A DNA stretch of 64,000 nucleotides from an uncultured Methanomassiliicoccales archaeon (GTDB lineage: Archaea > Thermoplasmatota > Thermoplasmata > Methanomassiliicoccales > Methanomethylophilaceae): positions 124,001 through 188,000 of the forward strand of contig CASEZY010000001.1 of assembly GCA_949292635.1 (NCBI GenBank), in the 5' to 3' direction. The position numbers and the translations under genes are program-made. Below are positions 1 to 64,000 of this stretch, in pieces (within the stretch, counting starts at the first letter, position 1; each line of letters opens with the position of its first letter). The notes beneath the pieces are model-generated. The model was not told the origin of the DNA. It made no database searches and saw nothing but the letters and a program-made list of their open reading frames with translations.

Positions 1-50
1 AAGCTGTCGGTGTCGTCCCAGAGGGATCCGCATTCGGGGCACCTGCGCAT
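1..50 (-). CDS. Zinc-ribbon protein, N-terminal fragment (runs off the window)
   Basis: Reading the reverse strand from an ATG at 50, the first 16 codons give MRRCPECGSLWDDTDS, a CxxC zinc-ribbon start like those that open many small archaeal proteins. The rest lies outside the window, so the function is unknown. A TATA-like stretch on this strand (about 69-78) lies some 25 bases upstream of the ATG, which supports a real, nearly leaderless start. The gene is divergent from the CCA enzyme gene. Confidence 0.55.
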   Translation of the reverse strand, partial: MRRCPECGSLWDDTDS

Positions 51-68
51 GTTCCACAATCTACGGCG

Positions 69-101
69 TGATATTAAAACGTGGCACGACGAACGTATAA
101 T
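69..101. promoter_or_regulatory. Divergent promoter region with two TATA-like boxes
   Basis: This AT-rich stretch in GC-rich DNA holds a TATA-like box for the reverse-strand zinc-ribbon gene (about 69-78) and one for the CCA enzyme (GTATAATTA near 93-101). Each lies about 25-30 bases from its start codon, the usual archaeal spacing for leaderless transcripts. This is sequence-based inference only. Confidence 0.5.
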
Positions 102-126
102 TATCGTGAACCGCATCGCGTGGGAC

Positions 127-1449
127 ATGGAGCCCGAGGATGAGGTGCTCAGACGCATCGTCCCCACCCCCGAGGAGTGTGGGGAGATCGTCGGCACGGC
201 GGAGAGCCTGAAGAAGGCCGCAGAGGAGTATTTCGCGGCCAAGGGCATCGACGTCTCCGTCAGATACGTGGGCTCGGTGGCCAAGGGCACCTTCCTCAGG
301 GACCCCGATGTCGATCTGTTCATCATGTTCCCGGAGTCCGTGCCCAAGACGGATATGGAGCGCCTGGGCATCGAGGCGGGCATCGACCTCATCGACGGCC
401 GCATGATGTATGCGGAACACCCGTACACCACCGGCAACTATCGGGGGCTCTCAGTGGATCTTGTTCCCTGCTATGCCGTGGATTCCGCTGAGCACCTGCA
501 GACCTCGGTGGACCGCACCCCGTTCCATACCGATTACATACTGTCGCACACGGACCCCACCCTCAGGGACCAGATGAGACTGACCAAGAAGTTCATGAAG
601 GGCATCGGCACCTACGGCGCCGAACCCGATGTGAGGGGATTCTCGGGATACCTGTGCGAGGTGCTCACCCTGCACTACGGAGGATTCAGGGAACTGCTGA
701 AGGCCGCGTCGTCCTGGAGGGAAGGCACGGTCATCGTCCAGGAGAAAAGGGGCCCGGACATGGACGCTCCGCTGGTGCTGTACGACCCGGTGGACCGCAA
801 GAGGAATGTGGCATCCGCGGTGCACCTGGACACCATGTGCCGCTTCATCATGGCCGCACGCGAGTATCTGGCACATCCTGACCTCAAGTTCTTCTTCCCC
901 TCACCCCGCAAACTGATGGACAGGGAGGAGGTCATGAGGACCATAGAGGAACGTGGCACAAGATTCCTGACGGTCACCTTCTCCAACCCCGGCATAATAG
1001 AGGAGAACCTGCAGGCCCAGATCTGGAAGAGCCAGTACGCACTGCTTCGCAGGTTGGGGGAGAACGGCTTCGGTCCGCTGATGGCCGCCCACGGCTACGA
1101 CAACGACCGCGTGACCATCATCTTCGAGATGGAGAGGGACGTTCTGTCCAAGCTCCACCGCCACGCAGGCCCGCCTGTGTGGATCGGCACGTCATCCAAC
1201 TTCCTGGAGAAGTGGAAGGACAACCCCTGCGGCCAGCCCTTCATAGAGGCTGGCAGATGGAACGTCGTCGCCGAACGCGGTCTTCGCACCGCCCCGGAGG
1301 TATTGGCGTCGGAGATACACAGGTCCGGCATCGGCAAGGACCTGGATCAGAGCTCTGTATGCTTCACCGGCCACGATGGAACGGTGGCGGAAGGGGATCT
1401 GGCACTCCTCACCGAGATACTCGATCCCAGGGAACCCTGGGAGTTCTGA
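127..1449 (+). CDS. cca: CCA-adding enzyme (archaeal class I tRNA nucleotidyltransferase)
   Basis: It adds or repairs the 3' CCA of tRNA using CTP and ATP, in the cytoplasm. The nucleotidyltransferase core is plain near the N-terminus: GSVAKGTFLRDPDVDLF gives the GS motif and the DxD metal-binding pair, and a third carboxylate follows in the strand SVDLVPCYAV. I chose ATG 127 rather than the longer frame from position 10. It leaves 440 residues, close to the usual length of archaeal class I enzymes; the first 39 codons of the longer frame look like non-coding promoter DNA; and a TATA-like box lies about 28 bases upstream. At least one tRNA in this window (tRNA-Leu) appears to encode its CCA, so repair may matter as well as synthesis. 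Confidence 0.93.
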   Translation: MEPEDEVLRRIVPTPEECGEIVGTAESLKKAAEEYFAAKGIDVSVRYVGSVAKGTFLRDPDVDLFIMFPESVPKTDMERLGIEAGIDLIDGRMMYAEHPYTTGNYRGLSVDLVPCYAVDSAEHLQTSVDRTPFHTDYILSHTDPTLRDQMRLTKKFMKGIGTYGAEPDVRGFSGYLCEVLTLHYGGFRELLKAASSWREGTVIVQEKRGPDMDAPLVLYDPVDRKRNVASAVHLDTMCRFIMAAREYLAHPDLKFFFPSPRKLMDREEVMRTIEERGTRFLTVTFSNPGIIEENLQAQIWKSQYALLRRLGENGFGPLMAAHGYDNDRVTIIFEMERDVLSKLHRHAGPPVWIGTSSNFLEKWKDNPCGQPFIEAGRWNVVAERGLRTAPEVLASEIHRSGIGKDLDQSSVCFTGHDGTVAEGDLALLTEILDPREPWEF

Positions 1450-1491
1450 ACGAAATCTAGAATCGGGGTAAGATGTTTGATCCATCCCCCT

Positions 1492-1848
1492 TCAGATGAA
1501 GGGAGGGTTGATCACGAGGGTCCAGACACCAATGGTCAGCAGGAGATACAGGATGTAGTTCCCCAGCATGGTCTTGGTCTCCACCAGGTCGGTGTCGAAC
1601 CTGATCAGGCGCAGGAATGGCTTCATGCCGGCCAGCACGACGAACATCAGAACGAGACCGCCGACCCAGTTCCAGATGTTGGTGATGCATCCGGCGCATA
1701 CGCCCACGACAACGGCCAATATGGCGATGATGATGGTGACCTTCGTCCCGTACAGATCCTTGTAGATGTACTCCTTCTCATCGAACTCGGGGGGTACGAA
1801 CTCGTACTCGGGCTCCTTGGGCTCCCCTACCTTCCTCTTCTTGGCCAT
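1492..1848 (-). CDS. Small membrane protein, about three transmembrane helices
   Basis: This 118-residue protein has a charged N-terminus (MAKKRKVGEPKEPEYEF) of about 35 residues and then three hydrophobic segments at about 37-60, 62-78 and 95-114. A short basic loop (FLRLIRFDTDLVETK) separates the last two. I do not recognise the family. The lysine-rich cytoplasmic tail and compact helices suggest a small structural or accessory membrane protein. It is convergent with the CCA gene, 42 bases apart. A TATA box (CTTTATAT, about 1867-1874) precedes the start by about 20-26 bases. Confidence 0.7.
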   Translation of the reverse strand: MAKKRKVGEPKEPEYEFVPPEFDEKEYIYKDLYGTKVTIIIAILAVVVGVCAGCITNIWNWVGGLVLMFVVLAGMKPFLRLIRFDTDLVETKTMLGNYILYLLLTIGVWTLVINPPFI

Positions 1849-1970
1849 CGCGCATGAATCCTACCCTTTCATATAAAGGCTTTGGGAGAAGCGAATTCGG
1901 CGGTATTCGGTCACCCCTCCCGAATCGGTTTAAATAACGCGAACCACTGACATGGGATGGAGGTCATAAT

Positions 1971-2915
1971 ATGGTCGCAGAGAAAACCCTCGAAGATATA
2001 CCTGGAGTAGGACCAGCCATAGCAGAGAAGCTCCGCGAAGCGGGTTACAACGATCTATTGGCCATCGCAGTGGCATCGCCCGGGGACCTCGCTGAGAGAT
2101 GCGAGATCGGAGAGAAGAAGGCGATGGACATCATCGAAGGCGCAAAGCTTTGCGCGGACATCGGAGGCTTCGAGACCGGGAGCGAGATCCTCGAGAGAAG
2201 GAAGGAGATCGTCAAGCTCACCACCGGCTCCAAGGCCTTCGACGAACTTCTGGCGGGCGGACTGGAGAGCCAGTCCATCGTCGAGTTCTTCGGTGAGTTC
2301 GGAAGCAGCAAGACCCAGGTCTGCTTCCAGCTGGCTGTGAACGCCACCATGCCGGAGGAGAGGGGAGGCCTCGACTCCGACGTGATCATCATAGATTCCG
2401 AGAACACCTTCAGGCCGGAGAGGATCGTGCAGATGGCCACGTATCTGGGTCTCGACCCGGACGCCACCCTGGCAAGGATCCATGTCGCAAGAGCCTTCAA
2501 CTCCCAGCATCAGATCCTGCTGGTGGAGAAGGCCATGGAGCTGGCACAGACCATGAAGGTCAGGCTGATGATCGTGGATTCCCTCACCTCGCACTTCCGC
2601 GCGGAGTACGTGGGCAGGGGCACGCTGGCAGAGAGGCAGCAGGTGCTGAACAGGCACATGCACGACCTGCTCAATTTCGCCACCCTGAACAACGCGGTGA
2701 TCGCCGTGACGAATCAGGTCGCCGCAAAGCCGGACGCGTTCTTCGGAGACCCAACCCGCCCCATCGGCGGACACATCGTGGGCCACACCGCCACGTTCCG
2801 CATCTACCTCAGGAAGGGCAAGGCGGGCAAGAGGGTAGCAAGGCTCATCGACTCCCCCAACCTGCCGGAAGGGGAAGCGGTGTTCATGGTCACCGAGGAT
2901 GGTATTAAAGACTGA
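1971..2915 (+). CDS. radA: DNA repair and recombination protein RadA
   Basis: This is the archaeal RecA/Rad51 recombinase, which forms filaments on single-stranded DNA and catalyses strand exchange with ATP. Its 314 residues contain an N-terminal helix-hairpin-helix domain ([16 protein letters not shown], about 9-24), the Walker A motif GEFGSSKTQ (about 108-116), a Walker B strand ([21 protein letters not shown]) and the DNA-binding loop region with NQVAAKPD. Length and domain order are typical. A TATA box (TTTAAATA near 1929-1936) and a GGAGGT ribosome-binding site six bases before the ATG support this start. The next gene begins 19 bases after the stop, so the two may be cotranscribed. Confidence 0.97.
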
Positions 2916-2934
2916 TTCAGACAATCGGGGGGCA

Positions 2935-3924
2935 ATGCCCCCCGCCTATTTCTTCGAACTCTCGGGCGAGCACAAGGTCATGTGCGCCGCCGAGGCCAAG
3001 AAGTGCATAGAGGCCGAGACCGGTGGCTTGGGCCCGGTGACCGAAGGCCCTGGATACGTCATCGCAGAGTTCGACGACGCCCACATCCAAGACATCGTCG
3101 ACCGCATCTCACTGACCCACAGGATCGGGAGGCATCTGTGCTCCTTCGACCCGGACGATGTGTCCTCGGTGAACGATGTGGAGTTGCCCACAGGCACCTT
3201 CGCCGTCAGATGCAGGAGATTCGAGGCCCGGATGAAAGAGGTGGACTCCCAGGACCTGGTGAGGAAGGTGGGCGGCATACTGTCCAAGAACAACGACGTG
3301 CGCCTGAAGAACCCCGACCTGGAGGTGCACATGATCATGAGCGACCGCGTCCACCTGTTCCTCGGTGAGAAGGAGGTGGACCGCAACGCCCTGGAGACCA
3401 GGAAGGTGGGTGAGAGGCCGTTCTTCTCCCCCATATCCCTGCATCCCCGCTACGCCAGGGCACTGATCAACCTCACCGGAGCCAAGCGCGGGTCCACCGT
3501 GTTGGATCCGTTCTGCGGCACCGGGGGCATAGCATTGGAGGCGGCCATGATGGGCATGAAGGCTATGGTCTCCGACTTCGACGAGGAGATGGTGATGGGC
3601 ACCCAGGAGAACATGGATTTCTATCATCTGGAACTTCACGATTCAGCCGTCGCCGACGTCTCCGATATCCACGACGCCTTCGGGGAGGTGGACGTCATCG
3701 CCACCGACCCTCCCTACGGTCGCTCCACCCACACCGGCGGGGAGCCCATAGACAGCATCTACCGCAGGGCGCTGAAGGCCTTCGACGAGACCGTGGCCCC
3801 GGACGGCTGCGCCGGCGTCATACTTCCGCACAGGATGGATGTGGAGAGCATGCGCCTGGAGGCGTACTACGAGCAGAGGGTCCACGGGTCCCTGTCCAGA
3901 CACTACCACCTGCTCCGTCACTGA
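2935..3924 (+). CDS. tRNA (guanine-10-N2)-methyltransferase, Trm-G10/Trm11 type
   Basis: This SAM-dependent methyltransferase probably modifies G10 of tRNA. The N-terminal half (about 1-150) resembles a ferredoxin-like/THUMP RNA-binding module. The C-terminal half is a Rossmann methyltransferase with the SAM motif VLDPFCGTGGIALEAAM and the catalytic DPPYGRSTHTGG, the DPPY form used for N2-guanine or N6-adenine. The order THUMP then DPPY is that of archaeal Trm-G10. I use the ATG at 2935, after a run of G that can act as a ribosome-binding site. The earlier in-frame ATG at 2899 overlaps radA. The exact target base is inferred from family, not shown. Confidence 0.85.
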   Translation: MPPAYFFELSGEHKVMCAAEAKKCIEAETGGLGPVTEGPGYVIAEFDDAHIQDIVDRISLTHRIGRHLCSFDPDDVSSVNDVELPTGTFAVRCRRFEARMKEVDSQDLVRKVGGILSKNNDVRLKNPDLEVHMIMSDRVHLFLGEKEVDRNALETRKVGERPFFSPISLHPRYARALINLTGAKRGSTVLDPFCGTGGIALEAAMMGMKAMVSDFDEEMVMGTQENMDFYHLELHDSAVADVSDIHDAFGEVDVIATDPPYGRSTHTGGEPIDSIYRRALKAFDETVAPDGCAGVILPHRMDVESMRLEAYYEQRVHGSLSRHYHLLRH

Positions 3925-3975
3925 CCCAGTGAACAGTTATATATCGCACTGGGATTCTTGAAATCAGGTGGGAGC

Positions 3976-4710
3976 ATGACCGTCAAAGACTTCATCTACA
4001 GCAACCACGGGAAGGGGACATTGCACATGTCCCTACTGGACCCCGACAAGCAGTCTCCGAAGGAAGCTGCAGAGCTGGCACAGCTTTGCAAGGACGCCGG
4101 GACCGACGCCATCATGATCGGCGGGTCCACCGGCATCACCAGCGAGAACCTGGACGAGACCGCGGTTGCGATCAAGGAGAAGACCGGTCTCCCCGTGATA
4201 TACTTCCCGGCAGGCCCCCACGCCCTGGCATCCAAGGCGGATGCCATGTTCTACATGAGCCTGGTGAACAGCACCGACCTGAAGTGGGTGATCCGCTCCC
4301 AGGCCAAGGCGAGCCTCTACGTCAAGAAGATCGGCATCGAGACCATCTCCATGGGCTACATAATCATAGAGCCCGGCATGAAGGTGGGCGAGGTCGGGAA
4401 AGCAGACGCAGTCAAGAGGGACGATATCACCGGCGCCATGTCCTACGCCCTGGGATGCGAGATGATGGGCATGAGCCTGGTCTATCTGGAAGCCGGCAGT
4501 GGTGCCGACAAACCCGTACCGCCTGAGATGATCTCAGCCGTCAAGGAAGTACTGTCCGTACCGCTGATCATCGGCGGAGGCATCAGGACCCCCGGGGCCG
4601 CCAAGGCGGCGAAGGATGCCGGCGCGGATGTCATCGTCACCGGCACCTTCGTAGAGGAGCACCCCGACCCCGCCATACTGAAAGCGGTGATCGACGCGGT
4701 GAAGAATTAA
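3976..4710 (+). CDS. Geranylgeranylglyceryl phosphate synthase
   Basis: It joins sn-glycerol-1-phosphate to geranylgeranyl diphosphate, the first committed step of archaeal ether-lipid synthesis. The 244-residue TIM barrel has the PcrB/GGGPS signatures: HMSLLDPDKQ at the N-terminus, DAIMIGGSTG for phosphate binding, YFPAGPHAL, LVYLEAGSGADKPVPPEMI, and the final phosphate loop LIIGGGIRTPGAAKAA. I use the ATG at 3976, preceded by GGTGGGAG, and a TATA box (GTTATATATC, about 3935-3944) lies 30-40 bases upstream. Its stop codon overlaps that of the convergent CoA-ligase gene by three bases. Other lipid genes lie at 6.6, 30.7-32.8, 46 and 57.4 kb. Confidence 0.93.
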   Translation: MTVKDFIYSNHGKGTLHMSLLDPDKQSPKEAAELAQLCKDAGTDAIMIGGSTGITSENLDETAVAIKEKTGLPVIYFPAGPHALASKADAMFYMSLVNSTDLKWVIRSQAKASLYVKKIGIETISMGYIIIEPGMKVGEVGKADAVKRDDITGAMSYALGCEMMGMSLVYLEAGSGADKPVPPEMISAVKEVLSVPLIIGGGIRTPGAAKAAKDAGADVIVTGTFVEEHPDPAILKAVIDAVKN

Positions 4711-6134
4711 TCGAAGGTCCCTCTCAGATCGGAGATCTTCTTCGCCTTCACGGCATACTCCATGGTGCCGGGCTCCACGAACTCCACCACGGGCTTGGAG
4801 ACCAGGTCCTCCTCCATCCCGTCGGCAACCTCTATCACCTGTGACACGGAGTCGATGATCCTGGAAGCCAACTCCTCGGATGGTTCCGGGGCCTCCACCA
4901 CGAACGTGAGCAGGTCGCGGTAGCCGTCCTTGGTTATCTTCACCTGATAGTCCAGCACCGCCGGGTCTATAAACACGGCCTCGTCGAACAGCAGGGGATA
5001 CACCTTGTGCCCCATGCCGATCTTGAACTGCAGGTCTATCCTTCCGCTGGGTTTGAGGATCTTGCGGTTGAACATGGCGCCGCAGTCGCAGGGCGGATCG
5101 ATGAAGGCGGTGGTATCCCTGGTGCGGTATCTTATCAGCACCGTCCCCTGGGTGTTCAGTGCGGTGATAACCAGTTCGCCCTTCTCCCCCGGCGGCAGGT
5201 GCGCACCGGTCTCCGGGTCGATGATCTCCATGAACATGTTCGCCTCGTCTGTATGGAGACCATTCTGACAGTCACACTCGATGGCGCAGGCCAGACCGAA
5301 CTCGGTCATTCCCCAGACGTCGATGACCTTGCATCCCCAAGCGTCCTCCAGCAAGCGCCTCATGCTCTCGGAGAGGGGCTCGGAGGTGGAGATGATCTTC
5401 TTGATGCCCATCGACCTCAGGTCCTTGTCCTTCATCAACGCGGTGACGCGGTAGATGAATGACGGCAGGCCGATGATGAAGGTCGCATTGGAATCCCTCA
5501 TGGTCTGCAGCTGCTTCTCGGTGTCGGTGTCCGCGCATACGGATGAGCCGTAGCCCAATATGGTGCAGGCACCGGACATCAGCAGACTGGGGTCCCAGGC
5601 GGTGACCAGCGGGAACATTATGTGCAGGCTGTCCCCCTTGCCCATGCCCACGCCCTTAAGGGCGGAGGCGATGATGTCGATCTTGGATATCAGGTCGGAT
5701 GTGGTGAAGCCGATGGACTTGCGGTGACCGGTGGTGCCGGTGGTGGTGAACTCCCTTGCCATCTTGGTCGCCGAGACTCCGTAGAACAGCATGGAGTTCT
5801 CCGCGAGATCGGAGGGCTCTGTGAGCGGGATCTTCAGCAGGTCGTCGTAGGTACGGATGTCCTCCGGCCTTATCCCCAGCTCCTTGAAGCGGTCGCGGTA
5901 GAAGGGTATGTTCTCCATGGCGTACCTCATCTGCTCCCTGACCCGGAACAGCTGATACTTCTCGAAATCCGCCCTGGTCATGGTGCCGATGTCGGATCTT
6001 CCGATGTCCTCCCTCAGCTCGCGGTTCTTCTTGAAAGTCTTCCTGGCCTTCAGCTCGATCCAACCCTCCAGCGGAGCCGGGTGGTCCGCGGGGACCTTGT
6101 TGGACAACAGCCTGCGGCGTACGATGAGGGACAT
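4707..6134 (-). CDS. Phenylacetate-CoA ligase-like AMP-forming ligase (PaaK family)
   Basis: This is an adenylate-forming enzyme that activates a carboxylic acid to its CoA thioester. The motifs are the serine/threonine-rich ATP loop TTTGTTGHRKS, the A5-type WGMTEFG, and the GELVITALNTQGTVLIRYRTRD region typical of PaaK. DCGAMF recalls the zinc-binding cysteine of the family. PaaK-like enzymes are common in methanogens, often for aryl acids such as indoleacetate or phenylacetate; the substrate here is unknown. I take the ATG at 6134, with AAGGAG six bases upstream. ATGs at 6137 and 6155 are alternatives, and the longer frame to 6233 runs through the promoter. Confidence 0.85.
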   Translation of the reverse strand: MSLIVRRRLLSNKVPADHPAPLEGWIELKARKTFKKNRELREDIGRSDIGTMTRADFEKYQLFRVREQMRYAMENIPFYRDRFKELGIRPEDIRTYDDLLKIPLTEPSDLAENSMLFYGVSATKMAREFTTTGTTGHRKSIGFTTSDLISKIDIIASALKGVGMGKGDSLHIMFPLVTAWDPSLLMSGACTILGYGSSVCADTDTEKQLQTMRDSNATFIIGLPSFIYRVTALMKDKDLRSMGIKKIISTSEPLSESMRRLLEDAWGCKVIDVWGMTEFGLACAIECDCQNGLHTDEANMFMEIIDPETGAHLPPGEKGELVITALNTQGTVLIRYRTRDTTAFIDPPCDCGAMFNRKILKPSGRIDLQFKIGMGHKVYPLLFDEAVFIDPAVLDYQVKITKDGYRDLLTFVVEAPEPSEELASRIIDSVSQVIEVADGMEEDLVSKPVVEFVEPGTMEYAVKAKKISDLRGTFD

Positions 6135-6213
6135 CATCTGCTCCTTGGCGCCCATACCCGTGAATGGCTGGCAAGATACATAACAGGTAGGGGAAGGACC
6201 GAGGGGAAGGGTT

Positions 6214-6221
6214 GTATATAC
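6214..6221. promoter_or_regulatory. Palindromic TATA box shared by divergent genes
   Basis: GTATATAC is a perfect palindrome between the CoA-ligase gene (reverse) and the small zinc-protein gene (forward). It is the only TATA-like element in the gap and lies at workable distances from both starts: about 34 bases to the forward ATG, and about 80 to the reverse ATG, which implies a leader of about 57 bases. Confidence 0.55.
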
Positions 6222-6254
6222 CCTGTGGACCATACCCCCTCAGAGGCGTAAAGA

Positions 6255-6557
6255 ATGGTACTCACACCCGAAATGGCAAGGGCGGGCGTCACCCCTCAGC
6301 TCCTCTCTTCGACGCACAGGTTCAAGTGCCCCAGATGCGGGAAGGAGTTCAGTCTCTTCCAGTCCAGGGCCATCGCCTGCAGGGCATGCCCCCAGGCCAA
6401 CAAGAACTGCAAGTACGTCAGGTGCGTACACTGCGACGCGGAGTTCCCCCTCAACGGGTTCGTGGTCAACACGAAGGAGAAGGAGAAGTTCCTGTCCAAC
6501 TACATGAACGGCGTTGTGTCCAACTATCACAACCAGTTCGGCTACTATAGAAGGTAG
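6255..6557 (+). CDS. Small cysteine-rich zinc-binding protein, unknown function
   Basis: The 100-residue protein has three cysteine clusters: FKCPRCGKEF (about 24-33), IACRACPQANKNC (about 40-52) and RCVHCDAEF (about 56-64). Together they look like two zinc ribbons or knuckles. The C-terminal 35 residues are polar with aromatic residues. I do not recognise the family; a nucleic-acid or protein-binding adaptor is plausible. It starts 11 bases after the predicted transcription start and ends in TAG, one of only three amber stops in the window. Reading through would add only four residues before TAA. Confidence 0.7.
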   Translation: MVLTPEMARAGVTPQLLSSTHRFKCPRCGKEFSLFQSRAIACRACPQANKNCKYVRCVHCDAEFPLNGFVVNTKEKEKFLSNYMNGVVSNYHNQFGYYRR

Positions 6558-6592
6558 ACCTTTTTGTAAACCCTTGATTTTAGCGGGGATCC

Positions 6593-6611
6593 GCGGGGGA
6601 ATTCCCCCCGC
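6593..6611. terminator. GC-rich hairpin between convergent genes
   Basis: A perfect 7-bp inverted repeat (GCGGGGG / CCCCCGC) with a 5-base loop lies five bases beyond the stop of the radical SAM gene and 36 beyond the stop of the zinc-protein gene. A T run (TTTTT, 6561-6565) follows the zinc gene. The two signals could end transcription from both sides. Confidence 0.5.
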
Positions 6612-6615
6612 AGGA

Positions 6616-7971
6616 TCACCTGCAGAATGTTTGCCTGCGGTACAATGTGGTACCGTCGCGGGCGGTGGTGTTGAACAGACAGAACGGTATCAGTTTGCCG
6701 TCCAGCGTCACCACGTGGATGCAGCAGCGCTCCCAGCGCTCCACCTCCCCGGTCCAGACGTCCTGGAACGCCATGGCGGAGACCGTGAGATAGTGGGTCT
6801 TCGCCCTGTTGGCGAACGCCCTCCAGGAGTTGTCGTCGGAATTGGAGGGTCCGTCCATGGAGTCCTCGATGAACTTCCACAGGCTGGAGACCTCGGAGCG
6901 GGTCTTGTCTGCCACATCATCCGTCTTCTTCGGCGGTCCGAGGGCCATGGTGGTCAACGGGAACAGGGATCCGTCCGGCAGCACCACCGACAGGGACTTC
7001 AGGTCGCAGTGGACGTTGGAACAGGAGGTGGGCATAAAGTTGTCCGCCTTCAGCATACCCTTGGTCTGCTCCTCGATGGCCTTGGCCAGATCCGGCAGGA
7101 GCACACGGTTCTCGTCCTGGGGCTCTATGGGATATCTGCCGAAGTATGAGATCGGCTGGAAGTGTACGCCCTTCACCGTGGGGACCTTGGTGGCAGCATA
7201 GCGGATGATGTCGCCCACGTGATGCAGGTTGATGTCCGGCGAGACCGTGACCACCAGCGTTATTCCGATGCCTACCTCGGCGCAGTTGGCGATGGCCTTC
7301 TCCTTCATCTCGAAGAGGGGTCTTCCCCTGGTCTTCATGTAGATCTCGTCGTCCGTGCCGTCGAACTGCATGTAGAAGTCATCAACACCCGCCTCCTTCA
7401 GCTTGCGGACGTACTTGATGTCGTTGGCGAGACGCAGTGCGTTGGTGTTTACCTCGATGTGTTCGATGCCCATGTCCTTTGCCATCTTCACGATCTCGGG
7501 CAGATCGTCCCTGATGGTGGGCTCTCCGCCGGAGAGCTGAACGCACCTGGGACTCTTCACATAGTCCACCACGGTCTTGAACATCCCGCGGATGGTCTCC
7601 ATGTCCGGATGATAGTCGTAGCCGCATCCGTTGGCGGTGGCGAAGCAGATCGGACAGTTGAGGTTGCAGCGGTTGGTGACCTCCACCACGTTCAGACACG
7701 TGTGCTGCAGATGACGGTCGCAGAGACCGCAGTCATGGGGACAGTCCTTCGCCCTCTCCACGACGAACTTCCCCGGCGTCTTGGGAACGGCGGCGAACTC
7801 GTAGAGGTAGCGATAATTGTCGGCGCCGGACCATATCTTTACCTTCCAGGTCCCGTGCTCCGGACATGTCTTGACGATATAGACGTCCCCGCCCTCCACC
7901 ACCTTCTCGGCGTGGATGGTCTTCAGGCACTCGGGGCAGAGCGCATCGGTCTCACCGATCTTCTCGGACAT
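6616..7971 (-). CDS. tes: Radical SAM enzyme resembling tetraether lipid synthase (Tes, COG1964)
   Basis: This probable radical SAM enzyme would join two archaeal lipid chains through sp3 carbons to make tetraether (GDGT) membranes. The architecture fits Tes: N-terminal cysteines (C12, C15, C36), a cysteine set CPHDCGLCDRHLQHTC (C77, C81, C84, C92) for an auxiliary iron-sulfur cluster, the radical SAM motif CNLNCPIC (C102, C106, C109), the SGGEPT loop, and a C-terminal CCIHVVTLDGKLIPFCLFN segment for another cluster. At 451 residues it is slightly short for the family. I use ATG 7971; the GTG at 7977 is an alternative. A TATA box (about 7997-8004) lies 26-33 bases upstream. Other COG1964 proteins exist, so the lipid role is inferred. 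Confidence 0.75.
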   Translation of the reverse strand: MSEKIGETDALCPECLKTIHAEKVVEGGDVYIVKTCPEHGTWKVKIWSGADNYRYLYEFAAVPKTPGKFVVERAKDCPHDCGLCDRHLQHTCLNVVEVTNRCNLNCPICFATANGCGYDYHPDMETIRGMFKTVVDYVKSPRCVQLSGGEPTIRDDLPEIVKMAKDMGIEHIEVNTNALRLANDIKYVRKLKEAGVDDFYMQFDGTDDEIYMKTRGRPLFEMKEKAIANCAEVGIGITLVVTVSPDINLHHVGDIIRYAATKVPTVKGVHFQPISYFGRYPIEPQDENRVLLPDLAKAIEEQTKGMLKADNFMPTSCSNVHCDLKSLSVVLPDGSLFPLTTMALGPPKKTDDVADKTRSEVSSLWKFIEDSMDGPSNSDDNSWRAFANRAKTHYLTVSAMAFQDVWTGEVERWERCCIHVVTLDGKLIPFCLFNTTARDGTTLYRRQTFCR

Positions 7972-8016
7972 CGGCACGGTGAATCACGCTAGCCAGATAT
8001 AACGGATTGGTAGAAT

Positions 8017-8038
8017 TGGAAGAGGTTTAAGGGGTTTG
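8017..8038. repeat. 22-base conserved element, copy 1
   Basis: This element matches a second copy at 32845-32866 in 21 of 22 bases; only the seventh base differs (A here, T there). It begins TGGAAG and ends GGTTTAAGGGGTTTG. It lies 13 bases before the TATA box of the Tes-like gene and 19 bases after the stop of the small methyltransferase-partner gene. It could be an upstream activator or operator site, or a 3' processing or termination signal. Confidence 0.6.
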
Positions 8039-8040
8039 GG

Positions 8041-8060
8041 ATAAGCGCAAACGCGCTTAT
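8041..8060 (-). terminator. Hairpin overlapping the stop of the methyltransferase partner gene
   Basis: ATAAGCGC and GCGCTTAT form a perfect 8-bp inverted repeat with a 4-base spacer. On the reverse strand the stem begins at the TAA stop codon of the 146-residue gene, so it may protect the 3' end of the transcript or help to end it. No long T run follows. Confidence 0.5.
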
Positions 8061-8497
8061 GCCCTCTTCTGCTGGAACAGAGCCTCAGCGGTGGCGAGCG
8101 TACCGGCTGCGAGGTACTCCTCGAACCAGGACTGTCCGGAGGTGGGCTCAACGAGCGAAGGTCCGGACCTGGTAGCTCCCATGTACGTGAGGTTGGTGTG
8201 TCCGGTCTTGACGACCGCACCGTTCTTGCAGTACTTCCACTCGGAGTCCTCGCCCACCAGGACGATGTCGAGGATCTTCATCTTGTGGCAGTAGCCGGCC
8301 TCGACGGTGACCTTGTCGCCGCTCTTGGAATAGCGGGCGTACACGGTCGTGTCGCCGATCTCCTTCTTGGCGATGAACACGGATCCATTGTAGATCCTGT
8401 CGTCTCCGGCACCCTCGATGACCGCTTTGATGTCATCGACCTTCAGGCCCCTCTTCTCGATGGTGGCCAGGACCTCATCTGCGATAATGTACTCCAT
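8057..8497 (-). CDS. Small protein paired with a corrinoid-type methyltransferase, unknown function
   Basis: The 146-residue soluble protein begins MEYIIADEVLATIEKRGL and has a mixed alpha/beta composition with two cysteines (AGYCHKM and WKYCKNG). No membrane segment, nucleotide loop or classic metal motif is visible. It directly follows the uroporphyrinogen-decarboxylase-type methyltransferase, and GAGGTGAG precedes the ATG by five bases; a GTG at 8506 is an alternative start. Short proteins of this kind beside such methyltransferases may be partner subunits or corrinoid-binding accessories, but I cannot name the family. A hairpin overlaps its stop codon. Confidence 0.75.
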   Translation of the reverse strand: MEYIIADEVLATIEKRGLKVDDIKAVIEGAGDDRIYNGSVFIAKKEIGDTTVYARYSKSGDKVTVEAGYCHKMKILDIVLVGEDSEWKYCKNGAVVKTGHTNLTYMGATRSGPSLVEPTSGQSWFEEYLAAGTLATAEALFQQKRA

Positions 8498-8507
8498 CTT
8501 TCTCACC

Positions 8508-9629
8508 TCACCATGTTCCGTAGGTACCGAAGTCCCTGGCGGCCCTTGTCAGTGCGAGCAGGTTGCCGGGCAGAGAGTACGGAGGCGTCTCACAGCAGGT
8601 ACCCAGGATGAATCCCTTCTTGGCGTCGCGTCCGGCCAGGAGGACCTCCTTGGCACGCTCGTACACCTTCTTGGGGTTGGGGTTAATCATCAGCTTGGTG
8701 TCCACACCGGGCATGATGGTGGTGACATCCTGGAAGTTCTCCTTCAGCTTCTCAGCGGGGAACTCGTGCTGACCCTCGTATCCAATCTGGAACACGTTGA
8801 AGGGGGACCAGATCAGGTTGTTCTTGAACACCTTCCAGTCGGTCTCGTGGTTACCGCACAGGTGGTAGAAGATCTGGGGTCCGGCGCCCTTTCTGAAGCA
8901 CTGGTCCACGTAGTGGCGCATCTTCTTGGCGGAGAACTCCTCGACCTGCTCGTCGCTGAAGATATCGTTGTTGGCCAGAACGGATCCAACGATCAGCATG
9001 GCGGAGCCGTACTTGTCGGACAGGCAGTCCGCACCGTTGATGGAGGTCTCGACGTAGGTGTCGACCAGCTTGTGGGCGACCTCGGGCTCGGTGAAGGTCC
9101 ACATGATGAAGTTCTCAACACCGACCAGCTCAGCACCGGCACCGCACAGGTCGAATCCGTAGGAGATGGGGACCAGGGTGTGGGGCAGGTTCTTCTGGAC
9201 GTAGTCGTACAGGTTGAAGTACAGAGGGACGGTGGATCCCTTCAGCAGCTCTTCCTTTCCGATGGGGTTGAGCTTCAGCACTTCCTCGGGGTCGTCGATG
9301 ATAGGTCCGGTGGAGACCGGGGGCAGGGTGTCCTTGTACTCCAGGGTCACACCGAGCTCTCTAACCCAGGGGAGGGAGAAGAACCAGTGGGTAACGGGCA
9401 GGAGGTCGAACAGCTCTGCGACGTATCCGACGCAGTGGATTCCGAGCTCGGGCTTCTCATAGAAGTCCCTGATCGTGAAACCGCAGTGCACGGCCGCGTT
9501 CGACAGCATAATGGGGTCGACGTCGATACGGTCGTGGTAGTTGTCCACGAAGGGGCTCGCGAACCTCTTGGCGGCATTGGGGTGCCACTCCTTGAGGTCA
9601 TTCGGGGGGAACAATTCTTCGTAACCCAT
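8508..9629 (-). CDS. Uroporphyrinogen decarboxylase-superfamily methyltransferase (MtaA/MtbA-like)
   Basis: This 373-residue TIM-barrel protein belongs to the UROD/MtaA/MtbA superfamily, whose methanogen members move methyl groups from a corrinoid protein to a zinc-bound thiol such as coenzyme M. The probable zinc ligands are present: His and Cys in FYHLCGNHE, and a later Cys in ILGTCCETPPYSLPGN. It differs enough from textbook MtaA/MtbA that I do not assign a substrate. It heads a two-gene unit with the 146-residue partner. A clear TATA box (GTTATATACC, about 9660-9669) and a 220-base AT-rich upstream region with repeated operator-like sites suggest strong, controlled expression. No substrate-specific methyltransferase or corrinoid protein gene lies beside it. 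Confidence 0.85.
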   Translation of the reverse strand: MGYEELFPPNDLKEWHPNAAKRFASPFVDNYHDRIDVDPIMLSNAAVHCGFTIRDFYEKPELGIHCVGYVAELFDLLPVTHWFFSLPWVRELGVTLEYKDTLPPVSTGPIIDDPEEVLKLNPIGKEELLKGSTVPLYFNLYDYVQKNLPHTLVPISYGFDLCGAGAELVGVENFIMWTFTEPEVAHKLVDTYVETSINGADCLSDKYGSAMLIVGSVLANNDIFSDEQVEEFSAKKMRHYVDQCFRKGAGPQIFYHLCGNHETDWKVFKNNLIWSPFNVFQIGYEGQHEFPAEKLKENFQDVTTIMPGVDTKLMINPNPKKVYERAKEVLLAGRDAKKGFILGTCCETPPYSLPGNLLALTRAARDFGTYGTW

Positions 9630-9689
9630 AATTATCCCGCTATCTGCATGACAGAGAATGGTATATAACCGTTCTTAGACGGAATTTGC

Positions 9690-9770
9690 AACAATGTTTC
9701 ATATGATTCTTTATGATAAACCAATTTGAAACAAAAATCCATGAACATTGTACTTCATGGAACAATGTTC
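9690..9770. promoter_or_regulatory. Operator-like repeats upstream of the methyltransferase gene
   Basis: Three copies of an AACAATGTT-like motif occur: 9690-9699 (AACAATGTTT), 9743-9751 (GAACATTGT, inverted) and 9761-9770 (AACAATGTTC). The last two form a perfect 9-bp inverted repeat with a 10-base spacer, so half-site centres are 19 bases apart, about two helical turns. A second weaker inverted pair is TGTTTCA 9695-9701 and TGAAACA 9727-9733. All lie just upstream of the TATA box at about 9660-9669. This resembles a dimeric regulator binding region. Confidence 0.6.
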
Positions 9771-9821
9771 GAAAATAACGCCGTTCAACCACGTTATACG
9801 GTAATGATGAATGACCAGACC

Positions 9822-9837
9822 CTCGCGCGGGCGCGAG
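9822..9837 (-). terminator. GC hairpin downstream of the RGG-like gene
   Basis: CTCGCGC and GCGCGAG form a perfect 7-bp inverted repeat separated by only two bases, 48 bases past the stop of the reverse-strand gene at 9885. The loop is too tight for a good RNA hairpin unless the end pairs open, so it may instead be a DNA site. No T run follows. Confidence 0.3.
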
Positions 9838-9884
9838 CGCATGCGAAAAGGCATACAGAAGGAGAAAGTATCCCGCCGAAAAGT

Positions 9885-10262
9885 TCAGCGGTATTTGCTG
9901 TACTTGTCCAACAGCTTGCAGATCCTGTCGTGCTCGTCCTTGGTCAGATCCTCTGAGTCAAGGTAGGTCCTGACGAACTCCTTGGCCTCCTTGGTGGACT
10001 GGCGGGATGCCTTGGCGATGACGGTGGCCAGGAACGAGGATGCCTTGGCATCGTCCATCTGGGTCTCGCGCAGGATCTCGTTCATGTCGTACTTGAACGG
10101 GTTGACCTTGTGGGTGTTGAGCATTGACTGGCGCTTGGTGGCCTCGCGGGTCTTGTTGGGACGCGGCTTCTTTGCGTTCTGGTTCCCGCCTCTGGCCCCT
10201 CCGCGGTTACCGCTGCCGGAACGGTCGCCGCCGGAACTGCTGTTGTCTCTCTGGAATGCCAA
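9885..10262 (-). CDS. Basic protein with Gly/Arg/Ser-rich N-terminus, unknown function
   Basis: The 125-residue protein has an N-terminal low-complexity segment of about 45 residues with RGG-like character (GGDRSGSGNRGGARGGN), then a basic stretch (KKPRPNKTREATKRQ) and a helical C-terminal domain of about 75 residues (from MNEILRETQMDDAKAS to the end). RGG tails with basic linkers usually bind RNA or DNA, so a nucleic-acid-binding role is likely but the family is unknown. I place the start at a TTG (10262), with GGAG eight bases upstream and a TATA-like box near 10297-10305. There is no ATG before the conserved part. Confidence 0.65.
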   Translation of the reverse strand: MAFQRDNSSSGGDRSGSGNRGGARGGNQNAKKPRPNKTREATKRQSMLNTHKVNPFKYDMNEILRETQMDDAKASSFLATVIAKASRQSTKEAKEFVRTYLDSEDLTKDEHDRICKLLDKYSKYR

Positions 10263-10375
10263 GATGATAACTCCGGATGACTGCGAACTCAGATTATGAT
10301 ACTTAAAGATGATTGAGAGGCCACCGGAGCGGTCCGTATGCAAATGTTATAACCCGCCCATACGATTAGACCGGC

Positions 10376-11551
10376 ATGGTGGATGCCCTTACGCTCACCA
10401 AACGGAAGAAGATGGACCCGCGCACCATGCAGCTGTACTATGTGCTCCTGGCTCTCAGCCTGGTGATGTGTATAGTGAGCTTCTGGAAACTCGAAGTGTG
10501 GGACGGAGGGCTGGCACTGATCATCATGGCGCTGATCATCGGCACCATGAAGTTCGACCGCCATGTGATCCACATACCGCCGATGATCCTGGTGTTCGCC
10601 GTCACCGGTCTGATACTGTCGACACTGGGTCAGATCGTCGGCAACGAGCACAGCTTCTTCCTTGCCGCCAGCTACGCCTTCCTGGGTATCATCCTGAGTC
10701 TGATGGGATATGTGCTGGCATATGTGATCGTGGGCAAACTCCCTGGCGAGGCGGACGAGAAGGCGGGACTCCTTAGTCTCGAGGCATTCTGCTTCGGCGT
10801 GGCCATATATTCGCTTGCCACAATGGTGGCGTTCTACTGCAGCACCTTGGACAGCATGCCCAACTACCGGGAGATGTTCGACAACCTGCTCTTCGTCACC
10901 GTGGGCTCTGCGATCATCTGTCTGTTCTTCATGCTTGACCGCACCACTGTCTTCAGGCACACCGTGTTCAACTTCCTCTACGTGAACTCCGAGGCTCTGG
11001 GTATAGATGTTGAGAGCGAGCGCAGGAAAGTGCTCACCATAATCTCCGGCGGGGAGACCGACCACACCGAGTTCAAGTCCACACTTCGTACCAACCTGGA
11101 GACCGGGGAGAAGGACAAGAGGATGGAGAAGGCCGTCCTCAAGACACTGGTGGCCTTCCTGAACACCGACGGCGGCACCCTGCTCATCGGCGTGGACGAT
11201 TCCGGGTCCATCACCGGGATCGACGAGTCCAGCTTCGACAGCAGGGATCGCATGAATCTCCACATGACCCACCTGATCTCCAACCAGATCGGTGACGAGT
11301 ACAACCCGTACATCAACTTCAAGGTGATACCCTTCGACGACGACAGGGCCGTGATGATGGTCACCTGCAAGAAGAGCCCCATCCCCGTGTTCTTCAAGGA
11401 CGGGAAGAACGAGATCTACTACGTGAGGTCCGGTCCCTCCAGCGTGGAGCTGACCGGGTCGAACATGATAAAATACATTGCCACGAACCGGCAGAGGCTG
11501 GGGGGGCGCAAGGCCCCCGTACCCCCGCCGGCCCGGGCGGAAGATGATTGA
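10376..11551 (+). CDS. Membrane-anchored Schlafen/AlbA_2-domain protein
   Basis: Residues 1-200 hold about six transmembrane helices (about 20-37, 44-58, 68-88, 95-120, 137-156 and 171-187). A soluble C-terminal domain follows. It carries AlbA_2/Schlafen-type signatures: TEFKSTL (E232, K234), the core VAFLNTDGGTLLIGVDDSG (259-277), and YYVRSGPSSVEL (348-359). AlbA_2 domains bind nucleic acids, and related Schlafen proteins cut tRNA; whether this one cuts is unknown. The proline-rich tail is short. A TATA box (TGTTATAAC near 10345) places transcription at or next to the ATG. The fusion to a multi-helix membrane domain is unusual, and its ligand is unknown. Confidence 0.75.
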   Translation: MVDALTLTKRKKMDPRTMQLYYVLLALSLVMCIVSFWKLEVWDGGLALIIMALIIGTMKFDRHVIHIPPMILVFAVTGLILSTLGQIVGNEHSFFLAASYAFLGIILSLMGYVLAYVIVGKLPGEADEKAGLLSLEAFCFGVAIYSLATMVAFYCSTLDSMPNYREMFDNLLFVTVGSAIICLFFMLDRTTVFRHTVFNFLYVNSEALGIDVESERRKVLTIISGGETDHTEFKSTLRTNLETGEKDKRMEKAVLKTLVAFLNTDGGTLLIGVDDSGSITGIDESSFDSRDRMNLHMTHLISNQIGDEYNPYINFKVIPFDDDRAVMMVTCKKSPIPVFFKDGKNEIYYVRSGPSSVELTGSNMIKYIATNRQRLGGRKAPVPPPARAEDD

Positions 11552-11821
11552 TCACTCGTCGTCCTCTTCCAGCTTCGCGACCTGTGCATTAATGAAAAGG
11601 ATGGCGATGACGGCGATGATGGTCACGACGACGGCGTAGATGATCATGGCGATCCATCCCTCGCCGGCGGTACCGATGAACTGGTAGACCATCTCCTTGA
11701 TGGCCTCGTTCCAAGCCAGGGCGGCGACCAGGGAGAACGCCGAGATGATCAGCGTGGTGAAGGTTGTCAAAGACTGCTTCTTGAATTTCTTGCGGCTCTC
11801 TTTCCTTGTTTCCTCAGACAT
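11552..11821 (-). CDS. Small two-helix membrane protein, DUF5654-like
   Basis: The 89-residue protein has a strongly basic N-terminus (RKESRKKFKKQS), a first helix with LIISAFSLVAALAWNEAIKE, a loop with GTAGEGW, a second helix (AMIIYAVVVTIIAVIAILFI), and an acidic tail. The conserved AALAWNEAI motif matches the DUF5654 family of small archaeal membrane proteins as I remember it; its function is not known. It is convergent with the Schlafen-type gene, whose stop is directly adjacent, with no gap. Confidence 0.7.
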   Translation of the reverse strand: MSEETRKESRKKFKKQSLTTFTTLIISAFSLVAALAWNEAIKEMVYQFIGTAGEGWIAMIIYAVVVTIIAVIAILFINAQVAKLEEDDE

Positions 11822-11953
11822 GTGAATCGAGCCATCGCAGGATCAAGAGGTATTTAAATGGAACCATCAACCGCTTATCAGCGACACCTTGTCCCTTGAA
11901 TTGTCCGGAACGGCCTGAGACGGATATCTGATCACAGGAGCCAGATGCATATA

Positions 11954-12038
11954 TGGTGCGGAGGGAGGGATTCGAACCCACGAAACACTAAGTACGGGAT
12001 CTTAAGTCCCGCGCCTTTGGCCGCTCGGCTACCCCCGC
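11954..12038 (-). tRNA. tRNA-Leu (anticodon TAA), CCA encoded
   Basis: The reverse strand folds as a class II tRNA. The acceptor stem pairs GCGGGGG with CCTCCGC, followed by discriminator A and an encoded CCA (11954-11956). The D-loop, the anticodon loop around ACTTAAGAT with anticodon TAA, a long variable arm and the GGTTCGAATCC T-loop are all present. It reads UUA codons. A TATA-like box (about 12062-12070) lies 25-30 bases upstream and appears to serve the forward gene at 12102 too. Confidence 0.95.
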
Positions 12039-12061
12039 GCAGCGCGAACAACACCGTTCAT

Positions 12062-12070
12062 TCTATATCC
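12062..12070. promoter_or_regulatory. TATA box shared by tRNA-Leu and the HTH/zinc gene
   Basis: The stretch reading TCTATATCC is the only TATA-like element in the 63 bases between the tRNA 5' end (12038) and the forward gene start (12102). It sits about 25-30 bases from each, so one box may serve transcription in both directions. Confidence 0.5.
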
Positions 12071-12101
12071 CCGTATCGGTATGGTCGCGGCCGGGTGCAC
12101 C

Positions 12102-12767
12102 ATGCCTTACAAGATCCCTGACGACGACGCCGTTGCGAAGGCCCTGGTCAGCGTACTGCTGGCTAATCCCACGGTCAAGTCACAGAACGACCTGGTCAGG
12201 CTCACCGCCGCCGAACTCTCAAAGGCGGACCCGGAGTACCGCATCGGGGCGGAGAGGCTCAGACTGCTGGCACTGGAGAGGGGCATGGTGTCCGTGAGGA
12301 TCGAGTATCACGAATCCAAGCCCGGGCCGCTGCCGGAGATATGCCCGGTGTGCCATCATGAACTGCAATCCACGGTGAACAGCACCCTGGACGGGGGCAC
12401 CGCCGAGATATCCAAGAGGTGCACGTTCTGCTCGTTCAAGGCCACCCCCAAGGGGAAGGACCCGGCCAGATACGAGTTCGTTCGGAAATCCTCCGGTATG
12501 CCCGCCAAGGACCCCAGGGAGGACGCTCTTGAAAAGGCATCCCGCTACATGGAGATGGCGCTGGCACTTATCAGAGAGGCGGATGACTCCAGGACCTTCG
12601 CCCATCACGCCAAGGACCTGCAGGACAGCCTCTCCATGCTCATCTCCGATCCCGACGTCCCCCATAGCATCCGCAACCTGCTGAGGATGTTGGAGACCGG
12701 TGAGGCCGACCCCATCTGGTCCAGGCCCACCGCCTCGGTGAAGTACGCGGACCGGGACGACATCTGA
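12102..12767 (+). CDS. Helix-turn-helix/zinc-ribbon protein, unknown function
   Basis: Residues 1-75 look like a winged-helix or HTH fold (AVAKALVSVLLANPTVKSQNDLVRL). They are followed by a zinc ribbon with CPVCHHEL and CTFCSF, and a helical C-terminal region. The order HTH then ribbon suggests a DNA- or RNA-binding regulator, but I do not recognise the family. The longer frame begins at 12081; I use ATG 12102 because the shared TATA box would start transcription near 12092-12095. The next gene has its own TATA-like box (GGTTATAACG near 12795). Confidence 0.65.
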   Translation: MPYKIPDDDAVAKALVSVLLANPTVKSQNDLVRLTAAELSKADPEYRIGAERLRLLALERGMVSVRIEYHESKPGPLPEICPVCHHELQSTVNSTLDGGTAEISKRCTFCSFKATPKGKDPARYEFVRKSSGMPAKDPREDALEKASRYMEMALALIREADDSRTFAHHAKDLQDSLSMLISDPDVPHSIRNLLRMLETGEADPIWSRPTASVKYADRDDI

Positions 12768-12843
12768 TATTTTGGTCGCGCACACGCGCATAAGGGTTAT
12801 AACGGGGTTACCTCTACGTCACCGCCAGCGAAGGTGGAACCCT

Positions 12844-13749
12844 ATGAAGAACTGGGAATTCGGCAGGATCAAGGGAAACGGCATCGTCATCGACGAGAGG
12901 ATGTCCGACATGATGGGCATGGTCGAGGGCGGATGCGTGTACAGCACCCTCTTCGAGTACGGGGACGACGGACCGAAGAAGTATGAGCTCATCCTCTCCA
13001 TGTATCCCCAGGAGAACTACCGCACACTCACCAACATCACCATGTACCTCAGTGACGAGCCCGGCGCCAGCGCTCAGGCCGCCAGGTTCCTGGGGGACAG
13101 AGGGATCAACATACTCAACTCGATCTCACTGGACGGGATCTCGGACACCATCATCATCTGGAAGGTGCTGGCGGACCTTAGCTTCGCCGGCGAGGTGGAG
13201 ATCCTCAAGGAGAAGTTCGCCGAGATGAAGGAGAACGGCGACCCCGCGGTATCCATGATCGACCACATCGAGGCCAGGTCCGCTGACATCGGCAGGGTGT
13301 TCCGCACCGAGGCCAACATCGGCAAGGAAGAGCTGCGCAGGGCGGCACCCGTCACACTGGTGGACGGTATGTACGACTTCTCCATCGAGTACGGCGACAT
13401 CCTGAAGGACATGGACGGCAAGAGCGTGCTCACCGTGGCCGACATCGGCTCGTGGATCATCTCCGTCACATTCTTCAAGGACCGCACCAGCCTGAGGAAG
13501 GCGGTGCTGGAGATCCCCGACTGCCCGGGATCCATCGCACAGGTGCTCACCTGGATAGCCGACCATAACATCAACCTCATATCCGTGTTCAGCAAGGTGA
13601 AGATCTGCTACCAGACCATGAGCCTGGAGATCGTGGCGGACTTCGCCGGTTCATCGCTTTCCCCGGAGGCCTTCCCCGCCGAGTTGGAGAAGGCCGCCGA
13701 GGGCATGAACGGGATCTTCTCCCTGCTGCAGTTCGAGGAGCTGGAGTGA
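12844..13749 (+). CDS. Tandem ACT-domain protein preceding acetyl-CoA synthase
   Basis: The 301-residue protein has two ACT-like regulatory domains. The first, about residues 45-125, includes TNITMYLSDEPGASAQAARFLGDRGINI. The second, about 205-290, includes TSLRKAVLEIPDCPGSIAQVLTWI. Both show the pattern of a PG turn followed by a helix and then an NI strand, which binds small ligands. No DNA-binding or catalytic domain is visible. The stop lies four bases before acsB, so it is the first gene of that operon and could sense an amino acid or other metabolite to tune acetyl-CoA synthesis. ATG 12844 follows AAGGTGG. Confidence 0.75.
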   Translation: MKNWEFGRIKGNGIVIDERMSDMMGMVEGGCVYSTLFEYGDDGPKKYELILSMYPQENYRTLTNITMYLSDEPGASAQAARFLGDRGINILNSISLDGISDTIIIWKVLADLSFAGEVEILKEKFAEMKENGDPAVSMIDHIEARSADIGRVFRTEANIGKEELRRAAPVTLVDGMYDFSIEYGDILKDMDGKSVLTVADIGSWIISVTFFKDRTSLRKAVLEIPDCPGSIAQVLTWIADHNINLISVFSKVKICYQTMSLEIVADFAGSSLSPEAFPAELEKAAEGMNGIFSLLQFEELE

Positions 13750-13753
13750 TAGC

Positions 13754-15931
13754 ATGGACGCTTCGAAGATAGCCGAACTGTATCCCTCGGTACCGAAGGA
13801 GGACGTCGACTACCTCTGCACCTCCGTCACCTCGGCGGACGTGGCCGGACTGCTGGGATTCGCCAAGGAGGGTTCGGACCGCGCCGTGGACCTGGCCAAG
13901 AGGCTCTGCGCAGCCCTGGACGGGAGCACCGTGCTCACATTCCCCGACACCGGTTACGGACTGCCCGCCATATGCGCATGGAAGGGCATCGACACCATGA
14001 CCGCAGCTGATGCCGTGGGGTTCCTGTCATCCCTGCCGGAGACCAAGTGCGCCGAACTGGCGGACGGGTTCGTGGCGGGGGAGAACGCCATGTACGCCGC
14101 GGAAATCATCGAGTCCGTCGCATACCTGGGACACACCCTGGAGGACCGTCCCGGATTCGTGCCGGACCGTGTACTCAGAGCGCTGGGCCTTCCCTTCGTG
14201 GACGAGACCATCCCCGGAGCCGTTGCGTTCCTGGGCGGCCTGGACGATCCGGAAGCGGTGAAGAAGATGTCCAGGGACTTCCAGGGCAAGGGAATGGTCG
14301 GCCTCGCGTCGGGAGAGTATCCGGCGCAGTTCGTGGCCGCCGGCGCCAAGATGGACCTGGAGCGCAGGTTCTACGACGTGGGCTGCTTCACCGGAACCGT
14401 CCACGCCATCAACTTCGCCGTCAGGGCGGCACTCACGTTCGGTAACATCTCACCAGGAGACAGGGAGGGATTGGACGCCTACCTCACCAAGAGGCCCAAG
14501 GTCATCGTGATACAGAATGGACCCATCAGCAGGATCGACGCCGCGCTTGCCTTCGCGGCGCTCATGCACCACGCGTCCATCGTGACGGACTGCGACCTCC
14601 CGGAGGTCCCCGGTGCGCTGAAGGTCTGCAAGGACCCCCTGGACATGATCCAGGTGGGCATCGAGGAGAGGGGCATCATCGTCAAGCTGCAGCCGATCGA
14701 ACTGCCGGTGGCTTACGCACCGTCCTTCGAGGGCGAGGTGGTCAGGAAGCCCGACACCTACGTGGAGGCCGGCGGGAGCAGGAGCCCCTCCTTCGAGGTG
14801 CTGCTCTCCAAGAGCGAGAGCGAGGTGGAGGACGGCAAGGTCACACTCATCGGCCCGGAGATCGATGAGATGAAGGAAGGCTCGCTTACGCCTCTCGGAC
14901 TGATCGTGGAGGTCTACGGACCCAACATGCAGGAGGACCTGGAATCCGTCCTGGAGAGGAGGTTCCACAGCTCCATCAATTTCGCAGAGGGAGTCTGGCA
15001 CAACGGTCAGAGGGACAACAACTGGATCAGGATCAGCAAAGTATCCAAGGAGGCCGGCTTCAAGATGGCCGACCTGGGGAAGATCCTGGTGCATAAGATC
15101 AAGGAGGAGTTCGGCAAGGTGGTCACCCGCGTGCAGGCCACCGTCATCACCGACCCCGAGGAGCTGGAGCGCCGCCGCCCGGAGGCAGAGAAGGCCTACG
15201 CCATCAGGGACGAGAGGATGAAGGGACTGGTGGACGACAAGGTGGACCTGTTCTATACCTGCGCCATGTGCCAGTCATTCGCGCCCGGACACATATGCAT
15301 CATCGCCCCCGAGAGGATCGGTCTCTGCGGCGCCATCAACTGGCTGGATTCCAAGGCCGGATTCGAGCTGGACCCCAGAGGGCCCAACCAGCCCGTGGAC
15401 AAGGGATACGTGATCGACGGCCCCAAGGGCGAGTGGAGCGGGGTCAACGAGGCCATCCGCAAGGAGACCATGGGAAGGCTGGACAGGATGTGCATGTACA
15501 GCCTGATGGACGCTCCGATGACATCATGCGGATGCTTCGAGGTCATCGTGGCCATGACCGTGGACATGCAGGCGGTGATCCTTGTGGACAGGGACTTCAC
15601 CGGCATGACCCCGGTGGGCATGAAGTTCTCGTCGCTGGCGGGTTCCATCGGCGGCGGACGCCAGACCCCGGGATTCATGGGCATCGGCAAGAGATACATC
15701 ACCAGCAAGAGGTTCATCGAGGCCGAGGGCGGCATAGCCAGGATCGCCTGGATGCCCAAACATCTCAAGGAGATCGTGGGCCCCGAATTCAAGAAGAGAT
15801 GCGAGGAGATCGGCATGCCCGACCTCCTCGACAAGATAGCGGACGAGACGGTGACGGAGGACGCGGAGGGCCTGATGGCATACATGGCCGAGGTGGGCCA
15901 CCCCGCACTCACCATGGACCCGCTGCTTTGA
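13754..15931 (+). CDS. acsB: Acetyl-CoA synthase, bacterial full-length type (AcsB)
   Basis: It makes or cleaves acetyl-CoA from CO, a methyl group on the corrinoid iron-sulfur protein, and CoA. The A-cluster ligands are intact: C503, C506, C515 and C525 (YTCAMCQSFAPGHIC, then GLCGA) with the C-x2-C-x8-C-x9-C spacing, and C592-G-C594 for the nickel pair. At 725 residues it includes the N-terminal domain (about 1-310, with DTGYGLPAI) that docks CO dehydrogenase in bacterial enzymes. Archaeal CdhC usually lacks this domain and is about 470 residues, so this copy is bacterial in type. It is followed by both corrinoid-protein subunits; no CO dehydrogenase gene lies in the window. Confidence 0.95.
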   Translation: MDASKIAELYPSVPKEDVDYLCTSVTSADVAGLLGFAKEGSDRAVDLAKRLCAALDGSTVLTFPDTGYGLPAICAWKGIDTMTAADAVGFLSSLPETKCAELADGFVAGENAMYAAEIIESVAYLGHTLEDRPGFVPDRVLRALGLPFVDETIPGAVAFLGGLDDPEAVKKMSRDFQGKGMVGLASGEYPAQFVAAGAKMDLERRFYDVGCFTGTVHAINFAVRAALTFGNISPGDREGLDAYLTKRPKVIVIQNGPISRIDAALAFAALMHHASIVTDCDLPEVPGALKVCKDPLDMIQVGIEERGIIVKLQPIELPVAYAPSFEGEVVRKPDTYVEAGGSRSPSFEVLLSKSESEVEDGKVTLIGPEIDEMKEGSLTPLGLIVEVYGPNMQEDLESVLERRFHSSINFAEGVWHNGQRDNNWIRISKVSKEAGFKMADLGKILVHKIKEEFGKVVTRVQATVITDPEELERRRPEAEKAYAIRDERMKGLVDDKVDLFYTCAMCQSFAPGHICIIAPERIGLCGAINWLDSKAGFELDPRGPNQPVDKGYVIDGPKGEWSGVNEAIRKETMGRLDRMCMYSLMDAPMTSCGCFEVIVAMTVDMQAVILVDRDFTGMTPVGMKFSSLAGSIGGGRQTPGFMGIGKRYITSKRFIEAEGGIARIAWMPKHLKEIVGPEFKKRCEEIGMPDLLDKIADETVTEDAEGLMAYMAEVGHPALTMDPLL

Positions 15932-15940
15932 GGGATAATC

Positions 15941-16870
15941 ATGACTGACATACCGCAGGTCGCGGACAAGTACGGCGGGGCCATCGACGAGGTGGTCCTG
16001 GGCAAGGGAGACTACATAGCGGGTGGATTCAAGGGCATGCCCTTCCTCTCCTTCGAGAACCCGGTGAAGAGGAGACCCCTCATAGCGGGAGAGGTCTACG
16101 ACACCCTGGAGGGGTATCCGGAGCTGGCGGCGTCCATGTTCGACGGCCGTCAGAAGGACCCCGTGGAGTGGGCGCTGATGTGGAAGCAGCTGGGCGCGGA
16201 CATGGTCTGCGTGAGGCTGGCAAGCGTGGACCCCGCCAAGGGCGGCACCTCCCCTGAGGACGCGGCCGCACTGGTGAAGAGGATCTCCGACGCCACAGGT
16301 CTGCCCATAATGGTCAGCGGCTGCGGCGTGATGGACGTGGACATCCCGGTGTTCACCGCCGTCTCCGAGGCTGTGAAGGACAGCAGGCTCATCCTCTCCA
16401 AGGCGGACGAGGACGACTACAAGAGGTTGGCCTCGGTGGCCATCTCCGGCAACCACATCATCGTGGGATTCTCCAACCTGGACGTGAACCTGTCCAAGCA
16501 GATCAACATCCTACTCACCGATTTCGGTGTGGACAGGCGCAACATGCTCATGGACCCCCTGATGGCGGCCCTGGGCATGGGATTGGATTACTCCTACTCC
16601 GTGCAGGAGAGGATCAGGATCGCGGCGCTGATGGGCGACCCCATGCTGCAGATCCCCATGCTCTGCGACTGCACCGGAGCCTGGGATGTCAGCGATGCGG
16701 TCAGCGACGAGGACCCTGCCTTGGGCGACCCCAAGTTCAGGGCCACCTGGTGGGAGGCCATCACCGCCATGGCCGCGGTGATCTCCGGAGCGGACATCAT
16801 CGTAATGAGGGGCCCCGGAGCGGCGGACATGCTGATGGGATACATCGACGAGATGAGAGGTGATGAGTGA
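15941..16870 (+). CDS. acsD: Corrinoid iron-sulfur protein small subunit (AcsD/CdhD)
   Basis: This is the small subunit of the corrinoid iron-sulfur protein (CFeSP) that carries the methyl group to acetyl-CoA synthase. The TIM-barrel sequence has WALMWKQLGADMVCVRLASVDP, the MVSGCGVMDVDIPVF strand, and the MDPLMAALGMGLDYSYSVQERIR segment that I associate with this family, with NILLTDFGVDR before it. Its 309 residues are typical. It begins nine bases after acsB and overlaps acsC as TGATG, so the three are translationally coupled. Confidence 0.92.
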   Translation: MTDIPQVADKYGGAIDEVVLGKGDYIAGGFKGMPFLSFENPVKRRPLIAGEVYDTLEGYPELAASMFDGRQKDPVEWALMWKQLGADMVCVRLASVDPAKGGTSPEDAAALVKRISDATGLPIMVSGCGVMDVDIPVFTAVSEAVKDSRLILSKADEDDYKRLASVAISGNHIIVGFSNLDVNLSKQINILLTDFGVDRRNMLMDPLMAALGMGLDYSYSVQERIRIAALMGDPMLQIPMLCDCTGAWDVSDAVSDEDPALGDPKFRATWWEAITAMAAVISGADIIVMRGPGAADMLMGYIDEMRGDE

Positions 16871-18183
16871 TGCCGACGGCGATCGAGTTCTTCAAGCTCC
16901 TGCCAAAGACCAACTGCAAGGACTGCGGACAGCCCACCTGCCTGGCGTTCGCGATGCTGCTGTCGAACCAGAAGGCCACCATCGACCAGTGCCCCCATGT
17001 GGCCGCCGATGCCAAGGAGACCCTGGAGGAGGCGTCCGCGCCCCCGGTGAGGACCATCAAGGTCGGTGACAAGGACATGGGCGGGGAGACCGTCCTGTAC
17101 CGCCACGAGCGCAGGTTCATCAACCCCACCGCTTACGCATTGACCGCATCTGACACATTGGATGACGCCGCCCTGAAGGAGAGGTGCGATTACGTCGCAT
17201 CCCTCAGCTACGACAGGGTGGGAATGATCTTCGACGCCGACATGGTCTGCCTGAGGAACGACTCCGGCGACGCGGCGATATTCGCGGACCGTGCGGTCAA
17301 GCTGGCACAGTGCTGGAGCAAGGGCGTCGTGTTGGAGACGAAGGACCCCTCCGCCGCAAAGACTGCGGCAACGGCGATCAAGGACAGGAAGCCCCTGATC
17401 TACGGTGCGAACGCCGACAACCTGGACGCCATGATCGCTGTGGCGAAGGAGAACGGCTGTGCGCTGGGTCTTGTCTGCAAGGACGAGAACGAGGCCGTCG
17501 CCCTCACCGAGAGGTGCGCAGCGGCCGGCTTCAAGGACCTCATACTGGACCTGGGCGCCAACAACCTGAAGGAGACCCTGGAGAGACAGACCATCGCAAG
17601 AAGGGCTGCCATCAAGCACAAGTTCAAGCCCCTGGGATACCCGCTGATGAACCGTGTGGGTTCGGGCGAGTATGCGGTGGCCACCGCTGTCATCTCGACC
17701 ATGAAGTACGGTAGCCTGGTGATCTTCGACGACCTGAAGAGCTACGAGGCCCTACCCCTGTTCACCCTGAGGCAGAACATCTACACGGACCCCCAGGTGC
17801 CGATCCAGGTGAAGCAGGACCTGTACCCCATAGGCAACCCGGACGAGCACTCGCCCATCATGTTCACCACCAACTTCTCCCTCACGTACTTCACCGTGCG
17901 TGCTGACATCGAGAAGGCCAAGATTCCAGTGTGGCTGCAGATCGTGAACACCGAGGGACTGTCCGTTCTAACGGCTTACTCCGCAGGCAAGTTCGAGCCC
18001 GAGAGGGTCGCCGAGGCCTTCGAGGAGTCCGGTGTGCTGTCCAAGTCCGACGGGGCCGTGATCATCCCCGGTCTGGTGACCAGGATGTCCGGCAAGCTCC
18101 AGGAGCTCATCGGACGCAAGGTGATCGTTGGTACCAACGACTCCAGGGACATCCCCAAGCATCTGAGGTCCATCACCCAGTGA
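16870..18183 (+). CDS. acsC: Corrinoid iron-sulfur protein large subunit (AcsC/CdhE)
   Basis: This large CFeSP subunit binds the [4Fe-4S] cluster that reactivates the corrinoid, and together with AcsD holds the B12 cofactor. The N-terminal four-cysteine motif is present: CKDCGQPTCLAF followed by a cysteine in QCPHV (C-x2-C-x4-C-x16-C). A TIM barrel follows, and the C-terminal 110 residues form the corrinoid-binding Rossmann-like domain. The ATG at 16870 overlaps the acsD stop; the GTG at 16867 is less likely. Its 3' end overlaps that of convergent cooC by 11 bases. Confidence 0.93.
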   Translation: MPTAIEFFKLLPKTNCKDCGQPTCLAFAMLLSNQKATIDQCPHVAADAKETLEEASAPPVRTIKVGDKDMGGETVLYRHERRFINPTAYALTASDTLDDAALKERCDYVASLSYDRVGMIFDADMVCLRNDSGDAAIFADRAVKLAQCWSKGVVLETKDPSAAKTAATAIKDRKPLIYGANADNLDAMIAVAKENGCALGLVCKDENEAVALTERCAAAGFKDLILDLGANNLKETLERQTIARRAAIKHKFKPLGYPLMNRVGSGEYAVATAVISTMKYGSLVIFDDLKSYEALPLFTLRQNIYTDPQVPIQVKQDLYPIGNPDEHSPIMFTTNFSLTYFTVRADIEKAKIPVWLQIVNTEGLSVLTAYSAGKFEPERVAEAFEESGVLSKSDGAVIIPGLVTRMSGKLQELIGRKVIVGTNDSRDIPKHLRSITQ

Positions 18184-18922
18184 TGGAATCAGTCAGCTTG
18201 GTGACGGCCACGGCGAAGGGACACTCCGGAGGTATCCTTACCTCCTCCCCGGCCATGGCCGACTCGGTGACCGCGTCGTCGTGGGGCACCGCGAACACCT
18301 CTTTCAGACCGAGGCGCTCCGCCTCGGCCCTGAGGGGCTCCGGCACACCCTCATAATTCGCCGGCACATTGTTGATCACGAGGATCCTGCGGTCCACCTG
18401 CATACCGATCTCGTCCGCCAAGTCAGAAAGACGGGCGGCGGTCCTGACGCCGGTGATGGTGGGATCTGAAACGAAAACCAGCACATCCGCTCTTGGGAGG
18501 ACACCGCGGGATATGTGCTCCATGCCCGCCTCGTTGTCGACGACGGTGACCTTGTAGCGGGGGATCATCTCCAGGAAGCAGTTCTTCAGGATGTCGTTGA
18601 CGTAGCAGTAGCATCCCTTGCCCTCCGGCCTGCCCATGACCAGCAGGTCGATGTTGTCCCCCTCGGAGAGGGTCTGCATGACCTTGGTGGTTATGTACTC
18701 CTGCTTGCTGACGCTGGCCGGGACCACCTCAGGATCGTCGACAAGCTCGTTCCTCACCGAGCCGATGGTGCCGTATACGTCGATGCCAAGCTTCTCGCCC
18801 AGATTGGAGTTGGGGTCGGCGTCCACCGCCAGCACCAGCCCCTTCTTGGCTATGCGCTTGATCACTTGGGACGATATGGTGCTCTTGCCCACACCCCCCT
18901 TCCCTGCGAAGGCTATGATCAT
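18173..18922 (-). CDS. cooC: CooC-type nickel maturation ATPase for CO dehydrogenase/ACS
   Basis: This ParA/MinD-like ATPase inserts nickel into CO dehydrogenase or acetyl-CoA synthase. The deviant Walker A GKGGVGKST is at the N-terminus, and GKGCYCYVND carries the CxC pair that binds metal in CooC dimers. AVDADPNSNLGEKLGI and VVDNEAGMEHISRG are the usual switch regions. The length of 249 residues is normal. AGGAGG lies upstream of ATG 18922, and the start overlaps the stop of the upstream methionine-synthase gene as ATGA. Its presence implies a nickel CO dehydrogenase or ACS to mature; AcsB is next door. Confidence 0.92.
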   Translation of the reverse strand: MIIAFAGKGGVGKSTISSQVIKRIAKKGLVLAVDADPNSNLGEKLGIDVYGTIGSVRNELVDDPEVVPASVSKQEYITTKVMQTLSEGDNIDLLVMGRPEGKGCYCYVNDILKNCFLEMIPRYKVTVVDNEAGMEHISRGVLPRADVLVFVSDPTITGVRTAARLSDLADEIGMQVDRRILVINNVPANYEGVPEPLRAEAERLGLKEVFAVPHDDAVTESAMAGEEVRIPPECPFAVAVTKLTDSITG

Positions 18923-19923
18923 AGGTGTCTCCTCCTGAGCTCCTCGGCGGTCTCCTTCAGAAGTTTTAGTACCGTACCGACCAGCTTGGGGTCTGTGCCT
19001 CCGAGACCGCACTGCGGCGTTACCAGCGACCTGCGTATCAGCAGGTCCATGCTCACGCCCTTGGCCTCCAGGTCCTTCATGTGACCGTCCACCCTGTCCG
19101 CCAGGGACTCCGGGGTCTCGTCCGCCGCGAGCTCGTTGTTGGGCACGATGCCCCATGCAAGCGAACCTCCCCGCTCCAGGAAGTCGGAGACCTCCTTGGG
19201 GTAGAGGGTCAGCGCCCTGCCGTAGGCGTAGGCGTCGAAATTGAGTATGTCAATCCTGGTGCGCAGCACCATGGGCCAATCCGTGTTGCCGCAGCAATGG
19301 ATGGCGGTGAAGGCATCGACTCCTTCGATGGACTCGTCGATGTACCTGACGGCGTCGTCCGCGGACACTGATGCAAAGGGAGTTCCCAGAAGGGAGAGGG
19401 AGGGCTCGTCGAAGAACATGATCACGTTGGGATTCAGTTCCTTCAGCTTCCCGGCCTGCCACCTGGCGCTCATGTTCACGGTTTTGCGCACGATCTCGCA
19501 ATAGGATTCGTCGTAGATCACCGAGCGTCCGGTCAGGTCCTGCACCTGGAGACCCTCGCTTATGGGGCCGGTGACCTGTCCTTTCACCGCCGTGGAGCCG
19601 GAGACGTCCCTGCCCATCAGCTCGTACAGGCCGGCGTTGTGCTCCCGGCTCGCTTCGAAGTATGAGAGGTCCTCTCCGAGAATGGCCATGTAGGCCTCGG
19701 TCGGGTCATAATCACCCAGGTCGACGGCCATCTTGTCGCCTTCCACCCTCAGTCCGGGGAGCCTCTCCCCGGTCTGCACATACATACTCTCGGTGTATCC
19801 GCGTCCGGAGAGCTGGGGCCAGGAGGGGCATGACAGCCCTGCGCCCATCACCGCATCCACCGCCTCTGCGGGGTCGGAGTACGGCAGCGAGCCTATGAGA
19901 GTGGTAGCGAAGTTCCAGTCCAT
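18919..19923 (-). CDS. mesB: Core-MetE methionine synthase, probably MesB type
   Basis: This is a short methionine synthase of the MetE catalytic-domain family, without the N-terminal half. The zinc ligands fit: His and Cys in TAIHCCGNTDW and a Cys in TPQCGLGG. MesB-type core-MetE proteins occur in anaerobes with the Wood-Ljungdahl corrinoid protein, which is the suspected methyl donor. The position between acsV and cooC and opposite acsDC fits that well. It would methylate homocysteine using methyl-CFeSP. I use ATG 19923; GTG 19938 is possible. A TATA-like TTATTAATA near 19948-19956 overlaps the end of acsV and may give a second promoter. Confidence 0.8.
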   Translation of the reverse strand: MDWNFATTLIGSLPYSDPAEAVDAVMGAGLSCPSWPQLSGRGYTESMYVQTGERLPGLRVEGDKMAVDLGDYDPTEAYMAILGEDLSYFEASREHNAGLYELMGRDVSGSTAVKGQVTGPISEGLQVQDLTGRSVIYDESYCEIVRKTVNMSARWQAGKLKELNPNVIMFFDEPSLSLLGTPFASVSADDAVRYIDESIEGVDAFTAIHCCGNTDWPMVLRTRIDILNFDAYAYGRALTLYPKEVSDFLERGGSLAWGIVPNNELAADETPESLADRVDGHMKDLEAKGVSMDLLIRRSLVTPQCGLGGTDPKLVGTVLKLLKETAEELRRRHL

Positions 19924-19948
19924 CGCCAGCGCTAACACCGTTGACCTA

Positions 19949-21445
19949 TTAATAACGGACCGATGGGAACTGGGATGCGTCGGTATTGGGCAGGAACTGA
20001 GCCGCGGTGTACTCGTCGTAGAACACAGGGTCGGATCCGAGGTCGATGTATGTCATCCTGGGGAACACCTCCTCGATGCGGTCCCTGAAGGTCTGCGACA
20101 GCAGGGCGTGCTTGGCACCGCCAAGTGATGAGTTTCCGAGATACACGTACTTGGACTCGTCCACGTCCGGGAACATGCCCATGATGATGGCGGAGCGCAT
20201 GTCGATATAGTTGCCGAACCCGCCGGCTATGTACACCTTATCCAGGTCGGAGAACTGCAGACCCATGCTCCTGACCAGGGTCCTGGCCGCCGAATATATG
20301 GCGGCCTTGGTCATGATCACGTCCTTGATCTCCGCATCGGAGATGCCGATGTCACCGCAGACGATGAAGCGGCCGTCCTTCACGTTGGGTCCGGGGCGCA
20401 GGTTCCCGCGACGGTCAACCGCACCGCTGGAGAACAGCGCGGCGATGAGATCCACGATTCCGGAGCCGCAGATGCCCTCCGGCTCCCCTCCGCCAATCAC
20501 GGTATACCTAACGGTATCCTTTACTATGCGGATGCTGTCTATGGCACCTTTGCGGGCGATCATCCCGGATTTGAGATTCCCGCCCTCGAAGGCCGGACCC
20601 GCTGAGGAGGAGCACACGACCATCAGGTCCCGGTTGCCCAGGGCCACCTCGCCGTTGGTACCCACATCTATGAGCAGACACATGCCCTCGGCACGGTCCA
20701 TCCCCGCGTACACGATATCGGCGGTGATGTCCCCGCCCACGTACGCCGCAACGCAGGGCATGGTAAGCACACGGGCGTCGTCCGCCACGTCGAGACCGCT
20801 TTGCTTACCGGTGACCTCCTTCCGCTCCACCACCGGCATGTACGGCGGTTCGCGAATCAGGGTGGGATCTATGCCCAGGAAGAGATGCTCCATGGTGGTG
20901 TTTCCAGCGATGTAAACTGATTCTATCACGCCGTCGAAGGGGGCGTTGGAAACCAACGCGTTGATGGAGCGGAGCACCATGCCGCGCATGTCGTCCGTGC
21001 CTCCCTCCGACGCATACTGGATGCGTGACAGAACATCGTCCCCCACCGCCCTCTGGCCGTTGACGTCCGTGGCGGAATACAGCTCGGTGCCGCTCCCGGA
21101 ATCCAGGATGCTCAGTGCGATGGTTGTGGTGCCGATGTCCACCGCCAACGCCAGGCCGTCCGATACGGGTGTGAGGTCGTCCAACTCCAGCGGCCTGCGG
21201 TCGGATGCGGCCACCACGTCCCTGTCCCGGACAGGCACCGTGACCGTGATATCCCCGCGCACCTCGTGCTTGCAGGCCAGAACCTCTGTGCCGTTCACGG
21301 AGACCTTGCATCTGCCGCATCTGCCGGCTCCGCCGCATGGGAGAGGTATGCGAACGCCCGCCGCCCTGGCGACATCCGAGAGGATCTGACCATCCCGGGC
21401 ATCAGCCTCCTTACCGGAGGGCAGGAAGACCACCTTGTGGACCAT
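19949..21445 (-). CDS. acsV: Reductive activator of corrinoid iron-sulfur protein (AcsV/RACo-like)
   Basis: It reduces inactive Co(II) corrinoid back to Co(I) at the cost of ATP. Residues 1-90 are a plant-type [2Fe-2S] ferredoxin domain (CGGAGRCGRC, then a later Cys in VLACKHE). The rest is the DUF4445 ASKHA ATPase with DIGTTTIALSI, LLIDVGTNGEVAL, AGPAFEGGN, GSGIVDLI and YIAGGFGNYID. This is the architecture of activators found in acetogen acs clusters. Methanogen RamA instead carries [4Fe-4S] ferredoxin domains, so the activator too is bacterial in style. It heads the acsV-mesB-cooC unit. Start ATG 21445 with GGAAGGG upstream. Confidence 0.92.
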   Translation of the reverse strand: MVHKVVFLPSGKEADARDGQILSDVARAAGVRIPLPCGGAGRCGRCKVSVNGTEVLACKHEVRGDITVTVPVRDRDVVAASDRRPLELDDLTPVSDGLALAVDIGTTTIALSILDSGSGTELYSATDVNGQRAVGDDVLSRIQYASEGGTDDMRGMVLRSINALVSNAPFDGVIESVYIAGNTTMEHLFLGIDPTLIREPPYMPVVERKEVTGKQSGLDVADDARVLTMPCVAAYVGGDITADIVYAGMDRAEGMCLLIDVGTNGEVALGNRDLMVVCSSSAGPAFEGGNLKSGMIARKGAIDSIRIVKDTVRYTVIGGGEPEGICGSGIVDLIAALFSSGAVDRRGNLRPGPNVKDGRFIVCGDIGISDAEIKDVIMTKAAIYSAARTLVRSMGLQFSDLDKVYIAGGFGNYIDMRSAIIMGMFPDVDESKYVYLGNSSLGGAKHALLSQTFRDRIEEVFPRMTYIDLGSDPVFYDEYTAAQFLPNTDASQFPSVRY

Positions 21446-21528
21446 GTCCCTTCCACATCGGCGGGATTTAACTACCTTTCCCCAGTTTTCGCGAAACTAC
21501 AAAATACGCGCTCATGTGTATCCGGTGC

Positions 21529-22221
21529 GTGGACATCTCTGGATTCACGAAGATAAACACCGTGAAATGGGAGGGGATACCCTCCTGCGAAGTGTATCTC
21601 TCCGGATGCAACTTCAGATGCCCTTTCTGTACCAACGGCGAGTTCATTAACGCCCAAGGTCACATGACCGAGGATGACGTGATCTCGCACATCAAGGAAT
21701 GCGACTACGCCGACGGTGTGATCATCACCGGCGGGGAGCCTTTGGTTCATGCGGACCTATATCTTCTGCTCAGAAGGATCAAGAAGGAGACGGGCAAACT
21801 GGTCCGCCTGGAGACCAACGGCAGCTACCCCGACCGCCTGGACGACGTCATCGGCGCGGGGCTGGTGGACTTCGTGTCCATGAGCATCAAGGCCCCACTG
21901 AAGCAGGACGAGTACGCCATGAACGCCTACGCCCTCGTTGACATCGAGGAGATCGAGCGGAGCATCAGGATCGTGATGGACTCCGGCGTCGACTACGAGT
22001 TCCGCACCACGGTGGTGCCCATCCACATAACCGAGGACGACATCCGCAGCATCTGCTCATCCATCAAGGGGGCGAAATGCTACAGGCTCTGCCAGTTCCG
22101 CCCGGGATCCTGCCTGGACAGCACCCTCGACAAGATCAACCCGTACAAGGAGAAGGTCCTCCGTGACATGGAGGGCATCGCCAAGCAGTACGTTAAGCGG
22201 GTGAAGGTGTCCGGATTCTAA
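21529..22221 (+). CDS. nrdG: NrdG-like radical SAM activase (anaerobic ribonucleotide reductase)
   Basis: It probably generates the glycyl radical on class III ribonucleotide reductase. The radical SAM motif CNFRCPFCTN follows the usual SGFTKINTV N-terminus, and ITGGEPL is the SAM-contacting loop. Its 230 residues match archaeal NrdG-like activases. The start is uncertain. A GTG at 21529 gives the family-like N-terminus and fits a TATA-like TACAAAATA near 21498-21506; an ATG at 21514 would add five residues, including two cysteines. No nrdD is in the window, so other glycyl-radical partners are possible. Its stop overlaps that of the convergent aldehyde dehydrogenase gene. Confidence 0.8.
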   Translation: MDISGFTKINTVKWEGIPSCEVYLSGCNFRCPFCTNGEFINAQGHMTEDDVISHIKECDYADGVIITGGEPLVHADLYLLLRRIKKETGKLVRLETNGSYPDRLDDVIGAGLVDFVSMSIKAPLKQDEYAMNAYALVDIEEIERSIRIVMDSGVDYEFRTTVVPIHITEDDIRSICSSIKGAKCYRLCQFRPGSCLDSTLDKINPYKEKVLRDMEGIAKQYVKRVKVSGF

Positions 22222-23627
22222 TCCAGGAAGCACTCCACCTTGGCCTTGCAGGCCGGGCCTATCACGATGCTGGGATCGTTGACGAAGATCTCGTCCGCGT
22301 TCACCTCTCTGATGAACTGGTCGGCGGCGGAGTCCTCCTTGGTGATTATCCCTGCGCAGAGGCCGTACTCGGTGCCGTTAACCGCGTCGACTGCCGCGTC
22401 CATGTCCTCCACCACCTGTATCGCCAGGATCGGCAGGGACGAATCCATGCAGCAGATGTCATCCTCCTCGGTGACGCCCATGAGGACGGCGGGTGTGACG
22501 TAGTATCCTGCCTCGGTGACCGGGTCGGAGACGCGCTTCCCTCCGTATACGAGGTAATCGGAATTGGCATTCAGCAGCCTCTCGAACTCATTGAACTTGT
22601 CCGCTCCGACGATCGGGCCCATATCGGTGTCCGCCTCCGCGGGATCGCCCACGGAGATGTCGCCGATCTCCGCAAGCAATGCGTCGAGAAGACGGTCCTG
22701 CTCGTTCTCGGTGACGATGACCTTGGAGCAGGAGTCCACCCTCTGTCCCGCGTAGGCGAAGGCGGAGCGCACGATCTTCTTGGCGGCGTCCTTCATGCTG
22801 CCGGGACGGTAGACCACGATGGGGTTCATTCCCTTCAGCTCGTTGATGAAGCGCAGGTCCTCGTCAGCCTGCATGAACATGAGGTTCTCCAGCCTGTCGC
22901 CGGAGCCTGCGGCCGCGATGCCCGCGATATCCGGGTTGTTGGCCAGTGAGTTGGTGGAGCCGTCGTGGTTGTCGGCGATGATGTTGAACACACCGTCCGG
23001 CAGACCGGCCTGAACCAAGATGTCGTATAACACGTACACCGGCACGGGTATCAGCTTGGAGGGGATCTCCACCACGGTGTTCCCGGCGGCGATGGCCGCC
23101 ACCGCGTATCCGATGGGTGCGGCCAGGGGCGAATTGTACTCCGTCAGTATGGCCCAGACGCCCTGGGGCTTGCCCTTGATGCCGTCGCTGACGTCCTGGC
23201 AGGCCTCGTCCATCACCTCGATGAGGCGGTCAACCTCGTCGAAGGCCTCGTCGCGGGTCATCCCCGCGCATATGGTGAGCAAAGCGGTGAGACGGTACCT
23301 CTGCCTGGTGACGGACTCCAATGCTTTATCCAAGATCGCCACGCGGTCGTCGGCGGGTGTCTTGGACCAGGTCTCGAATGCGTCCAGGGCCACCTTCACG
23401 GCACGGTCGGTGAGACCGTCCTCCGGCTCCTGGAAGGTTCCGAAGATTATGCTACTGTCCACGGGACTGCAGACCTGATAGTCGTGGCCGGATGCCACCT
23501 TCAGTCCGCCCACGTAGCTGGGGTAATCCCTCTTATCCATGTGCAGCACGGCGTTGAGGGCGCCCTCGTAGTGGCGGTCCTCTTCGGTTCCCTCTGCAAG
23601 GTCCATGATCGTACGGGTGTCGGACAT
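22218..23627 (-). CDS. Aldehyde dehydrogenase-family protein lacking the canonical catalytic Cys
   Basis: The fold is that of NAD(P)-dependent aldehyde dehydrogenases: WAILTEYNSPLAAPIGYAVA, GNTVVEIPSK, INELKGMNPIVVY with the general-base Glu, and a late IFVNDPS. The cofactor and substrate halves look complete. However, the catalytic motif normally GQxC reads GQRVDSCSK: valine (codon 22737-22739) replaces the nucleophile, and the next Cys is three residues on. It may be inactive, use that Cys, or have another role. Closest look-alikes are P5C-dehydrogenase-type enzymes, and proBA lies upstream. The start is unclear; I use ATG 23627. The stop is TAG. Confidence 0.75.
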   Translation of the reverse strand: MSDTRTIMDLAEGTEEDRHYEGALNAVLHMDKRDYPSYVGGLKVASGHDYQVCSPVDSSIIFGTFQEPEDGLTDRAVKVALDAFETWSKTPADDRVAILDKALESVTRQRYRLTALLTICAGMTRDEAFDEVDRLIEVMDEACQDVSDGIKGKPQGVWAILTEYNSPLAAPIGYAVAAIAAGNTVVEIPSKLIPVPVYVLYDILVQAGLPDGVFNIIADNHDGSTNSLANNPDIAGIAAAGSGDRLENLMFMQADEDLRFINELKGMNPIVVYRPGSMKDAAKKIVRSAFAYAGQRVDSCSKVIVTENEQDRLLDALLAEIGDISVGDPAEADTDMGPIVGADKFNEFERLLNANSDYLVYGGKRVSDPVTEAGYYVTPAVLMGVTEEDDICCMDSSLPILAIQVVEDMDAAVDAVNGTEYGLCAGIITKEDSAADQFIREVNADEIFVNDPSIVIGPACKAKVECFLD

Positions 23628-23735
23628 GATGCGCGGATTGCTCGGACCCATGATAAAGGTGATGCCCGTTCGAAGGTCGGGAGAATGTGCCAACGGGGCC
23701 GTATCGGGACGCGGGCGTCATCACTCTGTGTAACC

Positions 23736-23743
23736 GTTAAATA
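23736..23743. promoter_or_regulatory. TATA box shared by tRNA-Val and the aldehyde dehydrogenase gene
   Basis: GTTAAATA lies 27-34 bases before the tRNA-Val 5' end. Read on the reverse strand (TATTTAAC), it also precedes the aldehyde dehydrogenase gene. No other good TATA-like box is seen between them. Confidence 0.5.
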
Positions 23744-23769
23744 GGATTTGCGCCTAGAGGGTGCCCAAC

Positions 23770-23845
23770 GGACTCGTGGTCTAGGGGTTATGACGTTGCC
23801 TTCACACGGCAGAGGCCGCCGGTTCAAATCCGGCCGGGTCCACCA
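23770..23845 (+). tRNA. tRNA-Val (anticodon CAC), CCA encoded
   Basis: The acceptor stem pairs GGACTCG with CGGGTCC, then discriminator A and an encoded CCA (23843-23845). The anticodon stem TTGCC/GGCAG encloses the loop TTCACAC with anticodon CAC. The T-arm GCCGG-TTCAAAT-CCGGC is perfect. It reads GUG codons. The body ends at 23842, and a TATA box lies about 30 bases upstream. Confidence 0.95.
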
Positions 23846-23856
23846 TCCCTCATTCT

Positions 23857-24978
23857 TCACATCAATACGATGTTCTCGCTACGGATCACATCGTCGTAGC
23901 TCTTATGACCCAGCACCTCGGCGATCCTGTCGCTGCGGAGCCCGCGGATGCGGAAGGCGTCCTCGGAGCTGTAGTCGGTGATGCCCTTGGCGATGAGCTC
24001 GTCGTCGCATACGATATCGACGACGTCGCCTCTGTCGAAGCGTCCGGACACGTCCCGTATGCCCACGGACAGAAGACTCATGTGGTTCCTGAGGGCCTTG
24101 GCGCCCCCGGCGTCCACCACTATGGTGCCGGATGACCTGGCGCCTCTGATCCATATGGACTTCTTGGGCTCACGGGTATCGGTGATGAATATGGTGCCGA
24201 CATCATCTCCCCTGACAGCCCTGACGATCACGTCATCCTCCGCGCTGCTGGCTATTATCATGCTACAGCCCGCGTCGTGGCAGATCTCCGCCGCCTTCAG
24301 CTTCGTCTTCATGCCTCCGGTACCCACCCTGTCCACCGGGTCCCCGGCGGCGCCCAATACCGACGAAACGTCCTCCACCACGGGGATGAGCTTGGCGTCG
24401 GGGAACAGCTTGGGATTCCTGTCGTAGAGGCCGTCCACGTCCGAGAGTATGATCAAAAGATCCGCGTCCATCTTGCTGCAGACGTATGCTGACAGCGTAT
24501 CGTTATCGCCGAACATGGCGTCGATCTCCTTGACGCAGATCACATCGTTCTCGTTGATCACCGGCACTACGTCGTAGGACAGCAGCGTCTGGATCGCATT
24601 TCTCAAATTGAGATACTTCTCCCGGTCGGAATAGAAGTCCAACGTCAGCAGAATCTGAGCGATCAGCAGCCCCTGCTTCTGGAAGCTCTCGCTCCACCTC
24701 TGCATCAGGATGCTCTGTCCCACGGATGCTGCCGCCTGACGGATGGGGATCTCCCTGGGCTTGGGATGGGCGTCCATTGCCGCCAACCCCACGCCTATGG
24801 CGCCGGATGTGACTATCAGGACCTTCTTGCCGTCGTCCTTCACCCTGCGGACCTGCTCCGCCACCGAATCCATGAACTCGGTGCAGACGGTGTTGCCGCC
24901 CCTGGTGATGGAGGATGTGCCCACCTTGATGACGACGGTGTCCACGTCCTTCAACAGCTCCCTGCGGTCGGTGGTCAC
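23857..24978 (-). CDS. proB: Glutamate 5-kinase with PUA domain
   Basis: It phosphorylates glutamate to glutamyl-5-phosphate, the first step to proline. The amino-acid-kinase domain has VVIKVGTSSI near the N-terminus, VTSGAIGVGL, NENDVI, DNDTLSAYV and the GTGGMKTKLKAA loop. A PUA domain follows from about residue 275 (KSIWIRGARSSGTIVVD). The 373-residue kinase-PUA form is typical of bacteria; many archaea lack ProBA, so transfer is likely. The start is a GTG at 24978, whose last two bases form the proA TGA. The longer open frame upstream only mirrors proA. The 3' end lies 11 bases beyond the tRNA-Val CCA. Confidence 0.93.
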   Translation of the reverse strand: MTTDRRELLKDVDTVVIKVGTSSITRGGNTVCTEFMDSVAEQVRRVKDDGKKVLIVTSGAIGVGLAAMDAHPKPREIPIRQAAASVGQSILMQRWSESFQKQGLLIAQILLTLDFYSDREKYLNLRNAIQTLLSYDVVPVINENDVICVKEIDAMFGDNDTLSAYVCSKMDADLLIILSDVDGLYDRNPKLFPDAKLIPVVEDVSSVLGAAGDPVDRVGTGGMKTKLKAAEICHDAGCSMIIASSAEDDVIVRAVRGDDVGTIFITDTREPKKSIWIRGARSSGTIVVDAGGAKALRNHMSLLSVGIRDVSGRFDRGDVVDIVCDDELIAKGITDYSSEDAFRIRGLRSDRIAEVLGHKSYDDVIRSENIVLM

Positions 24979-26273
24979 AGTTCCAACTCCCTGTTCACGT
25001 CGCGGTGGGTGAAATGCTTGGCACCTGATGCGTAATCGGCCACGATATCCCCGTTCCCCACCAGGACATACTTGTAGATCATCAGACCCTCCATGCCCAC
25101 CGGGCCCCTGGAGTGGATCTTGTTGGTGCTGATGCCCACCTCCGCGCCCTTGCCGTAGCGGTAGCCGTCGGCGAAGCGGGTGGAGGCGTTCACGAACACG
25201 TCCGCGGAATCCACCGCGGAGACGAACCTGGCCGCCGTTGCCTTGTCCTCGGTGACGATGGCGTCGGTGTGGTGGGAGCCGTGGGTGTTGATGAACGCTA
25301 TGGCATCCTCGGCGGAATCCACCACATGCACCGAGATTACCAGGTCGTTGTACTCGGTGTCCCAGTCCTCCTCGGAAGCAGGGACCGAGCCTTTCATAAG
25401 AGCCAGCGCCACACTGTCGCAGCGCATCTCCACTCCTTCGGCGGAATACTTCTCGGCAATCCTGGGAAGGAACGCATCGGCGATGTCCCTGTGGACCAGC
25501 AGCGTCTCCGCGGCGTTGCACACGGCGGGATACTGCACCTTGGAGTCCAGCGCGACCTTCAGCGCCTTGTCCGTGTCAGCGGCGGAATCCACGTACACAT
25601 GACATATCCCGGCGGCATGACCCAGCACCGGTATGCGGGTGCTGTCCTGTATGTGCCTGACGAAGGCATTGGATCCCCTGGGTATCAGCAGGTCAATGGA
25701 ATCGTCCATGTCCAGGATGTCGTCCACGTCCCCGCGGGTCTCCAGCATGACGAAGGCGTCGGCGGGTATGTGGGCGGAAGCCGCATCCCTCAGTATCTCG
25801 AACAGCGCACGATTGGTGCGGACCGCCTCACGGCCTCCCTTGAACGCCACACCGTTGCCCGATTTCAGACAAAGTGACATTATCTGCGGCACCACGTCCG
25901 GGCGGGACTCGAATATCACGCCGATCATGCCGATGGGGCAGCTCACCTGGTACAGCGTGAGACCGTCGTCCAGCTCCTTGGCGGCCATGGTGTGCCCCAC
26001 CGGGTCGGCAAAGGAGGCCACGTCGCGGATCCCCGCGATCATGCCATCGATCTTGGCATCGTTGACCGTCAGACGCTTGAGCATCGGTCCCTCGAGACCG
26101 TCGGCCTCGGCGGCGGAGACGTCCTCGGCGTTGGCCTTCAGCACCTTCGCCCTGCCGGCATCAAGTGCCAGCGCCATGGCCTCCAATGCGGAATCCTTGT
26201 CCTCGGCAGAGGCGGTGGCCAGTTCCAGCGAGGCCTGCTTGGCCGCCCTGACGGCGGCACGGGTGTCGTTCAT
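24975..26273 (-). CDS. proA: Glutamate-5-semialdehyde dehydrogenase (gamma-glutamyl phosphate reductase)
   Basis: It reduces glutamyl-5-phosphate with NADPH to glutamate semialdehyde, which cyclises to P5C for ProC. The ALDH-fold sequence includes GMIGVIFESRPDVVPQI, LCLKSGNGVAFKGG, LIPRGSNAFV and the catalytic Cys in YPAVCNAAETLLV. At 432 residues it is complete. It is translationally coupled to proB. A GGAGGCG lies about 15 bases before the ATG, with a short GAAG/CTTC pair between. A TATA box near 26334-26344 is shared with the divergent regulator gene. ProC is separate, at 43.5 kb. Confidence 0.94.
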   Translation of the reverse strand: MNDTRAAVRAAKQASLELATASAEDKDSALEAMALALDAGRAKVLKANAEDVSAAEADGLEGPMLKRLTVNDAKIDGMIAGIRDVASFADPVGHTMAAKELDDGLTLYQVSCPIGMIGVIFESRPDVVPQIMSLCLKSGNGVAFKGGREAVRTNRALFEILRDAASAHIPADAFVMLETRGDVDDILDMDDSIDLLIPRGSNAFVRHIQDSTRIPVLGHAAGICHVYVDSAADTDKALKVALDSKVQYPAVCNAAETLLVHRDIADAFLPRIAEKYSAEGVEMRCDSVALALMKGSVPASEEDWDTEYNDLVISVHVVDSAEDAIAFINTHGSHHTDAIVTEDKATAARFVSAVDSADVFVNASTRFADGYRYGKGAEVGISTNKIHSRGPVGMEGLMIYKYVLVGNGDIVADYASGAKHFTHRDVNRELEL

Positions 26274-26333
26274 CGAAGCGGTATCTTCGCCTCCGTGTTA
26301 AAGGTATTCCAAGGGCGACTCAAATATTGGAGT

Positions 26334-26344
26334 CCTTAAATACG
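26334..26344. promoter_or_regulatory. TATA box shared by proA and the wHTH regulator gene
   Basis: CCTTAAATACG lies 21-31 bases before the forward ATG at 26365. On the reverse strand it reads CGTATTTAAGG and lies about 65 bases before the proA ATG. It is the most TATA-like element in this 91-base gap, though a weaker reverse box (TACCTTTAA near 26300) also exists. Confidence 0.45.
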
Positions 26345-26364
26345 CGCAAAATGATTGGCGGGAC

Positions 26365-26985
26365 ATGGCTAGCTGCCGCATGGAACTGGTCCACATGGAC
26401 CCGGACACCTACACCGCCATCGCCACCCACGAGCTGAGGCAGAACATCCTCACCAGGCTCTACAGGGACACCAACAAGGGCGAGCCAGTCACCAAGCAGC
26501 AGCTTGCGGACTCTCTGGGGATAAAGTACCAGCAGCTGGTGTATCAGCTGTCCAACCACCTCACCGACTTCTGGACCGTTGTGAGGGAGGAGAAGGTCCG
26601 CGGCACCAGGATGGAATACATAGCGCCGTCCAACCCCAACGGGGTCTACATCTGCGTGGGGAAGGACCGCAGGATATTCGTGGTGGATCCCGTGGCGTCG
26701 TTGTACGGTCCGTTGGACGTCGTCGGTGCCAGATGCGACTCCTGCTCGGTGGAGGAGGCTGAGCACTGCGTGCGCTCCCTGATCGACAAGGGCATCATAC
26801 CTTCGGAGCTCACCACCTCCGAGAGGGAGACCCTCAGCAAGAACAAGCGCAGCGGGCTGCGTCCTCTCGACAGGGGGTTCATCGAGGCCCTCAAGGGCAT
26901 GGCCGCCGGCAACAACTGCATCCTCACCATCCCCTGCGAGAGGTGCTCCTATCTGCAGAAGAGGAATCTCATAACCATCGAGTAG
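26365..26985 (+). CDS. Winged-helix transcriptional regulator with C-terminal cysteine pairs
   Basis: Residues 15-85 form a winged-helix domain (ELRQNILTRLYRDTNKG, then VTKQQLADSLGIKYQQLVYQL as recognition region). A middle segment contains IFVVDPVASLYGPLD. Near residue 127 is CDSCSVEEAEHC, and near the end CERCSYL, giving enough cysteines for zinc or redox binding. It may sense metal, redox or a corrinoid state. It is divergent from proA and lies 40 bases before a CobW-type metal GTPase, so metal homeostasis is one guess. The gene ends with TAG. The family is not recognised beyond wHTH. Confidence 0.7.
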   Translation: MASCRMELVHMDPDTYTAIATHELRQNILTRLYRDTNKGEPVTKQQLADSLGIKYQQLVYQLSNHLTDFWTVVREEKVRGTRMEYIAPSNPNGVYICVGKDRRIFVVDPVASLYGPLDVVGARCDSCSVEEAEHCVRSLIDKGIIPSELTTSERETLSKNKRSGLRPLDRGFIEALKGMAAGNNCILTIPCERCSYLQKRNLITIE

Positions 26986-27025
26986 AGGGAAACCGATAAT
27001 ATCCACAATCGGCGTTCCGCACCCT

Positions 27026-28117
27026 ATGGCAAGAACGAGACTGATGGTCCTGGGCGGTTATCTCGGTGCGGGGAAGACCACTCTGGCGGTGAACCTGGCC
27101 AAGACCATGAAGGCGGAGATGGACAAGAACACCGCCATCATCACCAACGACCAGGGCGATGTGCTGGTGGACACCGAATACGCCCGCGACTCCGGATTCA
27201 ACACCAGGGAGATCATGGGCGGATGCTTCTGCACCAACTTCGACAACTTCGTGGCCAACGCCAGGGACCTGGTCTCCACCGGCACCCCCGACGTGATCAT
27301 CGCCGAGCCCATCGGTTCCTCGACGAACATCATGGGTTCCGTTGTCGCGCCCATGAGGTCCATGTACCCCGACGAGTTCAGCGTGGCCCCGTTCTTCGTG
27401 GCGGTGGACTGCGTCCGCGCTCTGGACATCCTGTCGGAGAAGAAGGAGAGGGACGTGGACACCGTGGACATCATCCCCGCCCATCAGATCCGCGATGCCG
27501 AGGTCGTCGTTCTCACCAAGACCGACCTGGTGAACAAGGACACCGTTGCGGAGATCAGGAAGAGGGTGGACGCCCTCATCCCCGGCATCAGGATCATCGA
27601 GACCTCCTCCGCCGACCTGCGCAACATCGGCGACATCATCTCCATCATCCTATCCGAGGAGGTCAGCACCAAGGCCCCGGTAGCCGAGACCAATCAGGGA
27701 TTCGCCTTCGAGAAGGCGAAGCTGGGCTGGTACTCCGGCACATACGACATCACACCCGAGGAGGACGTGGACATGTACGGTGTGGCCAGCGACATGATGA
27801 AGGGTGTGGCAGCAGAGTACGGTCCCAAGGCGATAGTTCATGTGAAGGTGGTCCTCGAATCTCCCGAGGCGGCGTGCAAGATGTCCCTGGTGCAGGAGAA
27901 CATGCAGGTGGACGGCATCTTCGGCTCCAGATACATGAGGTCCCCCGGCAGACTGGTGTTGAACGCCAGGGTCATCTCCCCTCCCAAGAGGCTTGAGGGC
28001 GTGATGAGGGACATCGTGGAGAAGGCCGCGGAGAGATACTCCTTCAAGATCGAGCGCACCGGCGAGAAGTGCTTCATGCCCAAGCCGGAGTCCCCCTCCC
28101 ACTTCCTCTTCGAATGA
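27026..28117 (+). CDS. CobW/G3E-family metallochaperone GTPase (COG0523)
   Basis: The P-loop GTPase has Walker A GYLGAGKTTL at the N-terminus, the metal-binding position GGCFCTNF (a CxC form of the usual CxCC), IIAEPIGSS as Walker B region, and LTKTDL for guanine recognition. A C-terminal CobW-like beta domain follows from about residue 240. Such proteins deliver metals such as zinc, cobalt or iron to enzymes. In a cobamide-dependent methylotroph, a cobalt or corrinoid role is attractive but unproven. Its stop overlaps the start of the METTL5-like gene (ATGA). Confidence 0.85.
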   Translation: MARTRLMVLGGYLGAGKTTLAVNLAKTMKAEMDKNTAIITNDQGDVLVDTEYARDSGFNTREIMGGCFCTNFDNFVANARDLVSTGTPDVIIAEPIGSSTNIMGSVVAPMRSMYPDEFSVAPFFVAVDCVRALDILSEKKERDVDTVDIIPAHQIRDAEVVVLTKTDLVNKDTVAEIRKRVDALIPGIRIIETSSADLRNIGDIISIILSEEVSTKAPVAETNQGFAFEKAKLGWYSGTYDITPEEDVDMYGVASDMMKGVAAEYGPKAIVHVKVVLESPEAACKMSLVQENMQVDGIFGSRYMRSPGRLVLNARVISPPKRLEGVMRDIVEKAAERYSFKIERTGEKCFMPKPESPSHFLFE

Positions 28118-28710
28118 TCAGGAAGAGAGAGTTGGAGATCGCCCTCCAGAGGATGGAGGGCTTCCGGGACCCGGACCCGAAGCTGGAGCAGTATCCCACC
28201 CATCCGGTGATAGCGTCGGAGATACTCTTCGAGGCGTACGCCAACGGCGACATCGAAGGGAGACGCGTATGCGACCTGGGATGCGGCACCGGCATCTTCG
28301 CCATCGGCGCATACCTTCTGGGAGCGGAGAGCGTCCACGCCTTCGACGTCTCGCCATCCGCCATTGCGGTGGCGAAAGGGAACGCGGAGTCCCTCGGCTG
28401 CGAGATCGCGTTCGCGGAATGCGACGTGTCGAAAGTCACCGGCAACTACGACACTGTGCTGATGAACCCGCCCTTCGGCTCTCAGAGGAAGCACGCCGAC
28501 AGACCTTTCCTGGACAAGGCGCTGGATATTGCTGGCACTGTGTATTCCATCCACATGGAGACCACCCTGCCCTTCATATGCGCCTACGCCCAAGAGAAGG
28601 GGCGGGAGGTGGTCGGTCATAAAATCTATAAGTACGAAATCCCGCATACATTCTCGTTCCACAGCAGAGTGAGACAGAGTGTTGACATCGTTGCGGTCAA
28701 CATCAGGTGA
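28114..28710 (+). CDS. METTL5-like RNA N6-adenine methyltransferase (COG2263)
   Basis: This SAM methyltransferase has motif I VCDLGCGTGIFAIGAYLLGA and the catalytic MNPPFGSQRKHADRPF, the NPPF signature of N6-adenine enzymes. COG2263 proteins are archaeal relatives of METTL5, which modifies one adenine of small-subunit rRNA. The N-terminus RKRELEIALQRMEGF and the PTHPVIASEILF segment also match the family. ATG 28114 overlaps the cobW stop, so the genes are coupled. The gene lies before csl4, so the operon mixes RNA processing and modification. Confidence 0.85.
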   Translation: MIRKRELEIALQRMEGFRDPDPKLEQYPTHPVIASEILFEAYANGDIEGRRVCDLGCGTGIFAIGAYLLGAESVHAFDVSPSAIAVAKGNAESLGCEIAFAECDVSKVTGNYDTVLMNPPFGSQRKHADRPFLDKALDIAGTVYSIHMETTLPFICAYAQEKGREVVGHKIYKYEIPHTFSFHSRVRQSVDIVAVNIR

Positions 28711-28716
28711 ATAAGC

Positions 28717-29277
28717 ATGACGGACACTAGAGAGGTTTTTCCCGGCGACGAGGTCGCCGTAGAGGAGGAGTACCTGGCCTCCGAAGGCACGTTCGCGAAG
28801 GACGGTAAGATCTACGCTTCGCAGATCGGCATCCTGGAGCTGGATGACGACGAGTGCACCGCCAGGGTGATCTCCCCCAACCCGCCCAACGTCCTGAAGG
28901 TGGGCGACACGGTCTACGCGATCGTGCAGGACATCAGGAAGACCATGGCCACCGCCGATGTGGTCGCCAAGGAGGGCACCGAGAGGGGCCTGGGAGGCGA
29001 GACCTACGCCACCATCCACGTCTCCAAGATCTCTGACGGCTATACCGACGAGGTCTCCAAGGAACTCAGGAAGGGCGACTACATCCGCGCATCCGTCATC
29101 GGCGTCAAGCCGTCCCTGCAGCTCTCCACCAAGGGACCCAGGAACGGAGTCATCAGGGCCCTCTGCGGCACCTGCAAGACCGAGCTGGTGAGGAAGAAGG
29201 GCGGACTGTACTGCGAGAAGTGCGACCGCACCAACCCCCGCAAGCTCGCCGAGGACTACGGCGACGTGGTCCTCTGA
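28717..29277 (+). CDS. csl4: Exosome subunit Csl4
   Basis: This is an RNA-binding cap subunit of the archaeal exosome, which degrades and polyadenylates RNA from the 3' end. The N-terminal domain (VFPGDEVAVEEEYLASEG) is followed by an S1 RNA-binding domain (VGDTVYAIVQDIRKTMATADVV), then a C-terminal zinc ribbon (ALCGTCKTELV, YCEKCDRTN). Domain order and the 186-residue length are typical. It begins six bases after the methylase gene and ends two bases before thiI. Confidence 0.94.
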   Translation: MTDTREVFPGDEVAVEEEYLASEGTFAKDGKIYASQIGILELDDDECTARVISPNPPNVLKVGDTVYAIVQDIRKTMATADVVAKEGTERGLGGETYATIHVSKISDGYTDEVSKELRKGDYIRASVIGVKPSLQLSTKGPRNGVIRALCGTCKTELVRKKGGLYCEKCDRTNPRKLAEDYGDVVL

Positions 29278-29279
29278 AG

Positions 29280-29900
29280 ATGAGGACAACCGTCCTCCTC
29301 TCCGGGGGGATCGATTCCCCCGTATCCGCTTTCGTCATGGCGGAAGCGGGCGCTGAAGTGGTACTGTTGCACATGGACAACGGTCCCTACGGCGACCCCA
29401 AGGAGGTGGACAAGGTCAGGATGCTGGCACAGCGCCTCCGGGAGGTCACCGGGCAGGAGATGCCCCTGTACATCGCAGACCACGGCGCTGCACAGAAGCG
29501 CATCGGCGAGAAATGCATAACGCCGTACAGATGCGTGATGTGCAAGAAGACCATGCAACTGGCCGCGAAGCTGTTCTCTATTGATCACGGATGCCAGGCC
29601 ATCGTGCTGGGGGATTCGTTGGGTCAGGTCGCTTCTCAGACGCTGCGCAACATAAACGCAGAACAGTCCGGCCTGGACTTCCCTGTCCTCAGACCGCTGA
29701 TCGGACTGGACAAGAACGAGATCATCGAGATAGCCAGACGTATCGGCACGTATGACATCTCAATCATCCGCACCAAGGGATGCCTCGCAGTGCCCCAGAA
29801 ACCGGTCACGGATGCATCGCCTCAGAGGGCCGCGGAGCAGGCCGCTTTGATGGACCTCTCCGCCGTGGCGAGGGCGTCCGCTGACAGCGCGGTTCAATAA
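29280..29900 (+). CDS. ThiI-like PP-loop sulfurtransferase without THUMP domain
   Basis: It is homologous to the adenylating half of ThiI, which makes 4-thiouridine in tRNA. The PP-loop SGGIDSPV is at the N-terminus; CVMCKKTM, GDSLGQVASQT and LRPLIGLDKNEIIEIARRIGTYDISI are strong ThiI signatures; and the conserved Cys occurs in TKGCLAVPQKPVT. At 206 residues it lacks the NFLD and THUMP domains that grip tRNA, so it is about half the usual length. It may need a separate THUMP partner or act on another substrate. It follows csl4 by two bases and overlaps the end of the convergent small gene. Confidence 0.85.
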   Translation: MRTTVLLSGGIDSPVSAFVMAEAGAEVVLLHMDNGPYGDPKEVDKVRMLAQRLREVTGQEMPLYIADHGAAQKRIGEKCITPYRCVMCKKTMQLAAKLFSIDHGCQAIVLGDSLGQVASQTLRNINAEQSGLDFPVLRPLIGLDKNEIIEIARRIGTYDISIIRTKGCLAVPQKPVTDASPQRAAEQAALMDLSAVARASADSAVQ

Positions 29901-30184
29901 TACCTGTTGTGCCAGCTTGTGCGGCGGACGGTGAAGGCGGGACAGTAATCGATGTCCTCCTGATCGTACAGCATGTCCATGGACACCCGGTCGATGTAAT
30001 CCGCCTGGACCTCGGACACATACAGCATGTAGTCCCCGACGGGGATCTTGATATCGGTGGGCTTGGGGCCTTTCACCGTCACCGGCACCAGAGCGGGGCC
30101 CCTGCATGCGGTGCAGACCCTGTAGTCCCGCTTCTCTCTGATGATCATCTCCTTAACATCGTCATCCACGATGATGCCGGTCAT
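29894..30184 (-). CDS. Small conserved-looking protein with CxxC, unknown function
   Basis: The 96-residue protein begins MTGIIVDDDVKEMIIREKRDY, then VCTACRGPALVPV, and a long acidic/aromatic C-terminal part (DYMLYVSEVQADYIDRVSMDM). The single CxxC could bind metal as a dimer. No family is recognised. I use ATG 30184; the longer frame to 30223 passes through the shared TATA box. It is divergent from nob1, and its 3' end overlaps thiI by seven bases. Confidence 0.65.
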   Translation of the reverse strand: MTGIIVDDDVKEMIIREKRDYRVCTACRGPALVPVTVKGPKPTDIKIPVGDYMLYVSEVQADYIDRVSMDMLYDQEDIDYCPAFTVRRTSWHNRYY

Positions 30185-30204
30185 GCTCCGGTCCAAAAAA
30201 TGCA

Positions 30205-30214
30205 GATGTATAAG
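30205..30214. promoter_or_regulatory. TATA box shared by nob1 and a small divergent gene
   Basis: TGTATAAGT lies 27-36 bases before the nob1 ATG at 30241. On the reverse strand (ACTTATACA) it lies 21-30 bases before the ATG at 30184. It is the only TATA-like box in the 56-base gap. Confidence 0.55.
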
Positions 30215-30240
30215 TGTTTGCATCCGACGGTTTTAAGGAT

Positions 30241-30720
30241 ATGCCAGACATAGCAATCCGCATGCTGGTCCTGGACAGTTCCGCACTCTTCTCCATGGAG
30301 GAACTGCCCGAGGAGGAGTCGGTATGTCCTCCCGGGGTGGTGAAGGAGCTGAGACGCTTCAACGACCGCCGTCCGGACCTTTGGGGCGCCCTCCTCAGGG
30401 TGTCGGAATGCACCGCCGCCTCCGAGGCGAAGGTGAAAGAGGCCGCGACCCGTACGGGAGACATAGGAAGGCTGTCCCCGGTGGACATAACCGTGGTGGC
30501 ACTGGCACTTGATGTAAACGGTACCGTGCTCAGCGACGACTACTCCATCCAGAACGTCTGCAGGGCCATGGGGGTGCCGTACCGTCCCGTGGGCATGAAC
30601 GGGATAACCAAGAAGGAGAGGTGGAACTACCGCTGCACGGGCTGCGGCAAGTGGTTCAAGGAGCAGATGAGGGAATGCCCCATCTGCGGCTCTCCCATGA
30701 GGTCGCACAGAAAGAAATGA
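30241..30720 (+). CDS. nob1: Ribosome maturation endonuclease Nob1
   Basis: This PIN-domain endonuclease makes the final 3' cut of 16S rRNA. The PIN domain begins LVLDSSALFSM, with acidic residues through VDITVVALALDVNGTVLSDDYSIQNV. A C-terminal zinc ribbon (RCTGCGKWF, ECPICGSPM) is the Nob1 hallmark. The 159 residues match archaeal Nob1. ATG 30241 agrees with the shared TATA box; ATG 30262 would remove seven residues before the first strand. Confidence 0.93.
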   Translation: MPDIAIRMLVLDSSALFSMEELPEEESVCPPGVVKELRRFNDRRPDLWGALLRVSECTAASEAKVKEAATRTGDIGRLSPVDITVVALALDVNGTVLSDDYSIQNVCRAMGVPYRPVGMNGITKKERWNYRCTGCGKWFKEQMRECPICGSPMRSHRKK

Positions 30721-31812
30721 TCAGGGGAAGATGCGCTTGCATCTGATCAGGTTGTCCATCCTGCGCTTGCCCAGGATGCCCATGCACAGACCGGTGGTGA
30801 ACTCGGTGTGGAAGGCGAAGGTGTCAGCCAGCTTCTTGTTGAATGCGGCGGTCTTCAGCGGCTTGAGCATGTGCTGGCGCCAGATGGTCTGATAGTCCTC
30901 CAGAGGCCTTCCGTCGAGGACGTTATCGGCAGCCACCTCTCCGCATATGCGTCCGGCGATGAGTGCCAGCGGCACGCCTCCGCCGTTGACGGAGATGACC
31001 TGACCGGCGGCGTCACCCACCACCATGCCGTTGCCGGACACGGTGTTGGGAATAGGGCCTTCGCTGGGCACGTGCTTGCCCTCCACCTTGGTGATGACGT
31101 CGAGATCGTGCTTGGAGACGAACTTGTCGAAGTACTCGTGCACGTTCCCGCTGGCAAACTTCGGAGAGAAGCCCACACCCACGTTGGCCTGCCCGTGCTT
31201 GGGGATGAACCAGCTGTAGGCTCCGGGAGCGATGCCTCCGAAGAACATGGTGACATAGGGCTCAAAGTCCCCCCTCGCCTGAGCAGTCACGGCTGGATAC
31301 GGGTTCTTGTTGCCCTGAAGACCCAGCGACCTTCCGACCCTGGACCCTGGACCGTCGGCACCGATGATCACCTTGTACTCGATGTCACCCTGGGACGTGA
31401 TCGCACGACCGTTCTCGATACGGTTGAATGAACAGTTCATGACCAGTTCGGCACCGGCCTTCACGGCACGCTGTGCCAGATGCTGGTCGAAGCCGGCACG
31501 GTCGGTGGTGTATCCGGAGAAGTCCAACAGGGTCTCCTTCCCCTTGGGGTTCACCAGCTTGATGCCCTCCAGCTCCCTGAGCCTGAGGTTGGACGGTATC
31601 TTGTCGAAGAGAGGATCCAGATCCTCCACGGAGGGGAACATGTCCCTGATCTCGTCGTTGGCCGGGATGAACTCCCCGCAGCGGACCGGCACACCCACCT
31701 GAGAGCGCCTCTCGATGATGGTGACGTTGACGCCTTTCTCTGCGGCGTACTCGGCAACGGTGGATCCGGCGGGACCGGACCCCACTATGAGGATATCGGT
31801 ACGGGACTCCAT
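30721..31812 (-). CDS. Geranylgeranyl reductase (FAD-dependent)
   Basis: It saturates the double bonds of geranylgeranyl chains in archaeal lipids. The N-terminal FAD-binding motif is ILIVGSGPAGSTVAEYAAEKG. RCGEFIPANDEI, the mid-domain GADGPGSRVGRSLG, the PxYxWxFP-like GAYSWFIPKHGQANVGVG and VVGDAAGQVISVNGGGV are all typical. The 363 residues are complete from ATG 31812. It starts four bases after the GGPP synthase stop, so substrate synthesis and reduction are coexpressed. A second paralogue lies at 57.4 kb. Confidence 0.92.
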   Translation of the reverse strand: MESRTDILIVGSGPAGSTVAEYAAEKGVNVTIIERRSQVGVPVRCGEFIPANDEIRDMFPSVEDLDPLFDKIPSNLRLRELEGIKLVNPKGKETLLDFSGYTTDRAGFDQHLAQRAVKAGAELVMNCSFNRIENGRAITSQGDIEYKVIIGADGPGSRVGRSLGLQGNKNPYPAVTAQARGDFEPYVTMFFGGIAPGAYSWFIPKHGQANVGVGFSPKFASGNVHEYFDKFVSKHDLDVITKVEGKHVPSEGPIPNTVSGNGMVVGDAAGQVISVNGGGVPLALIAGRICGEVAADNVLDGRPLEDYQTIWRQHMLKPLKTAAFNKKLADTFAFHTEFTTGLCMGILGKRRMDNLIRCKRIFP

Positions 31813-31816
31813 GGTA

Positions 31817-32782
31817 TCACAACGTCCTGCTGACCACGTAACGTGCCAGACCCTCCATGGAGTCGCGGTATTCCGACGGGGGCAGGTCGGCCAGGGCGGC
31901 AACTGCCTCGTCGGCCTTGGATGATGCCTCGGCGAGACAGCGATCCAGCGCGTCGGTGCTCTTGATGAGTTCCAGGGCGCGGGCCACGTCGGCGTCGCTG
32001 ACATCGGGAGCGATGAAGATCCTGCGGACCTCGTCGCCCACCTCCGGATCCTGCATCGCGTAGATCACAGGCAGAGTGGGCTTTCCCTCGGTGATGTCGA
32101 TGCCCACCTTCTTACCGGTCTCCCCGGAGCCTCCGGTGACGTCCAGGACGTCGTCCACGATCTGGAATGCCAATCCGACGGCCTCGGCGTACCTGCCGAC
32201 GGCGTCGATCTTCTCCAAACTGTCGGTGGCCAGGTAGGCGCCGCAGATGGCACTGGCCTTGATGAGCATGGCGGTCTTGCCGTCGATGATCTCGTAATAG
32301 TCGTCCACGGTGACCTCCGCCCTGCGCTCGAAATCCTTCTGGATGAACTCGCTGGCGGACATCTTGGCCGCGGTGTCGGCGATGAGGTCCATGACCTCCT
32401 GGGGCATGTTGCCCAGTGCACGGTAGCCCTTGACCAGCATGAAATCGCCAGCCACCACCGCCTTGGTGATGGTATACTCCTTGTGAAGGGCCCTGCGGCC
32501 CCTCCTCATCTCGCCGTTGTCGTTGATGTCGTCGTGCACCAACGATGCTGAGTGAACGATCTCGAAGGCGGAACCCACGGATACCGCCCTCTGGGTCTCG
32601 GTACCGCCGCAGGCCAGGTAGGCCAATATGCAGATGGCGGGACGGACCCTCTTGCCTCCGGAGTCGATGACGTACATGCACATCTCGTCCAGCTCGGGCT
32701 TGCCCGAATGGAGCACCTCGCGGAGGAACCTCTCTACGTCCTCCAGTTCCTTGGCTACGGGCTTTACCCAGGTCTCGGGCAT
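31817..32782 (-). CDS. idsA: Geranylgeranyl diphosphate synthase (polyprenyl synthetase)
   Basis: It condenses isopentenyl diphosphate with allylic diphosphates to make C15 or C20 chains for ether lipids. The first aspartate-rich motif is LVHDDINDNGEMRRGR, the second FQIVDDVLDVTG, with the GGKRVRP loop near residue 48. The form DDIND differs slightly from the usual DDxxD but keeps the metal-binding aspartates. At 321 residues it is complete. A TATA box (TTTAATTAAG, 32801-32810) gives a nearly leaderless message, and the 22-base element at 32845-32866 lies further upstream. Confidence 0.93.
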   Translation of the reverse strand: MPETWVKPVAKELEDVERFLREVLHSGKPELDEMCMYVIDSGGKRVRPAICILAYLACGGTETQRAVSVGSAFEIVHSASLVHDDINDNGEMRRGRRALHKEYTITKAVVAGDFMLVKGYRALGNMPQEVMDLIADTAAKMSASEFIQKDFERRAEVTVDDYYEIIDGKTAMLIKASAICGAYLATDSLEKIDAVGRYAEAVGLAFQIVDDVLDVTGGSGETGKKVGIDITEGKPTLPVIYAMQDPEVGDEVRRIFIAPDVSDADVARALELIKSTDALDRCLAEASSKADEAVAALADLPPSEYRDSMEGLARYVVSRTL

Positions 32783-32837
32783 GAGGGGTGGATAACTATT
32801 CTTAATTAAAGAGTTTACACCTGGCTATTCTGGGTCA

Positions 32838-32880
32838 TAAAAAATGGAAGTGGTTTAAGGGGTTTGTGTGGGGTGTCACA
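32838..32880 (-). terminator. Probable terminator after the fpo operon
   Basis: Downstream of the fpoN stop the reverse strand has a short GTGTG/CACAC inverted repeat, then the shared 22-base element, then a T run (TTTTTT, 32838-32843). T-rich tracts are the main archaeal termination signal, so the operon probably ends here. Confidence 0.45.
32845..32866. repeat. 22-base conserved element, copy 2
   Basis: It is identical to 8017-8038 except for one base. It lies 10 bases after the fpoN stop and 35 bases upstream of the TATA box of the GGPP synthase gene. As at copy 1, it sits between the end of one reverse-strand gene and the promoter of a lipid gene. Confidence 0.6.
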
Positions 32881-34393
32881 CCAGCGCGAACAGGGCATCC
32901 GCAGCGGTGCTGCAGAGGTCCAGCAGGATGTTGGGGTAGACACCCAGGACGATGACTCCGATCACACATAGTGCGATGGCCACCAGGAAGGGCTTGCCGA
33001 TGGTGAGCTTCTCCTCGGTAGCGGGCTTCTCCACGTACATCGCCTTGACCACGCGAGCGTAGTAGTACAGCGATATGGCGGAGTTCAGCACTGCCACGAC
33101 GACCAGCCACAGCCAGGTCAGGTCTACTTCCGCTCCGGGAGCTGCGATGGCTCCGGAGAACAGGATGAACTTGGAGGTGAATCCTGCCAGCGGAGGGATA
33201 CCTGCCAGCGAGAACAGGAACAGCATCATGGCGGCTGCCGCGAAGGGAGCCCTCTTTGCCAGTCCGTTGTAGTCGCTGATCTTCTCGCCCAGTCCCGCGG
33301 TGATCAGTGCGGCGACCACCACGAAGGCCCCTCCCTTCATGACCACGTGGGTGAACATGTGGAAGAGACCGCCGACCACTACGTAGTTGGTCATGACGGC
33401 CAGGACGATCAGGATGTAACCCGCCTGAGCGATACTGGAGTAGGCCAGCATCCTCTTGATGTTGGTCTGGGAAATCGCAACGACGTTGCCCACGGTCATG
33501 GTGACGGCGGCCAGGATGGCGAAGACCATCTGGAAGCTCTCGGGCAGCACGCCAGTCCTCATGGCCACGAACATGACCAGGAAGATCTTCAGGATGACAG
33601 CGAATCCCATCTTCTTGGAGCCGGTGGCAAGGAAGCCGGACACAGGGGTCGAGGCTCCCTCGTAGACATCGGGGGACCAGGAGTGGAAGGGCACCGCGGA
33701 GATCTTGAAGCCGTAACCGGCGATCATACCGATGCAACCGATGACGAACGGCCAGTTGCCGGACATAGCGGACACGGCTGCGATGATGCCATCGGGGCCG
33801 TACAGGTCCAGGCTTCCGGTGACTCCGTAGATCATGGACATGCCGTACAGGGTCAGAGCGGAGGACAGCGCACCGATGATCAGATACTTGACCGCTGCCT
33901 CGGAGGCGCGGGCGTCGTTCTTCTTCAGGGCCACCAGGGCGTAGGAGAAGATACTGACGACCTCCACACCGACGAAGATGGCGATCAGGTTGGTGGCGCT
34001 GGCCACGAACATCATGGCCGCCACGGCACCGGCGATCAGAGCGTAGTACTCACCCTTGTGCTTGGTGGTCTCGACGTGTCCCTGGGAGATGAACACCGTC
34101 AGTGCACCGACGGCCAGGAACAGCAGCATCATCAGGCTGCTGAACGCATCGAACTGGAAGAGTCCGAACGCGGTGCCGTAGGTTACGGTGTGCATCATGA
34201 TGCAGGTGATGACGGCGGAAACCCCCATCAGCACGAAGGTCAGGATGGCCGAGGCCGTCCCCTTCTTCGTGATGAAGTAGAGGAGCGGCGACAGCACGGC
34301 TGCCACCAGCAGTATGACCTCAGGGAGCACATAGATCCCCTGTCCGAGGTAACCGGAAAGGGCGTCGATTATTGTGTTGAATATGTCTGCCAT
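32876..34393 (-). CDS. fpoN: Complex I-type membrane subunit FpoN (antiporter-like)
   Basis: This proton-pumping membrane subunit of the Fpo/complex I family is homologous to NuoN. It has about 14 hydrophobic helices over 505 residues, with the conserved KISAVPFHSWSPDVYEGASTPVSGF segment that carries the channel lysines, and a GFTSKFILF element in a late helix. GAGGTG precedes ATG 34393. It is the last gene of the operon: no fpoO follows. A T-rich terminator region comes next. Confidence 0.94.
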   Translation of the reverse strand: MADIFNTIIDALSGYLGQGIYVLPEVILLVAAVLSPLLYFITKKGTASAILTFVLMGVSAVITCIMMHTVTYGTAFGLFQFDAFSSLMMLLFLAVGALTVFISQGHVETTKHKGEYYALIAGAVAAMMFVASATNLIAIFVGVEVVSIFSYALVALKKNDARASEAAVKYLIIGALSSALTLYGMSMIYGVTGSLDLYGPDGIIAAVSAMSGNWPFVIGCIGMIAGYGFKISAVPFHSWSPDVYEGASTPVSGFLATGSKKMGFAVILKIFLVMFVAMRTGVLPESFQMVFAILAAVTMTVGNVVAISQTNIKRMLAYSSIAQAGYILIVLAVMTNYVVVGGLFHMFTHVVMKGGAFVVVAALITAGLGEKISDYNGLAKRAPFAAAAMMLFLFSLAGIPPLAGFTSKFILFSGAIAAPGAEVDLTWLWLVVVAVLNSAISLYYYARVVKAMYVEKPATEEKLTIGKPFLVAIALCVIGVIVLGVYPNILLDLCSTAADALFALV

Positions 34394-34403
34394 TTCTTTC
34401 ACC

Positions 34404-35888
34404 TCAGATTAGGGCAATGCCTCCCGCGAAGGTCATTATGTAGTCCGTTGCAAGGGTGGGCACGATACCGAACAGTGCGATGAGCACCGCAAGGACCGCC
34501 AGCACCACGCACTCGATGTTGCCGATGTCGTGGGCGTGCTCAAGGTCGATCTTGTCGGTCAGTCTGCCGAACAGGGTCTTCTGCATGGCCCAGATGTAGT
34601 ATCCGGCGGTCAGCAGCATGTAGAGCAGACCGAGCAGGATGAGCGGGGTCAGGTTGACACTGACCAGGTACTCCCACAGTCCGTACAGCAGGCCGAACTC
34701 GGCGATGAATCCCATCAGTCCGGGCAGTCCGAGGGACGCCATGAAGGCAATCATCATGAACAGCGCGAACTTGGGTGCCTTTCCGGCCATTCCGCCCAGC
34801 AGGCGCATGTCCCTGGTGCCGAAGTTGTGTCCGGCGAGACCGCAGACCATGAACAGGGCGGCGGAGATGAGACCATGAGCGAACATCTGGAAGATCGCGA
34901 ACTCGATTCCGATCTCGGACATGCATCCCATGCCAACCAGCACCATTCCCATGTGGCTGATGGATGAGTAGGCCACCATCTTCTTCAGGTCGTTCTGGGC
35001 GATGCAAGCGTACACGCCGTAGACCATGGCGAAGATACCGAGGCCGATCATCACAGGCTGCCAGTAGGGGAATGCGGCGCTGAAGATGTCAGCGTTCAGG
35101 CACACCCTGATGATACCGTAGGAACCCATCTTCAGCATGACACCGGCCAGCAGGACGGAACCTGCGGTAGGTGCCTCCACGTGGGCATCCGGCAGCCAGG
35201 TGTGGAACGGCGGCACGGGCATCTTGACCGCGAAGCCGAAGAACAGCAGGCCGAACAGGAAGATCTGCATCATCAGTGGCAGATCGGCTCCGGCAGCGAC
35301 GGCGGCGAAGGAGAAGTCCCCTCCGGTGGTGCCGAAGACCAGGCCGAAGATACCGATCAGCATGACCAGCGAGGCCACGTGGGTGTAGATGAAGAACTTG
35401 ATCGCAGAGTAGTGCCTGCGGGGTCCTCCGTACCACGAGATCAGGAAGAACATGGGGATCAGGGTCACTTCCCACATGATGTAGAACAGGAAGTAGTCCT
35501 GGGCCATGTACACTCCCATCAGTCCGACCTCCATCGCCAGCAGCAGGGCGTGGAAGTAGTTGGGCCTGTCCTCCTCGTTCCAGCTGAAGATGACCACGAG
35601 GAACATCAGCAGCGCGGTGAGGAAGACCATCAGGATGCTCAGACCGTCGATGGCGAAGATGATGCTCATCTTGATGCCGGCGGACTCGATCCAAGCGTAG
35701 CTCTCAGTGAGGTTTGCGAGGTCGGAGGACGGCAGGATCATCACGTACAGCGACAGCACGAGGGCTATCGCGGTGAAGACCAACGCCACGACCTTGGCGT
35801 ACTTTGTCCTGGTGCCGCCCATGAAGAGGGTCAGTATGGCTCCGATCAGCGGGATCAGCACCAGCAGGCTAAGGATAGGAATATCCAT
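34404..35888 (-). CDS. fpoM: Complex I-type membrane subunit FpoM (antiporter-like)
   Basis: This NuoM homologue and proton channel has 494 residues and about 14 helices. The family signature VKMPVPPFHTWLPDAHVEAPTAGSVLLAGVMLKMGSY is present in pieces around residues 225-260, with the key Lys and Glu positions intact (for example WEVTLIPMFFLI for the helix-5 Glu). It starts one base after the stop of fpoL and is followed by fpoN after ten bases. Confidence 0.95.
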   Translation of the reverse strand: MDIPILSLLVLIPLIGAILTLFMGGTRTKYAKVVALVFTAIALVLSLYVMILPSSDLANLTESYAWIESAGIKMSIIFAIDGLSILMVFLTALLMFLVVIFSWNEEDRPNYFHALLLAMEVGLMGVYMAQDYFLFYIMWEVTLIPMFFLISWYGGPRRHYSAIKFFIYTHVASLVMLIGIFGLVFGTTGGDFSFAAVAAGADLPLMMQIFLFGLLFFGFAVKMPVPPFHTWLPDAHVEAPTAGSVLLAGVMLKMGSYGIIRVCLNADIFSAAFPYWQPVMIGLGIFAMVYGVYACIAQNDLKKMVAYSSISHMGMVLVGMGCMSEIGIEFAIFQMFAHGLISAALFMVCGLAGHNFGTRDMRLLGGMAGKAPKFALFMMIAFMASLGLPGLMGFIAEFGLLYGLWEYLVSVNLTPLILLGLLYMLLTAGYYIWAMQKTLFGRLTDKIDLEHAHDIGNIECVVLAVLAVLIALFGIVPTLATDYIMTFAGGIALI

Positions 35889-37952
35889 TTAGAACCCCCC
35901 TCCGTAGCAGACCATCAGGACGATGACGGCGATGGTGACCAGCACTCCGATCACGACGTACGCGGCATAGTCGCGCACGTAACCGGTCTGGACCTGGCTC
36001 AGGCCCTCTCCGCTGCCTACAACGGCGTTGGAGAGTCCGTTGACCGTACCGTCGATGACGTTTCTGTCGATTATGTCGACTCCCTTAGCCACACCGTATC
36101 CCAGCTTCCAGGAGATCTGGTTGTACAGCTGGGGGAAGTAGTACCTGTTGGCGACGAGCCTGTATAGGAATCCCTTCTTGGTCTGGTCGAAGTTGTCAGC
36201 GATGTAGGGCTTCTTGACATACATCATGTATGCGATGGCTATACCGGCGACGGCAAGCACGATGGCGACGTATGTCCAGACGTTTGTGAAGATCTCCTCC
36301 AGGATGTGCATCGAGTCGTGGAACCCGAGGTACAGGCCGAGGTCCGCGAGGGCCCCGCCCAGGCCGGGAGCCAGGGACTGGATGATGAAGTAGGAGAAGT
36401 TGACCAGCACGATCAGTCCGATGAACGCGGCGAACACGCCCAGGATCATCAGAGGCACGGTCATGGTCTTCGGAGACTCACCGTGGCAGTGGCCGCGAGG
36501 CTCGCCCATGAAGGTGAGGAACCACATGCGGAACATGTAGAACGCGGTCATGAAGGCCGTGATCATACCCAAGATGAACAGCACGCAGAACACGGAACCC
36601 ATGCCCAGGCCGTCGTGGAACGGGGCGAAGGCTGCCTCCAGGACCAGGTCCTTGGACCAGAATCCGGAGAATATGGGGATTCCTGCGATGGACAGCGAAC
36701 CGATCAGCATGGTGTATGCCGTGATAGGCATGGACTTCCTGAGACCACCCATCTTGCGCATGTCCTCCGTACCGGTGGCGTGGATGACGGAACCGGAACA
36801 CAGGAACAGCAGGGCCTTGAAGAAGGCGTGGTTGATCATGTGCAGGATGCCCGCGGCGTAGCCCATGGTACCCAGGGTGATCAGTGCCTGGTTGCCTTCC
36901 TGCATACCGATGGAGATCAGGTAGCCGCCGGCTCCCAGAGCGAGGATCATGTATCCCAGCTGGGACAGGGTGGAGTACGCCAGGACCCTCTTGATGTTCA
37001 TGTTGTTGAGGGCCATGCTCGCGGTGTAGATCGCGGTGACACCACCGATGATCGCGACGAACAGCATCGCGTCGGAGCTGGTGACGAACAGCGGGTAGGA
37101 CCTGGCGACCAGGTACACACCGGCCTTGACCATGGTGGCCGCATGAATCAATGCGGAAACGGTGGTGGGGCCGGCCATGGCGTCGGGCAGCCAGTCGTGC
37201 AGCGGGAACTGCGCGGACTTTCCGATGACACCGCCGAACATCAGCAGGATACCGATGTTGATCAGGGTGGGGTTGTTGGCGTACACCGTCTGGGCGTTGC
37301 TGAATATGTAGTCGTAATCCAGCGAGCCGAAGGCGTAGAGCAGGACGAACAGACCGGCCATCAGGCACACGTCACCGGCACGGGTGACCAGGAATGCCTT
37401 CTTGGCGGCGGAGGCTGCGTTGTCCGAGGCGTCGTCGCCCTCGTGGTGCTTGAAGCTCCAGAACCCGATGAGCAGGTAGGAGCACAATCCCATGACCTCC
37501 CAGAACACGAACATCTCGAGGAAGTTGCTGGAGACGGCCAGACCGAGCATTCCCGTCAGGAAGAGGGAGACCTCGGCGTAGTAGCGCCTCTTCTTCTCGC
37601 CCTGGTCGTGCATGTACCCGAGGGAGTACACGAAGATCAGGGTGGAGATGAACGATGCGAACAGCATCATTATGCATGCCAGGGAGTCGATGTAGACACC
37701 GAAGTTGATGGACAGACCACCGATGTTCAGCCACTCGATGGGGCCGATGATGATGGCCTCGCCGAGCTTGTACGCATCGGAGGTGTAGTAGTCGTACGCC
37801 ACCAGCGCGGACATGACGAAGGCGAACAGCGCTCCGAAGATCGCGATGTATCCGCCCTTCTCGGGGGTCTTGTGGCCGAGCAGTCCCACTATGACGAAGC
37901 ACAGTGCGGGGACCAGCGGGACCAGCCAAGCAAAGTCAACGAATCCCATCAT
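35889..37952 (-). CDS. fpoL: Complex I-type membrane subunit FpoL (antiporter-like)
   Basis: This NuoL homologue of 687 residues has about 16 helices and the long lateral region near the C-terminus. Signatures are FWEVMGLCSYLLIGFW, AQFPLHDWLPDAMAGPTTVSALIHAATMVKAGVY (as separate pieces) and SGFWSKDLVLE. It should pump protons as part of the membrane arm. GAGGTGG lies before two adjacent ATGs (37952 and 37949); either may be used. Confidence 0.95.
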   Translation of the reverse strand: MMGFVDFAWLVPLVPALCFVIVGLLGHKTPEKGGYIAIFGALFAFVMSALVAYDYYTSDAYKLGEAIIIGPIEWLNIGGLSINFGVYIDSLACIMMLFASFISTLIFVYSLGYMHDQGEKKRRYYAEVSLFLTGMLGLAVSSNFLEMFVFWEVMGLCSYLLIGFWSFKHHEGDDASDNAASAAKKAFLVTRAGDVCLMAGLFVLLYAFGSLDYDYIFSNAQTVYANNPTLINIGILLMFGGVIGKSAQFPLHDWLPDAMAGPTTVSALIHAATMVKAGVYLVARSYPLFVTSSDAMLFVAIIGGVTAIYTASMALNNMNIKRVLAYSTLSQLGYMILALGAGGYLISIGMQEGNQALITLGTMGYAAGILHMINHAFFKALLFLCSGSVIHATGTEDMRKMGGLRKSMPITAYTMLIGSLSIAGIPIFSGFWSKDLVLEAAFAPFHDGLGMGSVFCVLFILGMITAFMTAFYMFRMWFLTFMGEPRGHCHGESPKTMTVPLMILGVFAAFIGLIVLVNFSYFIIQSLAPGLGGALADLGLYLGFHDSMHILEEIFTNVWTYVAIVLAVAGIAIAYMMYVKKPYIADNFDQTKKGFLYRLVANRYYFPQLYNQISWKLGYGVAKGVDIIDRNVIDGTVNGLSNAVVGSGEGLSQVQTGYVRDYAAYVVIGVLVTIAVIVLMVCYGGGF

Positions 37953-37953
37953 T

Positions 37954-38256
37954 TTACCACCTCATGGTCGACAGGTCGTCGACTTCGGTCGTCTTGTTCA
38001 GCTTGTACGCGTTGAGCATCAGTGCGATACCGACGGCGACCTCTGCGGCGGCTACTGCGATGGTCATGATCACAAAGACCTGACCGGAGGCGCTTCCGCT
38101 GTAGGACGCGAAGGTGATGAAGTTGATGTTCGCGGCGTTGAGCATCAGCTCGATGCTCATCAGGGTAACCAGTCCCCTCTTGGAGGACAGGATGCCGTAC
38201 AGTCCGATGGCGAAGAGTATGGCAGCGAATCCGAGGAAGAACTCCATTCCGATCAT
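37954..38256 (-). CDS. fpoK: Complex I-type membrane subunit FpoK
   Basis: This NuoK homologue of 100 residues has three helices with the conserved glutamates: LMSIELMLNAANINF in helix 2 and AVAAAEVAVGIALML in helix 3. It lies in the membrane arm near the quinone-analogue module. Its ATG overlaps the stop of the preceding fpoJ part (ATGA). Confidence 0.95.
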   Translation of the reverse strand: MIGMEFFLGFAAILFAIGLYGILSSKRGLVTLMSIELMLNAANINFITFASYSGSASGQVFVIMTIAVAAAEVAVGIALMLNAYKLNKTTEVDDLSTMRW

Positions 38257-38540
38257 TCCTCATCATCCTCCTCTTCTCTCGAGATGCAGACACCCGCTAT
38301 CATGGCACCGAACATCAGGGTTCCCAGGATGAGGAACAGACCATAGTAGTTCTCGAACAGCACATGGTTCAGGCTGTTGTTGGAGAGCTCTCCGCCCTCA
38401 TCGGGCTGGAATGCGATGCCGTCTTCCGGAACGCCGTCGGCGTAGTCGGGGCCGAGGGAGTTCCAATCCGTGCCAACGATCACAGCTCCGAAGACGAGGA
38501 CGACTGCGATGCCGAGCACTGCTGCGACTTTCTTGTTCAT
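38253..38540 (-). CDS. fpoJ: FpoJ, C-terminal half (split NuoJ homologue)
   Basis: The 95-residue protein has one helix near the N-terminus (VLGIAVVLVFGAVIVG), an extramembrane polar stretch of about 40 residues, and one helix near the end (NYYGLFLILGTLMFGAMIAGV). NuoJ is normally one protein of five helices. Here the last two helices are a separate gene, directly after the N-terminal part, as in other methanogen fpo operons. The acidic tail EEEDDEE is short. Confidence 0.88.
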   Translation of the reverse strand: MNKKVAAVLGIAVVLVFGAVIVGTDWNSLGPDYADGVPEDGIAFQPDEGGELSNNSLNHVLFENYYGLFLILGTLMFGAMIAGVCISREEEDDEE

Positions 38541-38541
38541 A

Positions 38542-38874
38542 TCAGTCCTCCTCCTCTCCGACGATGGTCCTCCTGGTCAGCATGATGCTGAACGCGAAGA
38601 GGATCGTGATGGCACCCACGTAGACCATCATCTGCACGACACCCACCAGCTCCGCGTTGAGGAAGTAGTAGGTGACGGCGACGCAGGTGAAGACCAGCGC
38701 GAGGTAGAATGCGCTGTGCATGATCTCCTTGGAGGTCACCACCTTCAGTGCCGCCAGGATGGCAATGATAGCCAGGATGATGAACGCAACGGCGTCCATG
38801 TTGTTGTATGCGGTCTCCAGCACACCGACGATGTAGTCGATAACGGAGTTGACCGCCGCTCCTATGTCTACCAT
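38542..38874 (-). CDS. fpoJ: FpoJ, N-terminal half (split NuoJ homologue)
   Basis: The 110-residue protein has three helices. It contains the NuoJ motif HSAFYLALVFTCVAVTYYFLNAELVG in pieces, followed by MMVYVGAITILFAFSIML, which holds the conserved GAI turn. The second half of NuoJ is the next gene, one base away. Together they make one complete subunit of the membrane arm. Confidence 0.9.
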   Translation of the reverse strand: MVDIGAAVNSVIDYIVGVLETAYNNMDAVAFIILAIIAILAALKVVTSKEIMHSAFYLALVFTCVAVTYYFLNAELVGVVQMMVYVGAITILFAFSIMLTRRTIVGEEED

Positions 38875-38875
38875 A

Positions 38876-39616
38876 TCAAAGCACCTCGTTCATCTTCAAT
38901 GCGTCCTTGGGACAGTCGATGACGCAGTTCGAGCAGGAGATGCAGACCTTGTCATCTATCTTGGGGCGCTTGATGTCCTTTCCTTTGTCGTTCTGACCCA
39001 CCACGATCATCTCGATGGCGTTGACCGGGCAGACCTTGGCGCACTTGGAGCAGCTGATGCACTTGCTGTCCTCCAGGACCGGGCGGTCCGTCTTGTAGAA
39101 CGCCGTGGGCTGGTCGGTGATGCCCTTCGCGATGTTCGACATGAGGTGCTCCTCGATGTGGACCTCCATCATATCGGTGGTGTACTCGAAGTGGAGCCTG
39201 CGGGGGTCGTAGATCAGGTCCTTCCTGGTGAACTCCGCCAGCTCGTAGTCGGTGGTGGTGGTCATGGCGTCCACCGGGCAGTACTCTGCGCAGTAGCCGC
39301 ACATCATGCATCTTCCGATGTTCACCTGGGGCCTCTTGACCATGTTGCCCGCGTCGTCGGCCACCTCCACCAGCTCGATGCAGGTGGTGGGGCACACCCT
39401 CTCGCAGATGCCGCAACCGAGACACCTGTCGAAGCGGAGACCGGGGCGTCCGCGGTAGTTGTCCGGGACCCACTCCTTCTCGTAGGGGTAGAGGATGGTC
39501 ACAGGCCTGTGGGGAACGGTCTTGGTGAAGAAGTGCCTCAGGACCTTGCCCAGGGGCGCGATCACTCCGGTACCCTTGAATTTCTTAGGGTATTTGTCCA
39601 GATATTTCATAGGCAT
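38876..39616 (-). CDS. fpoI: FpoI with four [4Fe-4S] motifs (extended NuoI homologue)
   Basis: NuoI-type subunits carry two [4Fe-4S] clusters that pass electrons through the peripheral arm. Here residues 1-125 match that form (C65-C68-C71-C75 and C103-C106-C109-C113). An added C-terminal ferredoxin-like domain at 180-240 has two more full motifs (C186-C189-C192-C196 and C225-C228-C231-C235). The total of 246 residues is well above a two-cluster subunit. Since fpoF, the F420H2 input subunit, is missing, the extra clusters may take electrons from reduced ferredoxin. ATG 39616 is used; ATG 39610 is also possible. Confidence 0.92.
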   Translation of the reverse strand: MPMKYLDKYPKKFKGTGVIAPLGKVLRHFFTKTVPHRPVTILYPYEKEWVPDNYRGRPGLRFDRCLGCGICERVCPTTCIELVEVADDAGNMVKRPQVNIGRCMMCGYCAEYCPVDAMTTTTDYELAEFTRKDLIYDPRRLHFEYTTDMMEVHIEEHLMSNIAKGITDQPTAFYKTDRPVLEDSKCISCSKCAKVCPVNAIEMIVVGQNDKGKDIKRPKIDDKVCISCSNCVIDCPKDALKMNEVL

Positions 39617-39617
39617 A

Positions 39618-40799
39618 TCACATCACCCCCGTGACCTTCAGCAGGATCACAATAGCCAGGTTGATCACCGACAGGGGCATGAGCGCCTTCCATCCGATGT
39701 TCAGGATCTGATCGGTCCTGACACGGGGCAGAGCAGCCCTTGCGAGGACGAAGATGAAGAACACCAGCGCGACCTTCAGCAGGAACACGATCTCGGGCAG
39801 ATACATCTGGTACCAGTCGGTTCCGCCGATGACAGGGAACGCCCAGCCGCCCAGGTACATGAACACGACCAGGGCGCATGCCACGTAGCCTCTGAAGTAG
39901 TCTCCCAACATGATGAGACCCCACTTCATACCGGCGTACTCGGTCTGCCATCCCTCGACAAGCTCGGCCTCGGCCTCGGAAAGGTCGAAGGGCACACGCT
40001 CGGACTCGGCCACCGCACAGACGATACAGGTGAAGAAACCGATGACCTGCGGGATGACGAACCACATGTGCGTATCCTGATAGGCAACGATGTCATTGAT
40101 GTTGAAGCTCCCGGCCATCAGGACGGTTCCGGCCAGCAGGATGAGCATGGGTATCTCGTAGGATATCATCAGCTCGGCGGCACGGAGACCTCCGATCAGG
40201 GAGTACTTGTTGTTCTGGGACCATCCGGCACAGAGGATCAGGAAAGGTGCCAGCGCGAACAGCGCGAAGATGATCAGGAGACCGGCCTGGTAGTCCACGA
40301 TGAACCACCTGTTGGACAGCGGGACCATGCATGCCAGCAACACGGAGGTACCGATGACCAGGGCCACAGCCCACCAGTAGATCTTCTTGTCGATGGCCTT
40401 GGGGACCACGTTCTCCTTCATGAAGGTCTTCAGACCGTCTCCGAGACACTGCATGAATCCCTTCAGACCGATCATGGTTCCGCGCCTGTCCATCATCCTA
40501 CCGAGGACCTTACGCTCCTCCCATAGCATGAGCAGACAGAACACGAATCCGACGGCGAAGATGACCACGACCATCAGGATGATGGCGAAACCGTTGGTCA
40601 CCGGGTCGGATATGAGCCAGTCGGAGACCCCGTTGTTGGGGAAGATCAGGTTGATGAGCCAGGCGATCAGTCCGCCCAGGGACTCCCAGATCTTCACACC
40701 GATGGTGTAGGGGAGGTTGAAGACATCATAGGGGGACATTGCCACGATGGCGTCAGTGCCCCTGTTGACGATGAAGTTCAGAATGCTCTCGTAAGCCAT
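39618..40799 (-). CDS. fpoH: Complex I-type membrane subunit FpoH
   Basis: This NuoH homologue links the membrane and peripheral arms and forms part of the quinone (methanophenazine-type) site. Its 393 residues have about eight helices, with the conserved WEERKVLGRMMDRRG loop, SLIGGLRAAELMISYEIP, and ESERVPFDLSEAEAELVEGW. The N-terminal 80 residues are longer than usual. AGGTGATT precedes ATG 40799. Confidence 0.95.
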   Translation of the reverse strand: MAYESILNFIVNRGTDAIVAMSPYDVFNLPYTIGVKIWESLGGLIAWLINLIFPNNGVSDWLISDPVTNGFAIILMVVVIFAVGFVFCLLMLWEERKVLGRMMDRRGTMIGLKGFMQCLGDGLKTFMKENVVPKAIDKKIYWWAVALVIGTSVLLACMVPLSNRWFIVDYQAGLLIIFALFALAPFLILCAGWSQNNKYSLIGGLRAAELMISYEIPMLILLAGTVLMAGSFNINDIVAYQDTHMWFVIPQVIGFFTCIVCAVAESERVPFDLSEAEAELVEGWQTEYAGMKWGLIMLGDYFRGYVACALVVFMYLGGWAFPVIGGTDWYQMYLPEIVFLLKVALVFFIFVLARAALPRVRTDQILNIGWKALMPLSVINLAIVILLKVTGVM

Positions 40800-40805
40800 A
40801 CCCAA

Positions 40806-41921
40806 TCACCTGTCGGTCTCTCCGAGGCACATGTCGATCATTGCCATGATTGCCGGGATATCGGCGATCCTGACACCCTCGACCATGTGCTTGGATGCTG
40901 AAACGTTCACGAACACGGGGCTGCGGACCTTGAGCCTGTAGGGGCTCTCGGAACCGTCGGAGACCAGGTACATGAGACCCTCTCCGCGGGGGTCCTCGAT
41001 CCTTGCCATGTGGGTCCCCTCGGGGATGCACTTGGGCACCTTGAGCCTGTAGGGGGCGGTCTTGGGGATGGACTCCAGCTTCTTCATGGCCTGCCTGATG
41101 ATCTCGCAGGACTGGAACATCTCCTCGATCCTGATCATGTACCTGGAGTACGCGTCTCCCTCCTTGAGGACAGGGACCTCGAAGTCCATCTCTCCGTAGG
41201 CGTCGTAGGGGTCGTCGCGGCGGATATCGTAGTCCACTCCGCATCCCCTCATGGCAGGTCCGGTGATGCCGTAGTTGGCGACATCCTTGCGGGTGATGTA
41301 CCCGATTCCCTTCATCCTGCCCACGAAGATGGATGACTCATCGGTCAGCTTGATGATGTCCCAGAGGGACTTCTCGAACCTCTCGATGGCTCTCATGCAG
41401 TCCCTCTCGAAGTAATAGGGCATGTCGTTCCTGACCCCTCCGATACGGGGGTAGTTAGTTGTGAGTCTCTGCCCGCAGAGCCTTACGTTGAGGTCAAGGA
41501 TGAACTCCCTCTCCCTCAGGGCCCACAGGAAGATGGTCAGGTTTCCGACATCGGTTCCGACCGCGGCCAGCCACATCAGGTGAGACTGGATACGGCAGAT
41601 CTCGTCAGCCACCACGCGGAGGTACTGCGCCCTCTCAGGGACCTCGATGTCCAGCGCCTCCTCGGCCACCTTACAGAACAGGTGGGACCAGGTCATGGAG
41701 GCGGAATAGCACAGACGGTCCGCCATGGGGATGATCTTAGCGTAGGTCCTGTTCTCGCATTCCTTCTCCCATCCGCGGTGAAGGTATCCGACCTCGGGCT
41801 CGGCATCCGTGATGATCTCACCGTCGACCTCGACCCTGAGGGTCCAGAGACCGTGGGAGAACGGGTGCTGAGGGCCCATGGTGACCCACATCCTGTCAGC
41901 TTTCATCTTCTCTTCAGCCAT
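40806..41921 (-). CDS. fpoD: Complex I-type peripheral subunit FpoD
   Basis: This NuoD homologue (49 kDa family) is related to the large subunit of [NiFe] hydrogenases but without nickel ligands. Signatures include MGPQHPFSHGLWTL, EVGYLHRGWEKE, and GPAMRGCGVDYDIRRDDPY; no CxxC pairs are found at either end. It helps form the electron-acceptor site with FpoH and FpoB. The ATG at 41921 overlaps the fpoC stop (TGATG). The longer open frame to 42248 is only a shadow of fpoC. Confidence 0.95.
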   Translation of the reverse strand: MAEEKMKADRMWVTMGPQHPFSHGLWTLRVEVDGEIITDAEPEVGYLHRGWEKECENRTYAKIIPMADRLCYSASMTWSHLFCKVAEEALDIEVPERAQYLRVVADEICRIQSHLMWLAAVGTDVGNLTIFLWALREREFILDLNVRLCGQRLTTNYPRIGGVRNDMPYYFERDCMRAIERFEKSLWDIIKLTDESSIFVGRMKGIGYITRKDVANYGITGPAMRGCGVDYDIRRDDPYDAYGEMDFEVPVLKEGDAYSRYMIRIEEMFQSCEIIRQAMKKLESIPKTAPYRLKVPKCIPEGTHMARIEDPRGEGLMYLVSDGSESPYRLKVRSPVFVNVSASKHMVEGVRIADIPAIMAMIDMCLGETDR

Positions 41922-42424
41922 CACTCCTGCCCCCTGAGCTTGTATGACTTCCTGAAGGGGTAGAACTCGTAGCTCTTCGGTGTCAGCAGCCTCTCCAGCT
42001 TGGGGTGGCCGTCGAACACGATACCGAACAGCTCGTAGGTCTCCCTCTCGTGCCAGTTGGCACCCTCCCAGATGAGGGCGACGGACGGCACGTGGAGGTC
42101 GTCGTTGGGAACGTCCACGGTGATCTCGACCACCATGGAGGTGAGATAGTTGGTGATGTGGTAGACCACCTGCATGTGGTCCACCCAGTCCACGCCGGTG
42201 ACGGCGGAGGCGTGCTCGAAGTTGAGCTTGTCGTGAAGGTACTTGCAAAGGTCATAGATGACCTCCCTGTCGGCCTTCATGAACAGCCTCCTGCCCTCGT
42301 TGATGGCCCTGATGTTCTTCTTGGTGGACTCGGTGAAGGTCACCTTGTCGCCGAACTCGGCCTTGACGAGGGAGACGATATCATCGCGGGACGGTTTCTC
42401 AATGATGTTCGCGTCTTCGCTCAT
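41921..42424 (-). CDS. fpoC: Complex I-type peripheral subunit FpoC
   Basis: This NuoC homologue (30 kDa family) of 167 residues has the conserved segment ALIWEGANWHERETYELFGIVFDGHPKLERLL in pieces, and FRKSYKLRGQE at the end. It is structural in the peripheral arm and binds FpoD, its translationally coupled neighbour. Confidence 0.94.
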   Translation of the reverse strand: MSEDANIIEKPSRDDIVSLVKAEFGDKVTFTESTKKNIRAINEGRRLFMKADREVIYDLCKYLHDKLNFEHASAVTGVDWVDHMQVVYHITNYLTSMVVEITVDVPNDDLHVPSVALIWEGANWHERETYELFGIVFDGHPKLERLLTPKSYEFYPFRKSYKLRGQE

Positions 42425-42428
42425 GATA

Positions 42429-42992
42429 TCAGTCCGTCATGAAGACGCCTCTGTTGAAGTAGGCGTCGATCTTCTTCTGCAAAAGCATGAACCCGTCGAT
42501 CATCGCATCGGGCTTGATGGGGCATCCGGGGATGTAGACGTCCACCGGCACGATCTGATCCAACCCCTGGACGATGTTGTAGGAGTCGTACCACGGCCCT
42601 CCGGAGATGGCGCACTCTCCCATGGCGACCACCCACTTGGGAGCGGGGATCTGCTCGTAGAGACGCCTGATGTCCGGGCGGATCTTCTTGGAGATCCAGC
42701 CGTTGATCAGCAGGATATCGGTCTGCCTCGGGGAGGAACGGTAGATCATACCGACACGCTCCGCATCGTACCTGGTGTCGGAAGCGGCGGCCATCTCGAT
42801 GGCGCAGCATGCCAGTCCGAAGTGCAGAGGGTGCATGGAGTTCCTCATGGCCCAGGCCCAGACGGGTCCGGTCAGCTTGTCGACGGTCCTCTTGGTACCC
42901 GCGGACAACATCTCGTTGATCATAGCGGACGACCAAGACATGAACTCGTCGGCGCTCATAGCGACTGCGTGCGGGTACAGGCTCATATCCAT
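42429..42992 (-). CDS. fpoB: Complex I-type peripheral subunit FpoB
   Basis: This NuoB homologue carries cluster N2, the last cluster before the acceptor. Cluster ligands are visible as LACCAIEM, a Cys in MGECAISGGPW, and PGCPIKPDAM. The 187 residues start at ATG 42992, with AAGGAGG seven bases upstream, and overlap the end of fpoA by ten bases. The long frame to 43232 mirrors fpoA and is not used. Confidence 0.95.
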   Translation of the reverse strand: MDMSLYPHAVAMSADEFMSWSSAMINEMLSAGTKRTVDKLTGPVWAWAMRNSMHPLHFGLACCAIEMAAASDTRYDAERVGMIYRSSPRQTDILLINGWISKKIRPDIRRLYEQIPAPKWVVAMGECAISGGPWYDSYNIVQGLDQIVPVDVYIPGCPIKPDAMIDGFMLLQKKIDAYFNRGVFMTD

Positions 42993-43345
42993 ATGGATTC
43001 CTCCTTCTTCAGTGCGTAAGCCACTCCCAACAGGAGCATGGCCAGGAACCCGAGTACGAACAGTGTCGACGTCGTGCTGAGATCCGAATACGCGACGGCC
43101 CAGAGCATCAGGAATGTGGCGACCAGGTCGAAGACGACGAAGATGATTCCGAACGCGTAGTACTGGAATCTGAACTGGACGCGAGCCACTCCTATTGGCT
43201 CCGAACCGCACTCGTAGGTCATGTCCTGCCACTGAGAGGGCTTCCTCGGCCTGAGGAACCTAGAAACAAGCCACGCCGCAGGTGCGAAGCCGAGAGCCAA
43301 CACTCCCAGCACCACCAGAGGTATGTAACTCACAACTAGTGACAT
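42983..43345 (-). CDS. fpoA: Complex I-type membrane subunit FpoA
   Basis: This NuoA homologue of 120 residues has three helices, with the loop MTYECGSEPIGVARVQFRFQYYAFGIIFVVFDL (in pieces) that contains the conserved ECG and acidic residues. It is the first gene of a 12-gene unit, fpoABCDHIJJKLMN, with a TATA box about 25 bases before the ATG. Confidence 0.95.
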   Translation of the reverse strand: MSLVVSYIPLVVLGVLALGFAPAAWLVSRFLRPRKPSQWQDMTYECGSEPIGVARVQFRFQYYAFGIIFVVFDLVATFLMLWAVAYSDLSTTSTLFVLGFLAMLLLGVAYALKKEESIWI

Positions 43346-43368
43346 TGGTCGTCGGGGATGGCTTGTGC

Positions 43369-43376
43369 ATATTAAA
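43369..43376 (-). promoter_or_regulatory. TATA box of the fpo operon
   Basis: On the reverse strand TTTAATAT lies 24-31 bases before the fpoA ATG, so the message is nearly leaderless. It should drive all 12 fpo genes. Further AT-rich boxes (43394-43412) may belong to proC or other regulation. Confidence 0.6.
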
Positions 43377-43488
43377 TGGTTGTGGGCGCGTTAGTTATAA
43401 ACCTATAATAGGGGCGCATAAGAGCCAGCATATGCTTTGGGGTTTAGGCAACCCTTTTAATTTGCGATGCCATGAGCGAACCGATAAA

Positions 43489-44292
43489 ATGACCGCCAAG
43501 GTAGGTTTCATCGGCACCGGCAGGATGGCTTCCGCACTCATCCGCGGGGCCATATCCAAGGGGGCGCTGACCCCGGAGGATGTCATAGCGAGCAACATCC
43601 ATGCGGATTCCAGGGAGCGGGCCGCCCGCGAGCTGGGGATCAGGGTCGTCGAGGACCCCAGGGACGTGGTGTCCGAGGCGGACGTGGTGTTCCTGGCGGT
43701 GAAACCGGCGCAGATCCCCGACGTCTTCGCATCCGGAGACCTTGGTTTCGATACCTCCAAGACCCTGGTTAGCATCGCCGCAGGGGTGACCATAGAGACC
43801 CTGAAATCGTATGTGCCAGATAGTAAAATTCTGCGTGTGATGCCCAACATCTGTAGCACCGTTTCCGCCAGTGCGACAGGATTCTGCAGGTCATCCGACA
43901 TGTCCGATGAGGATGTGGCGAAGGCCAGGCTGGTTCTGGACGCTGTGGGCCTGTGCTACGAGTTCAAGGAGAAGGACATGGACGCGGTGTCCTCGGTGGT
44001 CGGCTGCGCCCCGGCCTTCATGTTCATGGCGGTGGACGCCATGGCCGACGGTGCGGTGCTCATGGGCCTGCCCAGAGACAAGTCCATCATGCTCGCCGCC
44101 CAGGCGATGCTGGGAGCGGCCAAGACCATACTGGAGACGGGACAGCACCCCGGAGCCCTGAAGGACAGCGTCTGCTCCCCCGGCGGAAGCACCATCGAGG
44201 GCGTGAAGGTGCTGGAGGACTACGCCTTCAGGGCCGCCCTTGCGGAAGCGATCAGGGCGTGCACCGACAAGAACAGGGAACTGGGGAAGTGA
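43489..44292 (+). CDS. proC: Pyrroline-5-carboxylate reductase
   Basis: It reduces P5C to proline with NAD(P)H, completing the pathway begun by ProB and ProA. The N-terminal dinucleotide fold is VGFIGTGRMASALIRGAI. FLAVKPAQIPDV, RVMPNICSTVSASATGF and the C-terminal SPGGSTIEGVKVLED are strong signatures. ATG 43489 lies about 27-36 bases after a TATA box (CTTTTAATTT, about 43453-43462); the longer frame from 43282 overlaps fpoA. The length of 267 is normal. Confidence 0.95.
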   Translation: MTAKVGFIGTGRMASALIRGAISKGALTPEDVIASNIHADSRERAARELGIRVVEDPRDVVSEADVVFLAVKPAQIPDVFASGDLGFDTSKTLVSIAAGVTIETLKSYVPDSKILRVMPNICSTVSASATGFCRSSDMSDEDVAKARLVLDAVGLCYEFKEKDMDAVSSVVGCAPAFMFMAVDAMADGAVLMGLPRDKSIMLAAQAMLGAAKTILETGQHPGALKDSVCSPGGSTIEGVKVLEDYAFRAALAEAIRACTDKNRELGK

Positions 44293-44344
44293 TCCCCCGT
44301 TCCCTCCCCTATTATAGAATATAGAGAAGAATGTAGTTTACTGG

Positions 44345-46111
44345 TCAGTTAGCCTGCTGGGACCTGCGCTTGCCCCTGTTGAGAGGCCAGGAGGACTTCA
44401 GCAGACCGGTGACCACCCTGGGGGCGTTGGACCATATGGATCCGGCGTCCCAGTCCAGGTCCTTCTTGTTGCAGACGGTGGAGGCCATCATGCGCTCCCC
44501 CTCCTCCTTGATGTCCCAGAGCTTGCGGTCGCGCTCGTCGGCGTCCTTGATCGCCAGGATGTCGTCTATCCTGTGAAGTAGTCCTCTGGCTATGCCAGTG
44601 CGCTCCACCCTGGTGTCGTACGCCTCCTGGTCGATCCTGCCCGCCTCGAACTCGCATCTGGCAAGTTCCAGAGCGGCGTCATAGGACACCTCGGCTATCT
44701 GGTCCCTGTTCATCCAGATGGTCTCGTAGGACAGCACGTGCTTCCAGGAGGGGTTCTCCAGCAGTGCGCGGTGCTCGTCCAGGGTGCGGGCGAAGAACCT
44801 GTATCCCCATTTCTCGGGATTCTCGAAGGCCCTGCTGCCGGGATCCACGAAGGGCGCGAAGGGTGCGTTGTAGATGAACAGTCCTTTATCCTTGCCCACC
44901 AGGCTCCACAGGTGCTTGGCGGCCTTGGCGCTGTCGATGGCGGACTCGGCGGTCTGCTGGGGCAGACCGGTCATGTAGAACACGTCGAACCTGACGCAGC
45001 CGTTGTCGAACGCTGACGTGAGTGTGCGGTCGATGGACGCGTTGTCGTATCCCTTGCCCATGGCGATCCTTACCATCTCGTCGTGTGAATCCGGGGAGAT
45101 CTCCATGGAGTACTCCCCGAAGCCGTGCTGCAGCTTGGAGAAGAAGTCCGCATTGCCGGGCTGGAAGATCTCGAAGGCCACGTGGTTCTTGATGCCCTCC
45201 TGCCTGGCCGCCTTGGTGAGACGGTCCACGTAGTCCGGGCCTCCCTGACGGGGGTCGCCGATCACGAAGATCGGGGTGTCCAGGTAGCTTTGGATGATGG
45301 ACATGTCCTCCACCAGCTTCTCCGGGCTGCGGAAGGCGGGGCGGTTCCTGCACAGCAGCCTCTTGTTGGCGTCGTGGGAGCCTCCGCACTCGGCGCAGTT
45401 GTAGGAGCATCCCCTCACGGTGAACACCGAGGTCAGGGGAAGCTTGTCCCATCCCTGCCAGGGCAGAGCACCCTTGATGTCCATGTTGCGCAGGGTGCTC
45501 TTGATCATGGTGCCGTAGTCGAACATGCACCAGTCCAGGTCATCGGGGATGTTGGTTATCGGATTCTCGTGGATGCGGCCGTCCTTGTCCTTCCAGACCA
45601 GGTTGGGCACGTCCTCCAGGTTCCCGCCGTCCTGCAGCACCTGCATCAGCTTCACATGGGGGAGCTCGGTGGAATCGCCGCGCATCACCATGTCGATGTA
45701 CGGCCTCTTGATCAGGTCGTCGTAGAAGTACGAGGATGAGAAACCTCCGAACTCCACGATGGCGTCGGGATGGTACTTCTTGACGATCTTGGCGATCTCG
45801 ATGGAACCGTGGCAGTGGGGCATCCAGTGGAGGTCGATGGCGTAGACCTTGGCCTCCAGCTTCTCTATGAGCCTCTCCACGTCCAGGTTCTTGTTGTCCA
45901 GCATCTGCACCGCGATGTTGACGATCCTGGTCCTGAAGCCCGCCGCCTCCAAGTGGGAGGACATGGTCATGAAGCCGATGGGGTACATCTCGAACACCGG
46001 GGACGAGGGTACCACGTCGCTGACCGGGCCGTAGAATATGGGCTTCTTGCGGAAATCGTAGACCGTGGGCGCATGTATGAAGACGATGTCGGTGCCGAAC
46101 ATGGGGATCAC
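44345..46111 (-). CDS. B12-binding radical SAM protein, Ta0216-like family
   Basis: The 588-residue protein has an N-terminal cobalamin-binding-like region (to about residue 200), then a radical SAM core with VRGCSYNCAECGGSHD (C-x3-C-x2-C). The rest fits the TIGR04190 group first seen in Thermoplasma. B12 radical SAM enzymes often methylate unreactive carbons. The substrate is unknown. It is the last gene of a coupled operon, and its start overlaps the stop of the cis-prenyltransferase gene (ATGA), so a lipid or polyprenol substrate is one inference. It might instead serve tRNA or cofactor chemistry. Confidence 0.8.
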   Translation of the reverse strand: MIPMFGTDIVFIHAPTVYDFRKKPIFYGPVSDVVPSSPVFEMYPIGFMTMSSHLEAAGFRTRIVNIAVQMLDNKNLDVERLIEKLEAKVYAIDLHWMPHCHGSIEIAKIVKKYHPDAIVEFGGFSSSYFYDDLIKRPYIDMVMRGDSTELPHVKLMQVLQDGGNLEDVPNLVWKDKDGRIHENPITNIPDDLDWCMFDYGTMIKSTLRNMDIKGALPWQGWDKLPLTSVFTVRGCSYNCAECGGSHDANKRLLCRNRPAFRSPEKLVEDMSIIQSYLDTPIFVIGDPRQGGPDYVDRLTKAARQEGIKNHVAFEIFQPGNADFFSKLQHGFGEYSMEISPDSHDEMVRIAMGKGYDNASIDRTLTSAFDNGCVRFDVFYMTGLPQQTAESAIDSAKAAKHLWSLVGKDKGLFIYNAPFAPFVDPGSRAFENPEKWGYRFFARTLDEHRALLENPSWKHVLSYETIWMNRDQIAEVSYDAALELARCEFEAGRIDQEAYDTRVERTGIARGLLHRIDDILAIKDADERDRKLWDIKEEGERMMASTVCNKKDLDWDAGSIWSNAPRVVTGLLKSSWPLNRGKRRSQQAN

Positions 46112-46884
46112 TTCCCGTAGCGTCTGGCGCGTTGCTGGAACGAGCGAATGGCCCTGAGTAAATCAATGTATCTGAAGCTGGGCCAGTAAACATCGGCGAA
46201 GTACAGCTCGGAATAGGCCAACTGCCAGAGCAGGAAGTTGGACAGCCTCAACTCTCCGGAGGTCCTGAGGATCAGATCCGGGTCTGGGAGGTCGGAGGTG
46301 TACATATGGCCGGAGACCATGCTCTCGTCGATGTCGTCCACATCCAGCTCCCCGTTCTTCACGCGGGTGGCTATCTCCTTCACCGCGCTGACGATCTCCT
46401 GGCGTCCGCCATAGGCGATTGCCATGTTGAAGTAGTAGTTGTCGTAGGAGGCGGTCTTCTCCTCGGCGGTGGCGATGGCCTTGGCCATGCTCTCCGGGAT
46501 CAGCTCCCGGTCGCCGATGACCCTCAGCCTCACCTTGTACTCGTGGATGCGGGGGTCGTCGGCCATCTCTATGAGAGATTGCTCCATGAGCTCCAGCAGG
46601 AAGCTGACCTCGGTCTCCTCACGCTTGAAGTTCTCGGTGGAGAACGCATACACGGTGAGGCTCTTCACGCCCAGCTTGAGACACCAGTCCAGAACGTCCT
46701 GGATCTTGTCCTTGCCTGCGATATGGCCCTCGCGGATGTCCTTGCCGGAAGCCACGGCGTAGCGGCGGTTGCCGTCCATGATGATGGCGATGTGATTGGG
46801 CATGGGACCGTCCCTGATCTCCTTCTCCAACCTGCCCTCATACACGGAGTACGCCCTGTCCGTAAGGAATCCGCCTGCGTTCAT
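46108..46884 (-). CDS. uppS: Cis-prenyltransferase (undecaprenyl diphosphate synthase family)
   Basis: It makes long cis-polyprenyl diphosphates, used in archaea as dolichol-type glycan carriers. Signatures are IAIIMDGNRRYAVASG near the N-terminus, VYAFSTENFKRE, and DLILRTSGELRLSNFLLWQLAYSELYF (in pieces). The 258 residues are typical. The ATG at 46884 overlaps the marker-11 stop, and its stop overlaps the radical SAM start, so it is translationally coupled on both sides. Confidence 0.94.
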   Translation of the reverse strand: MNAGGFLTDRAYSVYEGRLEKEIRDGPMPNHIAIIMDGNRRYAVASGKDIREGHIAGKDKIQDVLDWCLKLGVKSLTVYAFSTENFKREETEVSFLLELMEQSLIEMADDPRIHEYKVRLRVIGDRELIPESMAKAIATAEEKTASYDNYYFNMAIAYGGRQEIVSAVKEIATRVKNGELDVDDIDESMVSGHMYTSDLPDPDLILRTSGELRLSNFLLWQLAYSELYFADVYWPSFRYIDLLRAIRSFQQRARRYGK

Positions 46885-47831
46885 TCGAAATCCTCCGGCA
46901 CGCCTGCCGCCCTCAGCCCCATGTCGGTGCATCCTATGGCCGCCACGGCACCCACCGAGCCCTTGGGACCGGTGACCTCGATTATCCTCACGCCGTTCTC
47001 CGCCGCCACCTTCCTGGCGTCGTCCACCGTGTACAGGATGGACTTGGCGCTCCAGGACCAGTCCTGCAACGCCTTGGGTATGGTGAGTCCGGTGAACACC
47101 GTCACCACGGTGTCGTCGGCCACTGTGGCCTTGCGGACGTATTCCACGGCGAAGTCCACCAGCTTGGGCAGGTCCGCCTCGGACACGGCGAAGCTGACGG
47201 ATGTGGAGCAGCAGTTGGTGGTCTTGTTGGGCGCCTTGGGGTTAAGCTGGATGATCTTGTGCTCCAGGAACCTCCCATAGGGGCACTCCATGGCCATCTT
47301 CAGACCGGTGACCCATGTGGCGCCCTTCTCGCAGGTGTCGGTGTCGTCTATCCCGATAATCGCACGGATGAGCTTGGGGGTGACGATCTCCACGTCCACG
47401 GTGTTCCCACCACCGATCTTGGCGTCGTCCCCGTATACCGTCTCGATGACGTCGGCGCACTGTGGTATGCATGCCCCCACGCCCACCGATGCTCCCGCCA
47501 TTCCCTTCCAGCGGGTACGGACCTTATCGCCCTCCACCTTCAGCGAATAGACGCCCTGGGCGCCCAGGTCGGAGGATGCCGCGCCGAAGCGCAGATCGGC
47601 GTCGCCGATGACGGTGTCCATGACCAGCATGTTGCCCTCGTCGTAGATGTCCCTGATGATCCCTCCGGTGCGCCTGCGGTTGACGATGTCCCATTCCTTG
47701 GGACCCTTGGCGCCGCAGACCTCCACAATGCGGGCGGTGCCGGCGGCCTCGTCCACCATGGTGAAGAACCCGGAACAGAACATGGGTCCGAACCTCTCCC
47801 TCACCTGGTCTGGCCTGAGTATCTGGCTCAT
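46881..47831 (-). CDS. Methanogenesis marker protein 11
   Basis: Proteins of this family occur in nearly all methanogens and have no proven function. The central segment IIGIDDTDTCEKGATW resembles the DUF1743/TiaS fold, and NKTTNCCSTSVSFAV contains a cysteine pair. The N-terminus VRERFGPMFCSGFFTMVDE fits what I remember of the family. Its presence supports a methanogenic host. It is part of the coupled run from folD to the radical SAM gene. Confidence 0.8.
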   Translation of the reverse strand: MSQILRPDQVRERFGPMFCSGFFTMVDEAAGTARIVEVCGAKGPKEWDIVNRRRTGGIIRDIYDEGNMLVMDTVIGDADLRFGAASSDLGAQGVYSLKVEGDKVRTRWKGMAGASVGVGACIPQCADVIETVYGDDAKIGGGNTVDVEIVTPKLIRAIIGIDDTDTCEKGATWVTGLKMAMECPYGRFLEHKIIQLNPKAPNKTTNCCSTSVSFAVSEADLPKLVDFAVEYVRKATVADDTVVTVFTGLTIPKALQDWSWSAKSILYTVDDARKVAAENGVRIIEVTGPKGSVGAVAAIGCTDMGLRAAGVPEDFE

Positions 47832-47840
47832 TTGGATACC

Positions 47841-48485
47841 TCAGTCGTTGAGCTCCTCTTCGTGGATTATGCGTATGCAGTCCGCCGGGACCTGGTCGCA
47901 AAGGAAGACGGTCTTCCCCGCCCTGCCGATGTCGTATCCCTCGTCGAAGCAGCGGTCCACGTCGATGGCGAGGATCACCGGCTGCTCAAGACGCACGGAA
48001 CCGGCGTTGTAGGCGTCCTGGTATGTGAGGGACAGGTGCACCTTGGCCCTGTCGGAGGGCATCAGGCCCACCTCCAGGATGATGTCCGCCTCATCCTCGG
48101 ACGCAGGGTAGTACAATTCGTCGGGTATGTTGTCGGTGGGGAGCTTCAGGTCCACGTCGATGGTGTGCCCGTAGGTGGCACGGATGCTGTCCCCGGAGAT
48201 CTGGTATCTGCCCTTGGGGTCTGTCTCCACCAGCGCTTCCACGTGATGGGGCCTGAGCCAGTGCATCCTGGGGTTGTGCTCCTTGATCGCCGAGATCAGG
48301 TCCCGGGTGCGCACGAATCCCCTGTCGTTCATGGGGAGGTCGTACTTCCCGTGACGGAGGATGCCGGCCATCTGTCTGCCCAGCCTCTCCATCTCGTAGT
48401 CGTTCATCAGGAACCTGCCCTCCTCGCCGCAGACGGGACAGTACTCGTCGCGGAAGTATCCGTGGTCCTCGCATTCTCTCATCAT
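47841..48485 (-). CDS. kptA: RNA 2'-phosphotransferase (KptA/Tpt1)
   Basis: It removes a 2'-phosphate from RNA using NAD, as in tRNA splicing repair. The N-terminal zinc ribbon (MRECEDHGYFRDEYCPVCG) is the archaeal form. The transferase motifs are ILRHGKYDLPMNDRGFV and ISGDSIRATYGHT, then LYYPASEDEADIIL and VHLSLTYQDAYNAGSVR. The 214 residues start at one of two adjacent ATGs (48485 or 48482), after GGAGTGA. It lies between folD and marker 11. Confidence 0.92.
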   Translation of the reverse strand: MMRECEDHGYFRDEYCPVCGEEGRFLMNDYEMERLGRQMAGILRHGKYDLPMNDRGFVRTRDLISAIKEHNPRMHWLRPHHVEALVETDPKGRYQISGDSIRATYGHTIDVDLKLPTDNIPDELYYPASEDEADIILEVGLMPSDRAKVHLSLTYQDAYNAGSVRLEQPVILAIDVDRCFDEGYDIGRAGKTVFLCDQVPADCIRIIHEEELND

Positions 48486-48498
48486 TGGAATCACTCCG

Positions 48499-49374
48499 TT
48501 AGCGTGACTGCTCCTCAGCCGCCTTCACGGCGTTGGCCATGAGCATGCAGATGGTCATCGGTCCCACTCCCTTGGGGACCGGGGTTATGGCGGACACCTT
48601 GTCCTGCACGTTGTCGAAATCCACATCCCCCACCAGCCTTGAGCCCTTGGGGTGGCTGGGGTCGTCGATGCGGTTGGTGCCCACGTCGATCACCACCGCG
48701 CCCTCCTTCACCATGTCGGCGGTGATGAAACGCGGCTTGCCGATGGCGGCGATCAGTATGTCGGCGGAACGGGTGACCTCCGCCAGGTCCTTGGTGCGTG
48801 AATGTGCGACGGTGACGGTGGCATCGGCGCCCTTCTGCATCAGCAGGGCGGCCATGGGTTTGCCCACGATATTGCTCCTGCCGACGACGACGGCGTGCCT
48901 GCCGGCGGTCTCAACCCCGGAGCGCCTCAGCATCTCCATGACGCCTGCGGGGGTGGCGGGAAGGAACCCGGGTTTGCCTATCAGCATCCTGCCCACGTTC
49001 ACCGGGTGGAAGCCGTCCACGTCCTTGGACGGGTCGATGGCCTCGATGACCTTGTCCTCGTCGATGTGCTTCGGCAGAGGCAGCTGCACCAGGAAGCCGT
49101 TGATCGCCGGGTCGTTGTTCAGCTCGTCGATCTTCGCCAGCAGCACCTCCTCCGGGGTGTCCGCGGGCATGGTTATCGTGACCGAATGCATCCCCAGCTC
49201 CTCGCACTTCCTGCCCTTCATGCGCACGTACGTCTGGGAGGCGGGGTCCTCCCCCACCAGCACCACCGCCAGGCCGGGGGTGATGCCGCGGGCCTTGAGG
49301 GCGGCTATCCTCTCGCGGAGCTCGCAGTATATCTGCTCGGAGAGTTCTGTACCGGAGATGAGCCTGGATGCCAT
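48499..49374 (-). CDS. folD: Bifunctional methylene-THF dehydrogenase/cyclohydrolase FolD
   Basis: It interconverts methylene-, methenyl- and formyl-tetrahydrofolate. Signatures are [20 protein letters not shown] with the catalytic Lys, [16 protein letters not shown], the [11 protein letters not shown] turn, [16 protein letters not shown] for NADP, and [14 protein letters not shown]. At 291 residues it is complete. In this lineage, which lacks the usual tetrahydromethanopterin methyl branch, FolD probably supplies one-carbon units for biosynthesis. A TATA box (about 49395-49405) precedes it, making it the first gene of the five-gene unit. Confidence 0.95.
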
Positions 49375-49416
49375 GGCTCCCTAACCCCCTCCTTGTTTTA
49401 TAATAATTCTTGCGCG

Positions 49417-50229
49417 TCAACGAAGGCCGGACGTGGCCTCGGAGGCGGTGACCGCTCTGAAGCCGCTGTCCAACAGCCCGGCGATGACCTCGCGCACCCG
49501 ATCGGCGTTCCGTTGGATCGTTTCCTCATCCATCCTTCCGCCATCCCTGGTCTCCGCCATGTGCCAGGTGTGCGTGGCCAGGACGAATGTGCCGTCCTGC
49601 ACCGTGCTTCCCAGGTCTATGAAGTCCCCGGGGGTCCGCTTGCCCTCATGCATCGGCCACAGATATGATGTGATGGGTTTGTCGGAAGCGTCCCTGCCCT
49701 TCACCGCCGGCAGCTCCGGGAGACCGTTCTCCAGACGGTAGACATCGGTAGTGCCAGATACATACGTGTAGTATGAGGAGTCGTACATCATGCCGTACTC
49801 CCGCAGGAAGTCCAGCATCTCCTCGTCCGGGTCCATGTACGGTGCGCGGAATCCCTTGGGGGAATAGCCCGTGTCGTCCCGGATCATGCATATGCCCTTC
49901 TCCACGATGGCACGCTTCTCCCCATGACCCAGACGCACACCGGTGCGGGTGCCGTTGAAGTCCTCGTGGTCCACTCCGTGGAAGCCCAGGTCGTGCTTGG
50001 AGATGATGCTCCCCACACCTGATCTGCGAAGAGCGGTGGCCTCGCAGAAGAAGGTAGCGCGGATGCCCAGGTCGTCCAGCAGGTCCAGGAGCACCTCCGT
50101 GCCTCTGGCACATGACTCAAAACGGGGTGCGTTACCGTCTCCCCTGTCCAGGGAGACGGCGGCCGGGGAACCTTTGACCGCGTCGTTCACGTCGCGGTCC
50201 AGGTCCACCGTGAGGCACAACCACCGCAT
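49417..50229 (-). CDS. NodB-type polysaccharide deacetylase-like protein
   Basis: This carbohydrate-esterase-4-like domain has the catalytic Asp region LTVDLDRDV, the metal-binding FHGVDHEDF (H-x3-H), RAPYMDPDEEML and a late THTWHM. The 270 residues have no signal peptide, so it acts inside the cell. Typical substrates are N-acetyl sugars, but the substrate here is unknown. The ATG at 50229 overlaps the stop of AMP phosphorylase (TGATG), so it is the fourth gene of the AMP pathway operon, which is unexpected. Confidence 0.8.
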   Translation of the reverse strand: MRWLCLTVDLDRDVNDAVKGSPAAVSLDRGDGNAPRFESCARGTEVLLDLLDDLGIRATFFCEATALRRSGVGSIISKHDLGFHGVDHEDFNGTRTGVRLGHGEKRAIVEKGICMIRDDTGYSPKGFRAPYMDPDEEMLDFLREYGMMYDSSYYTYVSGTTDVYRLENGLPELPAVKGRDASDKPITSYLWPMHEGKRTPGDFIDLGSTVQDGTFVLATHTWHMAETRDGGRMDEETIQRNADRVREVIAGLLDSGFRAVTASEATSGLR

Positions 50230-51725
50230 CAGATCCCCTTCTCCAGCAACATGCCCTCGATCTGTATCGGAGCCAGGCGGATGGCCATCTCCTTGGCCCG
50301 CTGGGCCTTGGCGTCGGTGTCGCCGTGCACCCTCAGGAGCACGTCGCCCTTCTCCACCCGCTGACCCCTCTTCTTCATGATCAGTAGGCCGGCGCCCTTG
50401 TCGCTGGGCGCCCCGCAGGCCTTGGCGATGTTGACGATGGCCTTGTTGCCGATGCCGTGGACGTACCCGGACTTGGTGGACACGATATCGTAGCTGTACT
50501 TGCCGGGCTCCAGGTCGCTGGACTTGAGGTCGGGACGGCCGCCCTGGGCCACCACGATCTCCATGAACTTCTTGTGGGCGGCACCGGACTCCAGGATCTC
50601 CCTGGCCCTGTCCACCCCGTTGGGGATGCCGCCCATCTCCAGGATCATTCCGGCGCACTCGCAAGCCTTCTCTATCACGCTGGCGGGGTGCTTGTCACCC
50701 TCCAGGATGCGGATGCATTCCCTGGCCTCTAGGTTCGGACCCACCGCCTGCCCTACGGGCTGGTCGCCGTAGGTCACCGCGCATTCCACGCGCATGCCCA
50801 GCATCCTGCCCAGGGATGTGAAGTCGGCCACGTACTCCCTGGCCTTCTCCAGCGTGGGCACCTTGGTGCCCCTGCCGGTGGGGATGTCCACCACAAGATG
50901 GGTGGCGCCGATGGCCAACTTCTTGCTCATGATGGAGGCCAGCATCTGCGCCCTGGGGTTGATGCCCAGGGGGTGCTCTATCTTGATCACGATGTCGTCC
51001 ACCGGAGCGAGGTTCATGGATCCGCCCCAGGCGAACACACCGCCGACCTCCTCGGAGATGTCGCGGACCTGCTGCGCGGTCAGTTCCACGTTGCAGAAGG
51101 TCTCCACGAAGTCGGAGGTGCCGCAGGCGCTGCTGATCGCTCTGGAGGATGTCTTTGGGAGCATCAGTCCGGCGGCGGCCACGATGGACACCACTATCGG
51201 AGTGATCTTGTTCCCGGGAACTCCGCCCACACTGTGGAAGTCGAAGACCGGCTCCCTCTGGAACTGGATGCGGTCGCCGGTGTCAACCATGGCGTTGGTG
51301 AAGTGGGCTATCTCCTCCAAGTCCATGCCGTTGATGTACAGCGACGTCAGCCAGGCGGACACCTCTATCTTGGACAGCTTGGACTCCAGGATGTCGTCCA
51401 CCACCGCACAGATCTCCTCCTTGGTCAGCTTCTCGCCGTCCATCTTCTTGCGGATGTAGTTCACGGAATCCGGCTTGGGAGAGAACACCACGTTCAGCTC
51501 CTCCCCCTCGGTGATGCCGTACTTCTTCATCTGGGTCTCTGCGATCAGCACCTCTCCCTTCTTCAGGATGGTGTCCGATTTGTCCACCAGGGCAATCCAG
51601 GTCTCCTTCCCCTCGATGCGCACGCGGTCGTTCTCCCTCACGCCGACCTGCACGCAGTCGGCATCGTGGAGAATCACCGAAGGCTCGGAGAGGTCCACAT
51701 CGTATGTTCTGGCTATCAGTCTCAT
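50229..51725 (-). CDS. deoA: AMP phosphorylase
   Basis: It splits AMP and other NMPs with phosphate into base and ribose-1,5-bisphosphate. The archaeal form has an extra N-terminal domain (about 1-85) and then the thymidine-phosphorylase fold: DFHSVGGVPGNKITPIVVSI, SSRAISSACGTSDFVET, and GINPRAQMLASIMSKKLAIG. The 498 residues are typical. ATG 51725 overlaps the RuBisCO stop. Products flow to the isomerase and RuBisCO encoded next to it. Confidence 0.95.
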   Translation of the reverse strand: MRLIARTYDVDLSEPSVILHDADCVQVGVRENDRVRIEGKETWIALVDKSDTILKKGEVLIAETQMKKYGITEGEELNVVFSPKPDSVNYIRKKMDGEKLTKEEICAVVDDILESKLSKIEVSAWLTSLYINGMDLEEIAHFTNAMVDTGDRIQFQREPVFDFHSVGGVPGNKITPIVVSIVAAAGLMLPKTSSRAISSACGTSDFVETFCNVELTAQQVRDISEEVGGVFAWGGSMNLAPVDDIVIKIEHPLGINPRAQMLASIMSKKLAIGATHLVVDIPTGRGTKVPTLEKAREYVADFTSLGRMLGMRVECAVTYGDQPVGQAVGPNLEARECIRILEGDKHPASVIEKACECAGMILEMGGIPNGVDRAREILESGAAHKKFMEIVVAQGGRPDLKSSDLEPGKYSYDIVSTKSGYVHGIGNKAIVNIAKACGAPSDKGAGLLIMKKRGQRVEKGDVLLRVHGDTDAKAQRAKEMAIRLAPIQIEGMLLEKGI

Positions 51726-52954
51726 CTCATCCCCCACTTGTCAAGGGCGATCCTCAGTTCCGGATGGGTCTCCGCATACTTTGCGACGGGTATGCCCTCG
51801 AATGCGGCATCCACCGCCTGGCACATTGCCATGGCGCCCTTGCGGACACCTCCCGGATGACCGGCTACACCTCCGCCGGCCTGTATCTGCACGTTGCGGC
51901 CTGAACGCTCCACCATGGCACCGATCATCCCGGGATACACGCCTCCGGAGCACACCGGCATCACCTCCTTGAAACCGCCCATGGGGTCCAGGCAGGCGTT
52001 GAGGTTCGCCAGGTCCGCCTTGGGGTCGCCGGACATCTTGCCCACTCCCAGCGTGCCTATGTGCAGGGCGTCGCCGCCGCACATCCTCACCAGTTTCGTA
52101 ATCGGCAGCATGGAGATGCCGTGCAGCGGGTCCCTGGTCAGAGCGCCGTGCATGGTCCTGTGCACATGTATCGGAACCTTGATGGACGGGTCCTCCGCCA
52201 GCGCCTGGACGGCTGCGAATCCGCATGTTATCACATCCACCATGATCTGCTTGGCCCCCCAGGACTGGACCTTCTCCGCCAGTTCCACGATCTTGTCGCC
52301 GTTGGTGCTGACGTTGATGGCGTGGACCATCCTGTGGCCTTCCGATGCCAACCTGTCCAAAGCCTCCGCCACCGCTATGGTGCGGTCCTCGATGGGACAG
52401 AACCTCTGGTCCGTCAGTGTCTCATCGTCCTTGCTGTTGGTGAGACCTCCCGCACCCGCCTCGTAGACGTACTCCGCAGTCTCCTTCGGAGGCAGTCCGA
52501 TCTTCGGCTTCACGATGGTGCCGACCAGGGGTTTTTCCGGACGGTCCAGGATCTCCCTCAGGCCCTTGGCGCCGAACCTGGGGCCCTTGTACATCTCCAG
52601 GATGCACTTGGGGAAGGTCACGTCCTCCAGCCTCAGCTTGCCGATGGATTCCAATCCGAACAGGTTACCGGCGATCACCGAGAGTATCTGCGGGACGCCG
52701 CCCACCTCTATGCTGAAATCCTCCACCGGGAACGCTATCACGGTCCGGTCGCCTTCGATGGAGAGTACCTTCGCCCCGTAATCGTCCACGATCCTCTCCG
52801 TCGTGGTGGTGAGGTCGGTCCACGTGCCGGTGGACTGCTCCGCCGCAATGGCCGCGGCCGCCTTCTCCATCGGTAGCTCGGTGGTCACCCTGTACTCGCA
52901 TATCACGTATGCGTCCGGGTCCACCTGCTCGCCTAAGTGCATGTATGTAGCCAT
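51722..52954 (-). CDS. rbcL: Form III-like ribulose-1,5-bisphosphate carboxylase
   Basis: It converts ribulose-1,5-bisphosphate plus CO2 into two 3-phosphoglycerates. Active-site residues are kept: QSTGTW with the preceding Glu, KPK at 149-151, the carbamylated Lys with its metal ligands in NSKDDE (K175, D177, E178), the HVHRTMHG region, loop 6 GVGKMSG (K306), SGGVYP and QAGGGVAGHPGG. At 410 residues it is shorter than most form III enzymes (about 440). It sits between R15P isomerase and AMP phosphorylase, so its role is nucleotide salvage rather than a Calvin cycle. Confidence 0.93.
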   Translation of the reverse strand: MATYMHLGEQVDPDAYVICEYRVTTELPMEKAAAAIAAEQSTGTWTDLTTTTERIVDDYGAKVLSIEGDRTVIAFPVEDFSIEVGGVPQILSVIAGNLFGLESIGKLRLEDVTFPKCILEMYKGPRFGAKGLREILDRPEKPLVGTIVKPKIGLPPKETAEYVYEAGAGGLTNSKDDETLTDQRFCPIEDRTIAVAEALDRLASEGHRMVHAINVSTNGDKIVELAEKVQSWGAKQIMVDVITCGFAAVQALAEDPSIKVPIHVHRTMHGALTRDPLHGISMLPITKLVRMCGGDALHIGTLGVGKMSGDPKADLANLNACLDPMGGFKEVMPVCSGGVYPGMIGAMVERSGRNVQIQAGGGVAGHPGGVRKGAMAMCQAVDAAFEGIPVAKYAETHPELRIALDKWGMR

Positions 52955-52955
52955 C

Positions 52956-53882
52956 TCAATCCTCCATCCTGAATGCCTCTTCCCCGAGGCTCTCCACCAT
53001 CACCTGGTAGACCGAGCCGGGGGATATCATCCCGGCCTCGGTGATTATCGCGTCTATGTAAGCGGCGGGGGTGCTGTCGAACACCGGGTTGAAGATCTTC
53101 ACCTCCGGGCGCACCTCCCCGTCCTTGGCCACCTCCTCGGTGTCCCTCTCCTCGATGGTGACCATGTCACCGAACAGGGTCATGGGCGAGAACTTGTAGG
53201 TCTCCGCGCAGACGTAGAACTGCACCCTGGCCTCCTTGGCCGCCAGGGCCACCTGTGAGGTGCCCACCTTGTTTATCAGGGCACCGTGTGACGTCACGGT
53301 ATCGGCGCCGACGAACACCTTGTTGGCGTACTTCATCACCGAGCGCACGGCGCTGTCGATGATCAGGGTCACGTCGATGCCCGCCTCGGCGAGTTCGTTG
53401 ACCGTGATTATCCCCTGACGCCAGGGACGGGACTCGGTGGCGTAGACCTTGAACCTCTTGCCCTGGGCATACGCCTCCTTCAGAACGCCTACGGCGGCGC
53501 TGCTGTTGCAGTGGGTGATTATCACATCGCCGTCCTGTATCCTCTTGGCGCCGATGAGGGATATCTGCCTCACCGCCTCCTCCGAGCGGGTGATGAACCT
53601 CTGTGCGTTGGATTCCACCAACGCCAGCATCGATGCCAGGTCCGGCTGGTCCTTCACCCCCCTCACCACCGCGTGAACGCCGTTCCACAGGGACACGGCG
53701 GTGGGACGGGAGTCCAAGAGCGTCCTCTTCGCTGCATCCAGCTCCGCGAGGAACGATGCTTCGTCTTCACCATGATAGGACTGTGCCAAGTCCAGAAGTG
53801 CGGAGGCGCCCGCCCGGGCGATCCTTCCCGCTCCCCTAATCTCCATGCTCCTGATGGCCTCTGCGGTGGATGCGACGTCCAT
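52956..53882 (-). CDS. Ribose-1,5-bisphosphate isomerase
   Basis: It turns ribose-1,5-bisphosphate into ribulose-1,5-bisphosphate for RuBisCO. It belongs to the eIF2B-alpha-like family: IRGAGRIARAGASALLDLA, VIITHCNSSAAVGVLKEA, YATESRPWRQG, and VFVGADTVTSHGALINKVGTSQVAL (in pieces). The 308 residues are normal for the archaeal enzyme. It is the first gene of the operon. A TATA box at about 53903-53911 lies 22-29 bases before the ATG. Confidence 0.94.
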   Translation of the reverse strand: MDVASTAEAIRSMEIRGAGRIARAGASALLDLAQSYHGEDEASFLAELDAAKRTLLDSRPTAVSLWNGVHAVVRGVKDQPDLASMLALVESNAQRFITRSEEAVRQISLIGAKRIQDGDVIITHCNSSAAVGVLKEAYAQGKRFKVYATESRPWRQGIITVNELAEAGIDVTLIIDSAVRSVMKYANKVFVGADTVTSHGALINKVGTSQVALAAKEARVQFYVCAETYKFSPMTLFGDMVTIEERDTEEVAKDGEVRPEVKIFNPVFDSTPAAYIDAIITEAGMISPGSVYQVMVESLGEEAFRMED

Positions 53883-53902
53883 GACCGTGAATCGTTCTTC
53901 GG

Positions 53903-53911
53903 ATTATATAA
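53903..53911 (-). promoter_or_regulatory. TATA box of the AMP pathway operon, overlapping a stop codon
   Basis: TTATATAAT on the reverse strand lies 22-29 bases before the isomerase ATG and contains the TAA stop of the upstream RNase III-like gene. Transcription would begin at or next to the ATG, giving a leaderless message separate from the RNase gene. Confidence 0.6.
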
Positions 53912-54818
53912 CAGGGCGAGGGATGACGGCCATCGCCGCCTCGGACGCCCGCTCGTAGCCGTGACATGCCTGCAATGCACCGAGCAAGGCCTTGAAGGAT
54001 TCCGACACCACCCGGTCCGATCCTTCAGTCAGTATCAGGGACCGTGCCCTTGGCCCGAGATGGGAGGAGGACATCACATCCTGTCTGTACAGCGTCATAC
54101 GACCTTCGTCGAGATTGGTGGAACGGAACACCGCCAGGGAGGCTGTGAGCTCCAGCACGGAGTCTCCGAGAACGGCGAGCCTTCCCCTCTCCCCCCTGCA
54201 TTCCGCCGACGGGTCCGCCAGGGCGATGCGCATCCGCTCCTGACAATCCGCAGATATGTCGGAGGTGAACACCGATGGCAGCGAATACAGGACACCGGGA
54301 TCCTCAGCACCATCCATGTCCGCTTCGGGAAGCGCTCCCGGAGAAAGATCCAGCATGTCACATGCCACGGCGTACGCGCGATCGTATCCGAAGACCTCCA
54401 GCACGGCACCGCACAGCGCCTCCGCCACATCCGCACGCATGTGGGAGATGCCGGCGGCGTTCATGTTCGCCAGGTTGGGACCGCTGATGCGGATCACAGT
54501 CCCTCCCGAGTACGAGGCGAGGATGTCCGCCAGGTGATCGTTCTCCACCAATTCCTCCTTCCTCCGGTTCATGGACTCGGTGTCCATGCCCTCGCGGTAC
54601 AACACGTCGCAGACCGCGTTCTTCAGAAGGGAATCCCCCAGGAACTCCAGGCGCTGATAGTCCTCGAATGCCCTGCCGCGCTGCCTCATCTCGGAGGCGT
54701 AGCTGGGGTGCGTCACCGCCTCAACGAAAGGTGCCAGCATGTCATGCGTGGGCACCCTGATGCGGAATGGCGGCCTTGCCAGGAATTGTCTCAGCTCGCG
54801 GTCCGGGGCATCCTCCAT
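53904..54818 (-). CDS. Protein with two tandem RNase III domains
   Basis: RNase III cuts double-stranded RNA as a dimer of one-domain chains. This 304-residue protein has a first domain at about 30-155 with AVTHPSY, the signature DYQRLEFLGDSLL (E58, D62) and MRADVAEALCGAV (D130, E133), so all four metal ligands are present. A second copy at about 205-300 keeps RLAVLGDSVLELTASLAVF and SESFKALLGAL. There A215 replaces Glu, E273 replaces Asp and K276 replaces Glu, so its site looks dead. There is no double-stranded-RNA-binding domain. It resembles a single-chain pseudo-dimer. ATG 54818 follows AGGGGA. Confidence 0.8.
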   Translation of the reverse strand: MEDAPDRELRQFLARPPFRIRVPTHDMLAPFVEAVTHPSYASEMRQRGRAFEDYQRLEFLGDSLLKNAVCDVLYREGMDTESMNRRKEELVENDHLADILASYSGGTVIRISGPNLANMNAAGISHMRADVAEALCGAVLEVFGYDRAYAVACDMLDLSPGALPEADMDGAEDPGVLYSLPSVFTSDISADCQERMRIALADPSAECRGERGRLAVLGDSVLELTASLAVFRSTNLDEGRMTLYRQDVMSSSHLGPRARSLILTEGSDRVVSESFKALLGALQACHGYERASEAAMAVIPRPVI

Positions 54819-54890
54819 GGATGGCAATCCCCTGCCCTCGTTAAATCGCTTCCGCGATACCGCTTAATATCCGCGTACGGATAATCGCGC

Positions 54891-56393
54891 ATGGGACGGA
54901 GAGTCAGATTCAGAGGCGTCGTGCGCACCAGCAAGAGGCTGGAGAGCGACATCCTCGAGAGGTCGAAGAACCTGTGGACGGATCCGGAGATCCTCAGGCC
55001 CAAATGCGCCGGTGACTGCCGCAAGTGCCACTTCGACAAGACCTTCAAGCACATCGCCAAGCTCGACAAGTACAAGAGCAGCGCGGAGGTGCTGGAGAAG
55101 ATGGCCTCCAGGGGGTCGGACGACATCCTGAAGGCGTACGCCGGCACGGTGTCGCTGTACGCCAACGGCAGCGTCCCCTACACCGCCACCGCCAAGATCG
55201 CGGGGGAGGATGTGCTCTACGTCCCCAGAGGCGCCGTGGGCAACGACAAGCTCATCGGCTGCCAGCATTACAACGACCCCAAGCTCCGTCTGTTCCTCTA
55301 CAACGCCTTCGCCAAGAAGAAGGGACTGAACCTCTACTCCTTCGGCGACGACCTGGTCTGCTCCAATCACAACAACATGCCGGAGGACTACATCTACGAC
55401 ACCTTCTGGGAGACCCCGTACCAATTCCCGGAGGACGGGCTGGACTGCGGCCACTCGTCCGAGTCCGCCCTGGTGATAAGGGTGAAGTCGGCGGACACCG
55501 AGATCCGCATCTGCAAGAGATGTGCCAGGAAGGACGTGTCCACCCTGCAGTACCTGATATCCAGGATGATCTCCCTGAACCCCCTGGATGACTTCGAGGT
55601 CAGGGTGGAGCACAACTACGGCTCGGGCAAGCAGATGGAGACGGAGCCTGTGCCCCCGGAGACCGTGAAGGAGTACTCCCTGGGCAAGCTGAACGATTCG
55701 TCGCTGCTGAACAGCGTCCTTCGCTCCAAGCTCGGGGACCTGAGGAGCAGCGGCACCTCGGCATACATCGTGGGCACCGAGAACTACGGCTCAGACCTGG
55801 ACCGCTTCTTGGGCGACCTGAAGGGAGAGGACATCGAGCTGAGGGCGCTGTCCGTGTACCTGCCGGATGCCTGCGAATCCATCGTGGTGCAGACTCCGAG
55901 GACATCTGAGGTCCTGTCCTGCATCTGGGAGGATTCCTATGCGGAGATCCTCAAGGCCTTCACCTCCGAGGAGACCGCCCAGGCCATGGGTGACGTGTCC
56001 AAGAAGAACCCCCTGTCTGTGCTCAAGGACGCGGAGAGGATGGAGATCTCCAAGGATGTGGTCAAGGCACTGCCGGCGTTCAAGAGGCTCGGTCCAGTGG
56101 GGAAGCTGGCGGACGGTTACGTAAAAGCTGCCAAGGCCGGAGGGTTCCCCCTGCTCAGGAGCGAGCTGGAGAAGAACCCGCCCAGGGAGTATCGTGCGAG
56201 GGCGATGGCCAAGGCCTTCGCCATAGCCGTCGGGGATGCCCCGGACACGGTGAAGACCACCGCGGAGGAAGCGGATCTGGCACAGTTCCTGGTGCCTTTC
56301 GTGAAGAACGTGATGGAGGCCGACGCCGAGAACTACAAGGACAGGATGAACACCCTGCTCACCGCCACCGGCTGCGGCGAATCCGTCAACTGA
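54891..56393 (+). CDS. Large cysteine-containing protein, unknown function
   Basis: The 500-residue soluble protein has an N-terminal CAGDCRKCHFDK motif (C-x3-C-x2-C, about 39-46), a Cys-His in IGCQHYND, another in DLVCSNHNNM, and a central pair in LDCGHSSES and ICKRCARKD. These could bind zinc or an iron-sulfur cluster. The C-terminal 250 residues are helical and rich in Lys and Glu. I do not recognise it. Its TATA box (GCTTAATATC, about 54862-54871) precedes ATG 54891 by 20-29 bases, and it is divergent from the RNase III-like gene. Confidence 0.7.
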   Translation: MGRRVRFRGVVRTSKRLESDILERSKNLWTDPEILRPKCAGDCRKCHFDKTFKHIAKLDKYKSSAEVLEKMASRGSDDILKAYAGTVSLYANGSVPYTATAKIAGEDVLYVPRGAVGNDKLIGCQHYNDPKLRLFLYNAFAKKKGLNLYSFGDDLVCSNHNNMPEDYIYDTFWETPYQFPEDGLDCGHSSESALVIRVKSADTEIRICKRCARKDVSTLQYLISRMISLNPLDDFEVRVEHNYGSGKQMETEPVPPETVKEYSLGKLNDSSLLNSVLRSKLGDLRSSGTSAYIVGTENYGSDLDRFLGDLKGEDIELRALSVYLPDACESIVVQTPRTSEVLSCIWEDSYAEILKAFTSEETAQAMGDVSKKNPLSVLKDAERMEISKDVVKALPAFKRLGPVGKLADGYVKAAKAGGFPLLRSELEKNPPREYRARAMAKAFAIAVGDAPDTVKTTAEEADLAQFLVPFVKNVMEADAENYKDRMNTLLTATGCGESVN

Positions 56394-57393
56394 CCCTCAC
56401 ATCGGCGACGTAATGGGACACGGCGGGAGCGAAGGACTTGACCTCCCGCACCCCCAGGATCTCGTATCCCCCCGGACATGCGTCATCGAATATCTCGCGA
56501 ATGCGCTGCATATAGGTGTCCACCGGGAAGGTGTCGTGATAGTGTATCACGCCGCCCGGCCTCACTATGCGCAGCGCCTTGGGCAGGAACTCGGCGGTCC
56601 TCTGCACATAGCCCATCAGCACCCTGTCGGCGTAGTTCCCTTCGGGAAGGTCGCGATTGTCCCCCAACACGGGCTCCACCACATCCTCCAGGTGATTCAG
56701 GGAGACATTGCCGACAAGGAACTCGTAGGATTCGGGGTTCTTCTCGCAGGCGATGACCCTCTTGGCGCCTGAATACTTCGCCAAGGGCAGGGTGAAGTAT
56801 CCGATGCCGGCGAACATGTCCACCACCGTCTCCCCCTGACAGTCCAGACGCTCCATGCGCTCCCGTTCGTCCACGTTGCCGGAGGCGAACATCACCTTGG
56901 TCACATCGAACCTGTAGAGTATGCCGTTCTCCAGGCGGGTGGAAGTGGTCTCGCTGCCGTAGATCACCTGCATCTCCGGGCGTCTGAGTTCCCCGGAGAC
57001 GCCTCCGCAATCCACGCACACCGTGGACATGTCCAACTCGCGGGCGTAGGTCTCGCCTATCCTGTCAAGATACGGGGATGCGGAATCCTTCAGACGGATG
57101 ATCAGTATGGAGCCGACTGTCTCCCACTTGAGTGGTAACTCATCTACCACCTCCCGCGGAAGGTCCGAGAGCGCGTTGGCGATCCTCTGTTGTGGGGGGA
57201 TGCGATACCTGGAGTGGGCTTCGCCTTCGACGACCTGGAATCCCATCTCCGCAACGATATTTTCCATGCCGTCCCTCAGCGGGACCAGGCGGTAATTCCC
57301 GTCCTTGGAGATCTTGGCATGACGATCCACGATGTCCAGGCGCATCATCTCGGGGATGCGCTCCGAAGCCTCCGAGGACGGCACTCGGGCCAA
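56386..57393 (-). CDS. taw2: tRNA wyosine-pathway methyltransferase-fold enzyme Taw2
   Basis: It transfers the aminocarboxypropyl group of SAM in wyosine synthesis at G37 of tRNA-Phe. Signatures are MQVIYGSETTSTRLENGILYRFDVTKVMFASGN (in pieces), VVDMFAGIGYFTLPLAKYSG and ERERM. The Trm5 family is similar. YADRVLMGYVQRTAEFLPKAL lacks the usual Trm5 NLP motif, which favours Taw2. I use a TTG at 57393, giving the family-like N-terminus LARVPSSEA. A GTG at 57384 or ATG 57348/57345 would cut into it. Confidence 0.82.
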   Translation of the reverse strand: MARVPSSEASERIPEMMRLDIVDRHAKISKDGNYRLVPLRDGMENIVAEMGFQVVEGEAHSRYRIPPQQRIANALSDLPREVVDELPLKWETVGSILIIRLKDSASPYLDRIGETYARELDMSTVCVDCGGVSGELRRPEMQVIYGSETTSTRLENGILYRFDVTKVMFASGNVDERERMERLDCQGETVVDMFAGIGYFTLPLAKYSGAKRVIACEKNPESYEFLVGNVSLNHLEDVVEPVLGDNRDLPEGNYADRVLMGYVQRTAEFLPKALRIVRPGGVIHYHDTFPVDTYMQRIREIFDDACPGGYEILGVREVKSFAPAVSHYVADVRVS

Positions 57394-57395
57394 TC

Positions 57396-58550
57396 TCAGG
57401 GGACCAGCCCCCGGGCGATGAACGGCAGGGCGTGAAGTGCCAGACGCGGATGGCACATGGCCATCTTCAAAAGCCTCGAGGGGTCGTCGATGGTCACCAG
57501 ATCCACCATCTGACGGATCTCATCATCATCGATGATCTCCGCCACCCTGTTCAGGTCACGGTCGGTGAGATTGCCGTAGAGGTGACGGAGAAGATACCCG
57601 ACATACAGCTCGCTGCGCAGGTCCCCCTTCCAGCCCTTCTCGTACGAGGACAGTGAGGAGGCGGACAGGTCCCCGGACGCGAATGCCTGCTCTGCGGCAT
57701 GTGCCAGATGGGGCACCGCCATGGCTATGGGATACAGTCCCCCGCCGGAGACCGGCTTCACCTGGGAGGCCGCATCGCCGACGATCATGACATTGTCGCC
57801 GTAGCTCCTCCCGCGGATGCCCAACGGTATGCGACCGGATGATTTGGAGATCACTTGGCAGTCGGATGTGTCGGTGCGTCTCTTCAGATTCTTGAGGAGA
57901 TCTGTGGGAAGCGGGGCGTCCGTATCCGCGCACAATCCTATACGGGTGCGGTCCCCGAAGGGTATGAGCCAGGCGAAGAAACCGGGGGCCACCTCTGAAC
58001 CCAGATGGACGTCGATGGCGTTCTGATCGTCCATCTCGTGGACGATGTCATGCTGTATGCCCCTGACGAACCGTCTCGGTGAGGCACCGGTGAGTCTGCG
58101 GACCTTGGAACCCTGTCCGTCCGCGCCGACAAGCAGGTCAGCGCGGTATGTGTCGCCGGACTCCGTGCGTACTGAGACGCCGTCCCCGATGCCCACAGCG
58201 GATGCCTTGCTGCCGTAGACGAAGCGTGCACCTGCGTCCTCGGCACGATGTGCCAGCATCATATCGAGCCCTGCACGGTCTATCAGAAGAGCCTTCACCG
58301 ATCCGCAGTCGAACCTGACCCTCCTGCCGGAGGGGAACACCACATTGAGGGCGTCGTAGCTGTTGAACACCTCCGGAGCCGCGTCAAGAAGACGCAACAC
58401 CCCCGGCGACACCAGGCCTGTGCACTCCATGGGGGTGCCCGACACCCGATGCTCTTCCAGAACCGTCACGTCGGCGAAGGCCGACAGCGCGGCGGCGGAG
58501 AGACTGCCCGCGGGGCCTCCCCCCACCACCAGCGCGGAAGGATTTCCCAT
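57396..58550 (-). CDS. Geranylgeranyl reductase-family FAD enzyme, second paralogue
   Basis: The 384-residue flavoprotein has ALVVGGGPAGSLSAAAL, a mid GADGQGSKVRRLTG, PGFFAWLIPFGDRTRIGLC (the family PxxYxWxFP-like region) and VMIVGDAASQVKPVSGGGLYP. It differs strongly from the copy at 30.7 kb. Methanogens often have several such reductases, some acting on lipids and others on quinone-like or polyprenol chains, so the substrate is open. It begins one base after the transaldolase stop and is followed by taw2. Confidence 0.88.
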   Translation of the reverse strand: MGNPSALVVGGGPAGSLSAAALSAFADVTVLEEHRVSGTPMECTGLVSPGVLRLLDAAPEVFNSYDALNVVFPSGRRVRFDCGSVKALLIDRAGLDMMLAHRAEDAGARFVYGSKASAVGIGDGVSVRTESGDTYRADLLVGADGQGSKVRRLTGASPRRFVRGIQHDIVHEMDDQNAIDVHLGSEVAPGFFAWLIPFGDRTRIGLCADTDAPLPTDLLKNLKRRTDTSDCQVISKSSGRIPLGIRGRSYGDNVMIVGDAASQVKPVSGGGLYPIAMAVPHLAHAAEQAFASGDLSASSLSSYEKGWKGDLRSELYVGYLLRHLYGNLTDRDLNRVAEIIDDDEIRQMVDLVTIDDPSRLLKMAMCHPRLALHALPFIARGLVP

Positions 58551-58551
58551 C

Positions 58552-59199
58552 TCAGTTGCCCTTGGACTTGTTGTAGTCGGCGATGAACTTCTCGATCCCC
58601 TCGGTGGTCTTGGGGTGGGAGATCATCTGTTTCAGCACGTCGTAGGGGATGGTGGCGATGTCACAGCCGGCCAGGGCCGCCATGGAAACGTGGATCGGAT
58701 TCCTGATGGAGGCGGCGATGATCTCGGTCTGGATGCCGTAGTTGTTGAAGATGGTGGAGATCTCGGTCAGCAGCTGGGTGCCGTCGATGCCGATGTCGTC
58801 CAGCCTACCCACGAAGGGGGACACGAACGAAGCGCCGGCCTTGGCCGCCAGCAGGGCCTGCTGTGCGGAGAAGATCAGAGTCATATTGACCTTGATGCCC
58901 TTGGAGGACAGGATCTTGGTAGCCTTCAGGGACTCGATGCACATGGGCAACTTGATGTTGATGTTGGGGTGGATCTTGGAGAGCTCCAGACCCTCCTTCA
59001 CCATGCCCTCGGCGTCCATGGACATGACCTCGGCGGAGATGGGGCCGTCGACGATCTTGGAGATCTCGGTGACGATCGTCCTGAGGTCCTTGCCCTCCTT
59101 GGCTATCAGGCTGGGGTTGGTGGTGACACCGTCCAGGATACCCCAGTCGTTGATCTCTTTGATTCTGTCGATGTTGGCTGTGTCGATGAAGATCTTCAT
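58552..59199 (-). CDS. Transaldolase, small FSA/TalC type
   Basis: It transfers dihydroxyacetone units in the non-oxidative pentose phosphate pathway, or acts as a fructose-6-phosphate aldolase. The sequence begins [19 protein letters not shown], with [13 protein letters not shown] and [15 protein letters not shown] holding the Schiff-base Lys, and [11 protein letters not shown]. The 215 residues are typical. With the split transketolase upstream, it gives a pathway from fructose-6-phosphate to pentoses. Confidence 0.94.
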
Positions 59200-59203
59200 G
59201 TGC

Positions 59204-60139
59204 TCACTCCTTCATTCCGATTGATCTCCTGGCCGCCTCGGCGATGTCCTCGGCGGTCAGGCCGTACTTCTTGAACAGGTCGTCGGGATCCCCGGACTCG
59301 CCGAAGGTGTCCCTGGTGCCCACCCTCACTACGGGCGCGGGCATGTTCTCGGAGAGGAACTCCGCCACCGCGGACCCCAGTCCTCCGATGACGCTATGCT
59401 CCTCGGCGGTGACCGCGCATCCGGTCTTGGACACGGAATCCATCACCGCTGCCCCGTCCAGGGGCTTGATCGTGCTCATGTTGATGACCTCGGCGGAGAT
59501 GCCTTCCTTCTCCAGTATCTCGGCGGCCTCCATACAGAGGCTGACCATCTGTCCGGTGCCGATGAGGGAGACGTCCTCCCCGCTCCTGAGCTTCTTGGCC
59601 TTGCCGATCTCGAACCCCACGTCCTCGTCGAAGAGCACCGGCACGTCGGCGCGGCCCAGCCTCATGTAGCACGGGCCCTTGTAATCCGCGAGTGCGAGGG
59701 TGGCGGCGTACGCCTCATAGGCGTCGGCGGGGGAGATGACCACCATGTTGGGCAGCGCCCTCATGATCGCGATGTCCTCCAGCGCCTGGTGGGAAGCACC
59801 GTCCGCTCCCACGCTGATGCCGCAGTGTGTGGAAACAACCTTGACGTTGAGCTTGGGGTATGCGCAGCCCAGCCTGATCTGCTCCCAGCACCTGCCGGTG
59901 GCAAACACGGCGAAGGTGGATGCGAACACCGTCTTGCCGGATGCGGCGAGACCTGCGGCCACGCCGATCATGTCCTGCTCCGCGATGCCGGCCTCCACGA
60001 ACCTCTCGGGGGCGACCTTGCGGAACTCGCTGGTCTTGGTGGAGCCTGCCAGATCGGCATCCAGCACCACCACGTCCTTCCTGGTCTCCGCCAGCTTGGC
60101 CAAAGCCTTGCCGTAGTAGTTCCTCTGGGCCAACTTCAT
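59204..60139 (-). CDS. Transketolase, C-terminal subunit
   Basis: This is the pyrimidine-binding and C-terminal part of a split transketolase. It has [45 protein letters not shown] (in pieces, with the catalytic Glu), [19 protein letters not shown] and the C-terminal [17 protein letters not shown]. Its 311 residues pair with the N-terminal subunit encoded just upstream. The start overlaps the end of that gene by four bases. Confidence 0.94.
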
Positions 60140-60960
60140 TGCAAAGCCTCCTTCAGCTCCTTGACGGCCTGCTCATACTCATCGGGCTTGCAAGCCCTGC
60201 CATGGAATCCGGCCTGGTTCTCCATGAAGGAGACGCCTTTGCCCTTCACGGTGTTCATGATGATGACGCTGGGGGAGTCCGAACGCTTGGCCTCCTCGAT
60301 GGCGCCGATGATCTGGTCGATGTCGTGGCCGTCTATCTCGAAGACGTCCCATCCGAAGGCCAGCCACTTGTCCGGCAACGGGTCCAGGGGCATGACCTTC
60401 TCGGTGTCACCCTCGATCTGCAGCCTGTTGCGGTCCACGAACGCTATGAGGTTGTCCAGCTTCCTGCCGGAGGCGAACATCATGGCCTCATAGTTCTGAC
60501 CGCTCTGAAGTTCCCCGTCTCCGAGGAGGCAGTACACGTTGTAGCCCTTCCCGTCCATCTTGCCCGCAAGGGCGATCCCGCAGGCCATGCTGAGCCCCTG
60601 GCCCAGGGAGCCGGTGGACATCTCCACTCCGGGTACCTTGCCCCTGACCGGGTGTCCCTGCAGACGGGAGCCCATCTTCCTCAGGGTGAGCAGCTCATCC
60701 ACGGGGAAGTATCCGGACTCCGCCAGCGCCGCGTAGAGAACGGGGGCCACGTGTCCCTTGGAAAGCACGAAGCGGTCCCTGTCCTCCCACTGGGGGTTCT
60801 TGGGGTCGTGCCTGAGCTCCTTGAAGTAGAGCACGGCCATCAGGTCCGCGGAGGAAAGCGATCCCCCGGGATGCCCCGATCCGGCCGCGGTCGTCATCTC
60901 GATGACGTGAAGTCTGAGCAGGTCGGCCTTGCGCTTCAGTTCGGCAGCGGTCGGGGACAT
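60136..60960 (-). CDS. Transketolase, N-terminal subunit
   Basis: This is the thiamine-diphosphate-binding part of the split transketolase. It has AAGSGHPGGSLSSADLMAVLYF, FVLSKGHVAPVLYAAL, STGSLGQGLSMACGIALA and LLGDGELQSGQNYEAMMFA with the metal-binding motif. The 274 residues are typical. ATG 60960 has GAGGTG three bases upstream; the open frame to 61017 overlaps the end of the PCNA gene. Confidence 0.95.
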   Translation of the reverse strand: MSPTAAELKRKADLLRLHVIEMTTAAGSGHPGGSLSSADLMAVLYFKELRHDPKNPQWEDRDRFVLSKGHVAPVLYAALAESGYFPVDELLTLRKMGSRLQGHPVRGKVPGVEMSTGSLGQGLSMACGIALAGKMDGKGYNVYCLLGDGELQSGQNYEAMMFASGRKLDNLIAFVDRNRLQIEGDTEKVMPLDPLPDKWLAFGWDVFEIDGHDIDQIIGAIEEAKRSDSPSVIIMNTVKGKGVSFMENQAGFHGRACKPDEYEQAVKELKEALQ

Positions 60961-60967
60961 GGGCACC

Positions 60968-61705
60968 TCAGTCGTTCTCGATCCTGGGCGCCAGGAGATA
61001 CCTGACCACTCCGGCACCGTCGGCGATGCCGAACACCACCTTCACCGGGAAGTTAGTGTCCATCTCGACCCTCATCACGGTCTCGGCGGGAATCGCCTTC
61101 ATCAGGTTGGAGAAGTAGTCCAGGGGGTAGGTGCTGACCACCCTTGCGGGGGTCTCGATCTTGACGGAATCGGAGGATTCCAGGGACAGCTCCGCGGAGT
61201 CGGTGTCCCCCTCGCAGCGCAGCTGGAAGATGTCGGTGTCCATGACGAGGATGATGTGGTCGGAAATGGACTCCGATGCCTTGATACCGCGCTGGAAGTC
61301 CGCCGCCGGCAGCTCCGCGAAGGCCTTCAAAGGCATCTCGGGGACCTTGGGGGTAGACATGTTGGCGGTGTCCAGGAGGTTCATGCGGCGGGTGATGTTG
61401 CCCACCTTGAAGACCAGCCTTCCGCGCTCGGAGTCCTGCTCCATGACGATGGTGTCCCCGGAGGATGCCAGCTTCAGCACGTCCTTGACCTTGTCCAGGT
61501 CGAATCCCAGCTCCACCTCGTCGGCCTCGAAGGACTTGAAGGCGTCCTTGCCGAGCATGAGCTCGATCATGGCCACGTGAGCGGGGTCCACTGCCTTGAG
61601 GGACATGCCCTCGGCGGTGACGGAGAACTTCACCTCGTCCACCAGGGTGGAGATGATGTTCACAAGACCCTTGAGGGTCTCTGCCTTCAGTTCTGCCTTG
61701 AACAT
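60968..61705 (-). CDS. pcn: DNA polymerase sliding clamp PCNA
   Basis: This ring-shaped clamp tethers polymerase and other replication proteins to DNA. The 245 residues begin MFKAELKAETLKGLVNIIS, with MSLKAVDPAHVAMIEL, the interdomain loop NMSTPKVPEMPL, and the C-terminal VVRYLLAPRIEND. Length and motifs are those of archaeal PCNA. It follows the tfs gene by 12 bases and precedes the transketolase genes. Confidence 0.96.
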   Translation of the reverse strand: MFKAELKAETLKGLVNIISTLVDEVKFSVTAEGMSLKAVDPAHVAMIELMLGKDAFKSFEADEVELGFDLDKVKDVLKLASSGDTIVMEQDSERGRLVFKVGNITRRMNLLDTANMSTPKVPEMPLKAFAELPAADFQRGIKASESISDHIILVMDTDIFQLRCEGDTDSAELSLESSDSVKIETPARVVSTYPLDYFSNLMKAIPAETVMRVEMDTNFPVKVVFGIADGAGVVRYLLAPRIEND

Positions 61706-61717
61706 GACGGAACCCCC

Positions 61718-62017
61718 TCAGTACTCCCTCCAGGAGTAGTTGCACTTGCAGCAGCGGTAGATGCGGGTCTCGGGCTCATCCGCCGCCCTGGTCTGCCTGA
61801 TCATGAAGTAGGCCTCAGTGTTGCCGCACTCGGGGCATATGATGCGGGTCTTGGGGAGGGTCGCCGTGTTCTCGGTGATGACCGCGGTCTCCTTCTCCTT
61901 GGAGTTGGTCATGAAACGCTCGCCGTCCGCGGTGCCGAGCTCCTTCTCCTTTCCGCACTGGTTGCAGACGAACTTCCCGCCCTTGGGGAACATCATTGAT
62001 CCGCATTCGCAAAACAT
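61718..62017 (-). CDS. tfs: Transcription cleavage factor TFS
   Basis: It helps stalled RNA polymerase by stimulating RNA cleavage. The N-terminal zinc ribbon (FCECGSMMF, CNQCGKE) and C-terminal TFIIS-type ribbon (CPECGNTEAYF, CCKCNYSW) bracket a linker. The active hairpin DE is present in TRAADEPETRIY. At 99 residues it is standard. A TATA box (about 62052-62065) is followed by GAGG before the ATG. It heads the tfs-pcn-transketolase run. Confidence 0.95.
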   Translation of the reverse strand: MFCECGSMMFPKGGKFVCNQCGKEKELGTADGERFMTNSKEKETAVITENTATLPKTRIICPECGNTEAYFMIRQTRAADEPETRIYRCCKCNYSWREY

Positions 62018-62065
62018 GTTACATCCTCGTTTGGCGGCGATGGATTGGAACTATAAAATAACGAT

Positions 62066-62085
62066 GGGGCGCGTGCGTGCGCCCC
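62066..62085 (-). terminator. Hairpin and T-rich tract after the Ala/Pro/Glu-rich gene
   Basis: GGGGCGC and GCGCCCC form a perfect 7-bp inverted repeat with a 6-base loop, 40 bases past the stop of the reverse-strand membrane gene. On that strand it is followed by ATCGTTATTTTATAG, T-rich, which also contains the TATA box of tfs. Confidence 0.5.
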
Positions 62086-62125
62086 TTATAAGAGCGGATG
62101 AGTGGCGACGACGGCCAGCGGACGG

Positions 62126-63172
62126 TCAGAGGTACTCGAAGTCGTCCGCGTGATCGTGCTGTACGGGAGGCTGGGTCTTCTCCGGTTCCGGCATCTCCGC
62201 GGGTGCGGGCTCGAGGACCTTCTCCTCCTTCTCGGCCACGGGCGCCCTCTCCGGCTCGGCGGCGGGGGTCTCGGTCTCGACATTCCCCTCCTCCTTGGCG
62301 GGCTCCTTTGCACGGGAGCGCCTGGCGCGTGCGGGCTTGGGCTCCTCGACAGGCGTCTCGACGGCGTCGCCGGCGAACTGTGCGAGGGGCGACGTCTCGG
62401 ATGTGGTGGCGGACGAGGTGGCGGTGACAGCGGCGCTCGGCACGGCGGTACTGGCTATGCTGGTGGCGGTGACGTCGTTCCTGCGGCGTGTGCGGGATAC
62501 GGGAACCTCCTTCTCCTGACCCTGTGCCCTGAGCTCCGCACCGGCCACGTTGTTGACGCTCACCGCGGTGTAGTCGGCGTAGGAGCTGAAGCCCATGGGG
62601 CGTCCCTCCGTGGCGGCCTTGGCGGACCTGGGGGGAGCGGGTGCGGTGCCGTTGACCGCCTGTTCCACGATGATGGAGATCTCCTTGCGGGACTGGTTGG
62701 CCATGGCGCCTCCGACGACGGCGAACACGCCCATCATCACGAAGTCGCCTCCGGAGAAGGTGAACGAACCGGACACCATTCCGGCGAATCCGGCCATGTA
62801 GTCCCTGGCAGATGCCAGCCAGTCGCCCAGCGGGGGCATGGTGTTGGCGATGAAGTCCTGGACGTTCTGCAGGGACAGAATCCACTCCGTCCCGGCTGTG
62901 ATGGCAAGACCCAGAAGCGAGAGGATGAATGTCGCTCCCAGTGCCACCCCCACGCCCTTGGACATGCTGCCCGCTCTGCGCCCTCCCACGTAGCCTGCCA
63001 CCATCTGTCCCAGCGGTATTATCCACCAGAGGACCAGTGCCAGCACTAGCATTAGGAACAAACCGGACTTCGGATCATAGAAGCTCTGCGAAGCTCTACC
63101 GGTAGCTGTGTCCACGAACTTGGCCGCAGACCGTCCCCAGTCTATCTTGCGGCCTTTCAGCCTGTAATTCAT
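62126..63172 (-). CDS. Membrane protein with long Ala/Pro/Glu-rich cytoplasmic tail
   Basis: The 348-residue protein starts with a basic segment (MNYRLKGRKIDWGRSAAK) and has helices at about 38-64, 73-95 and 143-160. It then has a low-complexity region from about residue 170, rich in Ala, Pro, Thr and Glu with basic islands (KPARARRSRAKEP). TMs one and two flank a QMVAGYVGGRRAGS loop. I do not recognise it; it could be a scaffold or cell-envelope factor. The start at ATG 63172 follows a 20-base palindrome that spans the predicted transcription start, so the gene is probably regulated. Confidence 0.7.
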   Translation of the reverse strand: MNYRLKGRKIDWGRSAAKFVDTATGRASQSFYDPKSGLFLMLVLALVLWWIIPLGQMVAGYVGGRRAGSMSKGVGVALGATFILSLLGLAITAGTEWILSLQNVQDFIANTMPPLGDWLASARDYMAGFAGMVSGSFTFSGGDFVMMGVFAVVGGAMANQSRKEISIIVEQAVNGTAPAPPRSAKAATEGRPMGFSSYADYTAVSVNNVAGAELRAQGQEKEVPVSRTRRRNDVTATSIASTAVPSAAVTATSSATTSETSPLAQFAGDAVETPVEEPKPARARRSRAKEPAKEEGNVETETPAAEPERAPVAEKEEKVLEPAPAEMPEPEKTQPPVQHDHADDFEYL

Positions 63173-63181
63173 GCATCCCAC

Positions 63182-63201
63182 CGTCAGACAAAAGTCTGAC
63201 G
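63182..63201. promoter_or_regulatory. 20-base palindrome over the transcription start of the membrane-protein gene
   Basis: CGTCAGAC and GTCTGACG are perfect 8-base arms with an AAAA spacer. The reverse-strand TATA box (CTTATATATC, about 63218-63227) would start transcription near 63196, inside this palindrome, ten bases before the ATG. The site could be bound by a repressor or fold as an RNA hairpin at the 5' end. Confidence 0.6.
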
Positions 63202-63256
63202 TTTTTACAACCCATAAACGATATATAAGCGTTGCCGAATCAACCAATTATAAACC

Positions 63257-63268
63257 GCGCGTACGCGC
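63257..63268. promoter_or_regulatory. 12-base palindrome between TATA box and start of the nuclease gene
   Basis: GCGCGTACGCGC is a perfect palindrome. It lies immediately after the forward TATA-like box AATTATAAACC (63246-63256) and before the expected transcription start near 63278, where a bound repressor would block polymerase. Confidence 0.4.
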
Positions 63269-63368
63269 AAGCGGACTGTATCCGCAATCCATGTATCACG
63301 GACAAGGGGCCCCGGCCCCGTTATCACAAAGTCCTCGCCAGAATGCGAGGCATACGGAGACTGATAGA

Positions 63369-64000
63369 ATGAAGACAGAATTCAAATTCCTTGGCGGCGC
63401 CGACATGGTGGGCCGTATGGGCATGACCATCGAGTGCAAGGACGAGACCATGCTGATGGAATACGGCATGAGCCCCTCCAAACCCCCGGAGTACCCCCTG
63501 CAGGCACCCAGGATCAAGCACGCCTTCCTAACCCACTCACATCTCGACCACTGCGGCATGATGCCCGCCGTCTGCGGAAGGGACAGGTGCGAGCTCTTCA
63601 CCACCCCGCTCACCGCGGAGGTGGGAGAGATCATGATGCATGACAGCCTCAAGATCGCCAAGGCGGAGAACTACCCCCAGCCCTACACCGCGGGGGACAT
63701 CGAGAGGACCATGAAGAGCGTGGTCCCCCTGGAGTTCGAGGACACCATCGAGCTGGACAACTTCGACGTCAGGCTGCACTCCGCCGGACATGTCCCCGGT
63801 GCGGCCATGTTCGAGTTCATGGGCGACACCAACACCCTCTACACCGGCGACCTGCACACCATACCCACAAGGCTCACCGACGCCGCCAAGCCGGTGGACT
63901 GCGAGAACCTGTTCATCGAGGGAACCTACGGCGGACGCCTGCACCCTGACCGCAAGGCCACCGAGAAGGAGTTCCTGGAGAAGGTTGACGAGGTCGTCGA
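63369..64000 (+). CDS. Beta-CASP metallo-beta-lactamase ribonuclease, N-terminal part (runs off the window)
   Basis: This zinc-dependent RNase is related to archaeal aCPSF2 and RNase J-type exonucleases (COG1236-like). The first 210 residues show LTHSHLDHCGMMP (HxHxDH), LHSAGHVPGAAMF, LYTGDLH and EGTYGGRLHPDR, the beta-CASP form of the lactamase fold. No KH domains precede it, which argues against aCPSF1. ATG 63369 has GGAG nine bases upstream. An in-frame ATG at 63291 would add 26 residues and fits the TATA box near 63246-63256 better, so the start is open. Confidence 0.85.
   Translation, partial: MKTEFKFLGGADMVGRMGMTIECKDETMLMEYGMSPSKPPEYPLQAPRIKHAFLTHSHLDHCGMMPAVCGRDRCELFTTPLTAEVGEIMMHDSLKIAKAENYPQPYTAGDIERTMKSVVPLEFEDTIELDNFDVRLHSAGHVPGAAMFEFMGDTNTLYTGDLHTIPTRLTDAAKPVDCENLFIEGTYGGRLHPDRKATEKEFLEKVDEVV

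What the first reader, a model, noticed from the sequence alone, without database searches (positions are those of the whole stretch)
13754..15931. Full-length bacterial-type acetyl-CoA synthase in a methanogen-like genome
AcsB is 725 residues, with the N-terminal CO-dehydrogenase-docking domain that archaeal CdhC lacks, and its A-cluster cysteines lie within three residues of the positions known for the Moorella enzyme. The neighbouring activator (AcsV with a [2Fe-2S] domain) is also bacterial in style. The cluster was probably gained from an anaerobic bacterium, replacing or avoiding the archaeal ACDS complex.
Basis: partly seen in the sequence, partly recalled or inferred. Interest (0 to 1): 0.7.

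Follow-up and report, generated by a model that had tools for sequence, protein, structure and literature searches.

The report
Lone acetyl-CoA synthase in a methanogen
A methane-producing archaeon carries an acetyl-CoA synthase whose usual partner, carbon monoxide dehydrogenase, is missing from the genome; the enzyme probably runs backwards and supplies methyl groups for making methionine, and related genomes show the partner being lost in stages.

Summary
In detail: 13754-15931 (+) encodes a full-length, three-domain, bacterial-type AcsB (725 aa) with every A-cluster ligand, in a genome with mcrA, next to AcsD, AcsC, a CooC-like ATPase, a core methionine synthase (MesB) and AcsV. The reading "gained from a bacterium in place of ACDS" is only half right. 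The genome (99.9% complete) shows no CODH of any kind; its one Prismane-family hit is hybrid-cluster protein. Trees of AcsB, AcsC, AcsD, AcsV and MesB each put Thermoplasmatota on one side of one branch from the sampled bacteria, so this is old, vertically inherited equipment, not a recent gain. Relatives form a series: CODH and AcsB fused in one ~1370-aa ORF; fused but with CODH ligands lost; a ~265-aa CODH remnant in front of AcsB; AcsB alone, as here. AcsB and MesB co-occur (64 of 71 AcsB genomes). Best explanation: AcsB cleaves acetyl-CoA to CO, CoA and a methyl group on AcsCD, which MesB passes to homocysteine, as proposed for Dehalococcoides mccartyi. In Chloroflexota CODH is missing from the operon in parallel, with the same fast divergence of the former docking domain. 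A new variant of a known kind; the chemistry is inferred, not shown.

The parts
12844..13749 (+). ACT-domain protein directly upstream of acsB (possible earlier TTG start 12772)
   Evidence: Pfam ACT 38 bits; homologue directly upstream of AcsB in most fetched loci of families f1-f5, none found at the bacterial loci
13754..15931 (+). AcsB, full-length acetyl-CoA synthase with intact A-cluster ligands C503, C506, C515, C525, C592-G593-C594
15941..16870 (+). AcsD, small subunit of the corrinoid iron-sulfur protein
   Evidence: NCBIfam PRK04452.1-2 282 bits, cut-off 280; Pfam CdhD
16867..18183 (+). AcsC, large subunit of the corrinoid iron-sulfur protein with N-terminal Fe-S motif
   Evidence: NCBIfam PRK04165 510 bits, cut-off 306; Pfam CdhD + FeS
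18173..18925 (-). CooC/AcsF-like P-loop ATPase, probably nickel insertion for the A-cluster (inferred)
   Evidence: CbiA/MinD/ArsA-type matches; conserved place in the block
18919..19938 (-). MesB-type core methionine synthase; zinc ligands H214, C216, D235, C310 in this 339-aa ORF
   Evidence: weak match to archaeal methionine synthase PRK00957; zinc pattern HC-D-C (numbered there without the first six codons); co-occurs with AcsB; family from Price 2021
19949..21445 (-). AcsV/RACo-type reductive activator of the corrinoid protein, with [2Fe-2S] domain
   Evidence: Fer2, Raco_middle, RACo_C_ter
21514..22221 (+). Radical SAM activase of the NrdG2 family, divergently adjacent; a relation to the module is not shown
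   Evidence: TIGR02495 159 bits, cut-off 131; neighbour in f1 loci

Best explanation
The cluster is an acetyl-CoA-to-methionine methyl relay. AcsB, working without CODH, cleaves acetyl-CoA at its A-cluster. The methyl group goes to the corrinoid iron-sulfur protein AcsCD, CoA is released, and CO escapes (inferred). MesB, which carries a zinc site and lacks a folate domain, moves the methyl group from AcsCD to homocysteine to give methionine (inferred). CooC would load nickel, AcsV would rescue over-oxidised corrinoid, and the ACT protein may sense an amino acid (all inferred). The module descends from a complete CODH/ACS that the Thermoplasmatota lineage had as one fused polypeptide. In Methanomassiliicoccales the CODH part decayed and was lost more than once, while ACS, its corrinoid protein and MesB stayed under selection.
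For: No CODH in a 99.9% complete genome: CooS profile TIGR01702 gives 26 bits against a cut-off of 478, and the one Prismane hit is hybrid-cluster protein. Own genus: AcsB 6 of 6, CooS over cut-off 0 of 6, MesB 6 of 6. AcsB x MesB over 147 genomes of the order: both 64, AcsB only 7, MesB only 8, neither 68, Fisher p=2.4e-24, not corrected for kinship. The block ACT-AcsB-AcsD-AcsC with convergent CooC-MesB-AcsV is conserved. G000 has the homocysteine family HcyBio and a single Pterin_bind hit of the strong class; a second, weaker hit (AcsE/MtrH-like by inference) found in many relatives is missing in all 6 genomes of its genus. All seven genes are under purifying selection against G117 (dN/dS 0.12-0.15). 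CODH erosion: fused ORFs with 17-18 of 18 conserved CODH Cys/His, degenerate fused forms keeping few beyond the last four, ~265-aa remnants keeping almost none. Remnants match the CODH profile (hhalign 96%, E 1.7e-9), not the AcsB N-terminal domain (1.3%) or reversed CODH (0.2-0.5%). Precedent: D. mccartyi AcsB cleaves acetyl-CoA, CO leaves, no CODH, no acsE (Deobald 2020, passages; Price 2021, passages). Faster N-terminal domain divergence without a CODH partner: ratio 1.8-1.9 (f1, f5) and 2.26 (Chloroflexota with CODH missing from the operon) against 0.9-1.5 with CODH.
Against: No assay or labelling exists for these archaea. 38 of 71 AcsB genomes do have a CooS-type CODH somewhere, fused or free, so the CODH-free state is not general in the order. 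8 of 72 MesB genomes lack AcsB in the search, including G028 (96% complete, no CdhD-family hit) and G136 (95%). HcyBio also occurs in 42 of 75 genomes without MesB. Five g14 genomes keep AcsB without corrinoid protein or MesB. The divergence test has an exception (g30, 1.19), its CODH-plus groups reach 1.5, and I chose the groups. MetF/Mer was not tested in G000, so another methyl source for AcsCD is not excluded.
Confidence: 0.66

Rival explanations
1. AcsB runs forwards: methyl groups from methanol or methylamines reach AcsCD through a methyltransferase, and AcsB combines them with CO taken from surroundings or from another reaction to make acetyl-CoA for biosynthesis.
For: The genome is a methanogen of an order known from the literature to use methyl compounds; a monomeric ACS without CODH exists as a solved structure (1ru3, 7nyp titles); an MtaA-like URO-D protein lies nearby at 8508-9629.
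Against: No CODH to make CO; the constant partner is a methionine synthase; the former CODH/CO-delivery domain has diverged fast.
Confidence: 0.16
2. AcsB is only a side activity, and the true methyl source of MesB is AcsCD charged by another methyltransferase (methyl-pterin or methyl-corrinoid).
For: MesB occurs without AcsB in 8 of 72 genomes; some Methanomassiliicoccales carry MTHFR and folD (PMC11264602, passages); Methanolapillus keeps CdhDE without CdhC (PMC11362671, passages).
Against: AcsB is retained with intact A-cluster under purifying selection, which this reading does not explain; no second pterin-binding protein in the genus.
Confidence: 0.12
3. One reading: the cluster was acquired by this lineage from an anaerobic bacterium as a substitute for ACDS and serves carbon fixation.
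For: Bacterial-type AcsB and AcsV; no ACDS.
Against: Thermoplasmatota form one side of one branch in five gene trees; the order and other Thermoplasmatota share it; no CODH, so no CO2 fixation by this route.
Confidence: 0.04
4. The cluster is a decaying relic of CODH/ACS without present function.
For: CODH has been lost stepwise.
Against: All genes intact, dN/dS 0.12-0.15; gene order kept over the order.
Confidence: 0.02

Closest known systems
Incomplete Wood-Ljungdahl pathway of Dehalococcoides mccartyi (AcsBCD + core-MetE/MesB)
   Same: AcsB, AcsC, AcsD and a MesB-type enzyme with HC-D-C zinc ligands; no CODH; acetyl-CoA proposed as methyl source, CO as waste (Deobald 2020; Price 2021). Chloroflexota loci examined here show CODH missing between AcsD and AcsB and the same fast N-terminal domain.
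   Different: Archaeal methanogen; separate AcsB clade; CODH lost from a fused CODH-AcsB polypeptide, leaving remnants in relatives; an ACT-domain protein heads the operon; MesB sits in the cluster.
Moorella/Carboxydothermus/Clostridium CODH/ACS (AcsA-AcsB)
   Same: AcsB architecture and A-cluster.
   Different: No AcsA in the genome.
Archaeal ACDS complex (CdhABCDE)
   Same: AcsD and AcsC correspond to CdhD and CdhE.
   Different: No CdhA-type CODH; AcsB has the N-terminal domain and scores far better against the bacterial model.
Methanimicrococcus and Methanolapillus (gut Methanosarcinales) with partial CODH/ACS
   Same: Methanogens that lack CdhA and CdhB (and CdhC in Methanolapillus) but keep the remaining subunits (PMC11362671, passages).
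   Different: Archaeal-type subunits; these genomes keep Mtr and Mer to supply methyl groups.
Ca. Gimiplasmatales (Thermoplasmata) with acsA-E
   Same: Bacterial-named acs genes in sister lineages of the order (PMC11264602, section read).
   Different: Complete acsA-E, proposed for acetogenesis, no MCR.

Membership tests
Bacterial-type AcsB (NF040764) | Full-length match over curated cut-off | tested here: met
   818 bits, cut-off 800
Bacterial-type AcsB (NF040764) | A-cluster ligands C-C-C-C and C-G-C | tested here: met
   pattern shared by 149 of 155 aligned AcsB
Bacterial-type AcsB (NF040764) | N-terminal domain (CODH_A_N) and three-domain fold | tested here: met
   Pfam 48 bits, cut-off 32; TM 0.92 to 6ytt_D
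Bacterial CODH/ACS complex | CODH subunit AcsA/CooS in the genome | tested here: not met
Archaeal ACDS complex | CdhA-type CODH | tested here: not met
   Prismane search finds only hybrid-cluster protein in G000
Archaeal ACDS complex | Short CdhC without N-terminal domain | tested here: not met
   none seen in 243 Thermoplasmatota genomes
MesB core methionine synthase | Zinc ligands H, C, D/E, C | tested here: met
   H214, C216, D235, C310, compared with positions in Price 2021
MesB core methionine synthase | At least 173 bits to DET0516 (published threshold) | not tested
   DET0516 sequence was not at hand
MesB core methionine synthase | Genomic link to acsBCD | tested here: met
D. mccartyi-type incomplete pathway | AcsBCD present, CODH absent | tested here: met
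D. mccartyi-type incomplete pathway | No AcsE methyltransferase | tested here: inconclusive
   single strong-class Pterin_bind hit in G000; assignment of classes is inferred from scores
D. mccartyi-type incomplete pathway | No MetF | not tested
D. mccartyi-type incomplete pathway | Acetate methyl found in methionine | not testable with these tools
   needs labelling

The most novel reading that the evidence does not exclude
In a whole order of methanogens, acetyl-CoA synthase has been taken out of carbon fixation and turned into a one-way acetyl-CoA demethylating enzyme that feeds methionine and SAM synthesis and releases CO. The evolutionary steps are still visible: CODH-ACS fusion, dead fused CODH, ~265-aa ghost of CODH, then ACS alone, with relaxation of the former docking domain. 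The same happened independently in Chloroflexota. In one genus (g14) the ACS has gone further, with a C-S-C nickel motif and no corrinoid protein, pointing to a new reaction.
Probability: 0.5. Interest if true: 0.75.

Novelty: new variant of a known kind. Interest (0 to 1): 0.6.

Why it matters
It would explain where methanogens that (from the literature) lack Mtr and the methyl branch get the methyl group of methionine, and would show that acetyl-CoA cleavage by a lone ACS arose at least twice. The graded series from intact CODH-ACS fusion to ghost domain to free ACS is a natural experiment on how a channelled two-enzyme complex is taken apart, and it makes the role of the ACS N-terminal domain testable. 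It also warns against counting acsB as a marker of Wood-Ljungdahl carbon fixation or acetogenesis in metagenomes.

Tried and rejected
Recent horizontal gain by this genus: rejected by five gene trees. The first AcsB tree used a plain LG model and warned of long branches; it was repeated with a mixture model, without the g14 and L047 long rows, and for Thermoplasmatota with a bacterial outgroup.

Prismane hit in G000 as a CODH: rejected after reading the protein, which starts MFCFQCEQT...CGK as hybrid-cluster protein does (motif recalled).

N-terminal extension as a duplicate of the ACS N-terminal domain: rejected. The ~250-aa extension of L105/L207 was set aside as an Arg-rich out-of-frame stretch by eye. 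L208 (148 aa), L198 (same protein as L119), L203 (same as L127) and L209 (g25) were left out of the extension profile.

The AlphaFold model of the ghost domain from two sequences was useless (pLDDT 35), so its fold is untested. The Rfam search found only two tRNAs, no riboswitch at the cluster. A CdhC outgroup could not be obtained, so the AcsB tree is unrooted with respect to CdhC and the direction of the ancient exchange is open. Co-occurrence p-values are not corrected for kinship. The set at or above 90% completeness holds 76 genomes and does not use the contamination filter (the search tool's own set is 74). Whole-genome absence of CODH was not tested for the Chloroflexota (only the neighbourhood). 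Papers that I recalled on this subject (Adam 2018; Zinke 2021; Hu 2021) were not held, so parts of this may be in print there. My searches for a fused CODH-ACS (listings only) and for acsB, CODH or methionine in this order (and 75; listings, with passages or a section read) showed no description of the erosion series.

Full report
WHAT IS THERE. The ORF 13754-15931 (+) encodes 725 residues. It passes the curated model for the bifunctional, bacterial-type acetyl-CoA synthase (818 bits, cut-off 800) and matches the archaeal cdhC model only over 316-719 (434 bits). Pfam finds the N-terminal CODH_A_N domain at 53-125. Against the PDB the best hits are Moorella and Carboxydothermus ACS; in the shared region a truncated Moorella ACS scores 518 bits and Methanosarcina CdhC 358. 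A-cluster residues are C503, C506, C515, C525, C592-G593-C594. The AlphaFold model (33-row alignment, pLDDT 88) fits C. autoethanogenum ACS at TM 0.92.

SURROUNDINGS. Downstream on + are AcsD (15941-16870) and AcsC (16867-18183). Convergent on - are a CooC-like ATPase (18173-18925), a core methionine synthase (18919-19938) and AcsV with Fer2 and RACo domains (19949-21445). Upstream is an ACT-domain protein (12844-13749). The methionine synthase carries H-C-D-C at spacings +2, +21, +96; Price 2021 gives 214, 216, 235, 311 for D. mccartyi MesB, and in the 339-aa ORF here the residues are 214, 216, 235, 310. The genome has mcrA and belongs to the order that includes Methanomassiliicoccus: locus L098, named Methanomassiliicoccus sp. 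QR_Bin.16, gives the same hit position as G021 of the same order. L119, named Methanomethylophilaceae, has the same AcsB coordinates and length as G108 of the window's own family.

NO CODH. A Prismane-family search covers CooS, CdhA and hybrid-cluster protein. In G000 (99.9% complete) it gives one hit. The protein there begins as hybrid-cluster protein does and scores 26 bits with the CooS model against a cut-off of 478. In the window's genus, AcsB is in 6 of 6 genomes, MesB in 6 of 6, CooS over cut-off in 0 of 6. Over the order, 71 of 147 genomes have ACS_CODH_B_C; 38 of these 71 have a CooS over cut-off somewhere and 33 do not.

HISTORY. In a careful mixture-model tree, 24 Thermoplasmatota AcsB stand on one side of a 100/100 branch from 44 bacterial AcsB, 20 of them Chloroflexota. 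A quick tree with 58 and 71 rows gave the same split. AcsC (34 and 57 rows), AcsD (42 and 50), AcsV (27 and 29) and MesB (23 and 8, support 93) agree. CODH_A_N was found in 35 of 389 Thermoplasmatota genomes, including lineages outside the order, and no short CdhC was seen in 243. The module is therefore old in the phylum. The bacterial sample is the best hits to a Moorella-led query (80 loci, some archaeal) plus 121 Chloroflexota genomes, so an unsampled bacterial neighbour is possible, and without CdhC the root is open.

EROSION OF CODH. In several lineages CODH and AcsB are one ORF of 1360-1393 codons. Six of the seven intact fused forms checked keep 18 of 18 conserved CODH Cys/His columns and L054 keeps 17. 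In genus g25 the fused CODH scores 446-451 bits against ~1130-1190 and keeps little beyond the last four columns. In g30, f4 and g11 AcsB has a ~230-310-residue N-terminal extension. No Pfam family matches it in L051, but a profile of 16 such extensions matches the C-terminal part of CODH in order, with probability 96.3 and E 1.7e-9; reversed CODH gives 0.2-0.5% and the AcsB N-terminal domain 1.3%. g11 alone reaches only 65-71%, g30 alone 89-95%. Conserved Cys/His are almost all gone. The remnant is still coding: dN/dS 0.20-0.74 in eight of nine pairs (one not computable) against 0.10-0.19 in AcsB. Window, f5 and most f1 AcsB have no remnant. On a rooted tree the intact-fused state needs at least 3 changes among the rows counted.

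A SIGNATURE OF LIVING WITHOUT CODH. The ratio of N-terminal to C-terminal divergence of AcsB is 1.34 (fused, in the order), 0.92 (fused, other Thermoplasmatota), 1.50 (separate acsA), 1.30 (Bacillota), 1.31 and 1.34 (Chloroflexota with CODH). Without a CODH partner at the locus it is 1.82 (f1), 1.93 (f5) and 2.26 (Chloroflexota with CODH missing). In the first version of the test g25 gave 2.02, g11 2.78, g14 1.92, f6 unfused 2.04, and g30 was an exception at 1.19. The groups were mine, and the intervals overlap for some. Eight Chloroflexota loci read AcsV-CooC-x-AcsD-AcsB-AcsC with CODH missing, while three on the same side of the tree keep CODH next to AcsB, so loss there looks independent.

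LINK TO METHIONINE. AcsB and MesB co-occur: both 64, AcsB only 7, MesB only 8, neither 68 of 147. AcsB-only are five g14 genomes and two poor assemblies (G050, G131). MesB-only include G028 (96% complete) and G136 (95%). HcyBio, the homocysteine family, is in G000 and in 66 of 72 MesB genomes, but also in 42 of 75 without MesB. Many relatives have a second, weaker Pterin_bind protein, sometimes near AcsB; the window's genus has only the strong-class one, which fits the lack of a pterin methyltransferase for AcsCD. Deobald 2020 (passages) describes for D. mccartyi acetyl-CoA cleavage by AcsB, CO leaving the cell and, as a hypothesis, direct methyl transfer from AcsCD to core-MetE, with neither CODH nor acsE. 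Price 2021 (passages) lists Methanomassiliicoccales as having MesB only, and states that they have the Wood-Ljungdahl pathway. What is added here is that the window genome has no CODH, so the pathway there cannot fix CO2 and the acetyl-CoA-cleaving direction is the natural reading.

VERDICT. A lone, selected-for ACS (dN/dS 0.137 against G117) with its corrinoid protein, activator and a methionine synthase most likely harvests methyl groups from acetyl-CoA. Shown: genes, ligands, absence of CODH, gene order, co-occurrence, descent, CODH remnants. Inferred: direction of reaction, release of CO, transfer to MesB, roles of CooC, AcsV and the ACT protein.

Noticed in passing
L046, L157-L160 (genomes G119-G122, G124, genus g14): Divergent AcsB with C-S-C in place of the C-G-C nickel motif in all five, next to CooC and AcsV, but no AcsC/AcsD, MesB, HcyBio or CODH found; possibly a new function.
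   Followed up: partly
L042:4918-6456 (G015) and L152:3376-3768 (G157): Intein-like inserts inside AcsB: a ~512-aa one with a LAGLIDADG domain at an A-cluster cysteine, and a ~130-aa one in the C-terminal domain. In L042 the frame also breaks downstream of the insert.
   Followed up: partly
L043:5346-9464, L054:7778-11869, L153:6123-10277, L156:8669-12799 and others: CODH and AcsB fused in one ~1370-codon ORF in several Thermoplasmatota lineages, with CODH ligands intact.
   Followed up: yes
L116, L118, L120, L128, L132: Bacterial AcsB fused at its C-terminus to AcsD in one ORF of 1155-1270 codons.
   Followed up: no
L215, L216, L218-L221, L224, L230 against L217, L222, L223: Chloroflexota operons in which CODH is missing between AcsD and AcsB, beside relatives that keep it.
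   Followed up: partly
window 51722-52954 (-): RuBisCO large-chain homologue in the methanogen genome.
   Followed up: no
window 6616-7977 (-): TrsS-family radical SAM protein (534 bits, cut-off 490), also close to the tetraether synthase model.
   Followed up: no
window 32876-42248 (-): Fpo/Nuo-like complex genes (antiporter-type subunits, NADHdh, 49-kDa subunit).
   Followed up: no
L166, AcsB A-cluster: One order member has F aligned at the second A-cluster cysteine; sequence error or real change not checked.
   Followed up: no

Follow-up and report, generated by a model that had tools for sequence, protein, structure and literature searches.

A tandem archaeal RNase III with one complete metal site, a candidate natural nickase of double-stranded RNA

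In RNase III dimers, one strand is cut by each domain. According to reviews, chains that combine two RNase III domains are typical of eukaryotes (PMC8708148, PMC4571572), and RNase III itself is missing from archaea or very rarely found there (PMC8708148, PMC5303251, PMC4571572). The trypanosome editing endonucleases, which pair an active RNase III subunit with a dead one, are thought to nick RNA (PMC9508840), and artificial heterodimers of Escherichia coli RNase III, built from one good and one dead subunit, are cited in the same paper (Conrad 2002; Meng and Nicholson 2008, cited in PMC9508840). Several E. coli substitutions also help in reading altered active sites: the rnc70 protein (E117K) retains double-stranded RNA (dsRNA) binding and has lost cleavage (PMC8708148, PMC3621894), F42M is tolerated, and E38A is weakly active in vitro when magnesium is in excess (PMC8708148). 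Among open-access papers we found no description of a prokaryotic tandem RNase III, the known analogues being eukaryotic.

The DNA analyzed here, which we call the window, is a 64,000-nucleotide stretch (positions 124,001 to 188,000 of contig CASEZY010000001.1) from an uncultured member of the Methanomethylophilaceae, a gut-associated family. On the minus strand of the window lies a gene (53904..54818) that runs from an ATG at 54818 to a stop codon at 53906-53904 and encodes 304 amino acids. An alternative TTG start is found at 54827, three codons 5' of the ATG; we favor the ATG because the Met of a sister protein, described below, aligns there. A sequence-only reading of this DNA had proposed that the 304-residue chain holds two RNase III domains and no dsRNA-binding domain, and profile searches agree on both points. 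Pfam detected RNase III twice in the whole chain (PF14622, 92 bits in two stretches; PF00636, 69 bits in two stretches), and neither Pfam nor NCBIfam searches returned any further domain, including a dsRNA-binding domain. Searched singly, the first half (D1; 54345..54809, minus strand) scored 55.2 and 41.6 bits and the second half (D2; 53907..54251, minus strand) 42.9 and 32.4 bits, in each case above the curated Pfam cut-offs of 35 and 27, so that the second half is recognized as RNase III on its own. The two are joined by a linker of residues about 159-189 (54252..54344, minus strand). Against TIGR02191, the equivalog of bacterial RNase III class I, the protein scored 91.6 bits, below the cut-off of 166.25. 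It is acidic (pI 4.8-5.2), as are its single-domain relatives to the same degree, and a search of the source genome found no second RNase III gene elsewhere, leaving the tandem gene as the sole RNase III.

Residue alignment bore out what had been claimed for the catalytic positions of both halves. Numbered from the ATG, and with all codons on the minus strand, D1 has all four metal ligands: E58 (54645..54647; E. coli E41, A. aeolicus E40), D62 (54633..54635; E. coli D45), D130 (54429..54431; E. coli D114) and E133 (54420..54422; E. coli E117). At least one domain of the chain thus carries a complete E, D, D, E metal site. D2 retains only D219 (54162..54164); A215 (54174..54176) replaces the first ligand Glu, E273 (54000..54002) the third ligand Asp, and K276 (53991..53993) the fourth ligand Glu, the last being the same change as in rnc70. 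The ligands are therefore not complete in both dimer partners, as two cuts would require. The letters at all eight sites are identical in the sister genome (E/D/D/E in D1, A/D/E/K in D2). Across 39 aligned single-domain relatives from the family, the positions of E40, D44 and E110 do not vary, and 37 of the 39 keep D107. At the hydrophobic position of E. coli F42, D1 has F and D2 has V or M; at that of E. coli E38, D1 has Q and D2 has G or A, with E in 38 of the 39 family singles. Some single-domain RNase IIIs of the family have themselves exchanged the third ligand Asp for Gly or Ser (L085 in G259, L082 in G313), and because this ligand is lost, homodimers of that type may be weak or dead. 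The G259 protein (genus g7) is among the singles closest to D2.

The sister protein is encoded by a metagenome-assembled genome (MAG) of Candidatus Methanomethylophilaceae (contig CALULN010000003.1), where the same fusion is found with its frame intact and 52% identity overall. Within the genus, two of six genomes carry the tandem and four a single domain. Family-wide, 65 of 102 genomes have an RNase III match and only 2 have the tandem; no other match spanned both halves in 147 genomes of the order or in a sample of 390 from the phylum, and viral contigs contained no relatives. The earlier statement on the scarcity of the enzyme in archaea is therefore only partly right and needs qualifying for this family. 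When 400 Thermoplasmata genomes were searched, 81 contained an RNase III domain, as did many members of a different Thermoplasmatota family (f48), at odds with the rarity stated in the reviews cited above.

In most of the relatives examined, a single-domain RNase III gene occupies the same locus, upstream of genes for AMP salvage. Downstream of the tandem gene, and also on the minus strand, are genes for ribose-1,5-bisphosphate (R15P) isomerase (52956..53882; TIGR00511 above cut-off), separated from the RNase III stop codon by 21 bp, a type III-like RuBisCO large chain (51722..52954; PF00016/PF02788, with TIGR03326 best but below its cut-off), and AMP phosphorylase (50229..51737; TIGR03327 above cut-off). 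The single-domain genes at this locus are flanked by the same three genes and by a homologue of the window's plus-strand gene at 54891-56393. This last encodes a conserved 500-amino-acid protein, and it lies beside the gene for RNase III in the majority of the relatives examined. The protein has closely spaced cysteines near its start and matches no Pfam or NCBIfam profile. RNase III lies directly before the R15P isomerase, RuBisCO and AMP phosphorylase genes in at least five genera (window 47841-54818, loci L070-L088), and the genes for FolD and the RNA 2'-phosphotransferase KptA usually come next. The position ahead of AMP-salvage genes suggests, without proving, a tie to RNA turnover, and a coupling of dsRNA breakdown to nucleotide salvage is possible.

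A single-domain gene sits at this locus in most relatives examined, and position thus shows that the tandem arose in place. D1 retains the N-terminal FLA.PP motif of the family and D2 the EG.MT motif. In a phylogenetic tree, D1 and D2 each formed one clade across both genomes (100/100), on very long stem branches of 1.65 and 2.35 changes per column for the two halves, and because of these branches function may have shifted. The best tree placed D1 and D2 apart; a joint D1+D2 clade was not rejected (p-AU 0.38), and neither was a placement of D2 with sequences outside the family, so that the tree is compatible with D2 being a copy either of D1 or of another RNase III. At four loci where relatives have long gaps beside their single-domain genes, no second RNase III open reading frame was present. 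Most likely the tandem was made by local duplication and fusion, with D2 as the copy, which is the most economical reading rather than a proven one. The genomic evidence points to an origin separate from that of Drosha and Dicer.

We estimated dN/dS between the two tandem genomes at 0.38 for D1 (bootstrap 0.24-0.59), 0.30 for D2 (bootstrap 0.00-0.50) and about 0.9 for the fast-evolving linker, the last from few codons. Adjoining genes gave about 0.04-0.23, so the tandem RNase III evolves faster than its surroundings. A value near 0.3 indicates purifying selection, and D2 is on this basis constrained, not decaying.

AlphaFold2 returned very confident models of both the window protein (pLDDT 90.5, pTM 0.89) and the sister protein (pLDDT 92.3, pTM 0.91), with D2 covered by only the two tandem sequences in the underlying alignments. 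Numbered from the TTG, D1 was modeled as helices over residues 7-158 with pLDDT mostly above 90, and the linker fell below 50 at residues 170-182. In Foldseek searches, the best PDB matches of both models were Drosha, Dicer and plant DCL chains, aligned across both RNase III domains over more than 300 columns with TM-scores on the query of up to 0.70; chains with a single RNase III domain reached about 0.4. Because confident models best match Drosha and Dicer over both domains, an intramolecular dimer is supported. The structure prediction of the monomer that had been proposed as a check thus shows the halves matching the two-domain pair, and the idea of an internal pseudo-dimer with one cutting site is structurally well supported by these predictions. 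We regard pairing of D1 with D2 within one chain as strongly predicted, bearing in mind that these are monomer models, with which pairing from chain to chain is also compatible.

Taken together, we put a probability of roughly 65% on the reading that this protein is a natural, Drosha-like pseudo-dimer with one site, in which D2 is kept as a dead partner and which nicks dsRNA; cleavage, nicking and substrate are all things we infer. A single-domain RNase III at the Methanomethylophilaceae locus would have become a tandem in place, in the lineage of the two genomes, and D2 would have lost its catalytic metal site while being retained as a dimer partner. D1 and D2 would pack as the Drosha/Dicer RNase III pair does, forming one dsRNA groove with a single working site in D1. 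Given one working site, and given that each RNase III domain cuts one strand, a nick would be expected: the protein should cut one strand of the bound duplex, on a defined side, and D2 should hold the other strand intact. Counting against this reading are the Q at the E38 position of D1, the long stem branches, and the acidity of a chain devoid of a dsRNA-binding domain, the last tempered by equally acidic single-domain relatives. We hold more tentatively, at a little short of even odds, the fuller proposal that a prokaryotic RNase III independently evolved a dimer of the Dicer/Drosha type and, with one half disabled, became a dedicated dsRNA nickase with a fixed choice of strand.

Other readings of the same data have to be weighed. 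The whole protein might be a pseudoenzyme, binding structured RNA but leaving it uncut, for which plant chloroplast RNC1, with its two dead RNase III domains, is a known precedent; the loss of the E38 equivalent in D1 (now Q) and of three ligands in D2 fits such a protein, as do the long stem branches of both halves. We nevertheless find this unlikely, because D1 has kept all four ligands and the motifs RLEFLGDS and AD..EALCGAV in both genomes even though 44% of its residues differ between them. It is less likely still that D1 pairs with the D1 of a second chain to give an ordinary two-site RNase III, with D2 as an added domain for RNA binding or regulation. If the single-domain relatives function as other RNase IIIs do, they must indeed form homodimers, but both monomer models place D1 and D2 in the arrangement of the Drosha/Dicer pair with high pTM.

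That the gene is an assembly artifact or a decaying, functionless fusion is very improbable. Both halves do evolve fast relative to adjoining genes, as decay would predict; the GC content of the gene, however, equals that of its neighbors, the upper bootstrap limit for D2 stays at 0.50, and an independent genome carries the fusion too, its frame undisturbed, which rules out misassembly. As for cellular roles, we set aside a link to RNA interference, having found no Piwi or Argonaute match in the six genomes of the genus in a search that included a positive control. A search for Cas9, which had no such control, gave no match and carries no information on a Cas9 link. A long and well-conserved processing stem flanks the 23S rRNA genes of the family (L106-L112). 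Since this stem looks the same whether or not a genome has RNase III, a specific role in 23S rRNA processing was rejected.

The two-domain architecture known from eukaryotes has here a recent origin in an archaeon whose sister species still carry single-domain relatives at the same locus. How a homodimer turns into an internal pseudo-dimer can thereby be tested directly. As a compact, naturally occurring protein, the tandem is also a candidate RNA nickase.

How does this protein compare with described RNase IIIs? Among its closest counterparts are the single-domain enzymes of the Methanomethylophilaceae, which match the same Pfam profiles, are about 160-175 amino acids long, lack a dsRNA-binding domain and occupy the same locus; they have one domain per chain and nearly always a full set of ligands, whereas the tandem has two domains and one site. 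Bacterial RNase III class I combines one catalytic domain with a C-terminal dsRNA-binding domain, which the archaeal tandem lacks. Mini-III RNase resembles it in having an RNase III domain unaccompanied by a dsRNA-binding domain, but is a one-domain homodimer, and the tandem had no match to the Mini-III family in Pfam or NCBIfam.

Pairs in which one or both domains are dead can be compared as well. The E. coli heterodimers share with the tandem the combination of a good and a dead subunit, and the lysine of rnc70 stands at the ligand position of K276 in D2; these, however, are laboratory constructs, whereas the archaeal protein is natural and covalently fused. The trypanosome proteins KREN1-3 and KREPB6-8 likewise join an active to a dead RNase III, giving one site and a cut in one strand (PMC9508840), but they are separate proteins with zinc fingers that belong to an editing complex, not a single chain. 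RNC1 of plant chloroplasts is a single chain with two RNase III domains and has lost catalysis (PMC8708148, PMC11241334); both of its domains are dead and it serves in group II intron splicing, whereas the archaeal D1 retains its ligands. Drosha and Dicer, finally, resemble the tandem in that a pair of RNase III domains within the same chain forms an intramolecular dimer, an arrangement that for the archaeal protein is predicted only. In the eukaryotic enzymes both domains are active and are accompanied by helicase, PAZ, platform or dsRNA-binding parts, whereas the archaeal D2 has lost its ligands and the chain carries none of these parts. The archaeal tandem is therefore not a member of this class; it works like the Drosha/Dicer RNase III pair with one half switched off.
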